Shown here: one piece after another, positions 1-55,843 of the stretch | How positions within the stretch are numbered: the stretch's first letter is position 1 | Layout: every line of letters starts with the position of its first letter | Source: Actinomycetales bacterium | GTDB lineage: Bacteria; Actinomycetota; Actinomycetes; Actinomycetales; Microbacteriaceae | Reading direction: 5' to 3' | Assembly (NCBI GenBank): GCA_015654575.1 | Contig: JAATGR010000141.1 | Span: 1-55,843 of the forward strand | DNA: 55,843 bases | Made by a program: the position numbers and the translations under genes | The notes under the pieces: generated by a model | What the model saw: the letters and a program-made list of their open reading frames with translations, nothing else | Databases searched by the model: none | Told to the model about the DNA's origin: nothing

Positions 1-212
1 GAGCCGGGGCCCGACGCCAGGTCGAGGATGCGGGGAGCCGGCTGATCGCCCACGACCTCGGCCACCACCCGGGCGATCGTGTCGAAGCGGGCACCGCGGT
101 GGCGGATGTAGCCGGTCTGCTGTGCGTCCCAGCGTGCGATGAGCTCGAGCGCGGCCGACTGCTTGGCGGGTGTGGCGGCCGCGGTGGGCGCGGACGGGTC
201 AAGGAGTGTCAT
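1..212 (-). CDS. SAM-dependent methyltransferase, N-terminal fragment (truncated by window edge)
   Basis: Reverse-strand reading from ATG at 212 gives MTLLDPSAPTAAATPAKQSAALELIARWDAQQTGYIRHRGARFDTIARVVAEVVGDQPAPRILDLASGPGS; ILDLASGPGS is class I methyltransferase motif I. Confidence 0.7.
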   Translation of the reverse strand, partial: MTLLDPSAPTAAATPAKQSAALELIARWDAQQTGYIRHRGARFDTIARVVAEVVGDQPAPRILDLASGPG

Positions 213-223
213 CGGAGGTCCTT

Positions 224-991
224 TCAGAGGGAGGAGGGCAGGTCGAAGGAGAGATGGAGCGACCCCGCGGGGGTCGGCAGGACATGGGTGCGCACGTCAT
301 AGACGGCGTCGAGGTGAGTCGGGGCGAGCACCTGCGCAGGCGCGCCGGAGGCGACCACCCGCCCGGCGTCGAGCAGCACCACCGCGTCGCAGCAGCGGGC
401 CGCCAGCTCGAGGTCGTGCAGCACCACGACCACGGTCGGAGCGATCGTTCGCAGCAGGGCGATGAGTTCCAGGCGGTGGCGGATGTCGAGGTGGTTCGTC
501 GGCTCATCCAGCAGGGCGTGGTCCGCCCCGTGCAGGATGCTGCGCGCGATCGCCACGCGTTGACGCTCGCCACCGGACAGGTTCGCGGTGACGTCCGCCG
601 CACGGTCGTCGAGCCCCACGGTGCGAAGCGCCGTCAGTGCCGACGCCTCGGTGCGGCGGCTCTGCGCCCGCCAGGATCCCTGCCGGGCGATCGCGCCCAG
701 CGCGACCTCCTCGCCCACCCGGAGCGTCGGATCCGGGTCGAGCATCTGCCCGACGAAGCTCACACGGCGCGCGATCCAGCGGCGCGTCGCGTGGGCGATG
801 TCGGTGCCGTCGATGCGGACGTGGCCGCCGGCTGCCTGCTGCACACCCATCAGGGCGCGCAGCAGCGTCGACTTCCCGCTGCCGTTGGGGCCGACGATGC
901 CGAGCACCTCGCCGTCGCGAGCGACCAGGTCGACAGCGTCGACGACGGTCTTCCCGCCCAGTCGCACCGTGAGGTGCTCGGCTTCGATCAC
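224..991 (-). CDS. FecE/BtuD-type ABC transporter ATP-binding protein
   Basis: Walker A GPNGSGKST, signature LSGGERQRVAIAR, Walker B HALLDEPTNHLD. Confidence 0.92.
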   Translation of the reverse strand: MIEAEHLTVRLGGKTVVDAVDLVARDGEVLGIVGPNGSGKSTLLRALMGVQQAAGGHVRIDGTDIAHATRRWIARRVSFVGQMLDPDPTLRVGEEVALGAIARQGSWRAQSRRTEASALTALRTVGLDDRAADVTANLSGGERQRVAIARSILHGADHALLDEPTNHLDIRHRLELIALLRTIAPTVVVVLHDLELAARCCDAVVLLDAGRVVASGAPAQVLAPTHLDAVYDVRTHVLPTPAGSLHLSFDLPSSL

Positions 992-1995
992 GACAGGTCC
1001 GCCAGCAGGCCGCGGAGCACGGAGGGGCCCTCTGCGGTGAGCACGGTGGGCGGGTCGGTGTAAGCGAACGGCAGGGCGATGACCCGGCCGTTCTGCACTG
1101 CGGTGAGGGAGTCGACGCCCGCGGCGGAGAGGAAGGACTCCTTCACCGTCTCCGCGTCTCCGCTGGAGTACAGCAGCACGATCGTCCCGGGATCGCGGGC
1201 GATGATGTCCTCCAGGCTGGCGTCAAAGACCCGATCGTCCACGTCGGCGTAGACGTTCGTCAGTCCGGCCGCCTCGAACACGGGCGTCACCATGCTGGGG
1301 CCGCCGTAGGGGGAGAGCACCGCGCCGCCGGAGGAGACGTAGAGCCCCACGGCGGTGCCGTTCTCGGCCTCCGGCAGCGAGGCGAGCTCCGCCTGCGCCT
1401 GCGTGGCGATGGCCGCGGCGGCATCCGTCTCGCCCAGGATCTCGCCATAGGTCGCTAGCTCGTCCCAGACACGGTCGAAGGTCGCGGTCTGGGTGTACGC
1501 CGCGGGCACGTCGGTGCAATACGCGCTCGGGGTGTAGACGGCGACGCCGGCGGCGGTGAGCGCGTCGCGGTCCACGCCCTTCTCGGGCGCGATCACGAGG
1601 TCGGGCGCCATACCGAGGATGCTTTCCTGCGAGACGACCGATCCGCCGGTCGCGTTGGTCTCGGTCGACAGCACGTCGAGCGAGGCGATCGCCGCGTAGG
1701 TCTCGGGCTCGTAGAGGCCTTCGGCCGGGGTCGCGGTGACGGCGACGATGCGGTCGACGGCGTCGAGCGCTTCGAGGTTGGCGAGGCCGTCGTTGTTGAC
1801 CAGGACGATCCGCTCCGGCGGCGCGTCGAGCGTGAGCTCGCTGCCGCAGTTGTCGATGGTGAGCGGGAAGCCCGTCGCGGAGGTCGCGGCGTCGGTCGTC
1901 TCCGAGCTGGAGGCGGTGGCGCAACCGGTCAGCGCGGCCACGGTCGCGGCGGCGACGAGGGCCACGGCGACCGGTCGGGATCGGAGGAGGTGCAT
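988..1995 (-). CDS. Iron-siderophore/metal type ABC substrate-binding lipoprotein
   Basis: Lipobox LTGCATASS; periplasmic-binding pattern (PPERIVLVNNDGLANLEALDAVDRIVAVT); overlaps the ATPase start by 4 nt. Confidence 0.88.
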   Translation of the reverse strand: MHLLRSRPVAVALVAAATVAALTGCATASSSETTDAATSATGFPLTIDNCGSELTLDAPPERIVLVNNDGLANLEALDAVDRIVAVTATPAEGLYEPETYAAIASLDVLSTETNATGGSVVSQESILGMAPDLVIAPEKGVDRDALTAAGVAVYTPSAYCTDVPAAYTQTATFDRVWDELATYGEILGETDAAAAIATQAQAELASLPEAENGTAVGLYVSSGGAVLSPYGGPSMVTPVFEAAGLTNVYADVDDRVFDASLEDIIARDPGTIVLLYSSGDAETVKESFLSAAGVDSLTAVQNGRVIALPFAYTDPPTVLTAEGPSVLRGLLADLS

Positions 1996-2115
1996 GGGGG
2001 TGCCTTTCGGATGGGGGCGGGAAGGGACTCGGTCGCGGTGGCGCAGGTCACGGACCGGGCGTTGTTCCTCGGGTTCTCGGGAGACGCGACGGTGACGGTG
2101 GACCGCCCGCCGGGG

Positions 2116-3246
2116 TCATGACTGGCGTGAGGGGATGTGTCGCTGGGCGAGGAGGAACAGCAGGAACGGGGTGCCGATGACGCCGGTGACCACGCCGACG
2201 GGGATCTCCTGGGGGGCGAGCACTGTCCGCGCCACGGTGTCAGCGGCTACCAGCAGCGCCGCACCGATCAGGGCGGAGGCCGGGAGCAGGATCCGGTGCC
2301 TGCCTCCCACCAGCGCTCGCGCCAGGTGCGGTACGACGAGCCCGACGAAGCCCACGCCCCCCACGCCGGACACGACGACCCCGACCATCGCGGCGGTGCC
2401 GGCCAGCAGGATGAAGCGGTCCCGTTCGGGGCGCAGGCCCGCGGCCAGTGCGGAGTCGTCGCCCGATGCCAGCGCGTCCAGACGTCCGCTCGTGCCGATC
2501 AAGGCGCACAGCGCGATCATGACGACGATGGCGACGGCGGCCAGGACGACCGGCTGCACGGAGGCGATGGACCCGAGGAGCCAGAACATCACCGAGCGCG
2601 CGGCCTCGGCAGAATCGGAGAGGAAGACGAGCATGCTGGCGACGGCGTTGAGGGCGTAGCCGACCGCCAGGCCCGACAGCACGAATCGTGCCGGTCCGCG
2701 CGCGCGGGACCCACCGGCGACGGCGAGCACCAGGACGATCGTGGCCACCGCGCCGCCGAGCGCCGCACCGGAGACGGCGAGCGCCGTCGAGGCGCCGACC
2801 ACCAGTACCACCAGCGCGACGCCCGCCGAGGCTCCGGAGTTGAGTCCGAGCAGGTACGGGTCGGCGAGGGGGTTTCGCACCAGCGCCTGGAAGACGGCCC
2901 CCGCCATCGCGAGACCGGCCCCGGCGAACAGTGCCATGCCGATGCGGGGCAGCCGGGTCGACCACACGATCTGATCGGCGATGGTGTTCTGGGCGGGTTG
3001 CCCGGTCAGGCGGCGAACCAGCACATCGATCACGCCGAGCGGGTCGATCGCGACGGGGCCGATGCCGATCGCGACGATGACGACCACGACCAGCACGACC
3101 GCGGAGCCGATCAGCGCGAACCGGGCCCGTCGTCTCCGCAAGGCGAGCAGGGCGGCTGCTGCGGGGGCGGCATCGGTGGCTCGTTGCCGGGTGGGAGTCG
3201 CCGCGGAACGGCTCGAACGACGCAGAGTGGTCGGGGTGGGGGACAT
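2116..3246 (-). CDS. FecCD-family ABC transporter permease
   Basis: Hydrophobic protein with FecCD motifs (RLPRIGMALFAGAGLAMAGAVFQALVRNPLADPYLLGLNSGASAGV). Start placed at ATG 3246 (MSPTPTT); the longer upstream ORF extension is low-complexity. Confidence 0.9.
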   Translation of the reverse strand: MSPTPTTLRRSSRSAATPTRQRATDAAPAAAALLALRRRRARFALIGSAVVLVVVVIVAIGIGPVAIDPLGVIDVLVRRLTGQPAQNTIADQIVWSTRLPRIGMALFAGAGLAMAGAVFQALVRNPLADPYLLGLNSGASAGVALVVLVVGASTALAVSGAALGGAVATIVLVLAVAGGSRARGPARFVLSGLAVGYALNAVASMLVFLSDSAEAARSVMFWLLGSIASVQPVVLAAVAIVVMIALCALIGTSGRLDALASGDDSALAAGLRPERDRFILLAGTAAMVGVVVSGVGGVGFVGLVVPHLARALVGGRHRILLPASALIGAALLVAADTVARTVLAPQEIPVGVVTGVIGTPFLLFLLAQRHIPSRQS

Positions 3247-3266
3247 AGAAGATTTCACGATCGACA

Positions 3267-3285
3267 ATTGAGAAATGTTCTCAAT
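3267..3285. promoter_or_regulatory. Candidate Fur/Zur-like operator upstream of the metal ABC operon
   Basis: Perfect palindrome ATTGAGAA-ATG-TTCTCAAT, 20 bp upstream of the permease start. Confidence 0.5.
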
Positions 3286-3468
3286 AGTGGGATACCGTAC
3301 CGAGGGCGTCTCCATCGCGCAAATCCATCGGATCCGCGTCGCCGCGCGGGATCTGCCCGGCGCCGCGGCGCCGTTCGGCGTGCCTTGCGGGAAGGGTGGA
3401 GTGCCCCTGCGGGGCGCAGATCGGCGCCCCGGACGACGGCGTGACGGGCGCGCCGCCATCCGGGTATC

Positions 3469-4317
3469 GTGCCGCTGGTGACTCCCCATCTCCCCGCCTA
3501 CCTCGCGCGCATCGAGCATCCTCCGGTGGTGGCCGCCGATGCGCCGACCTTGGCCTCCCTGACGGCGGCGCACGTGCGCCGCATCCCGTTCGAGAACCTC
3601 GATCCGCTGTGCGGTGTGCCGGTCGCCGATCTCAGTGCCGACGCGCTCGCCGGCAAGCTGGTCTCCGCCGGTCGGGGCGGATTCTGCTACGAGCAGAACG
3701 GGCTGATCGGGCATGCGCTCCGCGCACTCGGCTTCGGGGTCGAGCGCCTCGCCGCGCGGGTGGTGTGGATGCGGCCGCCGGAGGCGGGCACCGCACCGCA
3801 GACGCACGAGCTGCTCGCGGTGAGCGTGGCCGGGGGAGAGCGGTTCCTCGTCGACGTCGGGTTCGGGGATCCCACACCGCCCCAGCCGCTTCGCGACGTG
3901 CTCGGCATCGAGCAGGAGACGACCCACGAGACCTATCGCCTGGTGCCGGACGTCACATCGTCGGCCTCCCGCTTCGTGCGGCTGGAGGCACGCATCCGGG
4001 ACCGGTGGCAGCCGCTGTACGTGATCGACCCGGAGCCGCGCAGTGCGATCGATCGACGTGTGGCGTGCTGGTATGTCTCCACGCATCCGGAGTCGGCGTT
4101 CGTGACGACGTTGAAGGCCGCGGCCGTCACCGACGACGGACGCCTCACGCTGGCCGGTCGGCGCCTCGCCGAGCACCGGGGCGGGGAGACGACCCGGGTA
4201 GTGCTGCCGGATGCGTCCTCGGTGATCGAGGTGCTGGCCTCGCGTTTCGGCATCGCGTTGGGCGGGATCGATCCGGACCTGCTCGAGTCGAGGATCGCCG
4301 CCGTCCTGGACGCCTAG
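3469..4317 (+). CDS. nat: Arylamine N-acetyltransferase
   Basis: NAT motif RGGFCYEQN (catalytic Cys), His in THELL and Asp in FLVDVGFGDP. Confidence 0.9.
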   Translation: MPLVTPHLPAYLARIEHPPVVAADAPTLASLTAAHVRRIPFENLDPLCGVPVADLSADALAGKLVSAGRGGFCYEQNGLIGHALRALGFGVERLAARVVWMRPPEAGTAPQTHELLAVSVAGGERFLVDVGFGDPTPPQPLRDVLGIEQETTHETYRLVPDVTSSASRFVRLEARIRDRWQPLYVIDPEPRSAIDRRVACWYVSTHPESAFVTTLKAAAVTDDGRLTLAGRRLAEHRGGETTRVVLPDASSVIEVLASRFGIALGGIDPDLLESRIAAVLDA

Positions 4318-4418
4318 GCGGGGCTTGGCGGGGCCCGGTGCGGCGCCTGCCCCGTGGTGCGGCGGTATCGGCACCCCGCTGCGCCGGCCTGGCGAACCGC
4401 CCGGGCTCCCGACGGGTT

Positions 4419-4497
4419 CAGAACTCAGGACATCTGCGTCTGTGGCGGCGGATGATCGGCGTGTCGTGGCCGGCGCCCGCGGATGTCCTGAGTTCTG
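4419..4497. repeat. Intergenic inverted-repeat element, copy 1
   Basis: 16-bp perfect arms CAGAACTCAGGACATC (4419-4434) and GATGTCCTGAGTTCTG (4482-4497); related copy at 54596-54670. Confidence 0.7.
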
Positions 4498-4548
4498 CAC
4501 ACGCGGACGGCGGACGGCGACCGGGGTAGGGCAGAGCGACGGAACGGT

Positions 4549-5259
4549 TCAGCCGGTGAAGACGGTCGAGCTGCGTCGCTCGTACCAGCGGGCCAGCTGC
4601 TCGCCGGCGCTGATGACGTGCGCGCGCATCTCCTCTCGGGCGGCCTCGATGTCGCCGCTGGCGAGCGCGTCGACGATGCGGCTGTGCTCGAGGTAGTTCT
4701 CCTCGCGGTGTCGTTCGTCGTTCACGAGCAGCTGCGCCGAGACGTTGCGAGGGAAGGTCTCGTTGATCTCCTCGATCGACCGGGCCAGCCGTGTGTTGGC
4801 GGCGACGCGGGTAATCGTGGTGTGGAAGATGTCGTTCTCCTGCCGGCTGCTCTTGCCGGCGTCCTGACCGGACAGCGAACGGTCGTACATCTCCTGGTTG
4901 GCGGTGCGGAGGCTGTCCAGGTCGGCCTGCGAGATGCGGCTGACCGCGCGGGCGGCCGCGAGCGACTCGAGCTCGGCGCGCACCTCATAGGCCTCCCGCA
5001 CCTCCCAGGGTGCGGGCACGCGCACGACGGCGCCGCGGTTGGGGACCACCTCGATGAGTCCGCCGGTCTGCAACTGGCGCAGCGCTTCGCGTACGGGCGT
5101 GCGGCTCACCCCGAAGTCGTTCGCGAGCTCGGCCTGTCGCAGCTGCGCCCCGATCGGGATGTCGCCGTTCATGATCCGGCCGCGGATCTTGCCCGCGATC
5201 TCATCGACCAGCGCGTGCCCGGAGGCGGTGGGAGCGAGGGACTCGTCGGTAGCGGGCAT
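4549..5259 (-). CDS. GntR-family transcriptional regulator (FCD-type C-terminal domain)
   Basis: wHTH IPIGAQLRQAELANDFGVSRTPVREALRQLQTGGLIEVVPNRGAVV; start ATG 5259 preceded by AGGAGG. Confidence 0.92.
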   Translation of the reverse strand: MPATDESLAPTASGHALVDEIAGKIRGRIMNGDIPIGAQLRQAELANDFGVSRTPVREALRQLQTGGLIEVVPNRGAVVRVPAPWEVREAYEVRAELESLAAARAVSRISQADLDSLRTANQEMYDRSLSGQDAGKSSRQENDIFHTTITRVAANTRLARSIEEINETFPRNVSAQLLVNDERHREENYLEHSRIVDALASGDIEAAREEMRAHVISAGEQLARWYERRSSTVFTG

Positions 5260-5360
5260 TGTTCCTCCTGTACGCGCGGTCCCGGCCGCACGTGGGGAAC
5301 CGTAGCAGAACGTCGCGCGGTGGACCCGATCTGGTCGGGTGTGGCGCACGGTATCGCAAT

Positions 5361-5393
5361 ATTGGATCCATTAACTACGTGTTAGGATCCAAA
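5361..5393. promoter_or_regulatory. Paired GGATCC operator, site 1 (gntR / oxygenase operon)
   Basis: ATTGGATCCATT (core 5364-5369) and TTAGGATCCAAA (core 5385-5390); core starts 21 bp apart. Confidence 0.85.
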
Positions 5394-5394
5394 T

Positions 5395-6339
5395 ATGGCT
5401 GGCCTCGAACGACCCCGCGACATCTCGGTGCGCGTGCGCGGCCTGGTGCGCGAAGCCGATCGGGTACTCTCGGTCGAACTGGAGCCGATAGACGCTCCGC
5501 TGCCGGAATGGACTCCGGGTGCACACGTCGATCTGCTGATCCCCGGTGCGCCGGTGCGGTCCTACTCGCTGTGCGGGGATCCGGCCTCCTCCCGCTACCG
5601 CATCGCCGTGCTCCGAGAGCCCGACAGCCGCGGCAGCAGCCGCGCCATCCACGAACGACTGCGTCCCGGCGACGAGCTCTCGCTGCGCGAGCCGCGCAAC
5701 CACTTCGCCCTGGAGGACGCCCCGGAGTACCTCTTCATCGCCGGTGGCATCGGTATCACGCCGTTGCTGCCGATGGTCCGTCAGGCGCAGGCCGCGGGAG
5801 CGCGGTGGCGCATGCTGTACCTCGGTGCCTCGCGCACCCGCATGCCGTTCCTCGAGGAGCTTCAGTCGATCGGCGGCGATGTCCGCATCGTCGCGGCCGA
5901 CGAGGACGCCCGGGCCGACCTCCCCGCCGAGGTCGCCGCGTCTGGCGACGCGCTGGTCTACGCCTGTGGGCCGCAGCGGATGCTGACCGCCCTCGTCGAG
6001 GCCGTGCCCGATGCCGAGCGCCGGTTACGGGTGGAGTACTTCGCAGCCCCCGAGCTCGAGTACCAGCCCGGCGGCCCGTTCCGCATCCGACTGGAGCGCA
6101 CCGGCCTGGAGCTGGATGTGACGCCGGAGGAGAGCATCCTCGAGGTCATGCGCGGAGCCGGCGTCGACGTGCTCACCGACTGCGAGGAGGGCATCTGCGG
6201 CAGCTGCGAGACGCGCGTCGTGGAGGGAGAGGTCGAGCACCGCGACTTCGTCCTGACCGCTCAGGAGCGCCAGCGCGGCGACTGCCTGATGGTCTGCGTC
6301 TCCCGCGCCGCCTGCCCCCTGCTCGTCCTCGACGCCTGA
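5395..6339 (+). CDS. Phthalate-dioxygenase-reductase/VanB-type oxidoreductase (flavin, NAD, 2Fe-2S)
   Basis: RSYSLCGDP flavin motif, IAGGIGITPLLPM NAD motif, C-terminal plant-type ferredoxin CEEGICGSCETRV. Confidence 0.93.
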   Translation: MAGLERPRDISVRVRGLVREADRVLSVELEPIDAPLPEWTPGAHVDLLIPGAPVRSYSLCGDPASSRYRIAVLREPDSRGSSRAIHERLRPGDELSLREPRNHFALEDAPEYLFIAGGIGITPLLPMVRQAQAAGARWRMLYLGASRTRMPFLEELQSIGGDVRIVAADEDARADLPAEVAASGDALVYACGPQRMLTALVEAVPDAERRLRVEYFAAPELEYQPGGPFRIRLERTGLELDVTPEESILEVMRGAGVDVLTDCEEGICGSCETRVVEGEVEHRDFVLTAQERQRGDCLMVCVSRAACPLLVLDA

Positions 6340-6380
6340 CAGACAGACACCCACCCACCCCCACCGAATGAGCACCACCC

Positions 6381-7718
6381 ATGCTCAAGCAGGAAGACAA
6401 CGAGAAGATCACCCGATCGGGGCCCGGCACCCCGCTCGGAAACCTGCTGCGCTCCTACTGGCAGCCCGCGGCCCTGGTCTCCGAGATGCCGGGCGAGCGG
6501 CCCGTCAAGCAGGTGCGCATCATGAGCGAGGATCTCGTGCTGTTCAAAAAGCGTGAGGGCTGGGGTCTCATCAGCCGCTTCTGCGCGCACCGCGGCGTCG
6601 ACCTCTCGTACGGGCGGCTCGAGGAGGACGGCATTCGTTGCCTGTACCACGGCTGGCTCTACGACGGCCAGGGGCGGTGCGTGGAGCAGCCCGCCGAGCC
6701 GGACCACAGCCAGTTCCTCGGCAAGATCCGCATCGCCAACTACCCCTGCGTCGAGCGCAACGGCATCATCTTCGCCTACATGGGCGCCGGCGACCCGCCG
6801 CCGTTCCCGCACTACGACTGCTTCGTCGCCCCGGAGGAGTACACCTTCGCGTTCAAGGGCCTGTGGGAGTGCAACTGGCTGCAGGGGCTGGAGGGCGGCA
6901 TCGACCCGAGCCACGTCTCCTTCCTGCACCGGTTCATTCAGGAGGACCCGCGGGAGATGTACGGCCAGCAGTTCGCCGAAGAGGTCGAGGGCACCGGCAA
7001 GAAGCTGTCGATGCTCGTCGGCGAGAGCTATCGGCCCGACATCGAGGTGGAGAGCGCGGAGCACGGCCTGCGCGTCTACGCGCTGCGGCAGCTCACCGAG
7101 GACATCAAGCACGTGCGCGTGACGAACCTGATGTTCCCGAACGCTTTCGTCGTGCCGTTCGGCAACACCAAGGTGTTCACGCAGTGGCATGTGCCGATCG
7201 ACGACGAGAACTCGTACTGGTACATGATCTGGTACGACTTCGCCGAGACGACCGACAAGGACACGCTGCTGCAGCAGCGGCTGGAGGGCGTGAGCCTGCC
7301 GGAGTACCGTCCGCTGCGCAACCGCAGCAACAACTGGGGCTTCGACCCGCAGGAGCAGAAGGACCTCACCTACACCGGCATGGGACTGGACATCAACGTT
7401 CACGACCAGTGGGCGGTGGAGAGCATGGGCGCAGTGCAAGACCGCACCGTCGAGCGCCTCGGCGTGTCCGACCGGGCCGTCAGCGCCAACCGGCGACTGC
7501 TGCTGCGGGCCATCGACGCGTTCGCCGCCGGGGCGCAGACGCCGTCACATCCCATCAGCGAGGACGAGGCCGCGGAGCTGACCGGACCGATCGCGATGGA
7601 CACGATCGCCGCCAACGAGGCGTGGCAGTCGCGGTGGCTCCAGCGGGAGAGTGAGCGGCGGGCGGCGTCCCCCTGGGCCGGTCCGCTCCTGAACGCGCAG
7701 GAGACCGTCGATGCGTGA
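6381..7718 (+). CDS. Rieske aromatic ring-hydroxylating-type oxygenase, phthalate 4,5-dioxygenase-like alpha subunit
   Basis: Rieske FCAHRGVDLSYGRLEEDGIRCLYHGW; mononuclear iron motif GGIDPSHVSFLHR. Confidence 0.94.
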   Translation: MLKQEDNEKITRSGPGTPLGNLLRSYWQPAALVSEMPGERPVKQVRIMSEDLVLFKKREGWGLISRFCAHRGVDLSYGRLEEDGIRCLYHGWLYDGQGRCVEQPAEPDHSQFLGKIRIANYPCVERNGIIFAYMGAGDPPPFPHYDCFVAPEEYTFAFKGLWECNWLQGLEGGIDPSHVSFLHRFIQEDPREMYGQQFAEEVEGTGKKLSMLVGESYRPDIEVESAEHGLRVYALRQLTEDIKHVRVTNLMFPNAFVVPFGNTKVFTQWHVPIDDENSYWYMIWYDFAETTDKDTLLQQRLEGVSLPEYRPLRNRSNNWGFDPQEQKDLTYTGMGLDINVHDQWAVESMGAVQDRTVERLGVSDRAVSANRRLLLRAIDAFAAGAQTPSHPISEDEAAELTGPIAMDTIAANEAWQSRWLQRESERRAASPWAGPLLNAQETVDA

Positions 7719-9240
7719 ACGCAACGTCGACGAGCGACGGGTCTCCGACAATGGCGGGGGCGTCTCGGCGCGGCCGATGCTCGCGAAGGACCGTGCCGGC
7801 TTCATCGGACGACACGGGCTGTGGAGCGAGGCGCAGTACGCGGCCGCCGGACAGCTGCGGCGCGTCATGGACGAACTGGGCATCGAGATGGTGCGCTTCT
7901 CGTTCGTGGACCAGCACGGCATCCTGCGGGGGAAGACCATCGCCCGTGCCGGCGTCGACGCCGTGTTGCGATCGGGGGTCACGGTCCCCAGCTCACTGCT
8001 GCTGAAGGACACTTCCGGGCAGTCGGTCTTCGCGGTGTTCAGCGCCGAGACGGGCGTCGGGGTGGAGGGCTTCAGCGGGGCCGGTGACATCGTGCTCGTC
8101 CCCGATCCGCGGACGTTCCGCGTGCTCCCGTGGGCCGATCGCACCGCGTGGATCCTCTGCGACCTCCGCTTCCCCGACGGCGGCGTCGTGCCATTCTGCA
8201 CGCGCTCGATGCTGCGCACCGAGCTGGCCGCGCTCGAGGCGAAGGGGCTCGGCATGACCGTCGGCGCCGAGCTGGAGTTCCACGTCTTCCGGATGCCGGA
8301 TACGCAGCTGTCCGCCGAGCACATCGGGGCTCCGGGGCGTCCGGGGTCGGCGCTGGCGGTCTCGCCCACCACGAGGGGCTCGCAGCTGCTGCACGAGGAA
8401 GCGCTCGACGATATGCAGCCGCTCGTGGACGCGCTCTATCGCGGGCTCACCCTGCTGGATCTCCCGCTGCGATCGATCGAGCTCGAGTTCGGTCCCAGTC
8501 AGTTCGAGATCACGATGGAGGCGGGCGACGCCGCCGCGATCGCCGACGCCATCGTGCTGCTGCGCACCGCGGTGCGGCGCATCGCCCGCGGTCTCGGCTT
8601 CCACGCCACCTTCATGTCCCGCCCGCAGGGCGCCGAGGGGGCGTCGACCGGGTGGCACCTGCACCAGTCGCTCTATGACCTCCGCACCGGGGAAGGCGTG
8701 TTCGTGCCCGATGCCGAGGGCAGCACGCTGTCGCTGACCGGGTCGGCCTACCTTGCGGGGCTGCTCAGCCACGCGGCCGCGGCTGCAGTGTTCTCTACGC
8801 CCACGGTCAACGGCTTCAAGCGGTACCAGCCGTTCTCGCTCGCCCCGGACCGCATCGCCTGGGGCATCGACAACAAGGGAGCGATGATCCGTGCGGTCGG
8901 CGGGGTCGGGGATCCCGCCACCCGGTTGGAGAACCGCTCCGGAGAGCCGGCGGCCAACCCCTACCTCTACATCGCCTCCCAGCTGATCAGCGGGATGGAT
9001 TGCGTCGAACGCGGACTCATCCCGCCCGCCCCGACGGCCGATCCGTACCGCACCGACGCGGAGCCGCTGCCGGCGTCGCTGGGGGATGCCGTCGAAGCGT
9101 TCCTCGCCGACGACGTCTTCGCGACCGCGCTCGGGCCGGTCGTGGTCGACTGGTACGCGACCATCAAACGAGCCGAGTTCGCCCGCTACCTGCGCCACGT
9201 CTCCGACTGGGAGCAGCGCGAATACTTCGAGATCTTCTGA
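7711..9240 (+). CDS. Glutamine synthetase-like protein (gamma-glutamylamide synthetase type)
   Basis: GS fold motifs VGAELEFHVF, GWHLHQSLYD, ENRSGEPAANPYLYIAS; overlaps the Rieske gene by 8 nt. Confidence 0.88.
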   Translation: MRERNVDERRVSDNGGGVSARPMLAKDRAGFIGRHGLWSEAQYAAAGQLRRVMDELGIEMVRFSFVDQHGILRGKTIARAGVDAVLRSGVTVPSSLLLKDTSGQSVFAVFSAETGVGVEGFSGAGDIVLVPDPRTFRVLPWADRTAWILCDLRFPDGGVVPFCTRSMLRTELAALEAKGLGMTVGAELEFHVFRMPDTQLSAEHIGAPGRPGSALAVSPTTRGSQLLHEEALDDMQPLVDALYRGLTLLDLPLRSIELEFGPSQFEITMEAGDAAAIADAIVLLRTAVRRIARGLGFHATFMSRPQGAEGASTGWHLHQSLYDLRTGEGVFVPDAEGSTLSLTGSAYLAGLLSHAAAAAVFSTPTVNGFKRYQPFSLAPDRIAWGIDNKGAMIRAVGGVGDPATRLENRSGEPAANPYLYIASQLISGMDCVERGLIPPAPTADPYRTDAEPLPASLGDAVEAFLADDVFATALGPVVVDWYATIKRAEFARYLRHVSDWEQREYFEIF

Positions 9241-9259
9241 CCCCGCCGAGGAGAGCACC

Positions 9260-10717
9260 ATGAGCATCCGTACCGACGTCGCCGCACTGCCGGGCTACGA
9301 ACCCTTCTTCCTCGGGGGGGAGTGGGTGGACGCTGTGGACCGCGACACGTTCGCGGTCATCGACCCCGCCACGCAGGAGACGCTGACCACTGTCGCCCAG
9401 GCGACCGCTGCCGACGTCGACACCGCGGTACGGATCGCCGCGCAGGCGCACGCCGACCGCCGCTGGCGGGGACTCGCACCGCTGGAGCGCACCCGCATCC
9501 TGAGTCGCGTCGCCGACCTCATCGAGGAACGCGCGGAGGAGCTGGCGATCCTGGAGACCCGTGACAACGGGAAGCCCATCGAACGCTCACGGGCCGATAC
9601 GCTCACGGCGGCGCGCACGTTCCGCCATTTCGCGGGGGCTCCCTCACGGTTGGGCGGTACCGTCATCCCGGTCGACGACGGCGCCCACCACGTCTACACC
9701 GTGATGGAGCCGGTGGGTCCGGTCGCGGCGATCCTCCCGTGGAACTTCCCGATCATGGAGGCCGCGTACAAGGTGGCTCCGGCGCTCGCGGCGGGCTGTC
9801 CCGTCGTAGTCAAGCCTGCGGAGGACACCCCGCTGACGGCGTTGCGCATCGCCGGCATCCTGCAGGAGGCCGGCGTGCCCGACGGCACGGTGAGCGTCCT
9901 CACCGGCGACGGGCGCGTGGGTGCGGCACTCTCGCAGCATCCGGACATCGCCAAGATCACCTTCACCGGCTCCACCGAGGTCGGACGCATCGTCGCTCAT
10001 GTCGCGGCCGACGACTTCAAGCGCGTGACCCTGGAGCTGGGAGGCAAGAGCCCGAACATCGTGTTCGAGGATGCAGACCTGGACGCTGCGGTCCTCACGG
10101 CGATGCGTGCCTCCTTCGGGCACTCCGGGCAGATGTGCACCGCCGGCAGCCGGCTGCTCGTGCAGCGGTCGATCCTGCCGGAGATGACCGAGCGGCTCAC
10201 CGCCGCGGTGCGCAGGGTGCCGGTGGGAGATGGCCTCGCCGGCGGCATCACCGTGGGGCCACTCGTCTCCGAAGAGCAACGGGAGCGGGTGACCGGCCAC
10301 ATCCGCACCGGCATCGAGGAGGGGGCGACGCTCGTGATCGGCGGTGGCACCCGCTCGCCCGGCTACTACGTCGAGCCGACGCTGTTCAGCGACGTGACCA
10401 ACGACATGACGATCGCCCGCGAGGAGATCTTCGGCCCCGTCGTCGGCATCATCCCCTTCGAGGACGAGGCGGATGCGGTGCGCATCGCCAACGACACGAC
10501 GTATGGCCTGGCCGCGGGCGTCTGGACGCGCGACCTGTCTCGTGCGCACCGCATGGCCGCCGCCATCCACGCCGGCACGGTGTGGGTCAACACGTACAAC
10601 TTCTTCGACCCGGCGCTGTCGTTCGGCGGAGTGGGGGAGTCGGGGCTCGGCCGTGACCTCGGCGACGAGGGACTGCGCGGGTTCTGCGAGCCCAAGAGCG
10701 TCGTCATCGCCATCTGA
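9260..10717 (+). CDS. NAD(P)-dependent aldehyde dehydrogenase
   Basis: VTLELGGKSPNIVF and catalytic Cys in GHSGQMCTAGSR; SD GAGGAGAG upstream. Confidence 0.95.
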   Translation: MSIRTDVAALPGYEPFFLGGEWVDAVDRDTFAVIDPATQETLTTVAQATAADVDTAVRIAAQAHADRRWRGLAPLERTRILSRVADLIEERAEELAILETRDNGKPIERSRADTLTAARTFRHFAGAPSRLGGTVIPVDDGAHHVYTVMEPVGPVAAILPWNFPIMEAAYKVAPALAAGCPVVVKPAEDTPLTALRIAGILQEAGVPDGTVSVLTGDGRVGAALSQHPDIAKITFTGSTEVGRIVAHVAADDFKRVTLELGGKSPNIVFEDADLDAAVLTAMRASFGHSGQMCTAGSRLLVQRSILPEMTERLTAAVRRVPVGDGLAGGITVGPLVSEEQRERVTGHIRTGIEEGATLVIGGGTRSPGYYVEPTLFSDVTNDMTIAREEIFGPVVGIIPFEDEADAVRIANDTTYGLAAGVWTRDLSRAHRMAAAIHAGTVWVNTYNFFDPALSFGGVGESGLGRDLGDEGLRGFCEPKSVVIAI

Positions 10718-10746
10718 GGGACGGCGAAACAGAGGAGGGAAGACGC

Positions 10747-11760
10747 ATGCCGCACACCGTGCAGACCGTGACCGGTCCGATCACCGCCGACCAGCTCGGA
10801 GTGACGCTCCCCCATGAGCACGTCTACATCAACATGACGCGCACCACGCCGCAGGACGGGTACCTCAACGTCGCGGACGAGATGGCGCAGGAGCTCGCGC
10901 TGTTCACCGCGGCGGGCGGCTCCACCCTGATCGACATGACCAACGGCGAGCTCAGCGACTACGCGGCGCCCGTCGGATACGCGCCCGACGCGCGGGCGAT
11001 GCAGCAGAACCCCGACACCGGCTCGCGCTCGGTCTCCAACGTGCTGGCCACCAAGGAGATGGCGCAGCGCACCGGGGTGCAGGTGATCCTCGGCACCGGG
11101 CACTACTACGACACCTACCTCAACAAACAATGGTTCGATCGCAACTCGACGAATCAGATCGCCGACTTCCTCGTCGCGGATCTGCTCGAGGAGATCCCCG
11201 GCACCGGGGTACGCGCCGGGATCATCGGTGAGATCGCCTCCGACCTGTCGCACATCACCGCGGTGGAGGAGCGCTCGTTCCGCGCGGCGGGCCGGGCGAG
11301 CCGGGAGACCGGGATCATGGTCTCCACGCACGCGGCGACCTTCCCCACCGGTCTCGCCCAGCTGGAGATCCTGCGGGAGGAGGGCGTCGACCCCTCGCGG
11401 GTGGTCATTGGCCACGCCGACACGGTCAAGAGCGTGGACTACTCGCTCGAGATCCTCCGTCAGGGCGCTTTCGTCGAATTCGACTGCCTCATGACATGCC
11501 GGATCGGCGGTCGCGTCATCGACCATCAGGTCGACCGGCGGCTGTCGTACCTGAAGACCATGATCGACGCCGGATACCGGGATCGGATCCTGCTCTCGCA
11601 GGACGTCTGCCAGCGGTCGCACCTGCGCGCGCTGGGCGGACCCGGATACACGTTCCTGTTCGAGGAGTTCCGCAGCGCGGCGATCGACGCCGGCATCGAG
11701 GCCGAGATCCTCGATGCCATCCACACTGACAACCCACGTCGCGCCGTCTTCGGCGACTGA
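10747..11760 (+). CDS. Phosphotriesterase-family metallohydrolase (PTE1, canonical ligands)
   Basis: PHEHVYINM, IIGEIASD, STHAATF, VIGHADT, ILLSQDVC match the H-x-H / E / H / H / D ligand set. Confidence 0.88.
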   Translation: MPHTVQTVTGPITADQLGVTLPHEHVYINMTRTTPQDGYLNVADEMAQELALFTAAGGSTLIDMTNGELSDYAAPVGYAPDARAMQQNPDTGSRSVSNVLATKEMAQRTGVQVILGTGHYYDTYLNKQWFDRNSTNQIADFLVADLLEEIPGTGVRAGIIGEIASDLSHITAVEERSFRAAGRASRETGIMVSTHAATFPTGLAQLEILREEGVDPSRVVIGHADTVKSVDYSLEILRQGAFVEFDCLMTCRIGGRVIDHQVDRRLSYLKTMIDAGYRDRILLSQDVCQRSHLRALGGPGYTFLFEEFRSAAIDAGIEAEILDAIHTDNPRRAVFGD

Positions 11761-11778
11761 CCGCCACCAAGGAGCACC

Positions 11779-12792
11779 ATGCCCATCCACACGGTTCTCG
11801 GCCCGATCGCGGCGGAAGACCTCGGCGCGACCTCGTTCCACGAACACATCCTCAGCGACCTCAGCATGTGGGCGAAGGAGCCGAGAGAGCATCGACCTGA
11901 CGGTGTCGGGATCGGGCCGGAACTGGCGGGCTACCTGCGGTGGAACGCACTGTCGGTGCCGGAGAACCTCGTCCTGGACGACGCTGACGCCGCCGCGGAG
12001 GAGCTCGGCGAGGTCGCCAAGGCCGGCGGCTCAGCGGTGCTCGAGCTCACACTGGAAGGTATGGGGCGCCGAATCGAGGAGCTGCCCGCGATCTCGCGCG
12101 CGTCGGGCGTCCACGTGATGGTCGGCGGCGGGTTCTACGTCGAGGAGACCATGCCGGATGAGGTCCGCGCCGCGGACATCGACGCGCTCGCCGAGATCCT
12201 CGTCGACCAGTTGCGCACCGGCATCGGAGACACCGGCATCCTCCCCGCGATCCTCGGCGAGATCGGCACCAGCTGGCCGATCACCGAGGCGGAGTGGCGA
12301 TCGGTGCGGGCGGCCGGCCGCGCCGGCGCGCAGACCGGCGCCGCCGTCTACACGCACCAGTCGTTCCGTGGCCAGGGCGGGGTCGGCGTCCTCGAGGCAC
12401 TGCTCGAGGAGGGAATGCCGGCTGACCGCATCGTCATCGGCCATCTCGATGAGCTCTGGGACAGGGAGTACCACCGGGAGATCGCCCAGTCCGGCGCGAT
12501 GCTCGCCTACGACACCTTTGGCACCGACGCCTACTACGGCAGCGTGGCCTTCCGCAGCCCGACGGACGCGGAACGGCTGGCCATGATCGAATGGCTGCTC
12601 TCCGAGGGCTACGGCGACCAGCTGGTCATCGGATCCGACATCTGGATGAAGGCACATCTGCACCGCAACGGCGGGCACGGCTACGACCATCTGTTCCGAC
12701 GCATCGGTCCAGCGATCGCCGCGCTGGGGGGCGCGGCCGTGGCCGAACGGATCCTGGTGCACAACCCGCGACGTCTGCTGGAGCGGGCGTGA
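11779..12792 (+). CDS. Phosphotriesterase-family metallohydrolase (PTE2, canonical ligands)
   Basis: FHEHILSD, ILGEIGTSW, VYTHQSF, VIGHLDE, LVIGSDIWM. Confidence 0.88.
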   Translation: MPIHTVLGPIAAEDLGATSFHEHILSDLSMWAKEPREHRPDGVGIGPELAGYLRWNALSVPENLVLDDADAAAEELGEVAKAGGSAVLELTLEGMGRRIEELPAISRASGVHVMVGGGFYVEETMPDEVRAADIDALAEILVDQLRTGIGDTGILPAILGEIGTSWPITEAEWRSVRAAGRAGAQTGAAVYTHQSFRGQGGVGVLEALLEEGMPADRIVIGHLDELWDREYHREIAQSGAMLAYDTFGTDAYYGSVAFRSPTDAERLAMIEWLLSEGYGDQLVIGSDIWMKAHLHRNGGHGYDHLFRRIGPAIAALGGAAVAERILVHNPRRLLERA

Positions 12793-13418
12793 GCGCCCCG
12801 CGCGGGAGCATCTCGGTCGTGGGCGCACCGGTGCTGGTGGTCGTCGACGTGCAGGGCGGCTCGGGGGCGGCCGCACCGGACGAGGGCGGTATCCCGACGA
12901 TGGGCGGTCGCGGCGAACGTGCGCCGCGCGTGCGCCGTCTCATCGACCTCGCGCGCGCCGCGGCGGTGCCCGTGGTGTTCATCCAAGAAGTGCACAAGCG
13001 CTCGCTGGTCGACATCGGCCGGGAGCTCGACGGCGCCGAGGGGCCGCACTGCATCGAAGGCGACGATGGCACCGAGCTCGCCTCCTGGCTGGATCCGCAG
13101 CCGGACGAGTTCGTGATCCGCAAACGGCGCTACTCGGCGTTCTTCGGTACCGAGCTGGAGATCGTCCTGAAGGCGTATGGGGCAGACACGCTCCTGCTCG
13201 TGGGTGGACTGACGGATGTGTGCATCCACTACACGGCCGTCGACGCGCATCAGCACGACTACCGCGTCCGCGTGATCACCGACTGCGTCGGTGGCTCCAG
13301 CGAGCGCGCCCACACGGCGGCACTCGAGGCGATCGCGTACCTGCAGCGCGACGCGCTGGTCACCAGTGACGACGTCGCCGCCTGGCTGGAGTCGGCGCCG
13401 CTTCGCCCGGAGAGATGA
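12789..13418 (+). CDS. Isochorismatase-family cysteine hydrolase
   Basis: VLVVVDVQGG (Asp), KRRYSAFFGTELE (Lys), GGLTDVCIHYTA (Cys); GTG start overlaps the PTE2 stop. Confidence 0.9.
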   Translation: MSAPRGSISVVGAPVLVVVDVQGGSGAAAPDEGGIPTMGGRGERAPRVRRLIDLARAAAVPVVFIQEVHKRSLVDIGRELDGAEGPHCIEGDDGTELASWLDPQPDEFVIRKRRYSAFFGTELEIVLKAYGADTLLLVGGLTDVCIHYTAVDAHQHDYRVRVITDCVGGSSERAHTAALEAIAYLQRDALVTSDDVAAWLESAPLRPER

Positions 13419-13476
13419 CCCCGCCGGCGCGGAGCGCCGGGACAGACACCCAGACCAACGGAACGGAGCACACCTC

Positions 13477-15600
13477 ATGAGCACCACCCGACGCTGGCGG
13501 ATCGCGACAGACGTGGGCGGGACCTTCACCGATCTGGTCCTGGACGACGGCTCCGACCTGCTGGCCTTCAAAGCGGCCACGACGCCCGATGACCCCACCC
13601 GCGGCGTGCTCGACGCCGTCGCGGTCGCCGCCGGCGCGGTGGGGCTGGACAGTGCGGCTTTGCTCGCCGACTGCGAGGTGTTCGTCCACGGCACAACGCG
13701 TGCGCTGAACGCCATGCTGACGCACACCACGGCGCGGACGGCACTGCTGGTGACGGCGGGGCATCCCGACATCCTGCTGCTGCGCGAGGGCGGTCGTCAT
13801 CGCCCGTTCGACCTGTCGACCGAGTACCCGCAGCCCCTCGTGCCGCGGGCGCTGACCTTCGAGATAGGCGGGCGGGTGGTCGCCGACGGCCGCGAGCTGG
13901 CCGCGCTGGACGAGGCGTCCGTTCTGAGGGCGATCGACGCGATGGCGCAGGCGCGGGTCGAAGCGGTGGGCGTGTGCCTGCTCTGGTCCGTGGTCAACGG
14001 GGAGCACGAACGCCGGGTGGGTGAACTGCTCTCCGAGCGTCTTCCCGGTGTGCCGTTCACGCTCTCGCACCAGCTCAACCCGGTGATGCGCGAGTACCGG
14101 CGGGCGTCCTCCACGGTCATCGATGCATCGTTGAAGCCGTTGATGACCGGGTACATCGACGGCTTGGAGGGGCGTCTGCGCGAATCCGGGCTGAGCGGAC
14201 AGGTACTGCTGGTCAGCTCGACCGGTGCGACGGTGCTGGCCGAGGCGGCCGCGGCGTCGCCGATCCACACACTGAACTCCGGCCCCTCGATGGCGCCGGA
14301 GGCCGCGCGGCAGGTCGTGATGTCTGAGGTGCTGCCCGGGCGATCCGATGTCGACGCGATCGTGTTCGACAGCGGCGGCACCACCTGCGACATCAGCCTC
14401 GTCCGCGCCGGGCACACCGTCTCCACGCGGGAGACCTGGATCGGCCAGATCGGCGCGGGGCACATCACGGGGTTCTCCTCGGTCGACGTCCGTTCGATCG
14501 CCGCCGGCGGCGGCAGCATCGCCGACGTAGACGAATGGGGTCTCCTCCGGGTGGGACCGCGCAGCGCGGGGGCCGTTCCGGGGCCCGCATGCTACGGGCG
14601 CGGTGGCGTCGAGGCGACCGTCACCGATGCGAGCCTGGTGGCCGGTTACCTGGATCCCGACACTTTCCTCGACGGGGCGCTGCGTCTCGACCTCGCCGCG
14701 GCAGAGCGAGTGGTCTCCGCCGTCGGGGACCGGCTCGGAATCGGCCTGCGTGAAGCCGCTGACGCCATCGTCTCGCTGGCGACGGAGCAGATGGTCAACG
14801 CCATCGAGGCGATCGCTCTCGGGCAGGGCGTCGACCCGCGCACCGCGGTGCTTGTGGGCGGGGGAGGGGCGGCGGGCCTGAACGTCGTGGAGATCGCCCG
14901 GCGCCTCGGCTCGCGGCACGCGGTGATCCCGGCGTACGGCTCCGTTCTCGCCGCCGCCGGCGGGATGCTCGCCCCACTCTCCGAGGAGGTCTCGCTCACC
15001 CTGCCAACCAGTTCCGACCGCTTCGACGTCGCCGGCGTGACCGACGTGGTCACACGCCTGCGCGCCCGCGCCGTCGAGTTCGCGCGTTCGATCGGGGTCG
15101 CGGAGGCGGCGATCAGGTCGGAGTGGACGGTCGAGGCCCGGTACCGCCAGCAGGTCTGGGACCTCGTGGTGCCCTTCGACGACGCCGATCTGGCAGACCC
15201 CGTCGCCCGGGAGTGGCTGGTGGCGGCCTTCCACGCGACGCACGAGCACGCGTACGGGGTCGCCGATCCGAGCGGGGTGATCGAGTTCCTCACCTGGAGC
15301 GTGCGCGCCACCTACGGCGCCGACTCCCGGCGCGGTTTCCTGGCGGCCTCCGCCGAGCACGTGGCGGTGGCACGACCGGTGTCATTCGGATCCGATGCGG
15401 TCGACGCATCCGTCGTGCCGGCGACACGGATGGCCGGACGCACCGTCGCGGGCCCCGCGATCGTGGAGGCGACCTCCACCTCGATCGTCATCCCGCCCGG
15501 TGCCACCGCTCGGTTGACGCCCGCCGGCCACGTCCTCATCGATCCTTTCGCCGACCGTGCGGCGGCCGAGCGAGCCACCCTGGAAGGAGCCCGCGCATGA
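13477..15600 (+). CDS. Hydantoinase/oxoprolinase family protein, HyuA type (copy 1)
   Basis: N-terminal ATP motif IATDVGGTFTDLVL; FDSGGTTCDISLV; VLVGGGGAAGLN. Confidence 0.92.
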   Translation: MSTTRRWRIATDVGGTFTDLVLDDGSDLLAFKAATTPDDPTRGVLDAVAVAAGAVGLDSAALLADCEVFVHGTTRALNAMLTHTTARTALLVTAGHPDILLLREGGRHRPFDLSTEYPQPLVPRALTFEIGGRVVADGRELAALDEASVLRAIDAMAQARVEAVGVCLLWSVVNGEHERRVGELLSERLPGVPFTLSHQLNPVMREYRRASSTVIDASLKPLMTGYIDGLEGRLRESGLSGQVLLVSSTGATVLAEAAAASPIHTLNSGPSMAPEAARQVVMSEVLPGRSDVDAIVFDSGGTTCDISLVRAGHTVSTRETWIGQIGAGHITGFSSVDVRSIAAGGGSIADVDEWGLLRVGPRSAGAVPGPACYGRGGVEATVTDASLVAGYLDPDTFLDGALRLDLAAAERVVSAVGDRLGIGLREAADAIVSLATEQMVNAIEAIALGQGVDPRTAVLVGGGGAAGLNVVEIARRLGSRHAVIPAYGSVLAAAGGMLAPLSEEVSLTLPTSSDRFDVAGVTDVVTRLRARAVEFARSIGVAEAAIRSEWTVEARYRQQVWDLVVPFDDADLADPVAREWLVAAFHATHEHAYGVADPSGVIEFLTWSVRATYGADSRRGFLAASAEHVAVARPVSFGSDAVDASVVPATRMAGRTVAGPAIVEATSTSIVIPPGATARLTPAGHVLIDPFADRAAAERATLEGARA

Positions 15601-17354
15601 GCGCCACTGAAACTCCGAGCGTCGATCTCGCGCTGTGGGCGGGTCGATTCGAGAACGTCGTGCGGTCCATGGCGAATACGCTGTTCCGCACCTCGCGGTC
15701 GGGCATCATCAACACGGCGCACGATTTCTCCTGCTGCATCGTGGGTCGCGGTCACGAGATGATCGCGGCCGCCAACAGCCTGCCGATCCACGTCCTCAGC
15801 GGGCCGGACCTGATCTCGCGCTACCTGGTGGAGCAGCATCCGCTGATGCGTCGCGGCGACGCCTATCTGCACAACTCGCCGTACCACGGCAACTCCCACG
15901 CCGCCGACCACGTGATCCTCGTCCCAGTCATCGACGACGAGGGGGTGCACCGGTTCACGATGCTCGCGAAGGCCCACCAGGCGGACTGCGGCAACTCATT
16001 GCCCACGGCGTTCCATGTCGAGGCCAAGGACGTCTACGAGGAAGGTGCGCTCATCTTCCCCGCGGTGCAGGTGCAGCGCGACTTCACCGACATCGAGGAC
16101 ATTCTCCGCATGTGCGAGCTGCGTATCCGCGTGCCGGAGCAGTGGCGTGGCGACTACCGTGCGCTGGTCGGCTCCGCCCGCATCGGTGAGCGGCGCATGC
16201 ACGAGCTCGCGACCCTCGCTGGCGGCTGGGACCACCTCGAAGAGCTCGCCGAGCAATGGCTGGACTACAGCGAGCAGCGGGCAGCGGATGCCGTCCGCGC
16301 GCTCGAATCCGGACGGGGAAGGGCGGTGACCCACCACGACCCGTATCCCGGGATCCCGGCCGACATGGACATCGTCGCCGACGTGACGGTCGATGCGACG
16401 GCGGGATACATCGACGTCGATCTGACCGACAACCCGGACTGCGTCGAGTCCGGTCTGAACCTCACCGAGGCCACCACCACCTCCGCGGCGCTGATCGGGA
16501 TCTGGAACACGCTCAATGGCGCCGCGCCGCTGAACGGCGGCAGTTTCCGGCGGATGCGGGTGCATCTTCGTGAGGGGGCGTGCGTCGGCATCCCGGTGCA
16601 TCCCTACAGCTGCTCGCTCGCCACCACGAACCTCGCCACGCGTGCGGCGAACGTCGTGGGCCGAGCCTTCGCGGAGATCGCCCCGACGATGGGCATGGCG
16701 GACGCCGGTCTCATCATGCCGCCGTCGTCCGGCGTGATCTCGGGCCGTGACCCGCGACGCGACGGCGCGCCGTTCGTGAACATGCTGATGCTCGCCGGCA
16801 CCGGCGGCGCGGGTAGCCCGCACGGCGACGGATGGCTCACGATGGGCGACTCCGGCACGGCCGGCATGCTGCGCCGAGACTCGGTGGAGATCGACGAGTG
16901 GATGTTCCCCATCGTGATCGACCGACAAGAGCTGCTGGCCGACTCGGAGGGATCCGGATATCGGCGCGGCACCCCCGGCACGATCGTGGAGTTCGGCCCG
17001 CTGGGGTGCGACATCCGCGTGCAGTATTCCTCCGACGGCACGGTGTACCCGCCGCAGGGCGCGCGCGGCGGCGGTGACGGCGGCGCGGCGCGGCAGTGGA
17101 AGCAACGGGTGGACGGCACCGCCGAGCCGATGGCGGCGGTGGGGGCGGTCGACCTCCGCGACGGCGAGAAGATCGTCTCCATCCGGACCGGCGGCGGCGG
17201 CTTCGGCGATGCCCGCACCCGCGAGCCGGAGCGCGTCGCCGTCGACGTGGCGGAGGGCTGGATCAGCAGCACACGTGCGCGAGAGGTCTACGGCGTGAGC
17301 GTGGACGGCTCCGGACGGATCGACCACGACGCGACGGCGTCGTTGCGCGCATGA
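15597..17354 (+). CDS. Hydantoinase B/oxoprolinase family protein, HyuB type (copy 1)
   Basis: RFENVVRSMANTLFRTSRSGIINTAHDFSC; YHGNSHAADHV; ATGA overlap with HyuA. Confidence 0.92.
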   Translation: MSATETPSVDLALWAGRFENVVRSMANTLFRTSRSGIINTAHDFSCCIVGRGHEMIAAANSLPIHVLSGPDLISRYLVEQHPLMRRGDAYLHNSPYHGNSHAADHVILVPVIDDEGVHRFTMLAKAHQADCGNSLPTAFHVEAKDVYEEGALIFPAVQVQRDFTDIEDILRMCELRIRVPEQWRGDYRALVGSARIGERRMHELATLAGGWDHLEELAEQWLDYSEQRAADAVRALESGRGRAVTHHDPYPGIPADMDIVADVTVDATAGYIDVDLTDNPDCVESGLNLTEATTTSAALIGIWNTLNGAAPLNGGSFRRMRVHLREGACVGIPVHPYSCSLATTNLATRAANVVGRAFAEIAPTMGMADAGLIMPPSSGVISGRDPRRDGAPFVNMLMLAGTGGAGSPHGDGWLTMGDSGTAGMLRRDSVEIDEWMFPIVIDRQELLADSEGSGYRRGTPGTIVEFGPLGCDIRVQYSSDGTVYPPQGARGGGDGGAARQWKQRVDGTAEPMAAVGAVDLRDGEKIVSIRTGGGGFGDARTREPERVAVDVAEGWISSTRAREVYGVSVDGSGRIDHDATASLRA

Positions 17355-17374
17355 ACGCACGAGAGGACACACGA

Positions 17375-18886
17375 ATGAGAGCACTTCCGCAGGACGCCGA
17401 GTACATCATCGTCGGCGGCGGCACCGCAGGCAACGTCGTCGCGGCCCGCCTGGCCGAGGCGGGGAAGGACGTCCTCGTCTTGGAAGCCGGGCCGGACTTC
17501 GGCCCCCAGGGCGATCCGGCCTGGCCGGCCGACCTCGTCGACGCGACGCGGCTGGGCCGCTCGCACGACTGGGGGTACGACTCCGGGGACTCGTACCCCT
17601 GGACGGTCGGCTTCGAGCGGGCGCGGGCGATCGGCGGGTCCAGCGATATGAATGGCTGCACCCAGACCTGGGGGCACCGGCGCGACTACGATGCCTGGGC
17701 CGAAGCGGGGCTGGACGGCTGGTCCGCCGATGAGCTCGTTCCGCTGTTCGAGGAGGGCATGCGGCGGATGCGGGTGCGTCAGTTCCTCGCGTCGGAGCTC
17801 ACCCCCTGGCAGCGCGCCTGGTATGACGCCGCGCCCGCGGCGGGCATGCCGAGCATCCCGAGTCTCAACGATCTGGACGAGGCATCCGGTTTCGCGCCCG
17901 AGGCGATGAACATTCAGGACGGCGTCCGGGTGAACTCCGCCTTCGCCTACCTCGATCCGGTGCGTCACCTGCCCAATCTGTCGATCGTGGGCGGTGCGCT
18001 GGTCGAGCGGGTACTGCTCGAGGCGGGCGTCGCCACGGGGGTCGTCGTCCGGTACCGCGGTGAATCCGTCGTCGTGCATGCCGGGAACGTCGTACTCGCC
18101 GGCGGCGCGTACAACTCGCCGACGGTGCTCCTCCGGTCAGGGATCGGGCCGTTCGCGCAGCTAGCGCCGCTGGAGATCCCTCTGGTTCATCATCTGCCCG
18201 GCGTCGGTGAGAACCTCCACGACCAGCCCTTCCTGCTGATGAGCTGGGAGGGGTCGGAGCGGATGTCGCAGGAGATGTCGGCGGCCCGCGCCGCGGGCTG
18301 GGCGCCGGACGAACAGGCGATGGGGAAGGCGGCGTCGAGCTTCGAGAAGGAGGCCTTCGACCTGCACTTCCTGCCGTACAGCCCGACGCACCGTGGTGAT
18401 GTGAAGCGGTGGAGCGTCGGGACGTCGGCGCTGCTGCCGCGCTCGCGCGGGTACGTGAGGCTCCGGTCGGCCGACGCCGAGGCCAAGCCGATCATCGACC
18501 ACAGGTTCCTGAGCGATCCCGAGGGCACCGATGTGGCAATGCTCGTCGAGGGTGCACAGATCCTGCGCGAGCTCGCTGCCTCGCTGGCCCTCGCGCCGCT
18601 GGTGGGGGCCGAACTCCATCCCGGGCCGGACACGTTCCGGGCGGAGGCGCTCGCCGCGCACCTGTACCGCAACCCGGACAACTATTGGCATCCGGTCGGC
18701 TCCTGCAAGATGGGCGTGCCCGCAGACACGATGGCCGTTGTCGACGCCCGCGCCCGCGTGCACGGGATCGAGGGGCTCCGCATCGCGGACTGCTCGATCA
18801 TGCCGAACGTGCCGCGCGCGACGACCGCGATGCCGGCGATCGTGATCGGAGAGAAGGTCGCGGGGATGCTCCTGGAGGACGCATGA
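17375..18886 (+). CDS. GMC-family FAD oxidoreductase (choline dehydrogenase-like)
   Basis: YIIVGGGTAGNVVAARLAEAGKDVLVLEAGP; NYWHPVGSCKMG; GLRIADCSIMPNVPRATTAMPAIVIGEK; SD GAGAGGA before ATG 17375 (alternative start 17351). Confidence 0.93.
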   Translation: MRALPQDAEYIIVGGGTAGNVVAARLAEAGKDVLVLEAGPDFGPQGDPAWPADLVDATRLGRSHDWGYDSGDSYPWTVGFERARAIGGSSDMNGCTQTWGHRRDYDAWAEAGLDGWSADELVPLFEEGMRRMRVRQFLASELTPWQRAWYDAAPAAGMPSIPSLNDLDEASGFAPEAMNIQDGVRVNSAFAYLDPVRHLPNLSIVGGALVERVLLEAGVATGVVVRYRGESVVVHAGNVVLAGGAYNSPTVLLRSGIGPFAQLAPLEIPLVHHLPGVGENLHDQPFLLMSWEGSERMSQEMSAARAAGWAPDEQAMGKAASSFEKEAFDLHFLPYSPTHRGDVKRWSVGTSALLPRSRGYVRLRSADAEAKPIIDHRFLSDPEGTDVAMLVEGAQILRELAASLALAPLVGAELHPGPDTFRAEALAAHLYRNPDNYWHPVGSCKMGVPADTMAVVDARARVHGIEGLRIADCSIMPNVPRATTAMPAIVIGEKVAGMLLEDA

Positions 18887-20295
18887 CCTCCGAGCTGACC
18901 ACGATGACAGCGGTGGCGCTCGCCGAGGCCATCCGCACGAAGAGAGTGAGCAGCGAGGACGTCGTCGCCGCGCACCTGGAACGGATCGACGCGACCAATC
19001 CCCGCGTGAACGCGATCGTCTCGTACCGGCCTGAGGAGGCGCTCGCGCAGGCCCGCGAACGCGACCGGGAGCTGGCCCGCGGGATCATCCGCGGCCCGCT
19101 GCACGGCCTGCCGACCGCCGTGAAGGACCTGATGGATGTCGAGGGACTTCCCACCAGCCACGGATCGCGCATCTACGCCGGCACCGTGGCAACCGGCGAC
19201 AGCCTCATCTCCCGGAAGCTGAGGGAAGCGGGGGTGGTGTTCGTCGGCAAGACGAACACGCCGGAGTTCGGCGCCGGATCGCACACCTTCAACGAGGTTT
19301 TCGGCGCGACGCGCAACCCCTACGACCTGACGAGGTCGGCGGGCGGCTCCAGCGGGGGCGCGGCGGCCGCGGTGACCAGCGGGATGCTCCCGCTCGCCGA
19401 CGGCTCCGACCTGGGCGGCAGCATCCGCAACCCGGCCAGCTTCGGGAACCTGGTGGGGCTGCGTCCGACGGCGGGCCGGGTCGCGTCGGCGCGTCCAGGG
19501 AACCCGTGGGATCCCGGTTCGGTCCTCGGTGCGCTCACCCGCGACGTCCGCGACAGCGCGTTGGTGCTCTCGGTGATCTCCGGCCCGGAACGTCGTGCGC
19601 CGCTGTCGATCGACGAGGACCCGTCGCTGTTCCTCTCGCTCGATCCGCGGCCCTTCGCGGGGGCGCGGATCGCGTTCTCGGAGGACTTCGGCGGCCTTCC
19701 GCTCGAGCCTGCCGTGCGCGCGGCGACGCGCGCGGCGGCGGAGCTGGCCGCCGCCCTCGGCGCGGAGGTCGTCGAGGTCGATATCGACTTCTCCGAGGCC
19801 GACGTGGTGTTCGAGACGTTCCGCTCGCTGGAGTTCTTCGACGGTCACGGCGGCGACGTCGTGGACCACCCTGATCTCGTGAAGCAGACCGTCCGCGACG
19901 ACGTCGCGTGGGGCAGCGAGCTCACGGCCGCCGGGATCACCGCAGCCGCCGCGGCGCGCACCAGTCTCTTCCGACAGTTCCAGGCCCTGTTCGAGACGTT
20001 CGACCTGGTGCTCGGCCCGACGACGCAGCTGCTCCCCTTCCCGGTGGAATGGGAGTATCCGACGCGCATCGACGGCGTCGAGATGGACCGGTACTACACC
20101 TGGCAGCGCTCCTGCAGCCGCATCACGGCGACGGCGATGCCCGCGCTCTCGATGCCGATGACCTTCTCCGAGGGCGGGCTGCCGATCGGTGTCCAGTTCG
20201 TCGGTCCCTACCGGGGCGACCGGCTGCTGCTGGAGTTCGCACTGACCTGGGAGAGCGCCGTTGCGGACGCGATGGCCCGGCGGCCGGTGCTATGA
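18883..20295 (+). CDS. Amidase-signature family amidase (copy 1)
   Basis: LPTAVKDLMDVEGLPTSHGS and RSAGGSSGGAAAAVTSGMLPLADGSDLGGSIRNPA. Confidence 0.93.
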   Translation: MTSELTTMTAVALAEAIRTKRVSSEDVVAAHLERIDATNPRVNAIVSYRPEEALAQARERDRELARGIIRGPLHGLPTAVKDLMDVEGLPTSHGSRIYAGTVATGDSLISRKLREAGVVFVGKTNTPEFGAGSHTFNEVFGATRNPYDLTRSAGGSSGGAAAAVTSGMLPLADGSDLGGSIRNPASFGNLVGLRPTAGRVASARPGNPWDPGSVLGALTRDVRDSALVLSVISGPERRAPLSIDEDPSLFLSLDPRPFAGARIAFSEDFGGLPLEPAVRAATRAAAELAAALGAEVVEVDIDFSEADVVFETFRSLEFFDGHGGDVVDHPDLVKQTVRDDVAWGSELTAAGITAAAAARTSLFRQFQALFETFDLVLGPTTQLLPFPVEWEYPTRIDGVEMDRYYTWQRSCSRITATAMPALSMPMTFSEGGLPIGVQFVGPYRGDRLLLEFALTWESAVADAMARRPVL

Positions 20296-20906
20296 CGGCG
20301 CCGGAGGTGGTGAGCCGCGCGGGGGCAGGCACGTGGGCGAGGCTGGATCTGATGCCGGTCGGCATCCCCTCGGACGGCATGACGATCGCGGTGGCCGTGG
20401 TACCGCTCCATCCGGGCCGGCGAGATCTCGGACCGCAGGCCGTGCTCGCGCAGGCGCAGGAGGCGGCGGGGTGGGCGGTGGGCCTGTCGGTCGATGGGCG
20501 GGCGAGCATCTCGGTGGGCACGACCGCCGGTCCGGTGAGCCTCATCGCCGGGGACCCGCTGCTCGCCGGAGATCGAGCGGAGATCGTCGCGCGCATCCCC
20601 GGCGCGCCGGGCGGTCGTCTGGAGATCGAGGTCACCCCTGCCGAGGGTCCTGCGCGTCGCTCCTCGGTCGTGCTGGGCGCGCCGGTCATGCCGGCCCGCG
20701 CGGCGCTGCTCTGGGGCTGTCGCGAGGTACGCGACGGCGTGCTCCCACAGCAGCAGTTCGACGGGAGCGTGTCGGCTGTGGCTGTGGTCGCCGACGCGCG
20801 GGCGTCGATCCCGCTCGACGGGCACCCCGCGCTGGTGGCGAAGGAGCAGTCGGCGGTTCAGGTGGGCCGCGGCGACGGAGAGGGACCACCGCCAACATCG
20901 TCATAA
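20292..20906 (+). CDS. Protein of unknown function, possible stand-alone LamG/concanavalin-like domain
   Basis: Starts in ATGA overlap with the amidase; beta-rich pattern GWAVGLSVDGRASISVGTTAGPVSLIAGDPLLAGDRAEIVARIPG. Confidence 0.6.
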   Translation: MTAPEVVSRAGAGTWARLDLMPVGIPSDGMTIAVAVVPLHPGRRDLGPQAVLAQAQEAAGWAVGLSVDGRASISVGTTAGPVSLIAGDPLLAGDRAEIVARIPGAPGGRLEIEVTPAEGPARRSSVVLGAPVMPARAALLWGCREVRDGVLPQQQFDGSVSAVAVVADARASIPLDGHPALVAKEQSAVQVGRGDGEGPPPTSS

Positions 20907-20937
20907 TGGATCCAACAAACAGATGATAGGATCCAAT
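20905..20937. promoter_or_regulatory. Paired GGATCC operator, site 2 (gamma-glutamyltransferase operon)
   Basis: AATGGATCCAAC (core 20908-20913) and ATAGGATCCAAT (core 20929-20934); 21 bp apart. Confidence 0.85.
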
Positions 20938-21008
20938 TATTCGAGACCTCCGGGACCGGAGATCCCCATCCGGACGGGTCGCGGTGGTCGTCCTACCGAA
21001 GGAGAACG

Positions 21009-22733
21009 ATGTCCGCGAGTCCCGGTGTGTTCCTCGCCCCCCGTACGTCGCTGTTCGGCACGCGGCATTCCGCTAGTTCCGGGCACTATCTTGCCTCGGC
21101 CGCCGCGTTCGCGATCCTCGAATCCGGCGGCAATGCGATCGACGCGGGGTGCGCGGCGGGCATGGCGCTCGCCGTTCTCCACGCCGACGAAGTGAACTTC
21201 GGTGGCGTCGCGCCGATCATGATCCGCACGGCGGACGGTGAGACCGTCTCGATCGACGGGCTCGGCGTCTGGCCGCGCCGGATTCCCGCCGACCTGTTCA
21301 TGACCGACCACGACGGCACCATCCCGATCGGCATCCTCCGCACCGTCACCCCTGCCGCCCCCGACGCGTGGATCACCGCGCTGCGCGACTACGGCACGAT
21401 GACCTTCGGTGAGGTCGCCGCCGAGGCGCTGCGGCTCGCGCGCGACGGATTCGCGGTGTTCCCGCTGCTGGCAGAGGGGATCGCGAATCGTCAGGCGGGT
21501 TACCGGCGGTGGCCGGCCAATGAGGCGATCTATCTGCCCGGAGGCCGTCCGCCCGAGGTGGGGGAGCGGTTCGTGCAGACCGACCTCGCACACACGATCC
21601 AGCTCATGGTGGACGCCGAGGCGGCGGACGGTGGCGACCGGGTCGCGGGGCTGGAGGCGGCGCGAGCCGTGTTCTACGAGGGAGAGGTCGCCGAGGCGAT
21701 CGTCGGCTATCACGAGGAAAACGGCGGATATCTCCGTGCCGACGACCTGGCCGAGTTCCGCTCCCGGTATGAGCCGGTGGTGGCCACTCGCTGGCGCGAC
21801 TTCACGCTCTACACCTGCGGTGCCTGGTGCCAGGGGCCGATCCTCGCCGAGGCGCTGCTGATCCTGGAGCAGGTCGGCATCGATGGCCTCGCCCACAACA
21901 GTGCGGACTACGCGCACACCGTGATCGAGGCGCTCAAGGCCGTCTTCGCCGATCGTGAGCACCACTACGGCGACCCCGCATTCGTCGACGTGCCGCTGGA
22001 ACGGCTGCTGGGCGCGGAGCACATCGCGGCGCGCGCCGCAGAGATCGACCCCGAGCGGGCCTGCCGCGATCTGCCGCCGGCGCTGTTCGGCCGTACGCAG
22101 GAACTGCCCGACGCGATCACCGCCGACGAGGTGAGGCACATCGGCGAGGGCGGCACGAGCTACGTCTGCGTCGTCGACAGGTGGGGGAACGCGTTCAGCG
22201 CCACACCCTCCGACGGGGCGTCGACCTCGCCGGTCATCCCCGGAACCGGCGTCGTCCCCTCGCTGCGAGGGCTCCAGTCGCGTCCCGATCCCGCCCACCC
22301 GTCCGGTGTCGCCCCGGGCAAGCGTCCCCGGCTCACGCCGAACCCGGCGATCGCGGTCCGCGACGACGGCAGCGTCTTCCCGTTCGGATGCCCAGGCGGC
22401 GACATGCAGGTCCAGGCGATGCTGCAGGTCTTCCTCAACGCGTTCCATTTCGGCATGGACCTGCAGGAGGCAGTCAACGCGCCGAGGTTCTCCACCTGGA
22501 GCTTCCCGAACTCGTTCGCGCCGTTCGACTACCTCGCCGCACACGTCTTCGTCGAGGACCGTTTCGATGAGGGTGTGTTGGCCGAACTCGAACGCCGAGG
22601 ACACGATGTGCGGCGCTGGCCCGCCTACACCCGGGACGCCGCGGCGGTCGAGGCGATCTACCGCAACGCGCAGAGCGGGTTCCTGGAGTCCGCGGCCGAT
22701 CCCCGGCAGCCGGCACAGGCGGTGGTCGCATGA
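21009..22733 (+). CDS. Gamma-glutamyltransferase-family (Ntn hydrolase) protein
   Basis: ILESGGNAIDAGCAAGMALAVL; EGGTSYVCVVDRWGNAFS with putative nucleophile Thr; SD AAGGAGAA. Confidence 0.9.
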   Translation: MSASPGVFLAPRTSLFGTRHSASSGHYLASAAAFAILESGGNAIDAGCAAGMALAVLHADEVNFGGVAPIMIRTADGETVSIDGLGVWPRRIPADLFMTDHDGTIPIGILRTVTPAAPDAWITALRDYGTMTFGEVAAEALRLARDGFAVFPLLAEGIANRQAGYRRWPANEAIYLPGGRPPEVGERFVQTDLAHTIQLMVDAEAADGGDRVAGLEAARAVFYEGEVAEAIVGYHEENGGYLRADDLAEFRSRYEPVVATRWRDFTLYTCGAWCQGPILAEALLILEQVGIDGLAHNSADYAHTVIEALKAVFADREHHYGDPAFVDVPLERLLGAEHIAARAAEIDPERACRDLPPALFGRTQELPDAITADEVRHIGEGGTSYVCVVDRWGNAFSATPSDGASTSPVIPGTGVVPSLRGLQSRPDPAHPSGVAPGKRPRLTPNPAIAVRDDGSVFPFGCPGGDMQVQAMLQVFLNAFHFGMDLQEAVNAPRFSTWSFPNSFAPFDYLAAHVFVEDRFDEGVLAELERRGHDVRRWPAYTRDAAAVEAIYRNAQSGFLESAADPRQPAQAVVA

Positions 22734-24076
22734 GCGCGACGATCCTGATCGCGCCCATCGTCACGATGGACCCGGAGCGCCCCCACGCCGACGCGATCGC
22801 CGTCGCGGAGGGGCGGATTCTCGCGGTCGGAACGGTGGCAGAGGTCCGCGCGGCCGTCCCCGCGGGCACGCCGGAGGAGGAGCTGGCCGGCACGATCCTG
22901 CCCGGCCTGATCGACGCGCACTTGCATATGGAACGCGGCGGCCTCAAGGCGCTCAGCTACTTGCCCGCCGGCGCAGACGCTGCGGGGTTCATCGCCTCGA
23001 TGGACGCGCACTTCGCCTCCCCGGACTGGGGCGGGGACGTGCCGCCCACGCTGGAGCAGCGGGTCGAGGCGCTGCGACTCGTGCAGCCGCTGCTGCATGC
23101 CCTCGGCTTCACCGGTGTCATGGACCCGGCGGCGCGCCCCGAGGAGATGCGCGGCTACCAGGAGGCCCACCGTCGTGGTGCCCTCACGATGCGCACCGTC
23201 GCGATGCCCTACTTGGAGATCGGCTCGGCGCAGACGCCCGACGTCGACGCGGTCATCGCCCACCTGGGCGGCTTGGGAGTCTCGACCGGCTTCGGTGACG
23301 ACCTGCTGCGGATCGGGCCCATCAAGGTCTACGCCGATGGGGAGGCCCTCAAGGGTCAGGCGCTGCTGGAGCGGCCGTGGGATGCCGGCACGGGCTACCT
23401 CGGCGAGCAGCGGATCCCCACGGTGGACTTCGACCGCCTGGTGGACTGGTGCGCCGCGCACGGGTGGGGAGTGGGGACCCATGCGGTCGGCGGAGCCGCG
23501 GTGGCCATGGTCACCGCCGCGTACGCTCGTGCAGGGCAGGCCGTCCGGGACCGCCGGTTCCAGGTCATCCACGCCTATCTGGAGCCGAGTGTGCAGAGCA
23601 TCGCGGCCGCCGCAGCGGCGGGAGCCATCGCTTCGCTCCAGCCCTCCATCATCTGGCACAACGGCAAGGGGCTGCGGGCCGCGGTCGGTGCGCGCGCCGA
23701 GACGGCGAATCCGGTCCGATCCTGGCTGGATGCCGGCGCCGTGGTGGCCTTCGGCTCGGACGGCCCGTTCTTCGCATTCGACCCGCGCCACCTGGTCTGG
23801 CAGGCCGTCACCCGCCAGGTCAAGGGCGAGCAGGAGCCGCTGAGCCGCTCCGAGGCGATCACCGCGGCGGAGGGATTCGCGGCGTACACCACGGGCGCCG
23901 CCTACGCGGCTTTCGCGGAGCACCGCCGGGGGATGCTTCGCGAAGGCTTTGACGCCGATTGGGCGCTGTGGTCCGCCGATCCCACCGCGATCGAGATCGC
24001 ACTGCTGCGTGGCGTCGAGGTGCTGCGCACCGTCGTAGGCGGGGAGACCGTCTACCAGAAGGCGGCGGGGCTGTGA
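22730..24076 (+). CDS. YtcJ-type amidohydrolase (copy 1)
   Basis: TILPGLIDAHLHMERGG (intact HxH), THAVGG, IHAYLEP, VAFGSDGPFF. Confidence 0.88.
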   Translation: MSATILIAPIVTMDPERPHADAIAVAEGRILAVGTVAEVRAAVPAGTPEEELAGTILPGLIDAHLHMERGGLKALSYLPAGADAAGFIASMDAHFASPDWGGDVPPTLEQRVEALRLVQPLLHALGFTGVMDPAARPEEMRGYQEAHRRGALTMRTVAMPYLEIGSAQTPDVDAVIAHLGGLGVSTGFGDDLLRIGPIKVYADGEALKGQALLERPWDAGTGYLGEQRIPTVDFDRLVDWCAAHGWGVGTHAVGGAAVAMVTAAYARAGQAVRDRRFQVIHAYLEPSVQSIAAAAAAGAIASLQPSIIWHNGKGLRAAVGARAETANPVRSWLDAGAVVAFGSDGPFFAFDPRHLVWQAVTRQVKGEQEPLSRSEAITAAEGFAAYTTGAAYAAFAEHRRGMLREGFDADWALWSADPTAIEIALLRGVEVLRTVVGGETVYQKAAGL

Positions 24077-25500
24077 GCGACGCCCCGCTCCACGGGTGGA
24101 GCGCTCGGGAGCTGGCGGCCGGCATCGCGAGCCGTGAGATCTCCGCCGTCGAGGTCATGCGAGCGCACCTAGACCGCATCGAGGAGTACGACGAGGCGGT
24201 GCGCGCCTTCGTCAGCCGCATCCCCGACGCCGATGCTCTCGCCCTTGCGGCCGAGGCAGACCGCGCTGTGGCTCGGGGCGAGGAACGGGGGCCGCTCCAC
24301 GGCCTGCCGACCGGCGTCAAGGACCTCATGGACGTGGCGGGCCTGCCCACCTCCCAGGGCTCGGCGGCTTATGCGCACGAGCTGCCTGCCACCAGGGACA
24401 GCGTGCTCGCCGAGAACCTCCGTCGCTCCGGCGCCCTCATCATCGGCAAGACCAACACCCCCGAGATCGGGCTGGGCACCCTGACCTTCAACGCGGTGCG
24501 AGGCGTCTGCCGCAATCCCTGGGACCTCGACCGGCACGCCGGCGGCTCCTCGGGCGGCGCCGGTGCGGCGCTGGCGGCCGGCATGCTGCCCATCGCGGAC
24601 GGCTCGGACTCCGGCGGCAGCATCCGCTACCCCGCCTCGTTCTGCAACGTGGTGGGGCTGCGACCGACCCCCGGTATGGTCCCGAGCGGTCGCACGGGCA
24701 ACGGCTGGGAGCCGCACGGGGTGACCGGACCGATGGCGCGTGACTCCCGCGACGCAGCGCTGCTGCTGTCGGGCATCTCCGGGCACGACCCTCGCTGGCC
24801 GCTGTCGTGGGTGGACGATCCCCGCGCGCTCGCCGAGCTGGAGGAACTGGATCCCGCGGGCCTGCGGCTGGGCTGGAGCCCCGACGTGGGCGGGCTGCCG
24901 ATAGATCCGGAGGTCCGGCGCGTTCTGGCCGGCACCCGGCGGGCGCTGGAGGCCGCAGGGGTCACGGTGGTGGACCTGGAGCCCGATCTCTCGGGTGCCG
25001 ACCAGGCCTGGGAGGTCGTGGAGCTGTTCGGCTTCGCCGCCGACGGGCGACCGCGGCTCGAGGCGGGGCGCACCGGCTTCCGTGAGGACTACCTGCGCAA
25101 CGTCCGCGAGGGCCGGGCGTTGACCGCGGACACTCTGATGGATGCGATGGCACACCGGACGGAGCTCTTCCGCCGCACCGCCGCGACGCTCGGGCAGGTC
25201 GACGCGATCGTCTATCCCGCGACCCCGGTCCCCGCGCCGCCCGCTGAGGTGGAATGGGTGGACGAGGTCGATGGCGTACGGTTCGATCGGTACTTCCTCT
25301 GGCAGCGGGCCGCCTGCCGGCTCACCGTCACCGGTCATCCGGTGCTGGCGACCCCGGCTGGTTTCACCGCGGATGGCCTGCCGGTCGGGATGCAGCTTGT
25401 CGGAGCCTCTCGCCGTGATGCGCGGCTGCTCGCGATCGGAGCGGCGATCGAGGGCGTGCTCGGGCTCGTCGGTCGGGTGCCGGCGGCGCTGTCCGCCTGA
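24073..25500 (+). CDS. Amidase-signature family amidase (copy 2)
   Basis: GLPTGVKDLMDVAGLPTSQGS; RHAGGSSGGAGAALAAGMLPIADGSDSGGSIRYPA; GTG start overlaps upstream stop. Confidence 0.93.
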   Translation: MSDAPLHGWSARELAAGIASREISAVEVMRAHLDRIEEYDEAVRAFVSRIPDADALALAAEADRAVARGEERGPLHGLPTGVKDLMDVAGLPTSQGSAAYAHELPATRDSVLAENLRRSGALIIGKTNTPEIGLGTLTFNAVRGVCRNPWDLDRHAGGSSGGAGAALAAGMLPIADGSDSGGSIRYPASFCNVVGLRPTPGMVPSGRTGNGWEPHGVTGPMARDSRDAALLLSGISGHDPRWPLSWVDDPRALAELEELDPAGLRLGWSPDVGGLPIDPEVRRVLAGTRRALEAAGVTVVDLEPDLSGADQAWEVVELFGFAADGRPRLEAGRTGFREDYLRNVREGRALTADTLMDAMAHRTELFRRTAATLGQVDAIVYPATPVPAPPAEVEWVDEVDGVRFDRYFLWQRAACRLTVTGHPVLATPAGFTADGLPVGMQLVGASRRDARLLAIGAAIEGVLGLVGRVPAALSA

Positions 25501-25550
25501 TCCGTCGGCCGGGTGCACCGTTACATACCGGAAACAGGCATGATACGTAA

Positions 25551-25583
25551 TTAGGATCCATCTACTCATATATTGGATCCATA
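25551..25583. promoter_or_regulatory. Paired GGATCC operator, site 3 (binding-protein genes)
   Basis: TTAGGATCCATC (core 25554-25559) and ATTGGATCCATA (core 25575-25580); 21 bp apart. Confidence 0.85.
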
Positions 25584-25631
25584 GTTCCGAATGAGTATCC
25601 CATGCACCACTCATCCGAGAGGATCACCGTA

Positions 25632-26699
25632 ATGTCCTACCTCACCCGCCTCCGAAGGAGCGCGGTCGCTGTAGCCGCGCTTGGCGCCGTCGCGCTGATC
25701 GCGGCAGGCTGCTCCGGCTCGAACTCGTCCGACGAATCCTCCGGAGAGGCCTTGAGCGGCCAGGTCGTCTGGGCCGACTACGGCGGCGCCACCAACGAGA
25801 CCCGACAGACCGCGTACTTCGACGGCTTCACCGAGGAGACCGGCGTCGACGTGGTGTCCACCGACATCGAAGACGCGGTCTACATGAGCATGCTGGAGGG
25901 TGACGAGGGCGACTACAGCATCTTCCAGGCAAGCGCCGCGGAGGTGCTGCCCGAGACCGAGAACCTGCTCGAGGTCCCGGAGGAGGCCCAGGGCGACCTG
26001 CTCCCCGACAACCTGAAGCCGTACTACATCGGCGGCTTCGTGTTCGGCATCGCGCAGGGCTGGCTCACGGACACCTTCGCCGACGGCGGCCCGCAGGACT
26101 GGGCCGATTTCTTCGACACCACGACCTATCCGGGCAAGCGTGCCTGGCCGGGATCGCCTGGATCGTTCGACGCGTCCTACGAGATCGCGCTGCTGGCCGA
26201 CGGTGTGGCGGCCGAGGATCTGTACCCGTTGGACATCGAGCGGGCAGAGGCGAAGCTGGACACCATCCGCGACGACCTGGTGTTCTACACCTCGTACCCG
26301 GAGGTGCAGTCGTTGCTGACCAGCGGCAGCGTGTCGATCGCGGTCACCGTGACCGGTCAGTTCACCGCATTGCAGAACGCCGGCGAGGACGTGACGGTGC
26401 AGTGGAACCAGGCGTTCTCGGTGCCCTCCGGCTTCGTTGCCCAGGCGGACGTCGACAACGAGGCGGCGGTCGAGGCGCTCGCGACCTACATGAACGATCC
26501 CGAGAGACAAGCGGTCTTCAGCGAAAACACCGGCTACGGTCCCGTCAACTCCGCCGTCTTCGACTATCTGGATGACGACGTCGCCGCGAATCTCGTCAAC
26601 TCGCCCGAGCATGAGAATGTCCTCGAATGGGACAACGACTGGCGCGCCGACAACTATGACGACCTGCTGAACTCGTACACCACCTGGCTCGCCGGGTGA
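25632..26699 (+). CDS. ABC transporter substrate-binding lipoprotein, polyamine (PotD)-like (copy 1)
   Basis: Signal peptide with lipobox IAAGCSGS; PotD-like body; SD GAGAGGA. Confidence 0.88.
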   Translation: MSYLTRLRRSAVAVAALGAVALIAAGCSGSNSSDESSGEALSGQVVWADYGGATNETRQTAYFDGFTEETGVDVVSTDIEDAVYMSMLEGDEGDYSIFQASAAEVLPETENLLEVPEEAQGDLLPDNLKPYYIGGFVFGIAQGWLTDTFADGGPQDWADFFDTTTYPGKRAWPGSPGSFDASYEIALLADGVAAEDLYPLDIERAEAKLDTIRDDLVFYTSYPEVQSLLTSGSVSIAVTVTGQFTALQNAGEDVTVQWNQAFSVPSGFVAQADVDNEAAVEALATYMNDPERQAVFSENTGYGPVNSAVFDYLDDDVAANLVNSPEHENVLEWDNDWRADNYDDLLNSYTTWLAG

Positions 26700-26760
26700 A
26701 CCACGCCGGCTTCCACCCCCGCACCACTGCGCTCCACCCCACCCGAGAGGATCTCATTCC

Positions 26761-27828
26761 ATGACCATCCCGCACACGCTTCGGCGCGCGGTGACCGTCG
26801 GCATCGCCATCGGCGCCGTCGCAGCCCTCGCGACCGGATGTGCCAGCTCGTCTTCGAGCAGCGACTCAAGCGCGGACTCGATCAGCGGCCAGATCGTCTG
26901 GGCCGACTACGGCGGGTCGACGAACACGAGCCGGCAGACGGCCTACTTCGACGGCTTCACCGAGGGCACCGGCGTCGATGTGGTCTCCACCGACATCGAA
27001 GACGGCATCTACTACGACATGCTCGAGGGTAATGCGGGCGACTACGACACGTTCCAGGTGAGCGCGGCGGACGTCCTCGGTTACTCGGACAGCCTGATCG
27101 AGATCCCCGAGGAGGCTCAGGGCGACTTGCTGGATGACTCCCTGAAGTCCTACGTACTCTGCGGGTTCTACATCGGCATGACGCAGGGCTGGCTCACGGA
27201 CACCTTCGCCGACGGTGGCCCGCAGGACTGGGCCGATTTCTTCGACACCACGACCTATCCGGGCAAGCGTGCCTGGCCGGGCTCGCCCGGCAGCTATGAC
27301 GCGTCCTATGAGATCGCGCTGCTGGCTGACGGTGTGGCGGCCGAGGATCTGTACCCGTTGGACATCGAGCGGGCAGAGGCGAAGCTGGACACCATCCGCG
27401 ACGACCTGGTGTTCTACACGGCCTACTCCGAGGTGCCGTCGCTGCTGACCAGCGGCACGGTGTCGATCGCGGTCAGCGTGACCGGTCAGTTCACCGCGCT
27501 GAAGAACGCCGGCGAGGATGTCACCGTGCAGTACAACCAGGCGTTCATCGCCGCCAACGGCTTCGTGATCCCGTCGGAGTCGAACAACCCCGACGCGGTC
27601 GCCGCCCTGGCCACGTACATGAACGATCCGGAGAGACAGGCGGAGTTCTCCACGCTCACCGGCTACGGCCCGGTCAATTCCGAGGCGTTCGACTATCTGA
27701 CCGAGGATGAACAGGCAGACATCGTCAATTCGCCAAGCCATACCGGGCTTCTTGAGTGGGATGAACAGTGGCGATCCGACAATAAGGATCTGTTGCTCTC
27801 GTCGTATACGGCCTGGCTCGCAGGCTGA
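26761..27828 (+). CDS. ABC transporter substrate-binding lipoprotein, polyamine (PotD)-like (copy 2)
   Basis: Lipobox LATGCASS; strongly similar along its whole length to copy 1. Confidence 0.88.
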   Translation: MTIPHTLRRAVTVGIAIGAVAALATGCASSSSSSDSSADSISGQIVWADYGGSTNTSRQTAYFDGFTEGTGVDVVSTDIEDGIYYDMLEGNAGDYDTFQVSAADVLGYSDSLIEIPEEAQGDLLDDSLKSYVLCGFYIGMTQGWLTDTFADGGPQDWADFFDTTTYPGKRAWPGSPGSYDASYEIALLADGVAAEDLYPLDIERAEAKLDTIRDDLVFYTAYSEVPSLLTSGTVSIAVSVTGQFTALKNAGEDVTVQYNQAFIAANGFVIPSESNNPDAVAALATYMNDPERQAEFSTLTGYGPVNSEAFDYLTEDEQADIVNSPSHTGLLEWDEQWRSDNKDLLLSSYTAWLAG

Positions 27829-27835
27829 CACGCGA

Positions 27836-27882
27836 CACGGACAGGGGCGATCGGCGCATGGCGCCGGTCGCCCCTGTCCGTG
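27836..27882 (+). terminator. Strong hairpin after the second binding-protein gene (terminator or 3' mRNA-stabilising stem)
   Basis: 22-bp arms CACGGACAGGGGCGATCGGCGC / GCGCCGGTCGCCCCTGTCCGTG (one U-G wobble), loop ATG, 8 nt after the stop codon. Confidence 0.8.
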
Positions 27883-27933
27883 TGCGGCATCCCCCGGTAA
27901 CACGTCACACGAACGAAACATCCGTGCAACCAA

Positions 27934-27966
27934 AACGGATCCATAGCGACCTAAATTGGATCCATA
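27934..27966. promoter_or_regulatory. Paired GGATCC operator, site 4 (permease/ATPase operon)
   Basis: AACGGATCCATA (core 27937-27942) and ATTGGATCCATA (core 27958-27963); 21 bp apart. Confidence 0.85.
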
Positions 27967-28022
27967 CTCTCCGTTGACAGGAGAGAAACACCCGTGCAAC
28001 GTGAATCCTGGAGCATGACCGA

Positions 28023-28907
28023 GTGATTACCACGACAGTCATCGACCCGCCTCGAGCGATCCCGACACCCCGTCGGCGTGCCGCCATCCCCGGTGTGTCG
28101 ACCGCAGAGCGCCGCTGGCTGACCTGGCCGCCGCTCATCTTCTTCATCGCGGCGCTCGGCGTGCCGCTGGTCATCCTCCTGGTCCAGTCGCTGGAGGGCG
28201 GCGGGACGGCCTACGCGGAGATGTTCGACGTGGCCGCCTTCCCCGGATCTCTGCTGCGCACGCTGGTCATGGCGCTGGTCACGATGGTGCTCACGGCGAT
28301 CCTGGGGTCCGCCTACGGCCTGGCGATCGTGGCCTCGCCCGCATGGCTTCGCGTCTTCCTGCTGGCCGCCCTCATGCTCTCGCTGTGGACCTCGGTGATG
28401 GTCAGAACGTTCGGGTGGATGCTCCTGGAGCTGCCCAAGGGCGCCATCTACTGGTTCCTCGGCCTGTTCGGGCTCGCCAACGAGCCGATCGAGCTCTATC
28501 AGACGACCATCGGCATGTACCCGGCCATGGTCGCGGTCATGCTGCCCTTCGCCGTCTTGCCGGTGATGAGCGCGCTGCAGTCCGTGGACAAGGAGCAGCT
28601 CAAAGCGGCGGCGATCTTCGGCGCCGGGCCGCTGCTGACCTTCCGGGCGGTCACCTGGCCGCAGATGCTGCCGTCGGCGATCAGCGGCGGTGTGCTTGTG
28701 TTCGTCATGTCGCTCGGCTTCTACGTGACCCCGCTCCTGCTGGGCGGACCCGCCAACATGACGGTCTCGGCGGTCATCGACTCGCAGGTGAGCACAGCCA
28801 ACCGCCCCGATCTGGCGGCCGCGATGAGCATCCTCCTGGTTGGCGGGACGATGATCGTCTATCTGATCGCTGACCGGTTGTTCCGCGTGAGCGAGAAGTG
28901 GGGCTGA
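28023..28907 (+). CDS. ABC transporter permease (PotB-like)
   Basis: Six-TM-like hydrophobic pattern; EAA-like loop QLKAAAIFGAGPLLTFRAVTWPQMLPS. Confidence 0.9.
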   Translation: MITTTVIDPPRAIPTPRRRAAIPGVSTAERRWLTWPPLIFFIAALGVPLVILLVQSLEGGGTAYAEMFDVAAFPGSLLRTLVMALVTMVLTAILGSAYGLAIVASPAWLRVFLLAALMLSLWTSVMVRTFGWMLLELPKGAIYWFLGLFGLANEPIELYQTTIGMYPAMVAVMLPFAVLPVMSALQSVDKEQLKAAAIFGAGPLLTFRAVTWPQMLPSAISGGVLVFVMSLGFYVTPLLLGGPANMTVSAVIDSQVSTANRPDLAAAMSILLVGGTMIVYLIADRLFRVSEKWG

Positions 28908-28911
28908 GGAC

Positions 28912-29784
28912 ATGAGCACATCCATCGGACGCAGCCTCGGAGGCTACCGTCACCTCGTCTTCGCCGTCGCGATCCTCGCGAGCCTGCTGTTGATCGTGCC
29001 GTTCCTGATCCTGGTGGCCACCTCGTGGACCGAGGGCACCTTCGCCCTCTTCCCCCCGACCGGCTTCACCCTCGAGTGGTACGCAGAGGTTCTCACCAGC
29101 AAGAAGTGGATGGCGGCTCTCACGCTGTCCCTGTGGGAGAGCGCATTGGCGACGCTGATCGCCACGGTGCTCGGAGTGGCGGGGGCCATCGGACTGACCC
29201 GGTTGCGGTCGAGGCTCGCGCAGCGCTGGGTGCGGACGCTGTTCATCGTGCCGATCGCGCTGCCGCCGATCGCCTACGCGGTGGGGCTGTACGGCATCAA
29301 CACGGATCTCGGCATCCCGAAGAACACCCTCATCACGCTCGTTCTCGGGCATGCGCTGATCGCGCTGCCATACGTGTTCGTCATCGTCTCCGGCGGTCTG
29401 TCCCGCATGGATCCCGCGCTGCGACCGGCGGCCTGGACGCTCGGCGGCCGGTGGCCGTTGGTCCTCTGGAAGGTGGAGCTGCCGGCGTTGATCCCGTACA
29501 TCCTCTCCGGTGCGCTGTTCGCCTTCGTCGTCGTGTTCGACGAGGTGGTCCTCGCGGTCTTCCTGCTGCCTCCCGGTGTGCAGACGCTTCCGCTGAAGAT
29601 GCTCAGCACCGCATCGGAGTCCGTCTCGCCGGAGCTCACCGCCGCATCGACGATGGTCTCCGTCGCCGCCATGATCGTCATCGGTCTCATTCCGCTGGTC
29701 GTCGGCCTCGGCCGTCGCCGCGGAGCCGGGGCGCGCCGCACGCCGAAACCGGCTCCGGCGCTCGAAGAAGGAGTCGTCGAATGA
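28912..29784 (+). CDS. ABC transporter permease (PotC-like)
   Basis: EAA-like loop RPAAWTLGGRWPLVLWKVELPALIP; hydrophobic segments. Confidence 0.9.
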   Translation: MSTSIGRSLGGYRHLVFAVAILASLLLIVPFLILVATSWTEGTFALFPPTGFTLEWYAEVLTSKKWMAALTLSLWESALATLIATVLGVAGAIGLTRLRSRLAQRWVRTLFIVPIALPPIAYAVGLYGINTDLGIPKNTLITLVLGHALIALPYVFVIVSGGLSRMDPALRPAAWTLGGRWPLVLWKVELPALIPYILSGALFAFVVVFDEVVLAVFLLPPGVQTLPLKMLSTASESVSPELTAASTMVSVAAMIVIGLIPLVVGLGRRRGAGARRTPKPAPALEEGVVE

Positions 29785-30839
29785 CCACTGCGCTGTCCGT
29801 ATCCGATGTCCACGTCACGCTCGGGCCCAATCACGTCCTGAAAGGCGTCTCGCTGGATGTGCGCTCCGGTGAGTTCGTCACGCTCCTGGGCGCCAGCGGC
29901 AGTGGCAAGTCCACGCTGCTGAACGTCATCGCAGGCCTGCAGGCCGTTGACAAGGGTCACGTCACGTTCGACGGGGTCAACGTAGAGAAGCGCCCGCCCC
30001 AGAAGCGCAACGTGGGCGTGGTGTTCCAGTCCTATGCGCTCTTCCCCCACATGACGATCGGTGAGAACGTCGCCTTCCCGCTGCGCGCCGCTCACCGTCC
30101 GGCGAAGGAGCGACGCGCCGTGGCGGAGGAGATGCTCGCCCTGGTGCAGTTGCCCGGGATGGCCGATCGCGAGCCGGCGTCCCTGTCCGGCGGTCAGCGT
30201 CAGCGCGTCGCGCTGGCGCGTGCGCTGGCTGCGAGCCCCGGTCTCCTCCTTCTGGACGAGCCGATGGCTGCCCTCGACAAGCAGCTCCGTGAGCACATGC
30301 AGGTGGAGATCACCCGCATTCAGCGCAAGGTCGGCATCACCACCGTCTCGGTCACCCACGACCAGACCGAGGCGCTGACCATGTCGGACCGTGTCGCGAT
30401 CATGCACGAGGGTCAGCTCGTCCAGGTCGACTCGCCGGAGGATCTGTACCGCCGGCCGGTCAACGCCTATGTGGCGAGCTTCCTCGGCGAGGCGAACCTG
30501 CTACCGACCGTCGACGGACGCCTGCTCGACGACGCGACCGGAGCGTTGGTCGACGGGACCGCAGTCCTGCGCCCGGAGGATATGAGCGTGGTCCCCGTCA
30601 CGGAGGCGACGCCGGCCTGGTGCGTCGAAGGCTCGGTGAGGCTCGTGAGCTTCCAGGGATCGCGCTATCGGCTGGAGGTGTCCACCGACCACGGGCGCAA
30701 GGTCGTGGCATCGCTGGCTCCCTCGACGGACCTCGCCTCGCTCGCGCCCGGTGCCCGCGTGCGGATGGGATGCCGCAACCCGGATCGTGTGCACGTGATC
30801 GAGCAGGTCGCGACCGCGGCGATCCCGGTTCCGGTGTGA
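29781..30839 (+). CDS. ABC transporter ATP-binding protein (PotA-like, TOBE C-terminus)
   Basis: LLGASGSGKSTLLNVIAG, LSGGQRQRVALARALAASPGLLLLDEPMAALD; ATGA overlap. Confidence 0.95.
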   Translation: MTTALSVSDVHVTLGPNHVLKGVSLDVRSGEFVTLLGASGSGKSTLLNVIAGLQAVDKGHVTFDGVNVEKRPPQKRNVGVVFQSYALFPHMTIGENVAFPLRAAHRPAKERRAVAEEMLALVQLPGMADREPASLSGGQRQRVALARALAASPGLLLLDEPMAALDKQLREHMQVEITRIQRKVGITTVSVTHDQTEALTMSDRVAIMHEGQLVQVDSPEDLYRRPVNAYVASFLGEANLLPTVDGRLLDDATGALVDGTAVLRPEDMSVVPVTEATPAWCVEGSVRLVSFQGSRYRLEVSTDHGRKVVASLAPSTDLASLAPGARVRMGCRNPDRVHVIEQVATAAIPVPV

Positions 30840-30893
30840 CCGCACGCGACCCGACGCTGCTCCGCCTCTGCGCTGCCGGCTGCCTCATCGTGT

Positions 30894-30909
30894 CCCGGTT
30901 GCGACCGGG
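30894..30909. terminator. Small hairpin between convergent ends
   Basis: CCCGGT-TGCG-ACCGGG immediately adjacent to the PTE3 stop. Confidence 0.4.
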
Positions 30910-31938
30910 TCAGAGCGCGCTGGTCGGCGGGTCCGGGCGGTCCAGTAGGAGCGCCGGGGCGGTGACGAGCAGGCCGCGCAGACGCTCGTCCTCCACGCCG
31001 AGCCGCCGCAGCGCCGGCACGACCCGGCGCAGGACGTGGTCGTAGCCCATGCCGCCGTGCCGGGCCAGCTGGCCCTTGGTCCACACCGAGCAAGACAGCG
31101 TGACGGCAGCCTCCGGCCGATCCGCCAGCAGCGCCAGCAGGAACTCGATCCGGTCCGCGTCGGTGGCATCCCGCGCCCGGTCAGCGAAGGAGTGCTCGCT
31201 GCCGAAGGCGAATTCGATCACCGCGCCGGTGTCGGCGACGTCGCCGACGTAGGCGGCATCGATCACTTTGTCCATGTTGCAGAACAGGATGCGTCGCGCG
31301 GGAAGTCCCTGCGCCGTGAGGATCTCCGCGACCTCCGGGCCGCGACGCGCCGCACCGTCGAGACGGATGCTGACCGCGCACCCCGCGGCGACGGCAGCAC
31401 GTGCCGCCGCGCGCAGGGCCCGTGATTCCGCGGCGGTGATCTCGGCGCTCGTGCCGAGCAGCCCGAGCAGTCCGGCGCGGAACGACGTGCCGGGGACGGC
31501 CTCGGTGAGGGCCTCCCGGAACCGATCCTCGATCTGCGCCTCCGACAGGGCGGACCACCAGGGGGGCAGCGTCTTGTCGATATAGCTGCCGTAGGCGCTG
31601 ACAATGTGGACTCCGGATCGCCGGGAGATCGCGGGGAGCGCCGCATGGCGCGGCCCCATGCCCCACGACGTCGCCTCGACGATGGCGCCGAGTCCGGCCG
31701 TGTGCGCACGGGCGAGTTCCTCGGTGGCCGCCTGCTCGTCGTCGAGGGTCAGGTTGTCTGCCAGGGACATCCAGCTCCACCTCAGGTCGCCGAGGATCTC
31801 TGCGCGGATCGGCCCGTCGAGCGTGGCGCCTTCCCGGGTGGGGCGGAGCAGGTGACGGGAATCGGTGAGCAGGTGCTCGTTCGTGGACACCGGCCCGAGC
31901 GCCGCAGCCGGAACCGGACCGAGGACCGTCTCGATCAC
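30910..31938 (-). CDS. Phosphotriesterase-fold protein with degenerate metal site (PTE3)
   Basis: Collinear with PTE2, but HEH->NEH, LGEIG->LGLLG, THQ->IRL, GHLD->CNMD, GSDIW->SCSVW. Confidence 0.85.
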   Translation of the reverse strand: MIETVLGPVPAAALGPVSTNEHLLTDSRHLLRPTREGATLDGPIRAEILGDLRWSWMSLADNLTLDDEQAATEELARAHTAGLGAIVEATSWGMGPRHAALPAISRRSGVHIVSAYGSYIDKTLPPWWSALSEAQIEDRFREALTEAVPGTSFRAGLLGLLGTSAEITAAESRALRAAARAAVAAGCAVSIRLDGAARRGPEVAEILTAQGLPARRILFCNMDKVIDAAYVGDVADTGAVIEFAFGSEHSFADRARDATDADRIEFLLALLADRPEAAVTLSCSVWTKGQLARHGGMGYDHVLRRVVPALRRLGVEDERLRGLLVTAPALLLDRPDPPTSAL

Positions 31939-31959
31939 GGGGCCTCCGATAGCTCAGTA

Positions 31960-31992
31960 GGTGGATCCTATATAGGCTAATCTGGATCCTAT
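31960..31992. promoter_or_regulatory. Paired GGATCC operator, site 5 (divergent PTE3 / amidohydrolase)
   Basis: GGTGGATCCTAT (core 31963-31968) and TCTGGATCCTAT (core 31984-31989); 21 bp apart. Confidence 0.85.
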
Positions 31993-32011
31993 CTTTGCGA
32001 AAGGGATCACG

Positions 32012-32782
32012 ATGATCATCGACGCCTACAACACCACGCAGGACGTACGTGGGCGCTCGGACTATCTCACCGGCGCCCGCCCGGGGGACGAGCCACCCGC
32101 GTACGTGCCCTTCGACGTGGGGCGCATCCTCGGCAGCATGGACGCCGCCGGAGTCGACATGGCCATGGTGTGCTCCCTGGCGCAACGGATCGAGAACGAC
32201 TTCATCATCGGCTTGCAGGAGGCTCACCCCGACCGGCTCATCGGCTTCGGCCAGGTCATGCCGCAGGCCGACGACGCGATAGCGGAGATCCAGCGGCTGG
32301 CGGACGCCGGGATCCGTGGCCTCAAGCTGCATCCGAGTATGCACGGGTACCACGTGGCCGACCATGGGCTGCTCGACCCGGTGTTCCGGGAGTGCGCGCG
32401 TCATGGCATGGCGGTGATCATCAACGCGCTCGACGACGCGTTCTGCGCACCGTTCGCCATCGAGGAGATCGTGAAGGACCACCCAGATGTGCCGACCGTC
32501 ATCGCGCACATGGGCGCGGTGTGGAACGTGCCGGAGGCCATCATCGTCGCCGAGCGCCGGGACAACGTCTATCTCGAGACCTCCGCGACGCTGATGGCTG
32601 ATGTCAAGCGCGCGTATGCGCGTCTGGGGCCGGAGAAGATCCTGATGGGTTCGGAGTGGCCGGGGTCCGATTTCGACATCGAGCGTCTCAAGATCTCCAA
32701 GGCGGTCCCCGACCCCGGTGATCGCGCGCTGGTGGAGGGGCTGAACTACGCCCGGCTGCTGCGCATTCCGGCCGTCCGGTGA
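32012..32782 (+). CDS. Amidohydrolase-2-family protein with degenerate N-terminal metal motif
   Basis: N-terminus MIIDAYNTT in place of DxHxH; GLKLHPSMHGY, TVIAHMGAVW, GSEWPGSDFD. Confidence 0.82.
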   Translation: MIIDAYNTTQDVRGRSDYLTGARPGDEPPAYVPFDVGRILGSMDAAGVDMAMVCSLAQRIENDFIIGLQEAHPDRLIGFGQVMPQADDAIAEIQRLADAGIRGLKLHPSMHGYHVADHGLLDPVFRECARHGMAVIINALDDAFCAPFAIEEIVKDHPDVPTVIAHMGAVWNVPEAIIVAERRDNVYLETSATLMADVKRAYARLGPEKILMGSEWPGSDFDIERLKISKAVPDPGDRALVEGLNYARLLRIPAVR

Positions 32783-33216
32783 GCACTCGGCCACCGCTGT
32801 CCCGGCCGGCGGAGATGGGCGATTCGGACGCGGAGCTGCTGGATCTCGCGCGGCACCTGCTCGCGGACGTCTTCGAACCCGGGCGGCATGAGGTCGTCGC
32901 TGCGTTCCGCCTCGGCGACGGATCCGTGGTGACCGGGGTCCATGTGGACGGCTCTGCCCGTCGCAGCACGGTGTGCGCGGAGGGGGTGGCCGCGGGGAAC
33001 GTGTTCGGCGGCCCGGCGGGGGCCTCGCGCGAGGTCGTGTCCGTGGTCAGCGTGCTGCGTCGCGAAGGGGGCCTCGAACACATCATCGAACCGTGCGGGG
33101 TCTGTGCCGAACTGCTCGGAGACTACTGGCCGGACGCGAGAGTGTGGATCACCGAGGGTGAACGCGTCGTCGCGGCGACCGTCGCCGCGCTGCTGCCCGC
33201 GCGTCGTCGCTGGTGA
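32779..33216 (+). CDS. Cytidine/blasticidin-S deaminase-like zinc deaminase
   Basis: VCAEGVAAGNV and EPCGVCAELL zinc motifs. Confidence 0.85.
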   Translation: MSTRPPLSRPAEMGDSDAELLDLARHLLADVFEPGRHEVVAAFRLGDGSVVTGVHVDGSARRSTVCAEGVAAGNVFGGPAGASREVVSVVSVLRREGGLEHIIEPCGVCAELLGDYWPDARVWITEGERVVAATVAALLPARRRW

Positions 33217-33223
33217 TACGGGC

Positions 33224-34486
33224 TCACGCCGCCGGATCGCGCGGCTCGTCCGTGGTGCCGCGGTCACGGGGAGACTCGTCGCGGGTGAAGACCGTCAGCA
33301 CGACCAGCGCGACGACCTGGAGCCCCGCCACGATCAGGAACGCCCACATCGAGGAGGCCCAGGCCATCACGAAGCCGCCCACCAGGGCGCCGGCGCCGTA
33401 GCCGATGCTCGTGAAGCTGGAGAAGAGTCCGAGACCCAGGGCACGATTGCGCGGCACCAGCTCGCGTGTCGCGATCATCGTGAGGGACGGATACAGCGGG
33501 GAGAACCCCACGCCGATGAGCACCGCCCCCGCCGATGCCACCCAGAAGTTCGTCGCCAGCGCCAGCACGGTGAGGCCGGCGGCGAGGCAACTGAGCGAGA
33601 TGGCGGTCGAGCGCAGCGGACCGATCCGGTCGGGCAACGACGCGAGGGCGAGGCGGGCGAGGATGACGCTCACGGCGAAGACGGCGTAGACGGACGCGGC
33701 GCCGGTGATCCCCGTGGAGGGGACGCCCGCCGAGACGAGGTGGACGATCAGGAACGCGATCATGATGCCCTCGCCGCACCATGCAGCCGCGGCGACCACG
33801 CCCGGCACCCAGACCGCGCGAAGGCTGTGCCACAGGGCCTTGCCGCTCTGGCGCGGCAGGCTGATCGGTCCGGTCGCGGTCGAGACCGGCGGCATCTTCT
33901 TCGGGTGCGGCAGCAGTGCGATCGTCGCCGCGGTGGCCAGTTCGAGTGCGGCGCAGACCAGGAAGACGGTGGTGGTGCCTCCCATCTGCTCGACCGCCGT
34001 GCCCAGTTGCGGGCCCAGCGCGAGACCGATCCAGACGCTCAGGCCGAAATAGCTGAGCGCCTTGCCGCGCTGCGGGGCCGGCGTGATGGCGACGAGCCAC
34101 GCCATGACGAGCGTCATCGCCGCGGCGTTTCCCAGGCCGAAGAGCACCCGGCTCAGCGCGGCGCCCCACAGCGCGGGAAGAACCGCGAGCAGGAGCATCG
34201 CGCCGGCGGCGATCACGCTGCCGCTCAGTGCGGTGAGACGGTATCCGCGTCGGTCGGCCAATGCGCCGGCGGCGGGCATCGCGACCATCGAGGCCACCGC
34301 TGCCAGTGCGATGATCGAGCCGGCAAGGGTGCTGTCTCCGCCGAGCGTGTTCTCGACGTATTCCGGGATGACCGGTGTGCTGGCCGAGTTGGTCACGCCG
34401 CCAAGGGTGGAGGCGATGAAGATCAGCCAGAACGGGATCGTGCGGGTGACGTCGCGGGAGGCGGCCACCGTCGCTGCTGTCACAAC
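33224..34486 (-). CDS. MFS transporter
   Basis: Twelve-TM-like protein; GALADRRGYRLT loop. Start GTG 34486 chosen (SD GGAG); ORF extends to 34519. Confidence 0.9.
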   Translation of the reverse strand, partial: VVTAATVAASRDVTRTIPFWLIFIASTLGGVTNSASTPVIPEYVENTLGGDSTLAGSIIALAAVASMVAMPAAGALADRRGYRLTALSGSVIAAGAMLLLAVLPALWGAALSRVLFGLGNAAAMTLVMAWLVAITPAPQRGKALSYFGLSVWIGLALGPQLGTAVEQMGGTTTVFLVCAALELATAATIALLPHPKKMPPVSTATGPISLPRQSGKALWHSLRAVWVPGVVAAAAWCGEGIMIAFLIVHLVSAGVPSTGITGAASVYAVFAVSVILARLALASLPDRIGPLRSTAISLSCLAAGLTVLALATNFWVASAGAVLIGVGFSPLYPSLTMIATRELVPRNRALGLGLFSSFTSIGYGAGALVGGFVMAWASSMWAFLIVAGLQVVALVVLTVFTRDESPRDRGTTDEPRDPAA

Positions 34487-34977
34487 GAGGTCTCCGGGTG
34501 GCACTCGAGGCTCAGCCACAGTTCGAAGCAGTTGTTGCGCGAGAGCGACGTCGCTCCGATGGATGCGCGGCCCACGCTCCCGATCTCCTCACCGAACACG
34601 TCGAGGAAGAGATCGGTCGCGCCGTTGGCGACGAGATGGAGATCCTCGAAGCCGGGAGGGCACACCACGAAGCACAGTGCGCGCGAGAGGCTGACAACGT
34701 TGTCCAGCGAGCCGACCGCGTACCGGATCATGCCGAGCGTGTGCACCGCTGTCAGTCGCGCAGCGGCGTACCCCTCCTCGATTGTGACGTCGACGCCGAT
34801 CGCGCCGGGATGGAGCCGCTGGCCCGCGCGACTCTCCGGCGTGAGGCCGGCGAGCTCGACGAGGTTCCCGATCCGGTGGAACGGCTTCATGCGTCCGTAG
34901 CGGGCCCCGAACGGGGGATCCGAGTAGTCCGGGATGCTCAGGCCGAGCTCCTCGGCCTTCTGCTCTGCACTCGCCAT
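34480..34977 (-). CDS. RidA/YjgF-family protein (copy 1)
   Basis: RidA-like pattern RIGNLVELAGLTPESR...LGMIRYAVGSLDNV...DLFLDVFGEEIGSVGRASIGATSL; SD GGAGG. Confidence 0.85.
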   Translation of the reverse strand: MASAEQKAEELGLSIPDYSDPPFGARYGRMKPFHRIGNLVELAGLTPESRAGQRLHPGAIGVDVTIEEGYAAARLTAVHTLGMIRYAVGSLDNVVSLSRALCFVVCPPGFEDLHLVANGATDLFLDVFGEEIGSVGRASIGATSLSRNNCFELWLSLECHPETSL

Positions 34978-34993
34978 CGTTCTCGCTCCTCCA

Positions 34994-35026
34994 TTTGTAT
35001 CCGATACCAACTAGAATGGATCCACT
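34994..35026. promoter_or_regulatory. Paired GGATCC operator, site 6 (divergent ridA-like pair), one degenerate half
   Basis: TTTGTATCCGAT (core 34997-35002, one mismatch) and AATGGATCCACT (core 35018-35023); 21 bp apart. Confidence 0.75.
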
Positions 35027-35046
35027 CTAGCCATGATGGAGGAAGC

Positions 35047-35556
35047 ATGCTGCGGAGCGCAGAGGAACGTGTCTCGGAGCTCGGACTTGTCGTCCCCGAC
35101 TACTCGAATCCCCCCTATGGAACCCGCTACGCGACGATGAAGGCATTCCACCATCTCGGGCGCACGCTCACGATCAGCGGCATCACCCCGGAGGACCGTT
35201 CCGGCAACAAGGTGCATCCCGGTCGGGTCGGGCAGAACGTCACGGTCGAACAGGGATATGCGGCGGCCCGGTATGCGGCGATCAACGTCCTCGGTCTGAT
35301 CCGGTACGCGGTCGGATCGCTGGACGAGGTCGCGGGATTCGTCCGCACGCTGACCTTCGTCTGCGTCGATCCGGACTTCTGGGATGTGAACCTCGTGACC
35401 AACGGCGCAGCGGACCTATTCGTCGAGGTGTTCGGCGACAGTGTGGGGCGTTCGACGTCGGCCGGGATCGGGGTGACGAGCCTCTCCGGCGGCAACGTCT
35501 TCGAGATGGTGACGGTTGTCGAGACCCGCAGCCCCGCTCCGGGGAATCCGGCATGA
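35047..35556 (+). CDS. RidA/YjgF-family protein (copy 2)
   Basis: LGRTLTISGITPEDRSG...LGLIRYAVGSLDEV...DLFVEVFGDSVGRSTSAGIGVTSL, paralogous to copy 1; SD GGAGGAAG. Confidence 0.87.
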   Translation: MLRSAEERVSELGLVVPDYSNPPYGTRYATMKAFHHLGRTLTISGITPEDRSGNKVHPGRVGQNVTVEQGYAAARYAAINVLGLIRYAVGSLDEVAGFVRTLTFVCVDPDFWDVNLVTNGAADLFVEVFGDSVGRSTSAGIGVTSLSGGNVFEMVTVVETRSPAPGNPA

Positions 35557-36461
35557 GGGTCGATACCCACCTGCACGTCTATGCCGATCCCGCCCGGGGG
35601 CGATACGAGATCGAGAACTTCCCGATCGTGGAGTACGGCCACATGGATCACGTGCCGCTGGCAGGTGTGGGTGGCTCCGTGACGGACGCGCTGGCAGCGC
35701 TCGACGATGCCGGATTCGACTACGCGACGGTGCTCGGCAGCTACGAGGTGCCGGGTTATCCGGACCTGCCCCCAGGGCTCGACCACTGGCCCTCGGACCC
35801 GGTCCACGGGCGCTACCGAGACGACCTGATCGCCTATAACCGCTGGGTGTGTGAGATGACCGCTCCGCACGATCAGCTGATCCCGTTCGTCAGTGCCAAC
35901 CCGGCGGTGATGACCTCCGCCCAGTCCTACGCCCATCTCGCCGAGGCCTTCGGGGACTGGGGCGCGAAGGGGCTGAAGGTGCACCCGATCGGCATTCGCA
36001 CGTTTCCGGACGATCCGGGCATGGACGGCGTCTACGACGCGTGCGTGCAGGCGGGAGTGCCGATCGTCTTCCATTCCGGGCCGGACACCCGGGGGCGCGG
36101 GTTCTCGGAGCCGGAGCGCTTCGGTGGGCTCGCCGCGTCCCGGCCGGAGCTGAAGCTCGTTCTCGCGCACCTCGGCGGCGGCTCGTGGCGCGCCACCACC
36201 GCGCTCGCGGCCACGCACCCGCAGCTCATGTTCGACATGTCCGAGATCGTGATCTGGATCGGCGCGAGCGCCGGCCCGACCGTGCACGAGGTCGCGTCGC
36301 TGGTGCGCGACATCGGCGTCGAGCGGGTCCTCACCGGGTCGGACTTCCCGTGGTACACGCCGGGGCTGACCGCCGAGCGCATCGAATCGTTGCCCGGCTT
36401 CTCCCGGCAGGAGCGCGATCTGCTCCTCGGCGAGAACGCGGCCCGGCTGCTCGGACTCTAG
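35553..36461 (+). CDS. Amidohydrolase-2-family metallohydrolase (canonical)
   Basis: MRVDTHLHVY (HxH), LVLAHLGGGSW, VLTGSDFPWY; ATGA overlap with ridA-like copy 2. Confidence 0.9.
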   Translation: MRVDTHLHVYADPARGRYEIENFPIVEYGHMDHVPLAGVGGSVTDALAALDDAGFDYATVLGSYEVPGYPDLPPGLDHWPSDPVHGRYRDDLIAYNRWVCEMTAPHDQLIPFVSANPAVMTSAQSYAHLAEAFGDWGAKGLKVHPIGIRTFPDDPGMDGVYDACVQAGVPIVFHSGPDTRGRGFSEPERFGGLAASRPELKLVLAHLGGGSWRATTALAATHPQLMFDMSEIVIWIGASAGPTVHEVASLVRDIGVERVLTGSDFPWYTPGLTAERIESLPGFSRQERDLLLGENAARLLGL

Positions 36462-36487
36462 GTCGGTTCCGCGAGCCGGACCTGGTC

Positions 36488-37582
36488 TCACAGTGCCGCG
36501 CGCAGCCCCCGGCTCACGAGCAGCGGGTGGATGTCATCCGCGAACCGCGACATGCCGTCCTCCCACAGCGGCCAGCCGAGCAGGCACCCATCAATCCCGA
36601 CGTCCGTCAGCCACTCCAGGCCATCGGCGACCTGTGTCGGGGTGCCGACCAGCGGCACGCCGCCATCCCCGGCGACCCAGCTGAACCGTCGCGCCGCGGT
36701 CGAGTTGTCACCGGCGACCTCCGCCTCGACGCCCATGATCTTCAGTGCGTTGATCGCGGCGTCGTGCATGCCGTGCTCCTGCGCGTAATAGTGCAGGAAG
36801 TCCCGCGCGGCCTGTTCGCTCTCGCCGTCGACGACGTAGCCGAACGTCCACACCTCGAGATCCCTGCCGAACTTCTCCCGCGCCTGCCGCTTGGCGTTGG
36901 CGACCTGTTCGGTCGCGAGCTCGCGATCGTCGCTGAGCTTCACGTACAGCTTGTCGGTGTGCGCCAACGCGAAATCGAGACCGCGGCCAGACATCGCCGC
37001 GTTCATGATCTGCGGCCGCGCGCCCAGCGGCTTCGGCTTCGACACCGCGCCGTGCAGCTGGAAGAACTCGCCCTCGAAGTCGAACTCGGCCTCTTCGGAC
37101 CACAGCCTCTCGACGATCTCGATCCACTCGTCCGCCATGTCGTAGCGGCGATCGTGGTGGAGGAGGTTCGTGCCGAACATCTCCATCTCGGGCCGGTACC
37201 AGCCGGCGAGCACGTTGATGCCGGCCCTCCCGCCGGTCACGTGATCGATGGTCGCCATCTGCTTCGCGGCCATCACGGGGTGCACGACCGGCATCGCGAC
37301 GGTGGCGAAGACCCGCGCCGAGTGGGTCACGGCCCCGACCGCGGCGGCCCAGGTCAACGTGTCGTAGGCGTCCGAGTGGGGATCGTGTTCCCCGCCGTAC
37401 CCCTTCCACCGGGAGATCGGGACGATGGCTTCGAATCCCATCGCCTCGGCGCGGGCGGCGAGGTCGGTGACGCGCGACCAGTCGGTGGTCAGTGCGCCCG
37501 GGATCGTGGTGAAGGTGATACCCGGAGCGAGGTTGGTGCCGAAGGTCCCGAGCTGCAGCCGATTCGTCGTCATACCGGTCAC
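36488..37582 (-). CDS. LLM-class flavin-dependent monooxygenase, RutA/DmoA-like
   Basis: GFEAIVPISRWKGYGGEHDPHSDAYDTLTWAAAVGAVT; HVTGGRAGINVLAGWYRPEMEMFG. Confidence 0.9.
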   Translation of the reverse strand: MTGMTTNRLQLGTFGTNLAPGITFTTIPGALTTDWSRVTDLAARAEAMGFEAIVPISRWKGYGGEHDPHSDAYDTLTWAAAVGAVTHSARVFATVAMPVVHPVMAAKQMATIDHVTGGRAGINVLAGWYRPEMEMFGTNLLHHDRRYDMADEWIEIVERLWSEEAEFDFEGEFFQLHGAVSKPKPLGARPQIMNAAMSGRGLDFALAHTDKLYVKLSDDRELATEQVANAKRQAREKFGRDLEVWTFGYVVDGESEQAARDFLHYYAQEHGMHDAAINALKIMGVEAEVAGDNSTAARRFSWVAGDGGVPLVGTPTQVADGLEWLTDVGIDGCLLGWPLWEDGMSRFADDIHPLLVSRGLRAAL

Positions 37583-37938
37583 TTATAGACCACGTAGAAC
37601 TTGCGGACCGGTTCGATCACAGTCCACTCGCCGGTCCAGCCGATCGGGAAGAACGCGGCGCTGCCGGCGGTCAGTTCCACCGCGTCCTCGCCGTCGCGCT
37701 TCACGCTCATGCGGCCGGAGAGGATGTGGACGATCTCGCCTCGCCCGGTGAACTCCCATCGGGAGACTCCCGGGTCGCTCTCCCAGACGCCGGAGATCAC
37801 GGTGCGGTCGTCGTTGACGAACTCGACCTTTCCGCGGACGATGATCTCGCCCGAGAGTGGCTGCGCGTTCGGCGGGGCGAGGGGTTTGGCTTCGAGTTCT
37901 GCGGCGTCCAGATCGGCCGGGCGGATTACATGCGTCAT
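37579..37938 (-). CDS. Cupin-domain protein
   Basis: VSRWEFTGRGEIVHILSGRMSVKRDGEDAVELTAGSAAFFPIGWTGEWTVIEPVRKFYVVYK. Confidence 0.87.
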   Translation of the reverse strand: MTHVIRPADLDAAELEAKPLAPPNAQPLSGEIIVRGKVEFVNDDRTVISGVWESDPGVSRWEFTGRGEIVHILSGRMSVKRDGEDAVELTAGSAAFFPIGWTGEWTVIEPVRKFYVVYK

Positions 37939-37939
37939 G

Positions 37940-37972
37940 ATTGGATCCTAAATATCTAATAATGGATCCGCA
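37940..37972. promoter_or_regulatory. Paired GGATCC operator, site 7 (divergent cupin-LLM / PTE4)
   Basis: ATTGGATCCTAA (core 37943-37948) and AATGGATCCGCA (core 37964-37969); 21 bp apart. Confidence 0.85.
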
Positions 37973-38007
37973 AGTACGGTGTGCGGAGAGCGGGAGAGGT
38001 GTCGGAC

Positions 38008-39027
38008 ATGATCGAGACGGTGCGGGGCCCGGTCGCTCCGGGCGATCTGGGCGTCACCTGCATGCACGACCACATCCTGAGCGACTCCTCCCGGTTACGG
38101 CGCGACGGCGCGCAGCCCGCCCCCGACCTCGAACGGGTATCGCTCGAGAACCTGGGGTATCTGCGCTGGAACATGCTCGCATCCATCGACAACCTCCGCC
38201 TGGACGACGAGGAGGCGATCGTCGCGGACCTTGCCGACGGGGTCTCGCGCGGCCAGCGCACCCTCGTCGAGTGCTCCTCCCTCGGGCTCGGCCCCAACCA
38301 CGCGGCGCTTGCGGCGGTGTCGGTCTCGTCGGGGATGCAGATCGTCAGTGCATACGGTGCCTACATCCCGCGCACGGTGCCCGGGTGGGTCTCCGAACTC
38401 TCGGAGTCGGCGCTGGAGGAGCACTTCCTGGAAGCGCTGACCGTTGCCGTTCCCGGCACCGCCTTCCGGGCCGGGATGCTCGGAATCATGGGGACGACCG
38501 ATGAGCTGGCCGAGCGTGAACGGGTGCAACTGCGCGCGGCCGGTCGCGCGGCGGCACGCACGGGCGCCGCCGTGTCGGTGCGTCTGGACGGCGACGCGTT
38601 CCACGGGCCCGCGGTGATCGCCCTGCTCGAGGGTGTCGGGCTGCCCGCCGACCGGATCGTCTTCACCAACGCCGACGAATACATGGATGCCGCGTACTGG
38701 TCCGATCTGTCGGCGGCGGGCGCCGTGCTGGAGATGTGCTTCGGCACCGAGGCGTGCCATGTTGGCCGGGTCGACAACCCGTCGGATCGGGAGCGCCTCG
38801 CCTTCTTCCCGGAGTTCGTCCTCGCGCACCCGCTCTCACGGCACGTGCTGGGGCAGTCACTGTGGACCAAAGCGCAGCTTGCGGCCTACGGCGGCCACGG
38901 CTACGGCTACCTGATGGGACGCATCGTCCCGCAGCTGCGTTCGCTCGGGGTGTCGTCGCAACGCCTCGATGCGATGCTGGTCACCGAGCCGAGGCGTGTG
39001 CTCGATCGCGACGCCGCCGCGGAGTAG
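38008..39027 (+). CDS. Phosphotriesterase-fold protein with degenerate metal site (PTE4)
   Basis: Collinear with PTE2/PTE3; HDH kept, but LGEIG->LGIMG, THQ->VRL, GHLD->TNAD, GSDIW->GQSLW. Confidence 0.85.
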   Translation: MIETVRGPVAPGDLGVTCMHDHILSDSSRLRRDGAQPAPDLERVSLENLGYLRWNMLASIDNLRLDDEEAIVADLADGVSRGQRTLVECSSLGLGPNHAALAAVSVSSGMQIVSAYGAYIPRTVPGWVSELSESALEEHFLEALTVAVPGTAFRAGMLGIMGTTDELAERERVQLRAAGRAAARTGAAVSVRLDGDAFHGPAVIALLEGVGLPADRIVFTNADEYMDAAYWSDLSAAGAVLEMCFGTEACHVGRVDNPSDRERLAFFPEFVLAHPLSRHVLGQSLWTKAQLAAYGGHGYGYLMGRIVPQLRSLGVSSQRLDAMLVTEPRRVLDRDAAAE

Positions 39028-39048
39028 GGCGGCATCCGCGCTGCGCGA

Positions 39049-40401
39049 TCAGGCGGCGTCGTAGACGATTCGCCCGCCGGCCACGGTGCGCGCCACCGTC
39101 GCGCCGGCCAGGTCGTCATCGGAGGCCGTCAGCGGATCAACCGTGAGCTCGGCCCAGTCGGCCAGCCTTCCGGGGGAGAGCATGCCGCGGTCGTGCTCGG
39201 TGAAGGCGGCGAACGCGGCGTCCGTCGTGGCCGCCCGCAGAGCCTCCTCCGGGGTGAGCCGCTGCGCGATGCCCACCGGCGTTTCGAGGCCGCGAACCGC
39301 CCTCGTGCGGGTAAACCACATCAGGCGCAGCGGATCGAACGGGAAGTACGGGCCGTCGGAGCCGAGCGCGACGCGCACGCCGGCATCGAGCCACGATCGC
39401 AGCGGGTTCGCCTCGTCGGCGCCCACCGAGTCGCGCAGCCACGCGCCGTTGTGCCATTGGATGGCCGGCTGCGACGAGACCAGGACGCCGAGCCGCGCGG
39501 CCTCGGCGAGCACCCGCGCATCCGGTTCCAGATAGGCGTGGATGAGCCGGAAGCGCAGGTCGCGGAGGGGGACGACGGCGTCGACCCGAGCGAAGGATTC
39601 GAGGGCCAGGCGCATGGCGCGTCCGCCGATCGCGTGCACGCCCAGCGCCCAGCCGTTGCGGGCGCAGAACAGTGCGATCCGATCGAGGTCGGCGTCCGAG
39701 ATCGCGCGCACGCCGTGCTCGCCGGTGGCGGGCCAGGGGCGTTCCCGTAGCGCCTGCATCCGCTTGCCTTCGCCGTCGACGTAGACCTTGAGCGCCCCGA
39801 ACGACAGCGTGTCGTCGCCGAACCCCGATCCGACGCCGAGTCCGCCGATCGCGTCGATCACCTCCTCCGCGGTCGTGACGGCGTCGCGGAGCCCTTCGAA
39901 ATAGGGCATGGCGACCACGCGCAAGGAGAGTCCGCCGTCCCGGTGGGCTGCGTGATAGCCGCGCACGGTCTCTGCCGTGGCCCAGGGGTCGACGACGGTG
40001 GTGATGCCGAGGCCGTGCAGCAGTGGTTGGATCCGGATCAGGCCCTGTCGGCGCTCGGCCGGCGTCGGAGGGTCGGCGCCGTTCCAGTCCGCATCGAGGG
40101 CGGTGCGCGCCATCGCCTCCTGGAACTCGTCGATCGTGGGCTCGCGGTCGGGGAAGAGGTCGACGACTTTGATCCCGCCGCGCTGAAGGTAGAAGTGGGA
40201 GTCCACGAAGCCCGGCACGATCACCCCGCGTGCGGTCTGCTCGACGGCGTCTGGGCAGGCTGCGCGCAGCGCGGCCGCCGTGCCGGTCGCGACGATGCGG
40301 GCGCTATCGACCACCATCGCCTCGACGTAGGGCGAGCCCGGATCCATCGTGATGATGTCCCCCCGGACGAGGATCGGACGAGAGTCATATATTGGATCCA
40401 T
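39049..40401 (-). CDS. YtcJ-type amidohydrolase (copy 2), HxH altered to HFY
   Basis: GFVDSHFYLQRGG, VHAIGG, IHAYLEP, VALGSDGPYF. Start placed at ATG 40401 within the operator region. Confidence 0.82.
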   Translation of the reverse strand: MDPIYDSRPILVRGDIITMDPGSPYVEAMVVDSARIVATGTAAALRAACPDAVEQTARGVIVPGFVDSHFYLQRGGIKVVDLFPDREPTIDEFQEAMARTALDADWNGADPPTPAERRQGLIRIQPLLHGLGITTVVDPWATAETVRGYHAAHRDGGLSLRVVAMPYFEGLRDAVTTAEEVIDAIGGLGVGSGFGDDTLSFGALKVYVDGEGKRMQALRERPWPATGEHGVRAISDADLDRIALFCARNGWALGVHAIGGRAMRLALESFARVDAVVPLRDLRFRLIHAYLEPDARVLAEAARLGVLVSSQPAIQWHNGAWLRDSVGADEANPLRSWLDAGVRVALGSDGPYFPFDPLRLMWFTRTRAVRGLETPVGIAQRLTPEEALRAATTDAAFAAFTEHDRGMLSPGRLADWAELTVDPLTASDDDLAGATVARTVAGGRIVYDAA

Positions 40402-40423
40402 AAGATCTATTTTAGGATCCATA
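40391..40423. promoter_or_regulatory. Paired GGATCC operator, site 8 (divergent ytcJ-like copy 2 / DAO-HyuAB)
   Basis: ATTGGATCCATA (core 40394-40399) and TTAGGATCCATA (core 40415-40420); 21 bp apart. Confidence 0.85.
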
Positions 40424-40467
40424 CTGAAGACGTCTGTTCTGCTTTTGACAGGACGCCGGGAGGCCCC

Positions 40468-41397
40468 ATGATCGCCAGGGATGTGCTGGTCGTCGGTGCC
40501 GGGGTCGTGGGCCTCAGCTGCGCCATCGAGCTCTCGGAGGCCGGTCACCGGGTGCGGCTCCTGGCGGCAGAGACGGAGGGTACGGTCTCCTCCGTCGCGG
40601 CATCGCTGTGGGCGCCGTCGCACGTCGAGCGCAGTGAGCGGGTGCGGGAGTGGGCGTATCTCACCCTGGCGCGGCTCCGTCGCGACGCGGGGCCGGAGAC
40701 CGGCGTCCGGGAACAGCCCTCGCGCACGATCGGCGTCGAGCCGTGGCTACCCGATCCGTGGATGCGGGCGTTCGCGCCGGCGGTGGCCGGCGTATCGGCG
40801 GGCACCCTGCCCGCCGGCTACCGTGCGGCGACGGCGACCACCATGACCCTCGTCGACACCGCACGGTATCTGCCCTGGCTGCGGGGCAGGCTCGCGGCGC
40901 TCGGCATCGGAATCGAACGGCGGGCGCTGGCGAGCCTCGATGACGCGCCGCAGGCCGATGTGACGGTGCTCGCCGCGGGATTCGGGTCGCGGGCGTTGGC
41001 GCATGACCCGGAGATGTCGGGGCTGTCGACCCGCGTGCTCCGGCTGGAGAACCCAGGTCTGACCCGCACGACGATCGTGCGCGACGGCCCCTACGCGGGG
41101 GCCTTCGTCGTCCCGCGCTTCGACGATGTCGTGGTCGGGTGCGGGGCATGGCAGGAGGGCGACGAACTGCCGGACGGGAGCACGCTGCACGAGCTCGGGA
41201 GTGCGATCGAGCCCGCGCTGGTGGATGCGCGCGTGCAGGGATCCGCCGTCGGCACCCGCCCGGTCCGGTCGCGGGTAAGGGTCGAGAGGGAGACCCTGGC
41301 GGGACGCAACGTGGTGCACTGCTACGGGCACGGTGGCGCCGGGGTCGCGCTGAGCTGGGGCACCGCCCGCGCGGTCGCGGAGCTGGTCGCGCGATGA
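40468..41397 (+). CDS. D-amino-acid oxidase-like FAD oxidoreductase
   Basis: DVLVVGAGVVGLSCAIELSEAGHRV; VHCYGHGGAGVALSWGTA C-terminal DAO motif; SD GGGAGG. Confidence 0.88.
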   Translation: MIARDVLVVGAGVVGLSCAIELSEAGHRVRLLAAETEGTVSSVAASLWAPSHVERSERVREWAYLTLARLRRDAGPETGVREQPSRTIGVEPWLPDPWMRAFAPAVAGVSAGTLPAGYRAATATTMTLVDTARYLPWLRGRLAALGIGIERRALASLDDAPQADVTVLAAGFGSRALAHDPEMSGLSTRVLRLENPGLTRTTIVRDGPYAGAFVVPRFDDVVVGCGAWQEGDELPDGSTLHELGSAIEPALVDARVQGSAVGTRPVRSRVRVERETLAGRNVVHCYGHGGAGVALSWGTARAVAELVAR

Positions 41398-43433
41398 GCC
41401 GCGGCAATGTCATCGCGGTCGATATCGGCGGTACCCACACGGATGCCGCTCTCGTGACCTCCGAGGGGGAGCTGTTCGTGGCGAAGGTGACCTCCACCCC
41501 CGCCGATCCCGGCGTCGCCCTGGTCACCGCAGTGGAGCAGCTGCTGAGGTCGGCATCGTTGCGGCTCCACGAGGTCGCCGCGGTCGTGCACGGAACGACC
41601 GTCGCCACCAACGCGGTCATCATGGATGACTACGCGCGGGTGGGACTTCTGACGACCGTCGGCTTCGAAGACGTCCTGGAGATCGCCACGCAGCAACGGG
41701 CCGACCTGTACGACCCGTGGCGGGGCAAGCCCGCACCGATCGTCCCGCGGGAGCGGGTGTTCGGCGTGCGGGAGCGCATCGCGGCTTCCGGCGAGGTGGT
41801 CCTGGACATGGATCCGTCGGACGTCCGCGTCGCAGCGCGCGCTTGGCGCGGACAGGTCGAGGCGGTCGCGATCTCATTCCTCTTCTCGTTCGCCAACCCC
41901 GCCCATGAGCGGGCGGCCGCCCGGATCCTGGCGGAGGAGCTCCCCGGGATCCCCGTCACCGTGTCCTCGCAGGTGGCGCCCGAATTCCGTGAGTACCCGC
42001 GCACGGCGACGACCGCGCTCAACGCGGCCCTGCTGCCGAAGACCGGCGGCTATCTGGAACGGCTCGAGGCGCGACTCCGCGATCGCGGCTTCACCGGCGC
42101 GTTCCAGCTGATGACCTCGACGGGCGGGGTCGTCCCCGCAGCACTCGCGATGCGGCTCCCCGTCGCCCTGCTCGTGTCCGGACCGGCCGCGGGAGCGGTC
42201 GCCGCGGCTGAGCTGGGGCGACGGCTGGGCGAGCCGGATCTCCTTATGCTCGACGTCGGGGGCACCAGCGCGGACGTGGCCGTCATCGAGGACGGGCAGC
42301 CGCAGCGGCGCTATCGCGGGGAGGTGGCCGGCATGCCGGTGGCGCTCCCGCAGATCGATGTGCTCCCCATCGGAGCCGGCGGCGGCTCGCTCGCCGCGGT
42401 CGACGGCTTCGGCTCGCTGTCGGTCGGGCCCGACAGCGCCGGCGCAGAACCCGGCCCCGCCGCATATGGCACCGGCGACCGGCCGACGGTGACCGACGCC
42501 CATCTGGTGCGGGGCTCGATCGATCCCGCGGGCCTGCTCGGCGGCGCGCTGCCGCTGCACCCGGAGCGTGCGCGATCGGCCATCGCCCGCGCGGTGGCCG
42601 ATCCGCTCGGGCTCCCCCTCCCGGTCGCGGCCGGGAGCATCATCCGAATCGCCGACGGCCGCATGGCGGATGCGCTGCGGGCGATCACCGTGGCGCGGGG
42701 CATCGACGTCCGCCGGTTCGCCCTCATGGCGTTCGGCGGCGCCGGTCCGCTCCACGCCTGCGCGATCGCGGAGGACCTCGGCATCCGTCGCGTGCTAGTG
42801 CCCCGCTACCCCGGGCTCACGAGCGCGATGGGGCTGCTCATGGGTGACGGTCGGTACGACCTGTCGCGCACTCACGTGTCGTCGTTGCGCGACCTCGACC
42901 TCGATCGGGCGGGTGTGCTCGTTGAGGAGATGGTGGAGGACGCGACGGTGCAGCTGCGGGGCGCCGGGGTCACCGGAGAGCTCGCGATCAGCCTCGACGC
43001 CGATCTGCGCTACGCGGGGCAGGCGTACGAGCTGACCGTTCCGGTGTCCGAGACGGCGTCGATCCCCGCGGACGGACTGGCCGACATCGAGCGTCGGTTC
43101 CATGAGGCGCACCTCTCGGCGTACGGCCATTCCTGGCAGGACGCCCCGGTCGAGCTTGTGACGTTGCGGATCCGTGCGAGCATGCCGCGACTGGCAGCGG
43201 ACTGGGCGGCGGCGGGGCCGGGCCACGGCTCGGCAGCGGCGGCCGAGCGTGCCGGGTTCGACGCGGCAGGCGACCCTGTGACTTACCTCGTCGTCGAGCG
43301 GGACGATGTCCGAGCCGGGCTGAGAGGCCCGGCATTAGTCTCGCAGACCGACACCACGACGCTGCTCCTTCGGGGCTGGCGGGTGTCTAGGGTCGACGGC
43401 GTCGGCATGGTCCTGGAACGAGAGGAGGCCTGA
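41394..43433 (+). CDS. Hydantoinase/oxoprolinase family protein, HyuA type (copy 2)
   Basis: IAVDIGGTHTDAALV; LDVGGTSADVAVI; MAFGGAGPLHACAIAEDLGI. Confidence 0.92.
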   Translation: MSRGNVIAVDIGGTHTDAALVTSEGELFVAKVTSTPADPGVALVTAVEQLLRSASLRLHEVAAVVHGTTVATNAVIMDDYARVGLLTTVGFEDVLEIATQQRADLYDPWRGKPAPIVPRERVFGVRERIAASGEVVLDMDPSDVRVAARAWRGQVEAVAISFLFSFANPAHERAAARILAEELPGIPVTVSSQVAPEFREYPRTATTALNAALLPKTGGYLERLEARLRDRGFTGAFQLMTSTGGVVPAALAMRLPVALLVSGPAAGAVAAAELGRRLGEPDLLMLDVGGTSADVAVIEDGQPQRRYRGEVAGMPVALPQIDVLPIGAGGGSLAAVDGFGSLSVGPDSAGAEPGPAAYGTGDRPTVTDAHLVRGSIDPAGLLGGALPLHPERARSAIARAVADPLGLPLPVAAGSIIRIADGRMADALRAITVARGIDVRRFALMAFGGAGPLHACAIAEDLGIRRVLVPRYPGLTSAMGLLMGDGRYDLSRTHVSSLRDLDLDRAGVLVEEMVEDATVQLRGAGVTGELAISLDADLRYAGQAYELTVPVSETASIPADGLADIERRFHEAHLSAYGHSWQDAPVELVTLRIRASMPRLAADWAAAGPGHGSAAAAERAGFDAAGDPVTYLVVERDDVRAGLRGPALVSQTDTTTLLLRGWRVSRVDGVGMVLEREEA

Positions 43434-45041
43434 GTGGCGCGCGTGGACGATCCGGTGGTCAGAGAGCTGCTGTGGAACGGGTTCGACGCGATCGTCGGCG
43501 AGATGTCGTTGCTGCTGCAGCGCAGCTCGTTCTCGCCGATGATCCGGGAGATGCTCGACTTCTCCTGCGGCTTCCTCGATCCGCAGGGTCGGATCGTCGC
43601 CGATTCCCATCTGATCCCCGCGCAGGCGGGCACGCTCGAGTTCGCACTCGCCGGTGCGCTGGCGCGGACCGGCCCGCTCGACGAGGGTGACGTCGTTATC
43701 ACGAACGATCCGTACCAAGGCGCGACGCATCTGCCGGACGTGGAGGTGTTCGCACCCGTGCATGCCGCGGGCGTGCTGCTCGGATACGTCGCCACCGTGG
43801 CCCATCACATCGACATCGGCGGCATCCAGGCGCGTAACCGCGGCGCGATCCCGGGGCACGCCGCGTCGCGCGATCTGTTCGAGGAGGGCCTGCAGCTGCC
43901 GCCGGTGAAGCTGATTGAAGGCGGCGTGCGCAACGAGGCGCTGTGGCAGGTGCTGCTGCGCAACGTGCGCGACCCCGAATCGGTGGACGGTGATGTCACG
44001 GCCCAGCTCTCCTCCTGCCGTCGCGGGATCGCCCGGTTGGCGGAGCTCGCCGAGCGGTACGGCGCCGGGACGGTGGTCGACGCGGCGGCCGACCTCATCG
44101 ACGACACGTCCGCGCGGGCGCAGGAGCGGCTGCGGGCCTGGCCGAAGCGGACCGTGCACAAGGTGGGCCATCTCGACGGCGACGGCCTCGATTACTCCCG
44201 GCCGGTGCGCGTCGAGGTAGCGGTGACGGTACAAGACGGCCGGATGCGGGTCGATCTCGGCGGCTCCGCCCCGCAGACGACCGGCACGTTCAACGTGCCG
44301 TGGTCGAGCACCTACTCGGGGCTGTACTACGCACTGCGCTGCTTCCTCGGTCCCGGAATCCGTCAGAACCACGGCTACATGATGCATGTCGAGGCGGTCG
44401 CCCCGGAGGGATCGATCTTCCGGCCGCGGCGGCCCGCGGCCGTCGTATCCCGACACATGGCGGTGCAGGTCCTCACGGATCTCGTCTTCCAGGCCTTGAG
44501 CGAGCTGCTCCCGAACCGAGCCGTCGCCTCCAGTCATGTGTCGTTCCCGACGCTGCTGATGCGCACGACCGACCCGCGTACCGGCACGCAGCGGACACTC
44601 ATGGACACCGTGGGCGGCGGTTCCGGAGCGCATCGCGACGGGCCCGGCGACGACGGCATCGACTCCTACACCTCCAACTGCGCCCTCATCCCGGCCGAGG
44701 TCATCGAACTGGAGTATCCGTGGCGGGTGACGGCGTGCGCGTTGGTCGATGGCACCGCCGGCAACGGAGTCCACCGGGGCGGTCGCGCGGTGCGACGCGA
44801 ATACGAGCTCCTCGCGGATGCGGCCACCGGCCGGGTGGCTGCGGAGCAGCGTCGCGCCGGCAGCGGCGCGAGAGGCGTCGCGGGCGGCGGGAACGGCTCG
44901 CCCGCTGCCGTCGCGATAAGGCGGCACGGGCGCGACGACTGGCAGAGCGTTCCGTTCGAGACGACGGCGCTCGCCCTCCTGCGGGGCGACGTCGTACGGC
45001 TGGTCGCCGGCGGTGGCGGCGGCTACGGTGTGGCGGAGTGA
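43434..45041 (+). CDS. Hydantoinase B/oxoprolinase family protein, HyuB type (copy 2)
   Basis: LLWNGFDAIVGEMSLLLQRSSFSPMIREMLDFSCGFLD; TNDPYQGATHLPDVEVFAPV; C-terminal VAGGGGGYGV. Confidence 0.92.
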   Translation: MARVDDPVVRELLWNGFDAIVGEMSLLLQRSSFSPMIREMLDFSCGFLDPQGRIVADSHLIPAQAGTLEFALAGALARTGPLDEGDVVITNDPYQGATHLPDVEVFAPVHAAGVLLGYVATVAHHIDIGGIQARNRGAIPGHAASRDLFEEGLQLPPVKLIEGGVRNEALWQVLLRNVRDPESVDGDVTAQLSSCRRGIARLAELAERYGAGTVVDAAADLIDDTSARAQERLRAWPKRTVHKVGHLDGDGLDYSRPVRVEVAVTVQDGRMRVDLGGSAPQTTGTFNVPWSSTYSGLYYALRCFLGPGIRQNHGYMMHVEAVAPEGSIFRPRRPAAVVSRHMAVQVLTDLVFQALSELLPNRAVASSHVSFPTLLMRTTDPRTGTQRTLMDTVGGGSGAHRDGPGDDGIDSYTSNCALIPAEVIELEYPWRVTACALVDGTAGNGVHRGGRAVRREYELLADAATGRVAAEQRRAGSGARGVAGGGNGSPAAVAIRRHGRDDWQSVPFETTALALLRGDVVRLVAGGGGGYGVAE

Positions 45042-45096
45042 ACCGAAGCCCATGTCGTCTTCCCGCTCTCGCCGCCGGCAGGACGAGTGCGACGCA

Positions 45097-45762
45097 TCAC
45101 CGGGGGCGGATCACGGAGGCCAACGCCTGCCCCTGTGTGACGGTGATCGCGATCGCCGCGGACGGGACGCCCACGAGCCGAAGCGTTGCGGTAGCGGTCC
45201 CGACGAGATCGGATGCCGAGGGCGGGAGGCCCCGGCGGCGCTGCAGGATGACGCTCTCCACGAGGGCGAGCACCAGTTGCGCGGTGAGCGCCGTGCGCTC
45301 CGCCGGTACGCCGCAGGCGGCGACCAGCGTCCGGTAGGCGGTCTCGAGCTCGGAACGGCGCTCACGGAACGGCGCAAACGCCTCCGCCGAGATCTCCGGG
45401 GCGAGGTACAGCGCCCCGATGTTGTGGCGGCCAGACGCGAGGAGGCGGGCGTCGCAGGCGCACAGTGCCCACAGTCGTGCGGCCGGATCGTCTGCCGCGG
45501 CCAACAGCTGCGCCGCCGCGTCGAGGGAGGGCTGTACTGTGCTCAGCAGCAGCTCCAGGAGGATCGGGGCCTTGCCCGCGAAGTGGTGGTACAGCGATGC
45601 CTGGCGGATCCCCGCTGCCTCCGCGATCGCGTGTGTGCTCGTCACACCGTAGCCGCGCGTGCAGAACAGCTCGGCACTCGCTTCGAGGATGTCGGCGCGC
45701 GTCCCCCGACCAGTGACCGAATCGCCGGAGGCGCGGGGTCGACCCGGTCTCGCGCTGGCCAT
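45097..45762 (-). CDS. TetR-family transcriptional regulator
   Basis: HTH RADILEASAELFCTRGYGVTSTHAIAEAAGIRQASLYHHFAGKAPIL. Confidence 0.92.
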   Translation of the reverse strand: MASARPGRPRASGDSVTGRGTRADILEASAELFCTRGYGVTSTHAIAEAAGIRQASLYHHFAGKAPILLELLLSTVQPSLDAAAQLLAAADDPAARLWALCACDARLLASGRHNIGALYLAPEISAEAFAPFRERRSELETAYRTLVAACGVPAERTALTAQLVLALVESVILQRRRGLPPSASDLVGTATATLRLVGVPSAAIAITVTQGQALASVIRPR

Positions 45763-45891
45763 ACCGCCACGGTATCAGCGACACCGAACAGCCGGATCCC
45801 GCTCGACGGCCTCGGAAACGTCGGGGAAACGTTCGCCTGCTGTAATAACTGTCAAGCAATAGAAATTGAGCCGACGAACCGGAGGAACCCG

Positions 45892-46731
45892 ATGGACGGA
45901 CGCGTTGAAGCACTCGGCAGCGTGGGCGATGCCCGCACCGACGCCCGCGCCCGCGCCACCCGCTCGGAGTGGATGCCGGTCCTCCCGCCGTCCGCGGCGC
46001 CGTGGTCGCCGGAGGGTGTCGATCCCGGCGCGATGCGCTGGGCCGAGACGGTGGCACCCGGCGGTTACACGCACCTGCGCGTCGCCCGGGGGACCCGCAT
46101 CCGATTCGAAGACGTCACCGGCGACGCCTGCGCGCACGTGCTGCTGTTCAACGCCCTGGCGCCGGGAGAACGGCTGAACGTCGCCGACACGCAGAAGATC
46201 CCCTGGCAGGCCTACCTCGGCGCGGGGCATCCGCTGCTCTCCGGCGACGGCCGGGTGCTCGCCACGATCGTCGAGGACACCTCCGGCCGGCATGACGCGT
46301 TCTGCGGCACCACGACGGACGCCTGGAACGAGCGCAAGTACGGCGACGCCGCCCCTGAGGGACCCTCGCCGTCGGGGCATGCCCTGCTGAGGCTGGCCGG
46401 GGCCAAGCACGGGTTGACCGTGCGCGATCTGCCGCCGGCCGTGACCTTCTTCCAGGGTGTGCGCGTCGACACGGACGGAGCGCTGCGCTGGCAAGGATCA
46501 GCCGGCGCCGGACGCCACGTCGATCTGCTCGCCGAGCTGCCGCTGATCCTGCTCGTCGCCGACGTTCCGCACGCGACCGACCCCAGGGACGACTACATCG
46601 TGGGGCCGTTGCGGGTAGCCGCCTGGCGGAGCAGCCCTACCGCCGCCGGCGACGCGATGTTCGGGGCCAGCCCGGAACGCGAGCGCGCCTACCGCAACAC
46701 GATCGCCTACGCCGAGCTCGCCGGGCTCTGA
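45892..46731 (+). CDS. DUF1989 urea-amidolyase-associated protein 1 (carboxyguanidine deiminase subunit-like)
   Basis: ETVAPGGYTHLRVARGTRIRFEDVTGDACAHVLLFNA; partner of adjacent DUF1989 gene; SD GGAGG. Confidence 0.85.
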   Translation: MDGRVEALGSVGDARTDARARATRSEWMPVLPPSAAPWSPEGVDPGAMRWAETVAPGGYTHLRVARGTRIRFEDVTGDACAHVLLFNALAPGERLNVADTQKIPWQAYLGAGHPLLSGDGRVLATIVEDTSGRHDAFCGTTTDAWNERKYGDAAPEGPSPSGHALLRLAGAKHGLTVRDLPPAVTFFQGVRVDTDGALRWQGSAGAGRHVDLLAELPLILLVADVPHATDPRDDYIVGPLRVAAWRSSPTAAGDAMFGASPERERAYRNTIAYAELAGL

Positions 46732-46741
46732 GAGGACTGCC

Positions 46742-47422
46742 ATGAACACCACCGTCCCGCCGCGTCCCGTCCACGCGCCCGACGTCGTGCTCGACTGGTC
46801 GGAGCCGCTGATCCCGGGGGCGCTGGTCCGCGACGACCGGGTCGCGCCGCGCGCGCCGTGGTCCGCGGTGCTCGCGGCGGGGGACGTTCTGACCATCGTC
46901 GACGTCGGGGGCAACCAGTCCGCCGATTTCCTCGCCTACAACGCCGCCGACACCGCCGAACGCTACAGCGCCGCGGACACGATCGCCTGGCAGGGCAACG
47001 TCTATGTGCGAAGCGGAACAGTGCTGCGCAGCAATCTCGGCCGACCCCTGCTCACCGTCGTCGCCAACGAGGTCGACCGGCAGGACACGATCGGCGGCGC
47101 CTGCGGCAAGGAGTCCAACACGCTCCGATACGGACACCACACGCTCTACCAGCACGGCTGCCGGGAGAACTTCCTCGCCGAAGGTGCCCGGCACGGCCTG
47201 GGTGCGCGTGACCTCGTCTCCAACCTGAACTGGTTCATGAACGTCCCGGTCGAGGCCGACGGGTCATTGGGGATCGTCGACGGCATGTCCGCACCGGGCA
47301 AGCGCGTGGCTCTGCGCGCGGAGCGGGACGTGCTGGTGATCGTCTCCAACTGTCCCCAGATGAACAACCCGTGCAACGACTTCAGCTGCACGCCGCTGCG
47401 CATGCTGGTGACGCGACCGTGA
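46742..47422 (+). CDS. DUF1989 urea-amidolyase-associated protein 2 (carboxyguanidine deiminase subunit-like)
   Basis: LTIVDVGGNQSADFLAYNAADTAERYSAADTI; NCPQMNNPCNDFSCTPLRM. Confidence 0.87.
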   Translation: MNTTVPPRPVHAPDVVLDWSEPLIPGALVRDDRVAPRAPWSAVLAAGDVLTIVDVGGNQSADFLAYNAADTAERYSAADTIAWQGNVYVRSGTVLRSNLGRPLLTVVANEVDRQDTIGGACGKESNTLRYGHHTLYQHGCRENFLAEGARHGLGARDLVSNLNWFMNVPVEADGSLGIVDGMSAPGKRVALRAERDVLVIVSNCPQMNNPCNDFSCTPLRMLVTRP

Positions 47423-50400
47423 CCGGATTCGACACGCTGCTGGTCGCCAACCGCGGGGAGATCGCTCGTCGTATTCTCCGCTCGGCGAAGGAGCGGGGGC
47501 TGCGGACCGTCGCTGTCTACTCCGACGCCGATCGCGCCGCGCCGCACGTACGCGAGGCGGATGCCGCGGTGCGTATCGGGCCCGCCGAGGCGTCCGAGTC
47601 CTATCTGCGACTTGATGCCATCCTGGATGCGGCGCGCACGAGCGGTGCCGGGGCGATCCACCCCGGCTACGGATTCGTCGCCGAGAACCCGGCAGCCGCG
47701 ACCGCGGTGGAGGCGGCGGGCCTCGTCTGGGTCGGCCCGACGCCCGAACAGCTGTCCGCGTTCGGGCTCAAGCACACTGCCCGCGCGCTCGCCGAGGCGG
47801 CGGGCGTTCCGCTGCTGCCGGGGACCGGCATCCTCGGCTCGGTGGAGGAGGCCGAGGATGCGGCTGCGGACATCGGCTACCCCGTGATGCTGAAGGCGAT
47901 CGGCGGTGGCGGCGGTATCGGGATGCGCGCCTGCGGCGACGTCGAGGAGTTGCGGCGCGCCTTCGAGAGCGTCGGACGTCAGGCGCAGGCCAGTTTCGGC
48001 GCGGCCGGGATGTTCCTCGAGAAGCTCGTGCGCCCGGCCCGCCACATCGAGGTGCAACTGTTCGGCGACGGCGCCGGCAGGGTGGCGGTGCTCGGAGACC
48101 GCGACTGCTCGGTGCAGCGCCGCAACCAGAAGGTCATCGAGGAGGCCCCCGCCCCCCGCCTCCCGGACGCGGTGCGCAGCGCCCTGCACGACGGGGCCGC
48201 TGCGCTGGCGCGCAGCGTCGGCTACCGCTCAGCGGGCACGGCGGAGTTCGTGTACGACCCGATCGGCGAGCGCGCCTACTTCCTCGAGGTCAACGCACGG
48301 CTGCAGGTGGAGCACCCGGTGACCGAGGCCGTGTTCGGCGTCGACCTGGTGGGCCTCATGCTCGATCTGGCGGGAGGAGGGCCGTCCGCCCTTCCCGACG
48401 CCTTGTTCTCCGCAGCACTCGAGCCTCGCGGCCACGCTGTCGAGGCCCGCATCTATGCCGAGGACCCCGATCGCGGCTACGCACCCTCGACCGGACTCGT
48501 GACGGCGGTGAGCCTCCCCGGCGGCGACGGCATCCGCGTCGACGGGTGGATCGAGCCGGGTCTGGAGGTCACCCCCTTCTACGATCCGCTGCTGGCCAAG
48601 GTCATCGTGCACGCCGACTCCCGCGACCGGGCGTTCGACGCCCTGCACGACGCCCTCGCCCGAACCCGGATCGACGGCATCGTCACCGGGACCGGCGTGC
48701 TGCGCGAGCTCGCGCTCGACGCGCGCGTGCGTGAGGCCATGCACGACACGTCCACGCTCGACGGCGCCCGCGACCCGGATGCGCGCATCGAGGTCGTCGA
48801 ACCGGGGATGCTCACCACCGTGCAGGACCTCCCCGGCCGGCTGGGCTTCTGGCAGGTCGGCGTGCCGCCGTCCGGACCGATGGACGCGCTGTCCTTCCGC
48901 GAGGCGAACCTCGCCGTCGGCAACGCCGCGGGCGCGCCCGGACTGGAGATCACCCTGAGCGGCCCGGTGCTCACGTTCACCGCGCCGACCGTGGTGTGCG
49001 TCACGGGCGCGCCGCTGCCGGTCACCCTGGACCACGCGACGATTCCGCTGTGGGAGCCGGTGACGGTACCCGCCGGTGCCACGCTGCGCATCGGCACCGC
49101 CGACGGTCCGGGGATCCGCGGCTACCTCGCGGTGCGCGGCGGCATCGACGTGCCCGGCTACCTCGGCAGCGCCGCGACCTTCACGCTGGGGGGCTTCGGC
49201 GGTCACGGCGGCCGCGCCCTCGTCGCCGGAGACGTGCTGAGGGTGGGGCGGGGAGCGTCCGGCGAGGCCGCCGCCACGCCCCCGGAACGGCGCCCGCATC
49301 TCACCGACCGGTGGCGCATCGGTGTCACCGAGGGGCCTCACGCCGCCCCGGAGTTCTTCACCCGCGCCGACATCGACGAGCTCTACGCCGCCGAATACCG
49401 CGTGCAGGTCAACTCCGCCCGCACGGGCGTGCGGCTGACCGGTCCCCAGCCGATCTGGGCGCGCGCCGATGGCGGCGAGGCGGGGCTGCACCCCTCGAAC
49501 ATCCATGACACGCCGTACGCCGTCGGCGCGCTGGACTTCACCGGGGACACGCCGATCATCCTGGGACCCGACGGTCCGAGTCTCGGCGGATTCGTGTGTC
49601 CCGCGGTCGTGGCCAGCGGGGAGCTGTGGAAGATCGGACAGCTGCGTCCCGGCGATGTCGTCCGGTTCGTCCCGGTTCGCGAACAGGACGCCGCGGGTCC
49701 GGCCGCGAAGGGGTCGCTGGCCGCCCCGCCGCTCATCGGAGGCGACGGCGACGACGGGATCATCGCCGTCAGCGAGGCGCGGGTCGAACACGGGCGTGTC
49801 ATCCGGCCGCGTACGACCTATCGCCGTGACGGCGACGACAACCTGCTCGTCGAGTTCGGCGACCAGGTGCTCGATCTCGGCCTGCGGATGCGGGTCCACG
49901 CGCTGCAGCAGCGGCTCGCCGAGCACGCCCCCGCCGGGATCGTCGATGTGACGCCCGGCATTCGCGCGCTGCAGATCCACACGGATGCCTCGGTGCTGCG
50001 CGCGTCCCGCCTGGTTCCATTGATCCGCGAGCTCGACGACGACCTTCCGGCCACCGATCGGCTGGTCGTCCCCTCGCGCGAGGTGCGGCTCCCGCTGTCC
50101 TGGGACGACCCCGCCACGCGACTGGCCATCGAACGATACATGTCCGGGGTGCGCGACGACGCGCCCTGGACCCCGTGGAACATCGAGTTCATTCGACGGA
50201 TCAACGGGCTGGACTCCGTCGAGGACGTGTACCGCACCGTCTTCGACGCCGAGTACATGGTGCTCGGACTCGGCGACGTCTACCTGGGGGCTCCGGTCGC
50301 CACGCCTCTGGACCCCCGTCACCGGCTCGTGACCACGAAGTACAACCCGGCGCGCACGTGGACGGCGGAGAACTCGGTCGGGATCGGCGGTGCCTATCTG

Positions 50401-51027
50401 TGCGTCTACGGCATGGAAGGCCCAGGCGGATACCAGTTCGTGGGGCGCACCGTGCAGGTGTGGAACCGGTTCCGTCGCGGCGGGTTGTTCGCAGATCATC
50501 CCTGGGGGCTGCGATTCTTCGACCGCATCCGCTGGTACCCGGTCTCCGCCGAGGAACTGCTCGAATTGCGTGCCGAGACCGATGCGGGGCGGGGTGAGGT
50601 CGAGACCTCCGAAGGAACCTTCGCCCTCGCCGATCACGAGCGCTTCCTGGCCGAGAACGCCGCGGAGATCGGGCTGTTCCGCCGCCGCCAGCACGCGGCC
50701 TTCGAGCAGGAGAGGGAGCGGTGGCGACGCGCCGGCGAGTTCGATCGCCCGGTCGAGGCGGATGCGGCCCCGACGGCGTCGGCGGAGCCGGAACTGCCGC
50801 AGGGCACGAGCGCGGTGCGCGCGCCCTTCGCCGCCGCGGTGTGGAAGGTCGACGCGGAGGAAGGACAGCGGGTGCATACGGGCGGACGATTGATCGTGTT
50901 GGAGGCGATGAAGATGGAGACGACGGTGACGGCCTCCTCGGACGGGCGCATCGCGGCCGTCTATGTGGCGCCGGGGGACCGCGTGGCGGCGGGGCAGATC
51001 CTCGCAGCGATAGAGGTCTCGCGATGA
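47419..51027 (+). CDS. Urea/guanidine carboxylase (biotin carboxylase + KipI/KipA-like CT + biotin domain)
   Basis: LLVANRGEIARRI; HIEVQLFGD; central KipA-like region; C-terminal biotin motif LEAMKMETTV; about 1200 aa. Confidence 0.95.
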   Translation: MTGFDTLLVANRGEIARRILRSAKERGLRTVAVYSDADRAAPHVREADAAVRIGPAEASESYLRLDAILDAARTSGAGAIHPGYGFVAENPAAATAVEAAGLVWVGPTPEQLSAFGLKHTARALAEAAGVPLLPGTGILGSVEEAEDAAADIGYPVMLKAIGGGGGIGMRACGDVEELRRAFESVGRQAQASFGAAGMFLEKLVRPARHIEVQLFGDGAGRVAVLGDRDCSVQRRNQKVIEEAPAPRLPDAVRSALHDGAAALARSVGYRSAGTAEFVYDPIGERAYFLEVNARLQVEHPVTEAVFGVDLVGLMLDLAGGGPSALPDALFSAALEPRGHAVEARIYAEDPDRGYAPSTGLVTAVSLPGGDGIRVDGWIEPGLEVTPFYDPLLAKVIVHADSRDRAFDALHDALARTRIDGIVTGTGVLRELALDARVREAMHDTSTLDGARDPDARIEVVEPGMLTTVQDLPGRLGFWQVGVPPSGPMDALSFREANLAVGNAAGAPGLEITLSGPVLTFTAPTVVCVTGAPLPVTLDHATIPLWEPVTVPAGATLRIGTADGPGIRGYLAVRGGIDVPGYLGSAATFTLGGFGGHGGRALVAGDVLRVGRGASGEAAATPPERRPHLTDRWRIGVTEGPHAAPEFFTRADIDELYAAEYRVQVNSARTGVRLTGPQPIWARADGGEAGLHPSNIHDTPYAVGALDFTGDTPIILGPDGPSLGGFVCPAVVASGELWKIGQLRPGDVVRFVPVREQDAAGPAAKGSLAAPPLIGGDGDDGIIAVSEARVEHGRVIRPRTTYRRDGDDNLLVEFGDQVLDLGLRMRVHALQQRLAEHAPAGIVDVTPGIRALQIHTDASVLRASRLVPLIRELDDDLPATDRLVVPSREVRLPLSWDDPATRLAIERYMSGVRDDAPWTPWNIEFIRRINGLDSVEDVYRTVFDAEYMVLGLGDVYLGAPVATPLDPRHRLVTTKYNPARTWTAENSVGIGGAYLCVYGMEGPGGYQFVGRTVQVWNRFRRGGLFADHPWGLRFFDRIRWYPVSAEELLELRAETDAGRGEVETSEGTFALADHERFLAENAAEIGLFRRRQHAAFEQERERWRRAGEFDRPVEADAAPTASAEPELPQGTSAVRAPFAAAVWKVDAEEGQRVHTGGRLIVLEAMKMETTVTASSDGRIAAVYVAPGDRVAAGQILAAIEVSR

Positions 51028-52694
51028 CCACGGTGGAGCGCGTGCGCGCCGCCTATGCGCGAAACGCCGGAGCGGACCGCCCCGAGGCGTGGATCACGCT
51101 GCGTCCCGAGGAAGAGGCTCTCGCGGAGGCGGCGGGGATCGATCGCCGTCTCGCCGCGGGGGAGCGGCTCCCGCTCGCGGGAACCGTCGTCGCGGTGAAG
51201 GACAACATTGACGTCGCCGGTATGCCGACCACAGCGGGAAGCCCGGCCTTCGCCTATGAACCGGCGGCGGACGCCCCCGCGGTCGCACGACTGCGCGCGG
51301 CCGGGGCGCTCGTGCTCGGCAAGGCGAACCTGGACCAGTTCGCGACCGGACTGGTCGGCACCCGCAGTCCCTACGGCGCGGTGCGCTGCGCCTGGGACCC
51401 GACCCGCATCTCGGGAGGATCCAGTTCGGGCAGCGCCGTGCTCACCGCACTCGGTGTCGTCGACCTCGCGCTGGGCACCGACACGGCCGGATCCGGGCGG
51501 GTGCCCGCCGCGCTCAACGGGATCGTGGGCGTCAAGCCGACGATCGGCCTCGTCCCGACCACCGGCGTCGTCCCCGCCTGCCGCACGCTCGACTGCGTGA
51601 CCGTGTTCGCCCGCGACCTCGTGCTCGCCCGCGAGGCGGTTGAGATCATGAGCGGCCCGGACGGTGTCGATCCGCTGTGCCGCATCGACACCCCGCCGGC
51701 TCCGCTGGCCGCACGCCCTGTGGTCGCCGTGCCGACCGCCGAGCACCTCGAGGGACTCGCGCCGGGATGGGCGGAGGCGTTCGCCCGTGTTGTGGCGGAG
51801 CTGGCCGCATCCGGGGTCGACATCGTCGAGGTCGACATCGAGCCGCTGCTGGAAGCAGCATCCCTGCTGTACGGGGGTGCCTTCGTCGCCGAGCGCACCG
51901 CCGCGGTGGGCGGGTTCATCGCCGCGCACCCGGAGCTGGTCGGCATCGACATCGACCCGATCGTCGCCGGCATCGTGGCCGCCGGAGCCGCCGCCACGGC
52001 CGCCGACTATTTCCGCGATCGTGAGAGGCTGGACCGTCTGGGGCTGGAGGGGCTGAGTCGCCTGGTGGGTGCGGTGGCGCTGCTGACCCCGACGACCACC
52101 TGGCATCCGACCCTGGCAGAGGTGGCGGCAGATCCGGTGGGCGCCAACTCCAGGATGGGGCGGTACACGAACTTCGCCAACCTGCTCGACCGAAGCGCGC
52201 TCGCCGTGCCCGCCGGCGTCGTCGACGGACGACCGTTCGGGGTCATGCTCACCGGGGCGCCCTTCGCCGACCGCACGCTCGCCCAGCTCGCCGAGCGCAT
52301 CGCCAGCCCACCTGTCGAGCTGCTCGTGGTCGGCGCGCACCTGCGCGGTCAGCCGCTGAACCATCAGCTGGTCGCGGCTGGGGGTACCTTCGTCGCCGAG
52401 GTGCGGACCGCGCCCGACTATCGTCTGTACGCGCTGCCGACCACACCCCCGAAGCCCGGCATGGCGAGGGTGGAGCGGGATGGGGCCGCGATCGCCGGAG
52501 AGGTGTGGCGACTGTCCGCGAGCGGCTTCGGCCGGTTCGTCGCGGCGCTGCCGGAGCCGATGGGCATCTGCTCGACCCGCCTGTCCGACGGGACGAGCGT
52601 CGCGGGTTTCCTGTGCGAGGCGGTCGCGCTGGACGGCGCCGCCGACATCACCTCGTTCGGCGGATGGCGCGCCTATCGGGCGGCGACGGCATGA
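51024..52694 (+). CDS. atzF: Allophanate hydrolase
   Basis: VVAVKDNIDVAGMPTTAGSPAF; GGSSSGSAVLTALGVVDLALGTDTAGSGRVPA; C-terminal extension; ATGA overlap with the carboxylase. Confidence 0.93.
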   Translation: MTTVERVRAAYARNAGADRPEAWITLRPEEEALAEAAGIDRRLAAGERLPLAGTVVAVKDNIDVAGMPTTAGSPAFAYEPAADAPAVARLRAAGALVLGKANLDQFATGLVGTRSPYGAVRCAWDPTRISGGSSSGSAVLTALGVVDLALGTDTAGSGRVPAALNGIVGVKPTIGLVPTTGVVPACRTLDCVTVFARDLVLAREAVEIMSGPDGVDPLCRIDTPPAPLAARPVVAVPTAEHLEGLAPGWAEAFARVVAELAASGVDIVEVDIEPLLEAASLLYGGAFVAERTAAVGGFIAAHPELVGIDIDPIVAGIVAAGAAATAADYFRDRERLDRLGLEGLSRLVGAVALLTPTTTWHPTLAEVAADPVGANSRMGRYTNFANLLDRSALAVPAGVVDGRPFGVMLTGAPFADRTLAQLAERIASPPVELLVVGAHLRGQPLNHQLVAAGGTFVAEVRTAPDYRLYALPTTPPKPGMARVERDGAAIAGEVWRLSASGFGRFVAALPEPMGICSTRLSDGTSVAGFLCEAVALDGAADITSFGGWRAYRAATA

Positions 52695-52785
52695 GCGGAT
52701 CACGGTGCGCGCGACGGACGACCGCTGATGCGGGGCGTGGCATTGTCCCCGGCCCTGGGAATGCGCGACGGCGGGGGCGGCGGCG

Positions 52786-53622
52786 GTGACCGCGTCGCGG
52801 TTGATCGACCACGCCGCCGCGCCGGCTGCGGCCGTGACGGGGCGGCCGCAGCGGGTCGTGCCCATGGTCGTCGGCTACGAGCCGATCGCGGAGGCCGTGT
52901 CGATCGCGGGCGGAAGCTCGTTCCGCTACCTGATGGAGCCGGTCACCGCGGTGGCCGTGGTCTTCGCGCGGGGGTGGTTGCTCATCGACGGAGGATTCGA
53001 TCCCGTGCGGGTGCGGGATGCCGCTTGTCGCCGGGAGAGCTTCGACTACGAGAACTACGCGCCGATCGTCCCGCCGGGCTATCCGCTGTGCGACCAGGTC
53101 GCCGAGGCGGGGCTGGACTGGGCAGACCTGGCCTGCGCACTCCTGACCCATGCGCACTTCGACCACACGGGTGCGGCACGCCTGCTGGCACCGCACCAGC
53201 CGCTCCTGCTGCAGCGTCGGGAGTGGGAGCACGTGCGGGGGACGAGGGATCCGCGCGGGGATTTCCTTTTCCGCGACGATCTCGATCGCGCCGGGCTGAG
53301 CCTGGTGCTGCTCGACGGCGACACGGCGGTGGCACCCGGGGTGACGGCGATCGACACCTCGGGGCACACGCCGGGCCACCAATCGGTCGTGATCGATCTG
53401 CCCGACCGTACGATCGTGGTCGCGGGGGACGCGGCCGATCTGCGCGCGAACGTCGACGGGTGCGTGGCCTGCGGCAGCACCGTGGGGCACGACGGCCCTG
53501 AGCGGGCTCACGCGGCGGCGTCGCGGCTGTCCGCTCTGGATGAGCGTCCCGGAACCGAGGTGTGGCCCGCGCACGATCCCGAGTGGCGCGTCTGGCGGGA
53601 GATCATGCACTCCCGCCGTTGA
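52786..53622 (+). CDS. Metallo-beta-lactamase-fold hydrolase, AHL-lactonase-like
   Basis: LLTHAHFDHTGAARLL (HxHxDH), TSGHTPGHQS, VAGDAADL. Confidence 0.88.
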   Translation: MTASRLIDHAAAPAAAVTGRPQRVVPMVVGYEPIAEAVSIAGGSSFRYLMEPVTAVAVVFARGWLLIDGGFDPVRVRDAACRRESFDYENYAPIVPPGYPLCDQVAEAGLDWADLACALLTHAHFDHTGAARLLAPHQPLLLQRREWEHVRGTRDPRGDFLFRDDLDRAGLSLVLLDGDTAVAPGVTAIDTSGHTPGHQSVVIDLPDRTIVVAGDAADLRANVDGCVACGSTVGHDGPERAHAAASRLSALDERPGTEVWPAHDPEWRVWREIMHSRR

Positions 53623-53647
53623 CTCCGCCACCCGGGGCCGGTTCCGG

Positions 53648-54070
53648 TCAGTCCTCGACGACGCTCACCGTCACCTCGATGTTGCCGCGAGTGGCGTTCG
53701 AGTAGGGGCAGACCTGGTGCGCGGCATCCGCGAGGGCCTGCGCCTGATCGTGCGGCAGGTCGGGGATGACAACCTCGAGCTCGACCGCGAGGCCGAACCC
53801 GCCCTGGCCGTTGGAGCCGATGCCGACGCGCGCGCCCACGCTGGTGTCGTGCAGCGCGACCTTCTGGATGCGCGCGACCGAGAGCAGTGCACTGTGGAAG
53901 CACGCGGCGTAGCCCGAGGCGAACAACAGCTCGGGGTTGAGCGCGCCGCCCGCGCCGCCCATCTCCTTCGGCACCCGCACATCGGCGTTGAGCTGTCCGT
54001 CGGAGGTGGCGACGTGGCCATTGCGGCCGTCGCCGGTGGCCAGTGCCTCGGCGGTGTAGAGGATGTCCAT
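53648..54070 (-). CDS. ohr: Ohr-type organic hydroperoxide resistance protein (OsmC family)
   Basis: NPELLFASGYAACFHSAL and CPYSNATRGNIEV (two catalytic Cys). Confidence 0.94.
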   Translation of the reverse strand: MDILYTAEALATGDGRNGHVATSDGQLNADVRVPKEMGGAGGALNPELLFASGYAACFHSALLSVARIQKVALHDTSVGARVGIGSNGQGGFGLAVELEVVIPDLPHDQAQALADAAHQVCPYSNATRGNIEVTVSVVED

Positions 54071-54085
54071 GGGGTGTTCCTTTCG

Positions 54086-54541
54086 TCAGGCGGATGCGGC
54101 GGGTGCCGCATCCGGTTCGTCCGCGCTCTGCACGCTCGCGGTGAGGCGGTGCAGCGCGTCGAGAAGTTCGTTCGCATCGTCGAGGGCGAGGCCCATGCAT
54201 CGGCCGACCTCGAGCGGCAGGCTCGCGAGATCGGCCCGCAGCGCCTCGCCGCGGTCGGTGAGAGAGATCGTGACCACGCGACCGTCCGCGCGGTCACGGG
54301 ATCGGGCGACCAGGCCCGCGTCGGCCATGCGGCGCAGCAGCGGGGACAGCGTGCCGGAGTCGAGTGCCATGTCGGCGCCGAGCTCGCGGACGGTGCGCGG
54401 CCCGAGCTCCCACAGCTCGACCAGCACGAGGTACTGCGGGTAGGTGAGGTCCCACGGTTCGAGAAGCCGGCGGTAGGCCTGTGTCGTGGCTCTCGACGCG
54501 GAGTAGAGGGAGAAGCACAGCATCTGGTCGAGGGCAGCCAC
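54086..54541 (-). CDS. ohrR: MarR-family regulator, OhrR-like
   Basis: MLCFSLYSASRA (redox Cys), LTYPQYLVLVELWELGPRTVRELGADMALDSGTLSPLLRRM; adjacent to ohr. Confidence 0.9.
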   Translation of the reverse strand: MAALDQMLCFSLYSASRATTQAYRRLLEPWDLTYPQYLVLVELWELGPRTVRELGADMALDSGTLSPLLRRMADAGLVARSRDRADGRVVTISLTDRGEALRADLASLPLEVGRCMGLALDDANELLDALHRLTASVQSADEPDAAPAASA

Positions 54542-54556
54542 GGGATAATGATTTCA

Positions 54557-54578
54557 CACAATTTTATTGTGCACAATA
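54557..54578. promoter_or_regulatory. OhrR-type operator
   Basis: CACAAT-TTT-ATTGTG overlapping the 14-bp palindrome TATTGTGCACAATA, just upstream of ohrR. Confidence 0.65.
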
Positions 54579-54595
54579 TAAATCCGGGCGTCGCG

Positions 54596-54670
54596 GAACT
54601 CAGGACGGATGCCGCCGCGGGCCGAGAATCGCGGCGTCTCGGGGCCCGCCCGCCCGGACGTCCTGAGTTC
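54596..54670. repeat. Intergenic inverted-repeat element, copy 2
   Basis: GAACTCAGGACG (54596-54607) and CGTCCTGAGTTC (54659-54670); same arm core as 4419-4497. Confidence 0.65.
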
Positions 54671-54856
54671 TGGGCCGTGCGTGACGGACAGGATGCCCGT
54701 GGACTGGCGACCCCCTGGCCTGTCGTGTACGGTCGGACTCGTGCCGATCCGTTTCTGTTGTCGCTGAGTGATCTTTCGCGCCCTCCGGCGCCCCTCATCG
54801 ACCGACACGGAGCTCGCAGCCGCTGCTGCAGGCGCCCCTCATCCAGGGACATCCCC

Positions 54857-55843
54857 ATGCGTTACGCGAACAGCGTCGCCGACCTCGTCGGCCACACCCC
54901 CCTCGTCCGCCTCGGCCGCGTCACCGCCGGCATCGGCGCAACGGTGCTCGCCAAACTCGAGTATTTGAACCCGGGCGGGTCGGCCAAGGACCGCATCGCG
55001 CGAAACATCGTCGACGCCGCGGAACGCGACGGTCTGCTCCGGCCCGGCGGCACGATCGTCGAACCCACGAGCGGCAACACCGGCGTCGGGCTTGCGCTGG
55101 TCGCGCTGCAGCGCGGATATCGGATGGTCTTCGTCGTTCCCGACAAGTTCGCCGGCGAGAAGGTCGCGGTGCTCCGCGCGTACGGCGCGAAGGTAGTGGA
55201 GACGCCGACGAATGTGCCGCCCGAACATCCGGACTCCTACTACAGCGTCTCCGATCGTCTCGCCCGGGAGATCCCCGGTGCGTTCAAGCCCAACCAGTTC
55301 GCCAATCCCCACGGTCCCCGCGCGCACTACGAGACGACCGGTCCCGAGATCTGGGGCGACACCGATGGGCGGGTCACGCACTTCGTCGCCGGCATCGGCA
55401 CCGGGGGCACGATCAGCGGCACCGGCCGCCACCTCAAGGAGGTCTCCGGCGGCGCGGTGACCGTCATCGGCGCCGATCCGGTCGGGTCGATCTACTCGGG
55501 CGGCCCGATCCACGGCTATGCGGTCGAGGGCGTCGGGGAGGACTTCCTGCCCGCCACGTTCGACCCAGGCGTCGTCGACGGCTACGAGCGCGTGGCGGAT
55601 GCGGAATCGTTCGCGATGACCCGGCGGCTGGCCCGCGAGGAGGCGCTGCTGGTGGGCGGCTCCAGCGGCATGGCGGTCGTCGCCGCGTTGCGGGTGGCCC
55701 GTGACCTGCCGGATGAGGCCGTGGTGGTGGTGCTGCTGCCGGACCATGGACGCGGCTATCTCAGCAAGATCTACGACGATGACTGGATGCGGGAGCGCGG
55801 GTTCGCCACCTCCGCCGCCGTATCCGACCCGACCCACGCAGGA
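54857..55843 (+). CDS. Cystathionine beta-synthase/cysteine synthase family protein, PLP domain (3' end outside window)
   Basis: VGHTPLVRLG, LEYLNPGGSAKDRIA (PLP Lys), EPTSGNTGVGLA, GIGTGGTISGTGR, YDDDWMRERGF; open at the window edge. Confidence 0.93.
   Translation, partial: MRYANSVADLVGHTPLVRLGRVTAGIGATVLAKLEYLNPGGSAKDRIARNIVDAAERDGLLRPGGTIVEPTSGNTGVGLALVALQRGYRMVFVVPDKFAGEKVAVLRAYGAKVVETPTNVPPEHPDSYYSVSDRLAREIPGAFKPNQFANPHGPRAHYETTGPEIWGDTDGRVTHFVAGIGTGGTISGTGRHLKEVSGGAVTVIGADPVGSIYSGGPIHGYAVEGVGEDFLPATFDPGVVDGYERVADAESFAMTRRLAREEALLVGGSSGMAVVAALRVARDLPDEAVVVVLLPDHGRGYLSKIYDDDWMRERGFATSAAVSDPTHAG

Follow-up and report, generated by a model that had tools for sequence, protein, structure and literature searches.

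Two phosphotriesterase-family proteins, PTE3 and PTE4, have lost nearly all of the residues that form the binuclear metal centre of their relatives, have a single origin and are retained in a conserved, apparently co-regulated gene island. They are encoded in the window, i.e., the whole 55,843-nucleotide stretch of Microbacteriaceae DNA analyzed here (contig JAATGR010000141.1). The loss of the ligands and the retention of the proteins are well supported, and therefore, considering also the conservation and apparent co-regulation of the island, PTE3 and PTE4 are probably working metal-free proteins, neither wrecks nor helpers of the canonical enzymes. The favored reading, to which a probability of about 0.6 is assigned, is that they are metal-independent enzymes of a co-regulated catabolism of amines or other N-compounds, with a pocket rebuilt after one loss of the metal centre. 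The four family members compared are:

30910..31938, minus strand, PTE3, PF02126 protein with ligand signature NEH/L/R/N/S (profile match, alignment and structure model)
37981..39027, plus strand, PTE4, PF02126 protein with ligand signature HDH/I/R/N/S (profile match, alignment and structure model)
10747..11760, plus strand, PTE1, canonical PF02126 comparison protein, HEH/E/H/H/D
11779..12792, plus strand, PTE2, canonical PF02126 comparison protein, HEH/E/H/H/D, from the group that lies closest to the metal-less clade

Ligand positions and predicted fold

Both proteins belong to PF02126, with matches (PTE3, E = 3.9e-34, 119 bits; PTE4, 4.7e-33, 115 bits) above the Pfam gathering score of 22.4 bits, and no NCBIfam model reached its own cut-off with either of them. 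Their frames are open and of full length; PTE4 probably starts not at the GTG at 37981 but at the ATG at 38008, where its orthologues begin. PTE3 shares 47% identity with PTE4, and each of them shares 37% with PTE2.

The binuclear site of PTE-type enzymes consists of four His, an Asp and, as the bridge, either Glu or a carboxylated Lys (PMC4323659). In PTE2 these ligands are H21-E-H23, E161, H193, H222 and D287, and the corresponding positions are N20-E-H22, L160, R192, N221 and S284 in PTE3 and H29-D-H31, I169, R201, N230 and S293 in PTE4 (numbered from the GTG), so that one of six canonical ligands is left in PTE3 and two of six in PTE4. The second His of HxH is present in both, both lack the Asp that serves the family as general acid/base, and neither has the site that defines the metal hydrolases of the PTE and PTE-like lactonase type. 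The alignment thus bears out the substitutions quoted in an earlier note on this DNA, as well as the canonical state of PTE1 and PTE2. A carboxylated Lys was also considered as bridging ligand: other proteins with V, I, A or L in the Glu column carry a Lys one column earlier, where PTE3 and PTE4 have Gly.

Structure prediction, which the earlier note had proposed, gave a PTE-type (beta/alpha)8 barrel with high confidence for both proteins (pLDDT 96.3 and 95.4). The best solved matches of both models are PTE-family structures (TM 0.89-0.93), including a Rhodobacter sphaeroides "resiniferatoxin-binding" PTE-related protein (PDB 3k2g) and the N-acetyltaurine hydrolase PTER (PDB 9efa/9efb). In the predicted model of PTE3, Y116, R192, N221 and S284 lie at the C-terminal strand ends.

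Origin and conservation of the metal-less clade

Many actinobacteria have kept the metal-less state, and it appears in independent genomes from Herbiconiux, Jiangella, Streptomyces and additional Microbacteriaceae. In the tree, the 26 metal-less proteins fall into a single clade next to the PTE2-like proteins, with a support of 100/100 (25-row tree) that stays at 100 when the ligand columns are removed. The metal centre was lost once, in a PTE2-related ancestor, and duplication came afterwards. PTE3 and PTE4 are placed by the tree as sister paralogues and therefore their common R/N/S set is a single inherited state, not two coincidences; the single clade likewise rules out a convergence of the two upon identical residues. 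The earlier note had taken this sharing as a sign of selection. The sharing itself is confirmed, but it is weak evidence of selection because one loss was inherited by both proteins, and it is the later retention that counts.

The homolog search for signatures of the R/N/S type yielded this one clade of 26 proteins, in which H22, R192 and S284 (PTE3 numbering) are invariant. The exact replacement set varies, the position of Asn221 being Thr in an R/T/S subgroup. Only four residues of PTE3, namely P96, Y116, R192 and S284, never vary within the clade while being rare (<5%) in canonical proteins. With the replacements invariant across 26 divergent proteins and the fold of the models intact, the view that the metal site has been lost is upheld.

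A cryptic metalloprotein, which would hold a single metal by the remaining His and other residues, could draw on the second His of HxH (26/26) and the first (19/26). This alternative is nevertheless very improbable, considering that PTE3 retains one ligand of six, that the bridging Glu/Lys and the ligand Asp are missing from every clade member (the Asp being Ser in 26/26), and that a search for replacement ligands elsewhere found no His, Cys, Asp or Glu among the clade-specific invariant residues. The proteins themselves would be expected to lack metal.

The loss of catalytic ligands is also what a dead enzyme would show, but functionless, decaying paralogues are hardly credible here. The earlier note had named random substitutions and broken frames as the mark of decay, whereas the frames are open, the replacements are invariant across genera and dN/dS (NG86) is 0.13-0.34 in the metal-less proteins, similar to the canonical copies; this conservation already contradicts decay, as do the boxes before the genes and the sole copy retained in seven genomes (both below). 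A pseudogene or a sequencing error was rejected on the same grounds, i.e., the same state in independent genomes and the constrained dN/dS.

Genomic island and co-occurrence with canonical PTEs

Besides RidA, ALDH and amidases, the genes surrounding PTE3 and PTE4 encode AH2a, another amidohydrolase depleted of its ligands, and operon-like rows join AH3a, PTE3 and amidase 2 as well as RidA2 and PTE4. A RidA homologue occurs near the metal-less gene in 16 of 17 genomes vs 0 of 13 control loci. The motif GGATCC-N15-GGATCC is found in eight copies genome-wide, seven of them inside the island; one stands ahead of PTE3 and one ahead of PTE4, and their orthologues in other genera are likewise preceded by boxes. 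The placement of this box before PTE3 and PTE4 is new here. The boxes (no strand assigned) and relevant neighbors are:

5364..5390, box between the GntR/FCD and Rieske reductase genes
20908..20934, box before the gamma-glutamyltranspeptidase gene
25554..25580, box before the first solute-binding protein gene
27937..27963, box before the ABC permease gene
31963..31989, box between PTE3 (start 31938) and AH2a (start 32012)
37943..37969, box 39 bp upstream of the PTE4 ATG
40394..40420, box between the Amidohydro_3 gene (minus strand) and the FAD oxidase gene (plus strand)
4549..5349, minus strand, GntR/FCD regulator that may read the box, judging solely by its position
32012..32782, plus strand, AH2a, PF04909 protein with DxHxH changed to DAYNT and GSD to GSE, its gene divergent from PTE3
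34480..35010, minus strand, RidA1 (PF14588)
34498..35556, plus strand, ORF with RidA2 (PF14588) in its 3' half

The island is apparently a co-regulated and conserved amine-degradation cluster, and no described cluster of this make-up was found in the open-access literature searched. The published vitamin B2 pathway includes Rieske genes but neither phosphotriesterase nor RidA. Together with the invariant replacements, purifying selection and the confident intact-fold models, this regulon-like membership sustains the proposal that the site was selected and repurposed rather than randomly decayed.

Metal-less proteins are found alongside PTE1/PTE2 in the window as well as in several other genomes, and the earlier note had suggested a regulatory partner of these canonical enzymes. 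Such a pseudo-subunit, controlling PTE1 or PTE2 in mixed dimers, would be in line with the homodimeric state of PTE-family members (PMC4323659) and with Streptomyces sp. NBC_00564, in which a PTE4-like gene directly precedes a canonical PTE2-like gene. As a general role it is improbable, since the metal-less protein stands alone in seven genomes: in Herbiconiux ginsengi no PF02126 protein other than PTE3 was found, and in six near-complete genomes of Microbacteriaceae (G818, G881, G907, G930, G1070 and G1105) none other than an R/T/S relative.

Related proteins and a possible function

The closest solved relatives in sequence and fold are PTER and 3k2g, both of PF02126, whose long insert before strand 2 aligns throughout with PTE3 and PTE4. 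According to the alignment they carry HEH/E/H/H/D, of which PTE3 and PTE4 keep one or two ligands. N-acetyltaurine is the substrate of PTER, for which 15 point mutants in modelled active-site residues were assayed; many were inactive, the metal contacts H26, H28 and E169 being among the residues identified (PMC11374699). In the tree the nearest group is that of the PTE2-like canonical PF02126 proteins of the island, which have in common with PTE3 and PTE4 the stretch WxK/Q-x-x-L...GG-x-GY and, unlike them, contain the full set of metal ligands in every member found.

Metal-free members also occur elsewhere in the amidohydrolase superfamily. The 2-pyrone-4,6-dicarboxylate lactonase LigI, from a Pfam family other than PF02126, is reportedly metal-independent, binds carboxylates by Arg residues and retains HxH and the catalytic Asp. 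By analogy, PTE3 and PTE4 may likewise use Arg for carboxylates in a metal-free barrel, but they differ from LigI in having Ser for the Asp, and HxH is complete in only part of the clade. CRMPs and the inactive pDHO subunits, non-catalytic homologues of dihydropyrimidinase and dihydroorotase, are conserved proteins of other families that have lost their metal ligands as PTE3 and PTE4 have, and serve as structural or regulatory partners, whereas several genomes contain a member of the PTE3/PTE4 clade but no active paralogue.

In the favored mechanism, the barrel would have stayed intact while the pocket of the PTE2-related ancestor reformed around Pro96, Tyr116, Arg192 and Ser284 (PTE3) together with the retained His22 and the Asn/Thr after strand 6. 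The Arg guanidinium would replace the metals electrostatically and grip a carboxylate or oxyanion, and proton transfer may be carried out by Tyr116, His22 and Ser284. The substrate would be an imine/enamine-type or amide/lactam intermediate, processed alongside RidA and amidases. Catalysis is the part most directly rivaled by a barrel kept as non-catalytic ligand-binding module (carrier, sensor or scavenger), in which Arg, Ser, Asn and His hold a carboxylate with no turnover. Binding of this kind would give an identical conservation pattern, would accommodate the joint loss of the metal ligands and the catalytic Asp position, and has precedents in the CRMPs and inactive dihydroorotase subunits; however, the conserved changes sit at the former active site and the genes stand in rows with enzymes and with no dedicated regulator, so that this alternative is rather unlikely, if to be taken seriously. 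More tentatively than the metal-independent enzymes themselves, an enzyme family with Arg in place of the binuclear metal, partnered with AH2a and RidA, might act in an undescribed actinobacterial catabolic pathway under the control of the GGATCC-N15-GGATCC box.

No metal-less PTE or PTE pseudoenzyme was found in the open-access literature searched. If the pocket is catalytic, it would represent the natural evolution of an Arg-centred site out of a two-metal site in the same barrel, for the testing of which the genome offers a metal-dependent relative (PTE2) and a short list of residues, while the island, the common box and the minimal versions in other genera provide a direct route to the substrate. 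Pfam labels these proteins as phosphotriesterase, and an annotation as metal hydrolase would mislead; the record of Streptomyces sp. NBC_00564 names such a metal-less protein "hypothetical".

Loss of the metal ligands in PTE3 and PTE4

Four PF02126 genes were found in the 3.12 Mb genome assembly (81.6% complete), all inside the window:

10747-11760, + strand: PTE1, canonical
11779-12792, + strand: PTE2, canonical
30910-31938, - strand: PTE3, metal-less
37981-39027, + strand: PTE4, metal-less

The HEH/E/H/H/D signature of the binuclear metal site (HxH, bridging Glu, His, His, Asp) is present in PTE1 and PTE2. The same positions read N20-E-H22/L160/R192/N221/S284 in PTE3 and H29-D-H31/I169/R201/N230/S293 in PTE4, confirming the metal-site loss claimed in the earlier note. 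Both proteins are full length and pass the Pfam cut-off for PF02126. Their AlphaFold2 models, built from 48-row alignments, are confident (pLDDT 96.3 and pTM 0.94 for PTE3, 95.4 and 0.93 for PTE4) and match solved PTE-family structures in Foldseek, the best being 3k2g and PTER (TM 0.89-0.93, rmsd 1.7-2.3 A). The profile alignment to these structures spans the entire chain, and neither it nor the model-based comparison revealed intact ligands elsewhere in either protein; that they are cryptic metal proteins is very improbable. The metal ligands are gone from PTE3 and PTE4, and a new invariant set is retained.

Conservation and origin of the metal-less clade

A search of whole genomes, one scan of genome contigs and a plasmid collection yielded 26 distinct full-length metal-less proteins from Herbiconiux, Jiangella, Streptomyces and other Microbacteriaceae, with a mean pairwise identity of 54% (minimum 40%) and 55 of 335 columns invariant, including H22, R192 and S284 (PTE3 numbering). 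Only P96, Y116, R192 and S284 are both clade-invariant and present in fewer than 5% of canonical proteins. According to the DSSP assignment for the PTE3 model, strand 3 terminates in Y116 and strand 5 in R192, and N221 and S284 come after strands 6 and 8, respectively. All four residues are at the rim occupied by metals in relatives, their side chains probably facing one common pocket. Pairs within the clade gave NG86 dN/dS values of 0.13-0.34, compared with 0.11-0.25 among PTE1/PTE2 pairs.

PTE3 and PTE4 are 47% identical, and each is 37% identical to PTE2. Three signatures occur in the clade: NEH/L/R/N/S (PTE3 type), H[ED]H/I/R/N/S (PTE4 type) and HEH/L/R/T/S (the R/T/S subgroup, with Thr for Asn). 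The metal-less proteins were monophyletic in a maximum-likelihood tree (support 100/100) and grouped with PTE2-like canonical proteins (100/98), and a second, quick tree recovered the clade after removal of the six ligand columns (SH-aLRT 100). The clade is real, well conserved and derived from one event. Since both trees return a single clade, the shared R/N/S set, read in the earlier note as a repurposed site, goes back to one event that both paralogues inherited: retention of the site stands, and its sharing is not a repeated outcome. A Streptomyces plasmid protein with HEH/I/R/N/S is basal in the quick tree. This suggests replacement of Glu, two His and Asp on the clade stem, with the first His replaced later, in PTE3. 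On the plasmid of Streptomyces sp. NBC_00564 (L157:20001-22574) PTE4-type, canonical PTE2-like and RidA genes stand in a row, both PTE-family genes being annotated 'hypothetical protein'.

The clade falls inside a known family and is no new kind of system; no description of it was found in the open-access literature, most subscription papers lying outside that search.

A second ligand loss, unrelated to that of the clade, was also seen in PF02126. Within one Microbacteriaceae genus, proteins of four genomes have columns that read HEH (or SEH)/R/T or A/D/G, each protein being in tandem with a canonical PTE; these also carry Arg in a ligand column, but a different one from that of the clade:

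L102:2547-3599, - strand
L103:2559-3611, - strand
L104:395-1447, + strand
L105:2553-3605, - strand

A third degenerate protein (G1003, L149:2447-3307, - strand; ligand columns S/S/G/G) forms a tandem pair with a canonical Lys-type PTE.

A shared promoter box and altered amidohydrolases

Promoter regions of the window hold seven copies of the 27-bp box GGATCC-N15-GGATCC (5364-5390, 20908-20934, 25554-25580, 27937-27963, 31963-31989 between PTE3 and the amidohydrolase gene AH2a, 37943-37969 lying 39 bp upstream of the PTE4 ATG, and 40394-40420). A wider-gap pattern gave 8 matches in the window against 0.29 expected (0 of 100 shuffles as high), and 7 of the 8 box copies in the genome are in the window (binomial 5e-12), the eighth having a G+C-rich spacer. 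Every copy in G215, G326 and G501, and 5 of 6 in G572, lie on island contigs. The box stands 1-37 bp upstream of PTE4 or R/T/S genes in G215, G326, G1118, G882 and G1056; none was found immediately upstream of the R/T/S gene of G881. When extended, the consensus forms a dyad, about GGATCCAATCTA-N3-TAGATTGGATCC, apparently the operator of one regulon, and the GntR/FCD gene adjoining the first box is, by position, a candidate regulator. Through the boxes, PTE3 and PTE4 are linked to the island; recurring upstream of orthologues elsewhere, the boxes also speak against decay, which is hardly credible. Together with the invariant replacements and the dN/dS values they support the proposal of a selected site.

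Two further island genes encode altered amidohydrolases:

32012-32782, + strand: AH2a (PF04909), divergent from PTE3 across the shared box
39049-40623, - strand: AH3b (PF07969)

AH2a has DAYNT in place of DxHxH at the N-terminus, and GSE or GTE, versus DTHLH and GSD in AH2b of the same island. Its orthologues in six species (74-90% identical) keep the altered motifs, and every one lies in an island or near a clade member. By these motifs AH2a, adjoining PTE3, is a second case of an amidohydrolase that lacks the usual metal ligands. AH3b reads DSHFY versus DSHLH in relatives; the copies in G501 and G572, which are more distant, do not show this loss.

Independence from canonical PTEs and possible function

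The R/T/S protein is the sole PF02126 member in whole-genome searches of G818, G881, G907, G930, G1070 and G1105 (99-100% complete), as is PTE3 in Herbiconiux ginsengi. S. radicis has PTE1-, PTE2- and PTE4-type genes, assigned by position and score; a PTE3-type gene was not found in its PF02126 genome search, draft genomes being liable to miss genes. PTE3 and PTE4 can therefore exist without PTE1/PTE2 and without each other, draft-genome gaps being possible. The regulatory partnership with PTE1/PTE2 raised in the earlier note is not obligate and lacks support as a general role, and a pseudo-subunit role is improbable given these seven genomes with a clade member alone.

The window is a catabolic island, encoding a Rieske oxygenase and reductase, GlnA-like ligase, ALDH, isochorismatase-type hydrolase, HyuA/HyuB twice, GMC oxidoreductase, two amidases, gamma-glutamyltranspeptidase, several amidohydrolases, ABC transporter, MFS, two RidA, luciferase-like monooxygenase, FAD oxidase and two DUF1989 proteins, a set largely repeated in other genera. 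The row AH3a-PTE3-amidase 2 recurs around PTE3 orthologues in G326, Jiangella and G501, and PTE4 comes immediately after RidA2 in Jiangella; in G501 the two genes overlap. R/T/S genes neighbour ALDH, MFS, RidA, aminotransferase V, FAD oxidase, GGT and copper amine oxidase genes. A RidA homologue was found in the fetched region in 16 of 17 genomes with a metal-less PTE versus 0 of 13 canonical PTE loci, these controls being partly shorter and from other taxa.

PTE3 and PTE4 probably act in metal-independent catalysis (probability about 0.6); binding of a ligand without turnover is rather unlikely. In such catalysis no metal would be bound, the positive charge of Arg192 would replace the former two metals and hold a carboxylate or oxyanion, and Tyr116, His22 and Ser284 might move protons. 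Given the chemistry encoded nearby (amine oxidation, RidA, amidases), an amide or an imine/enamine-type intermediate is the putative substrate.

At the island end lie the two DUF1989 genes (45013-47422, + strand), followed by an amidase gene in Jiangella and G501. DUF1989 pairs occur in urea/guanidine degradation loci, and by analogy the pair may hint at the island substrate.
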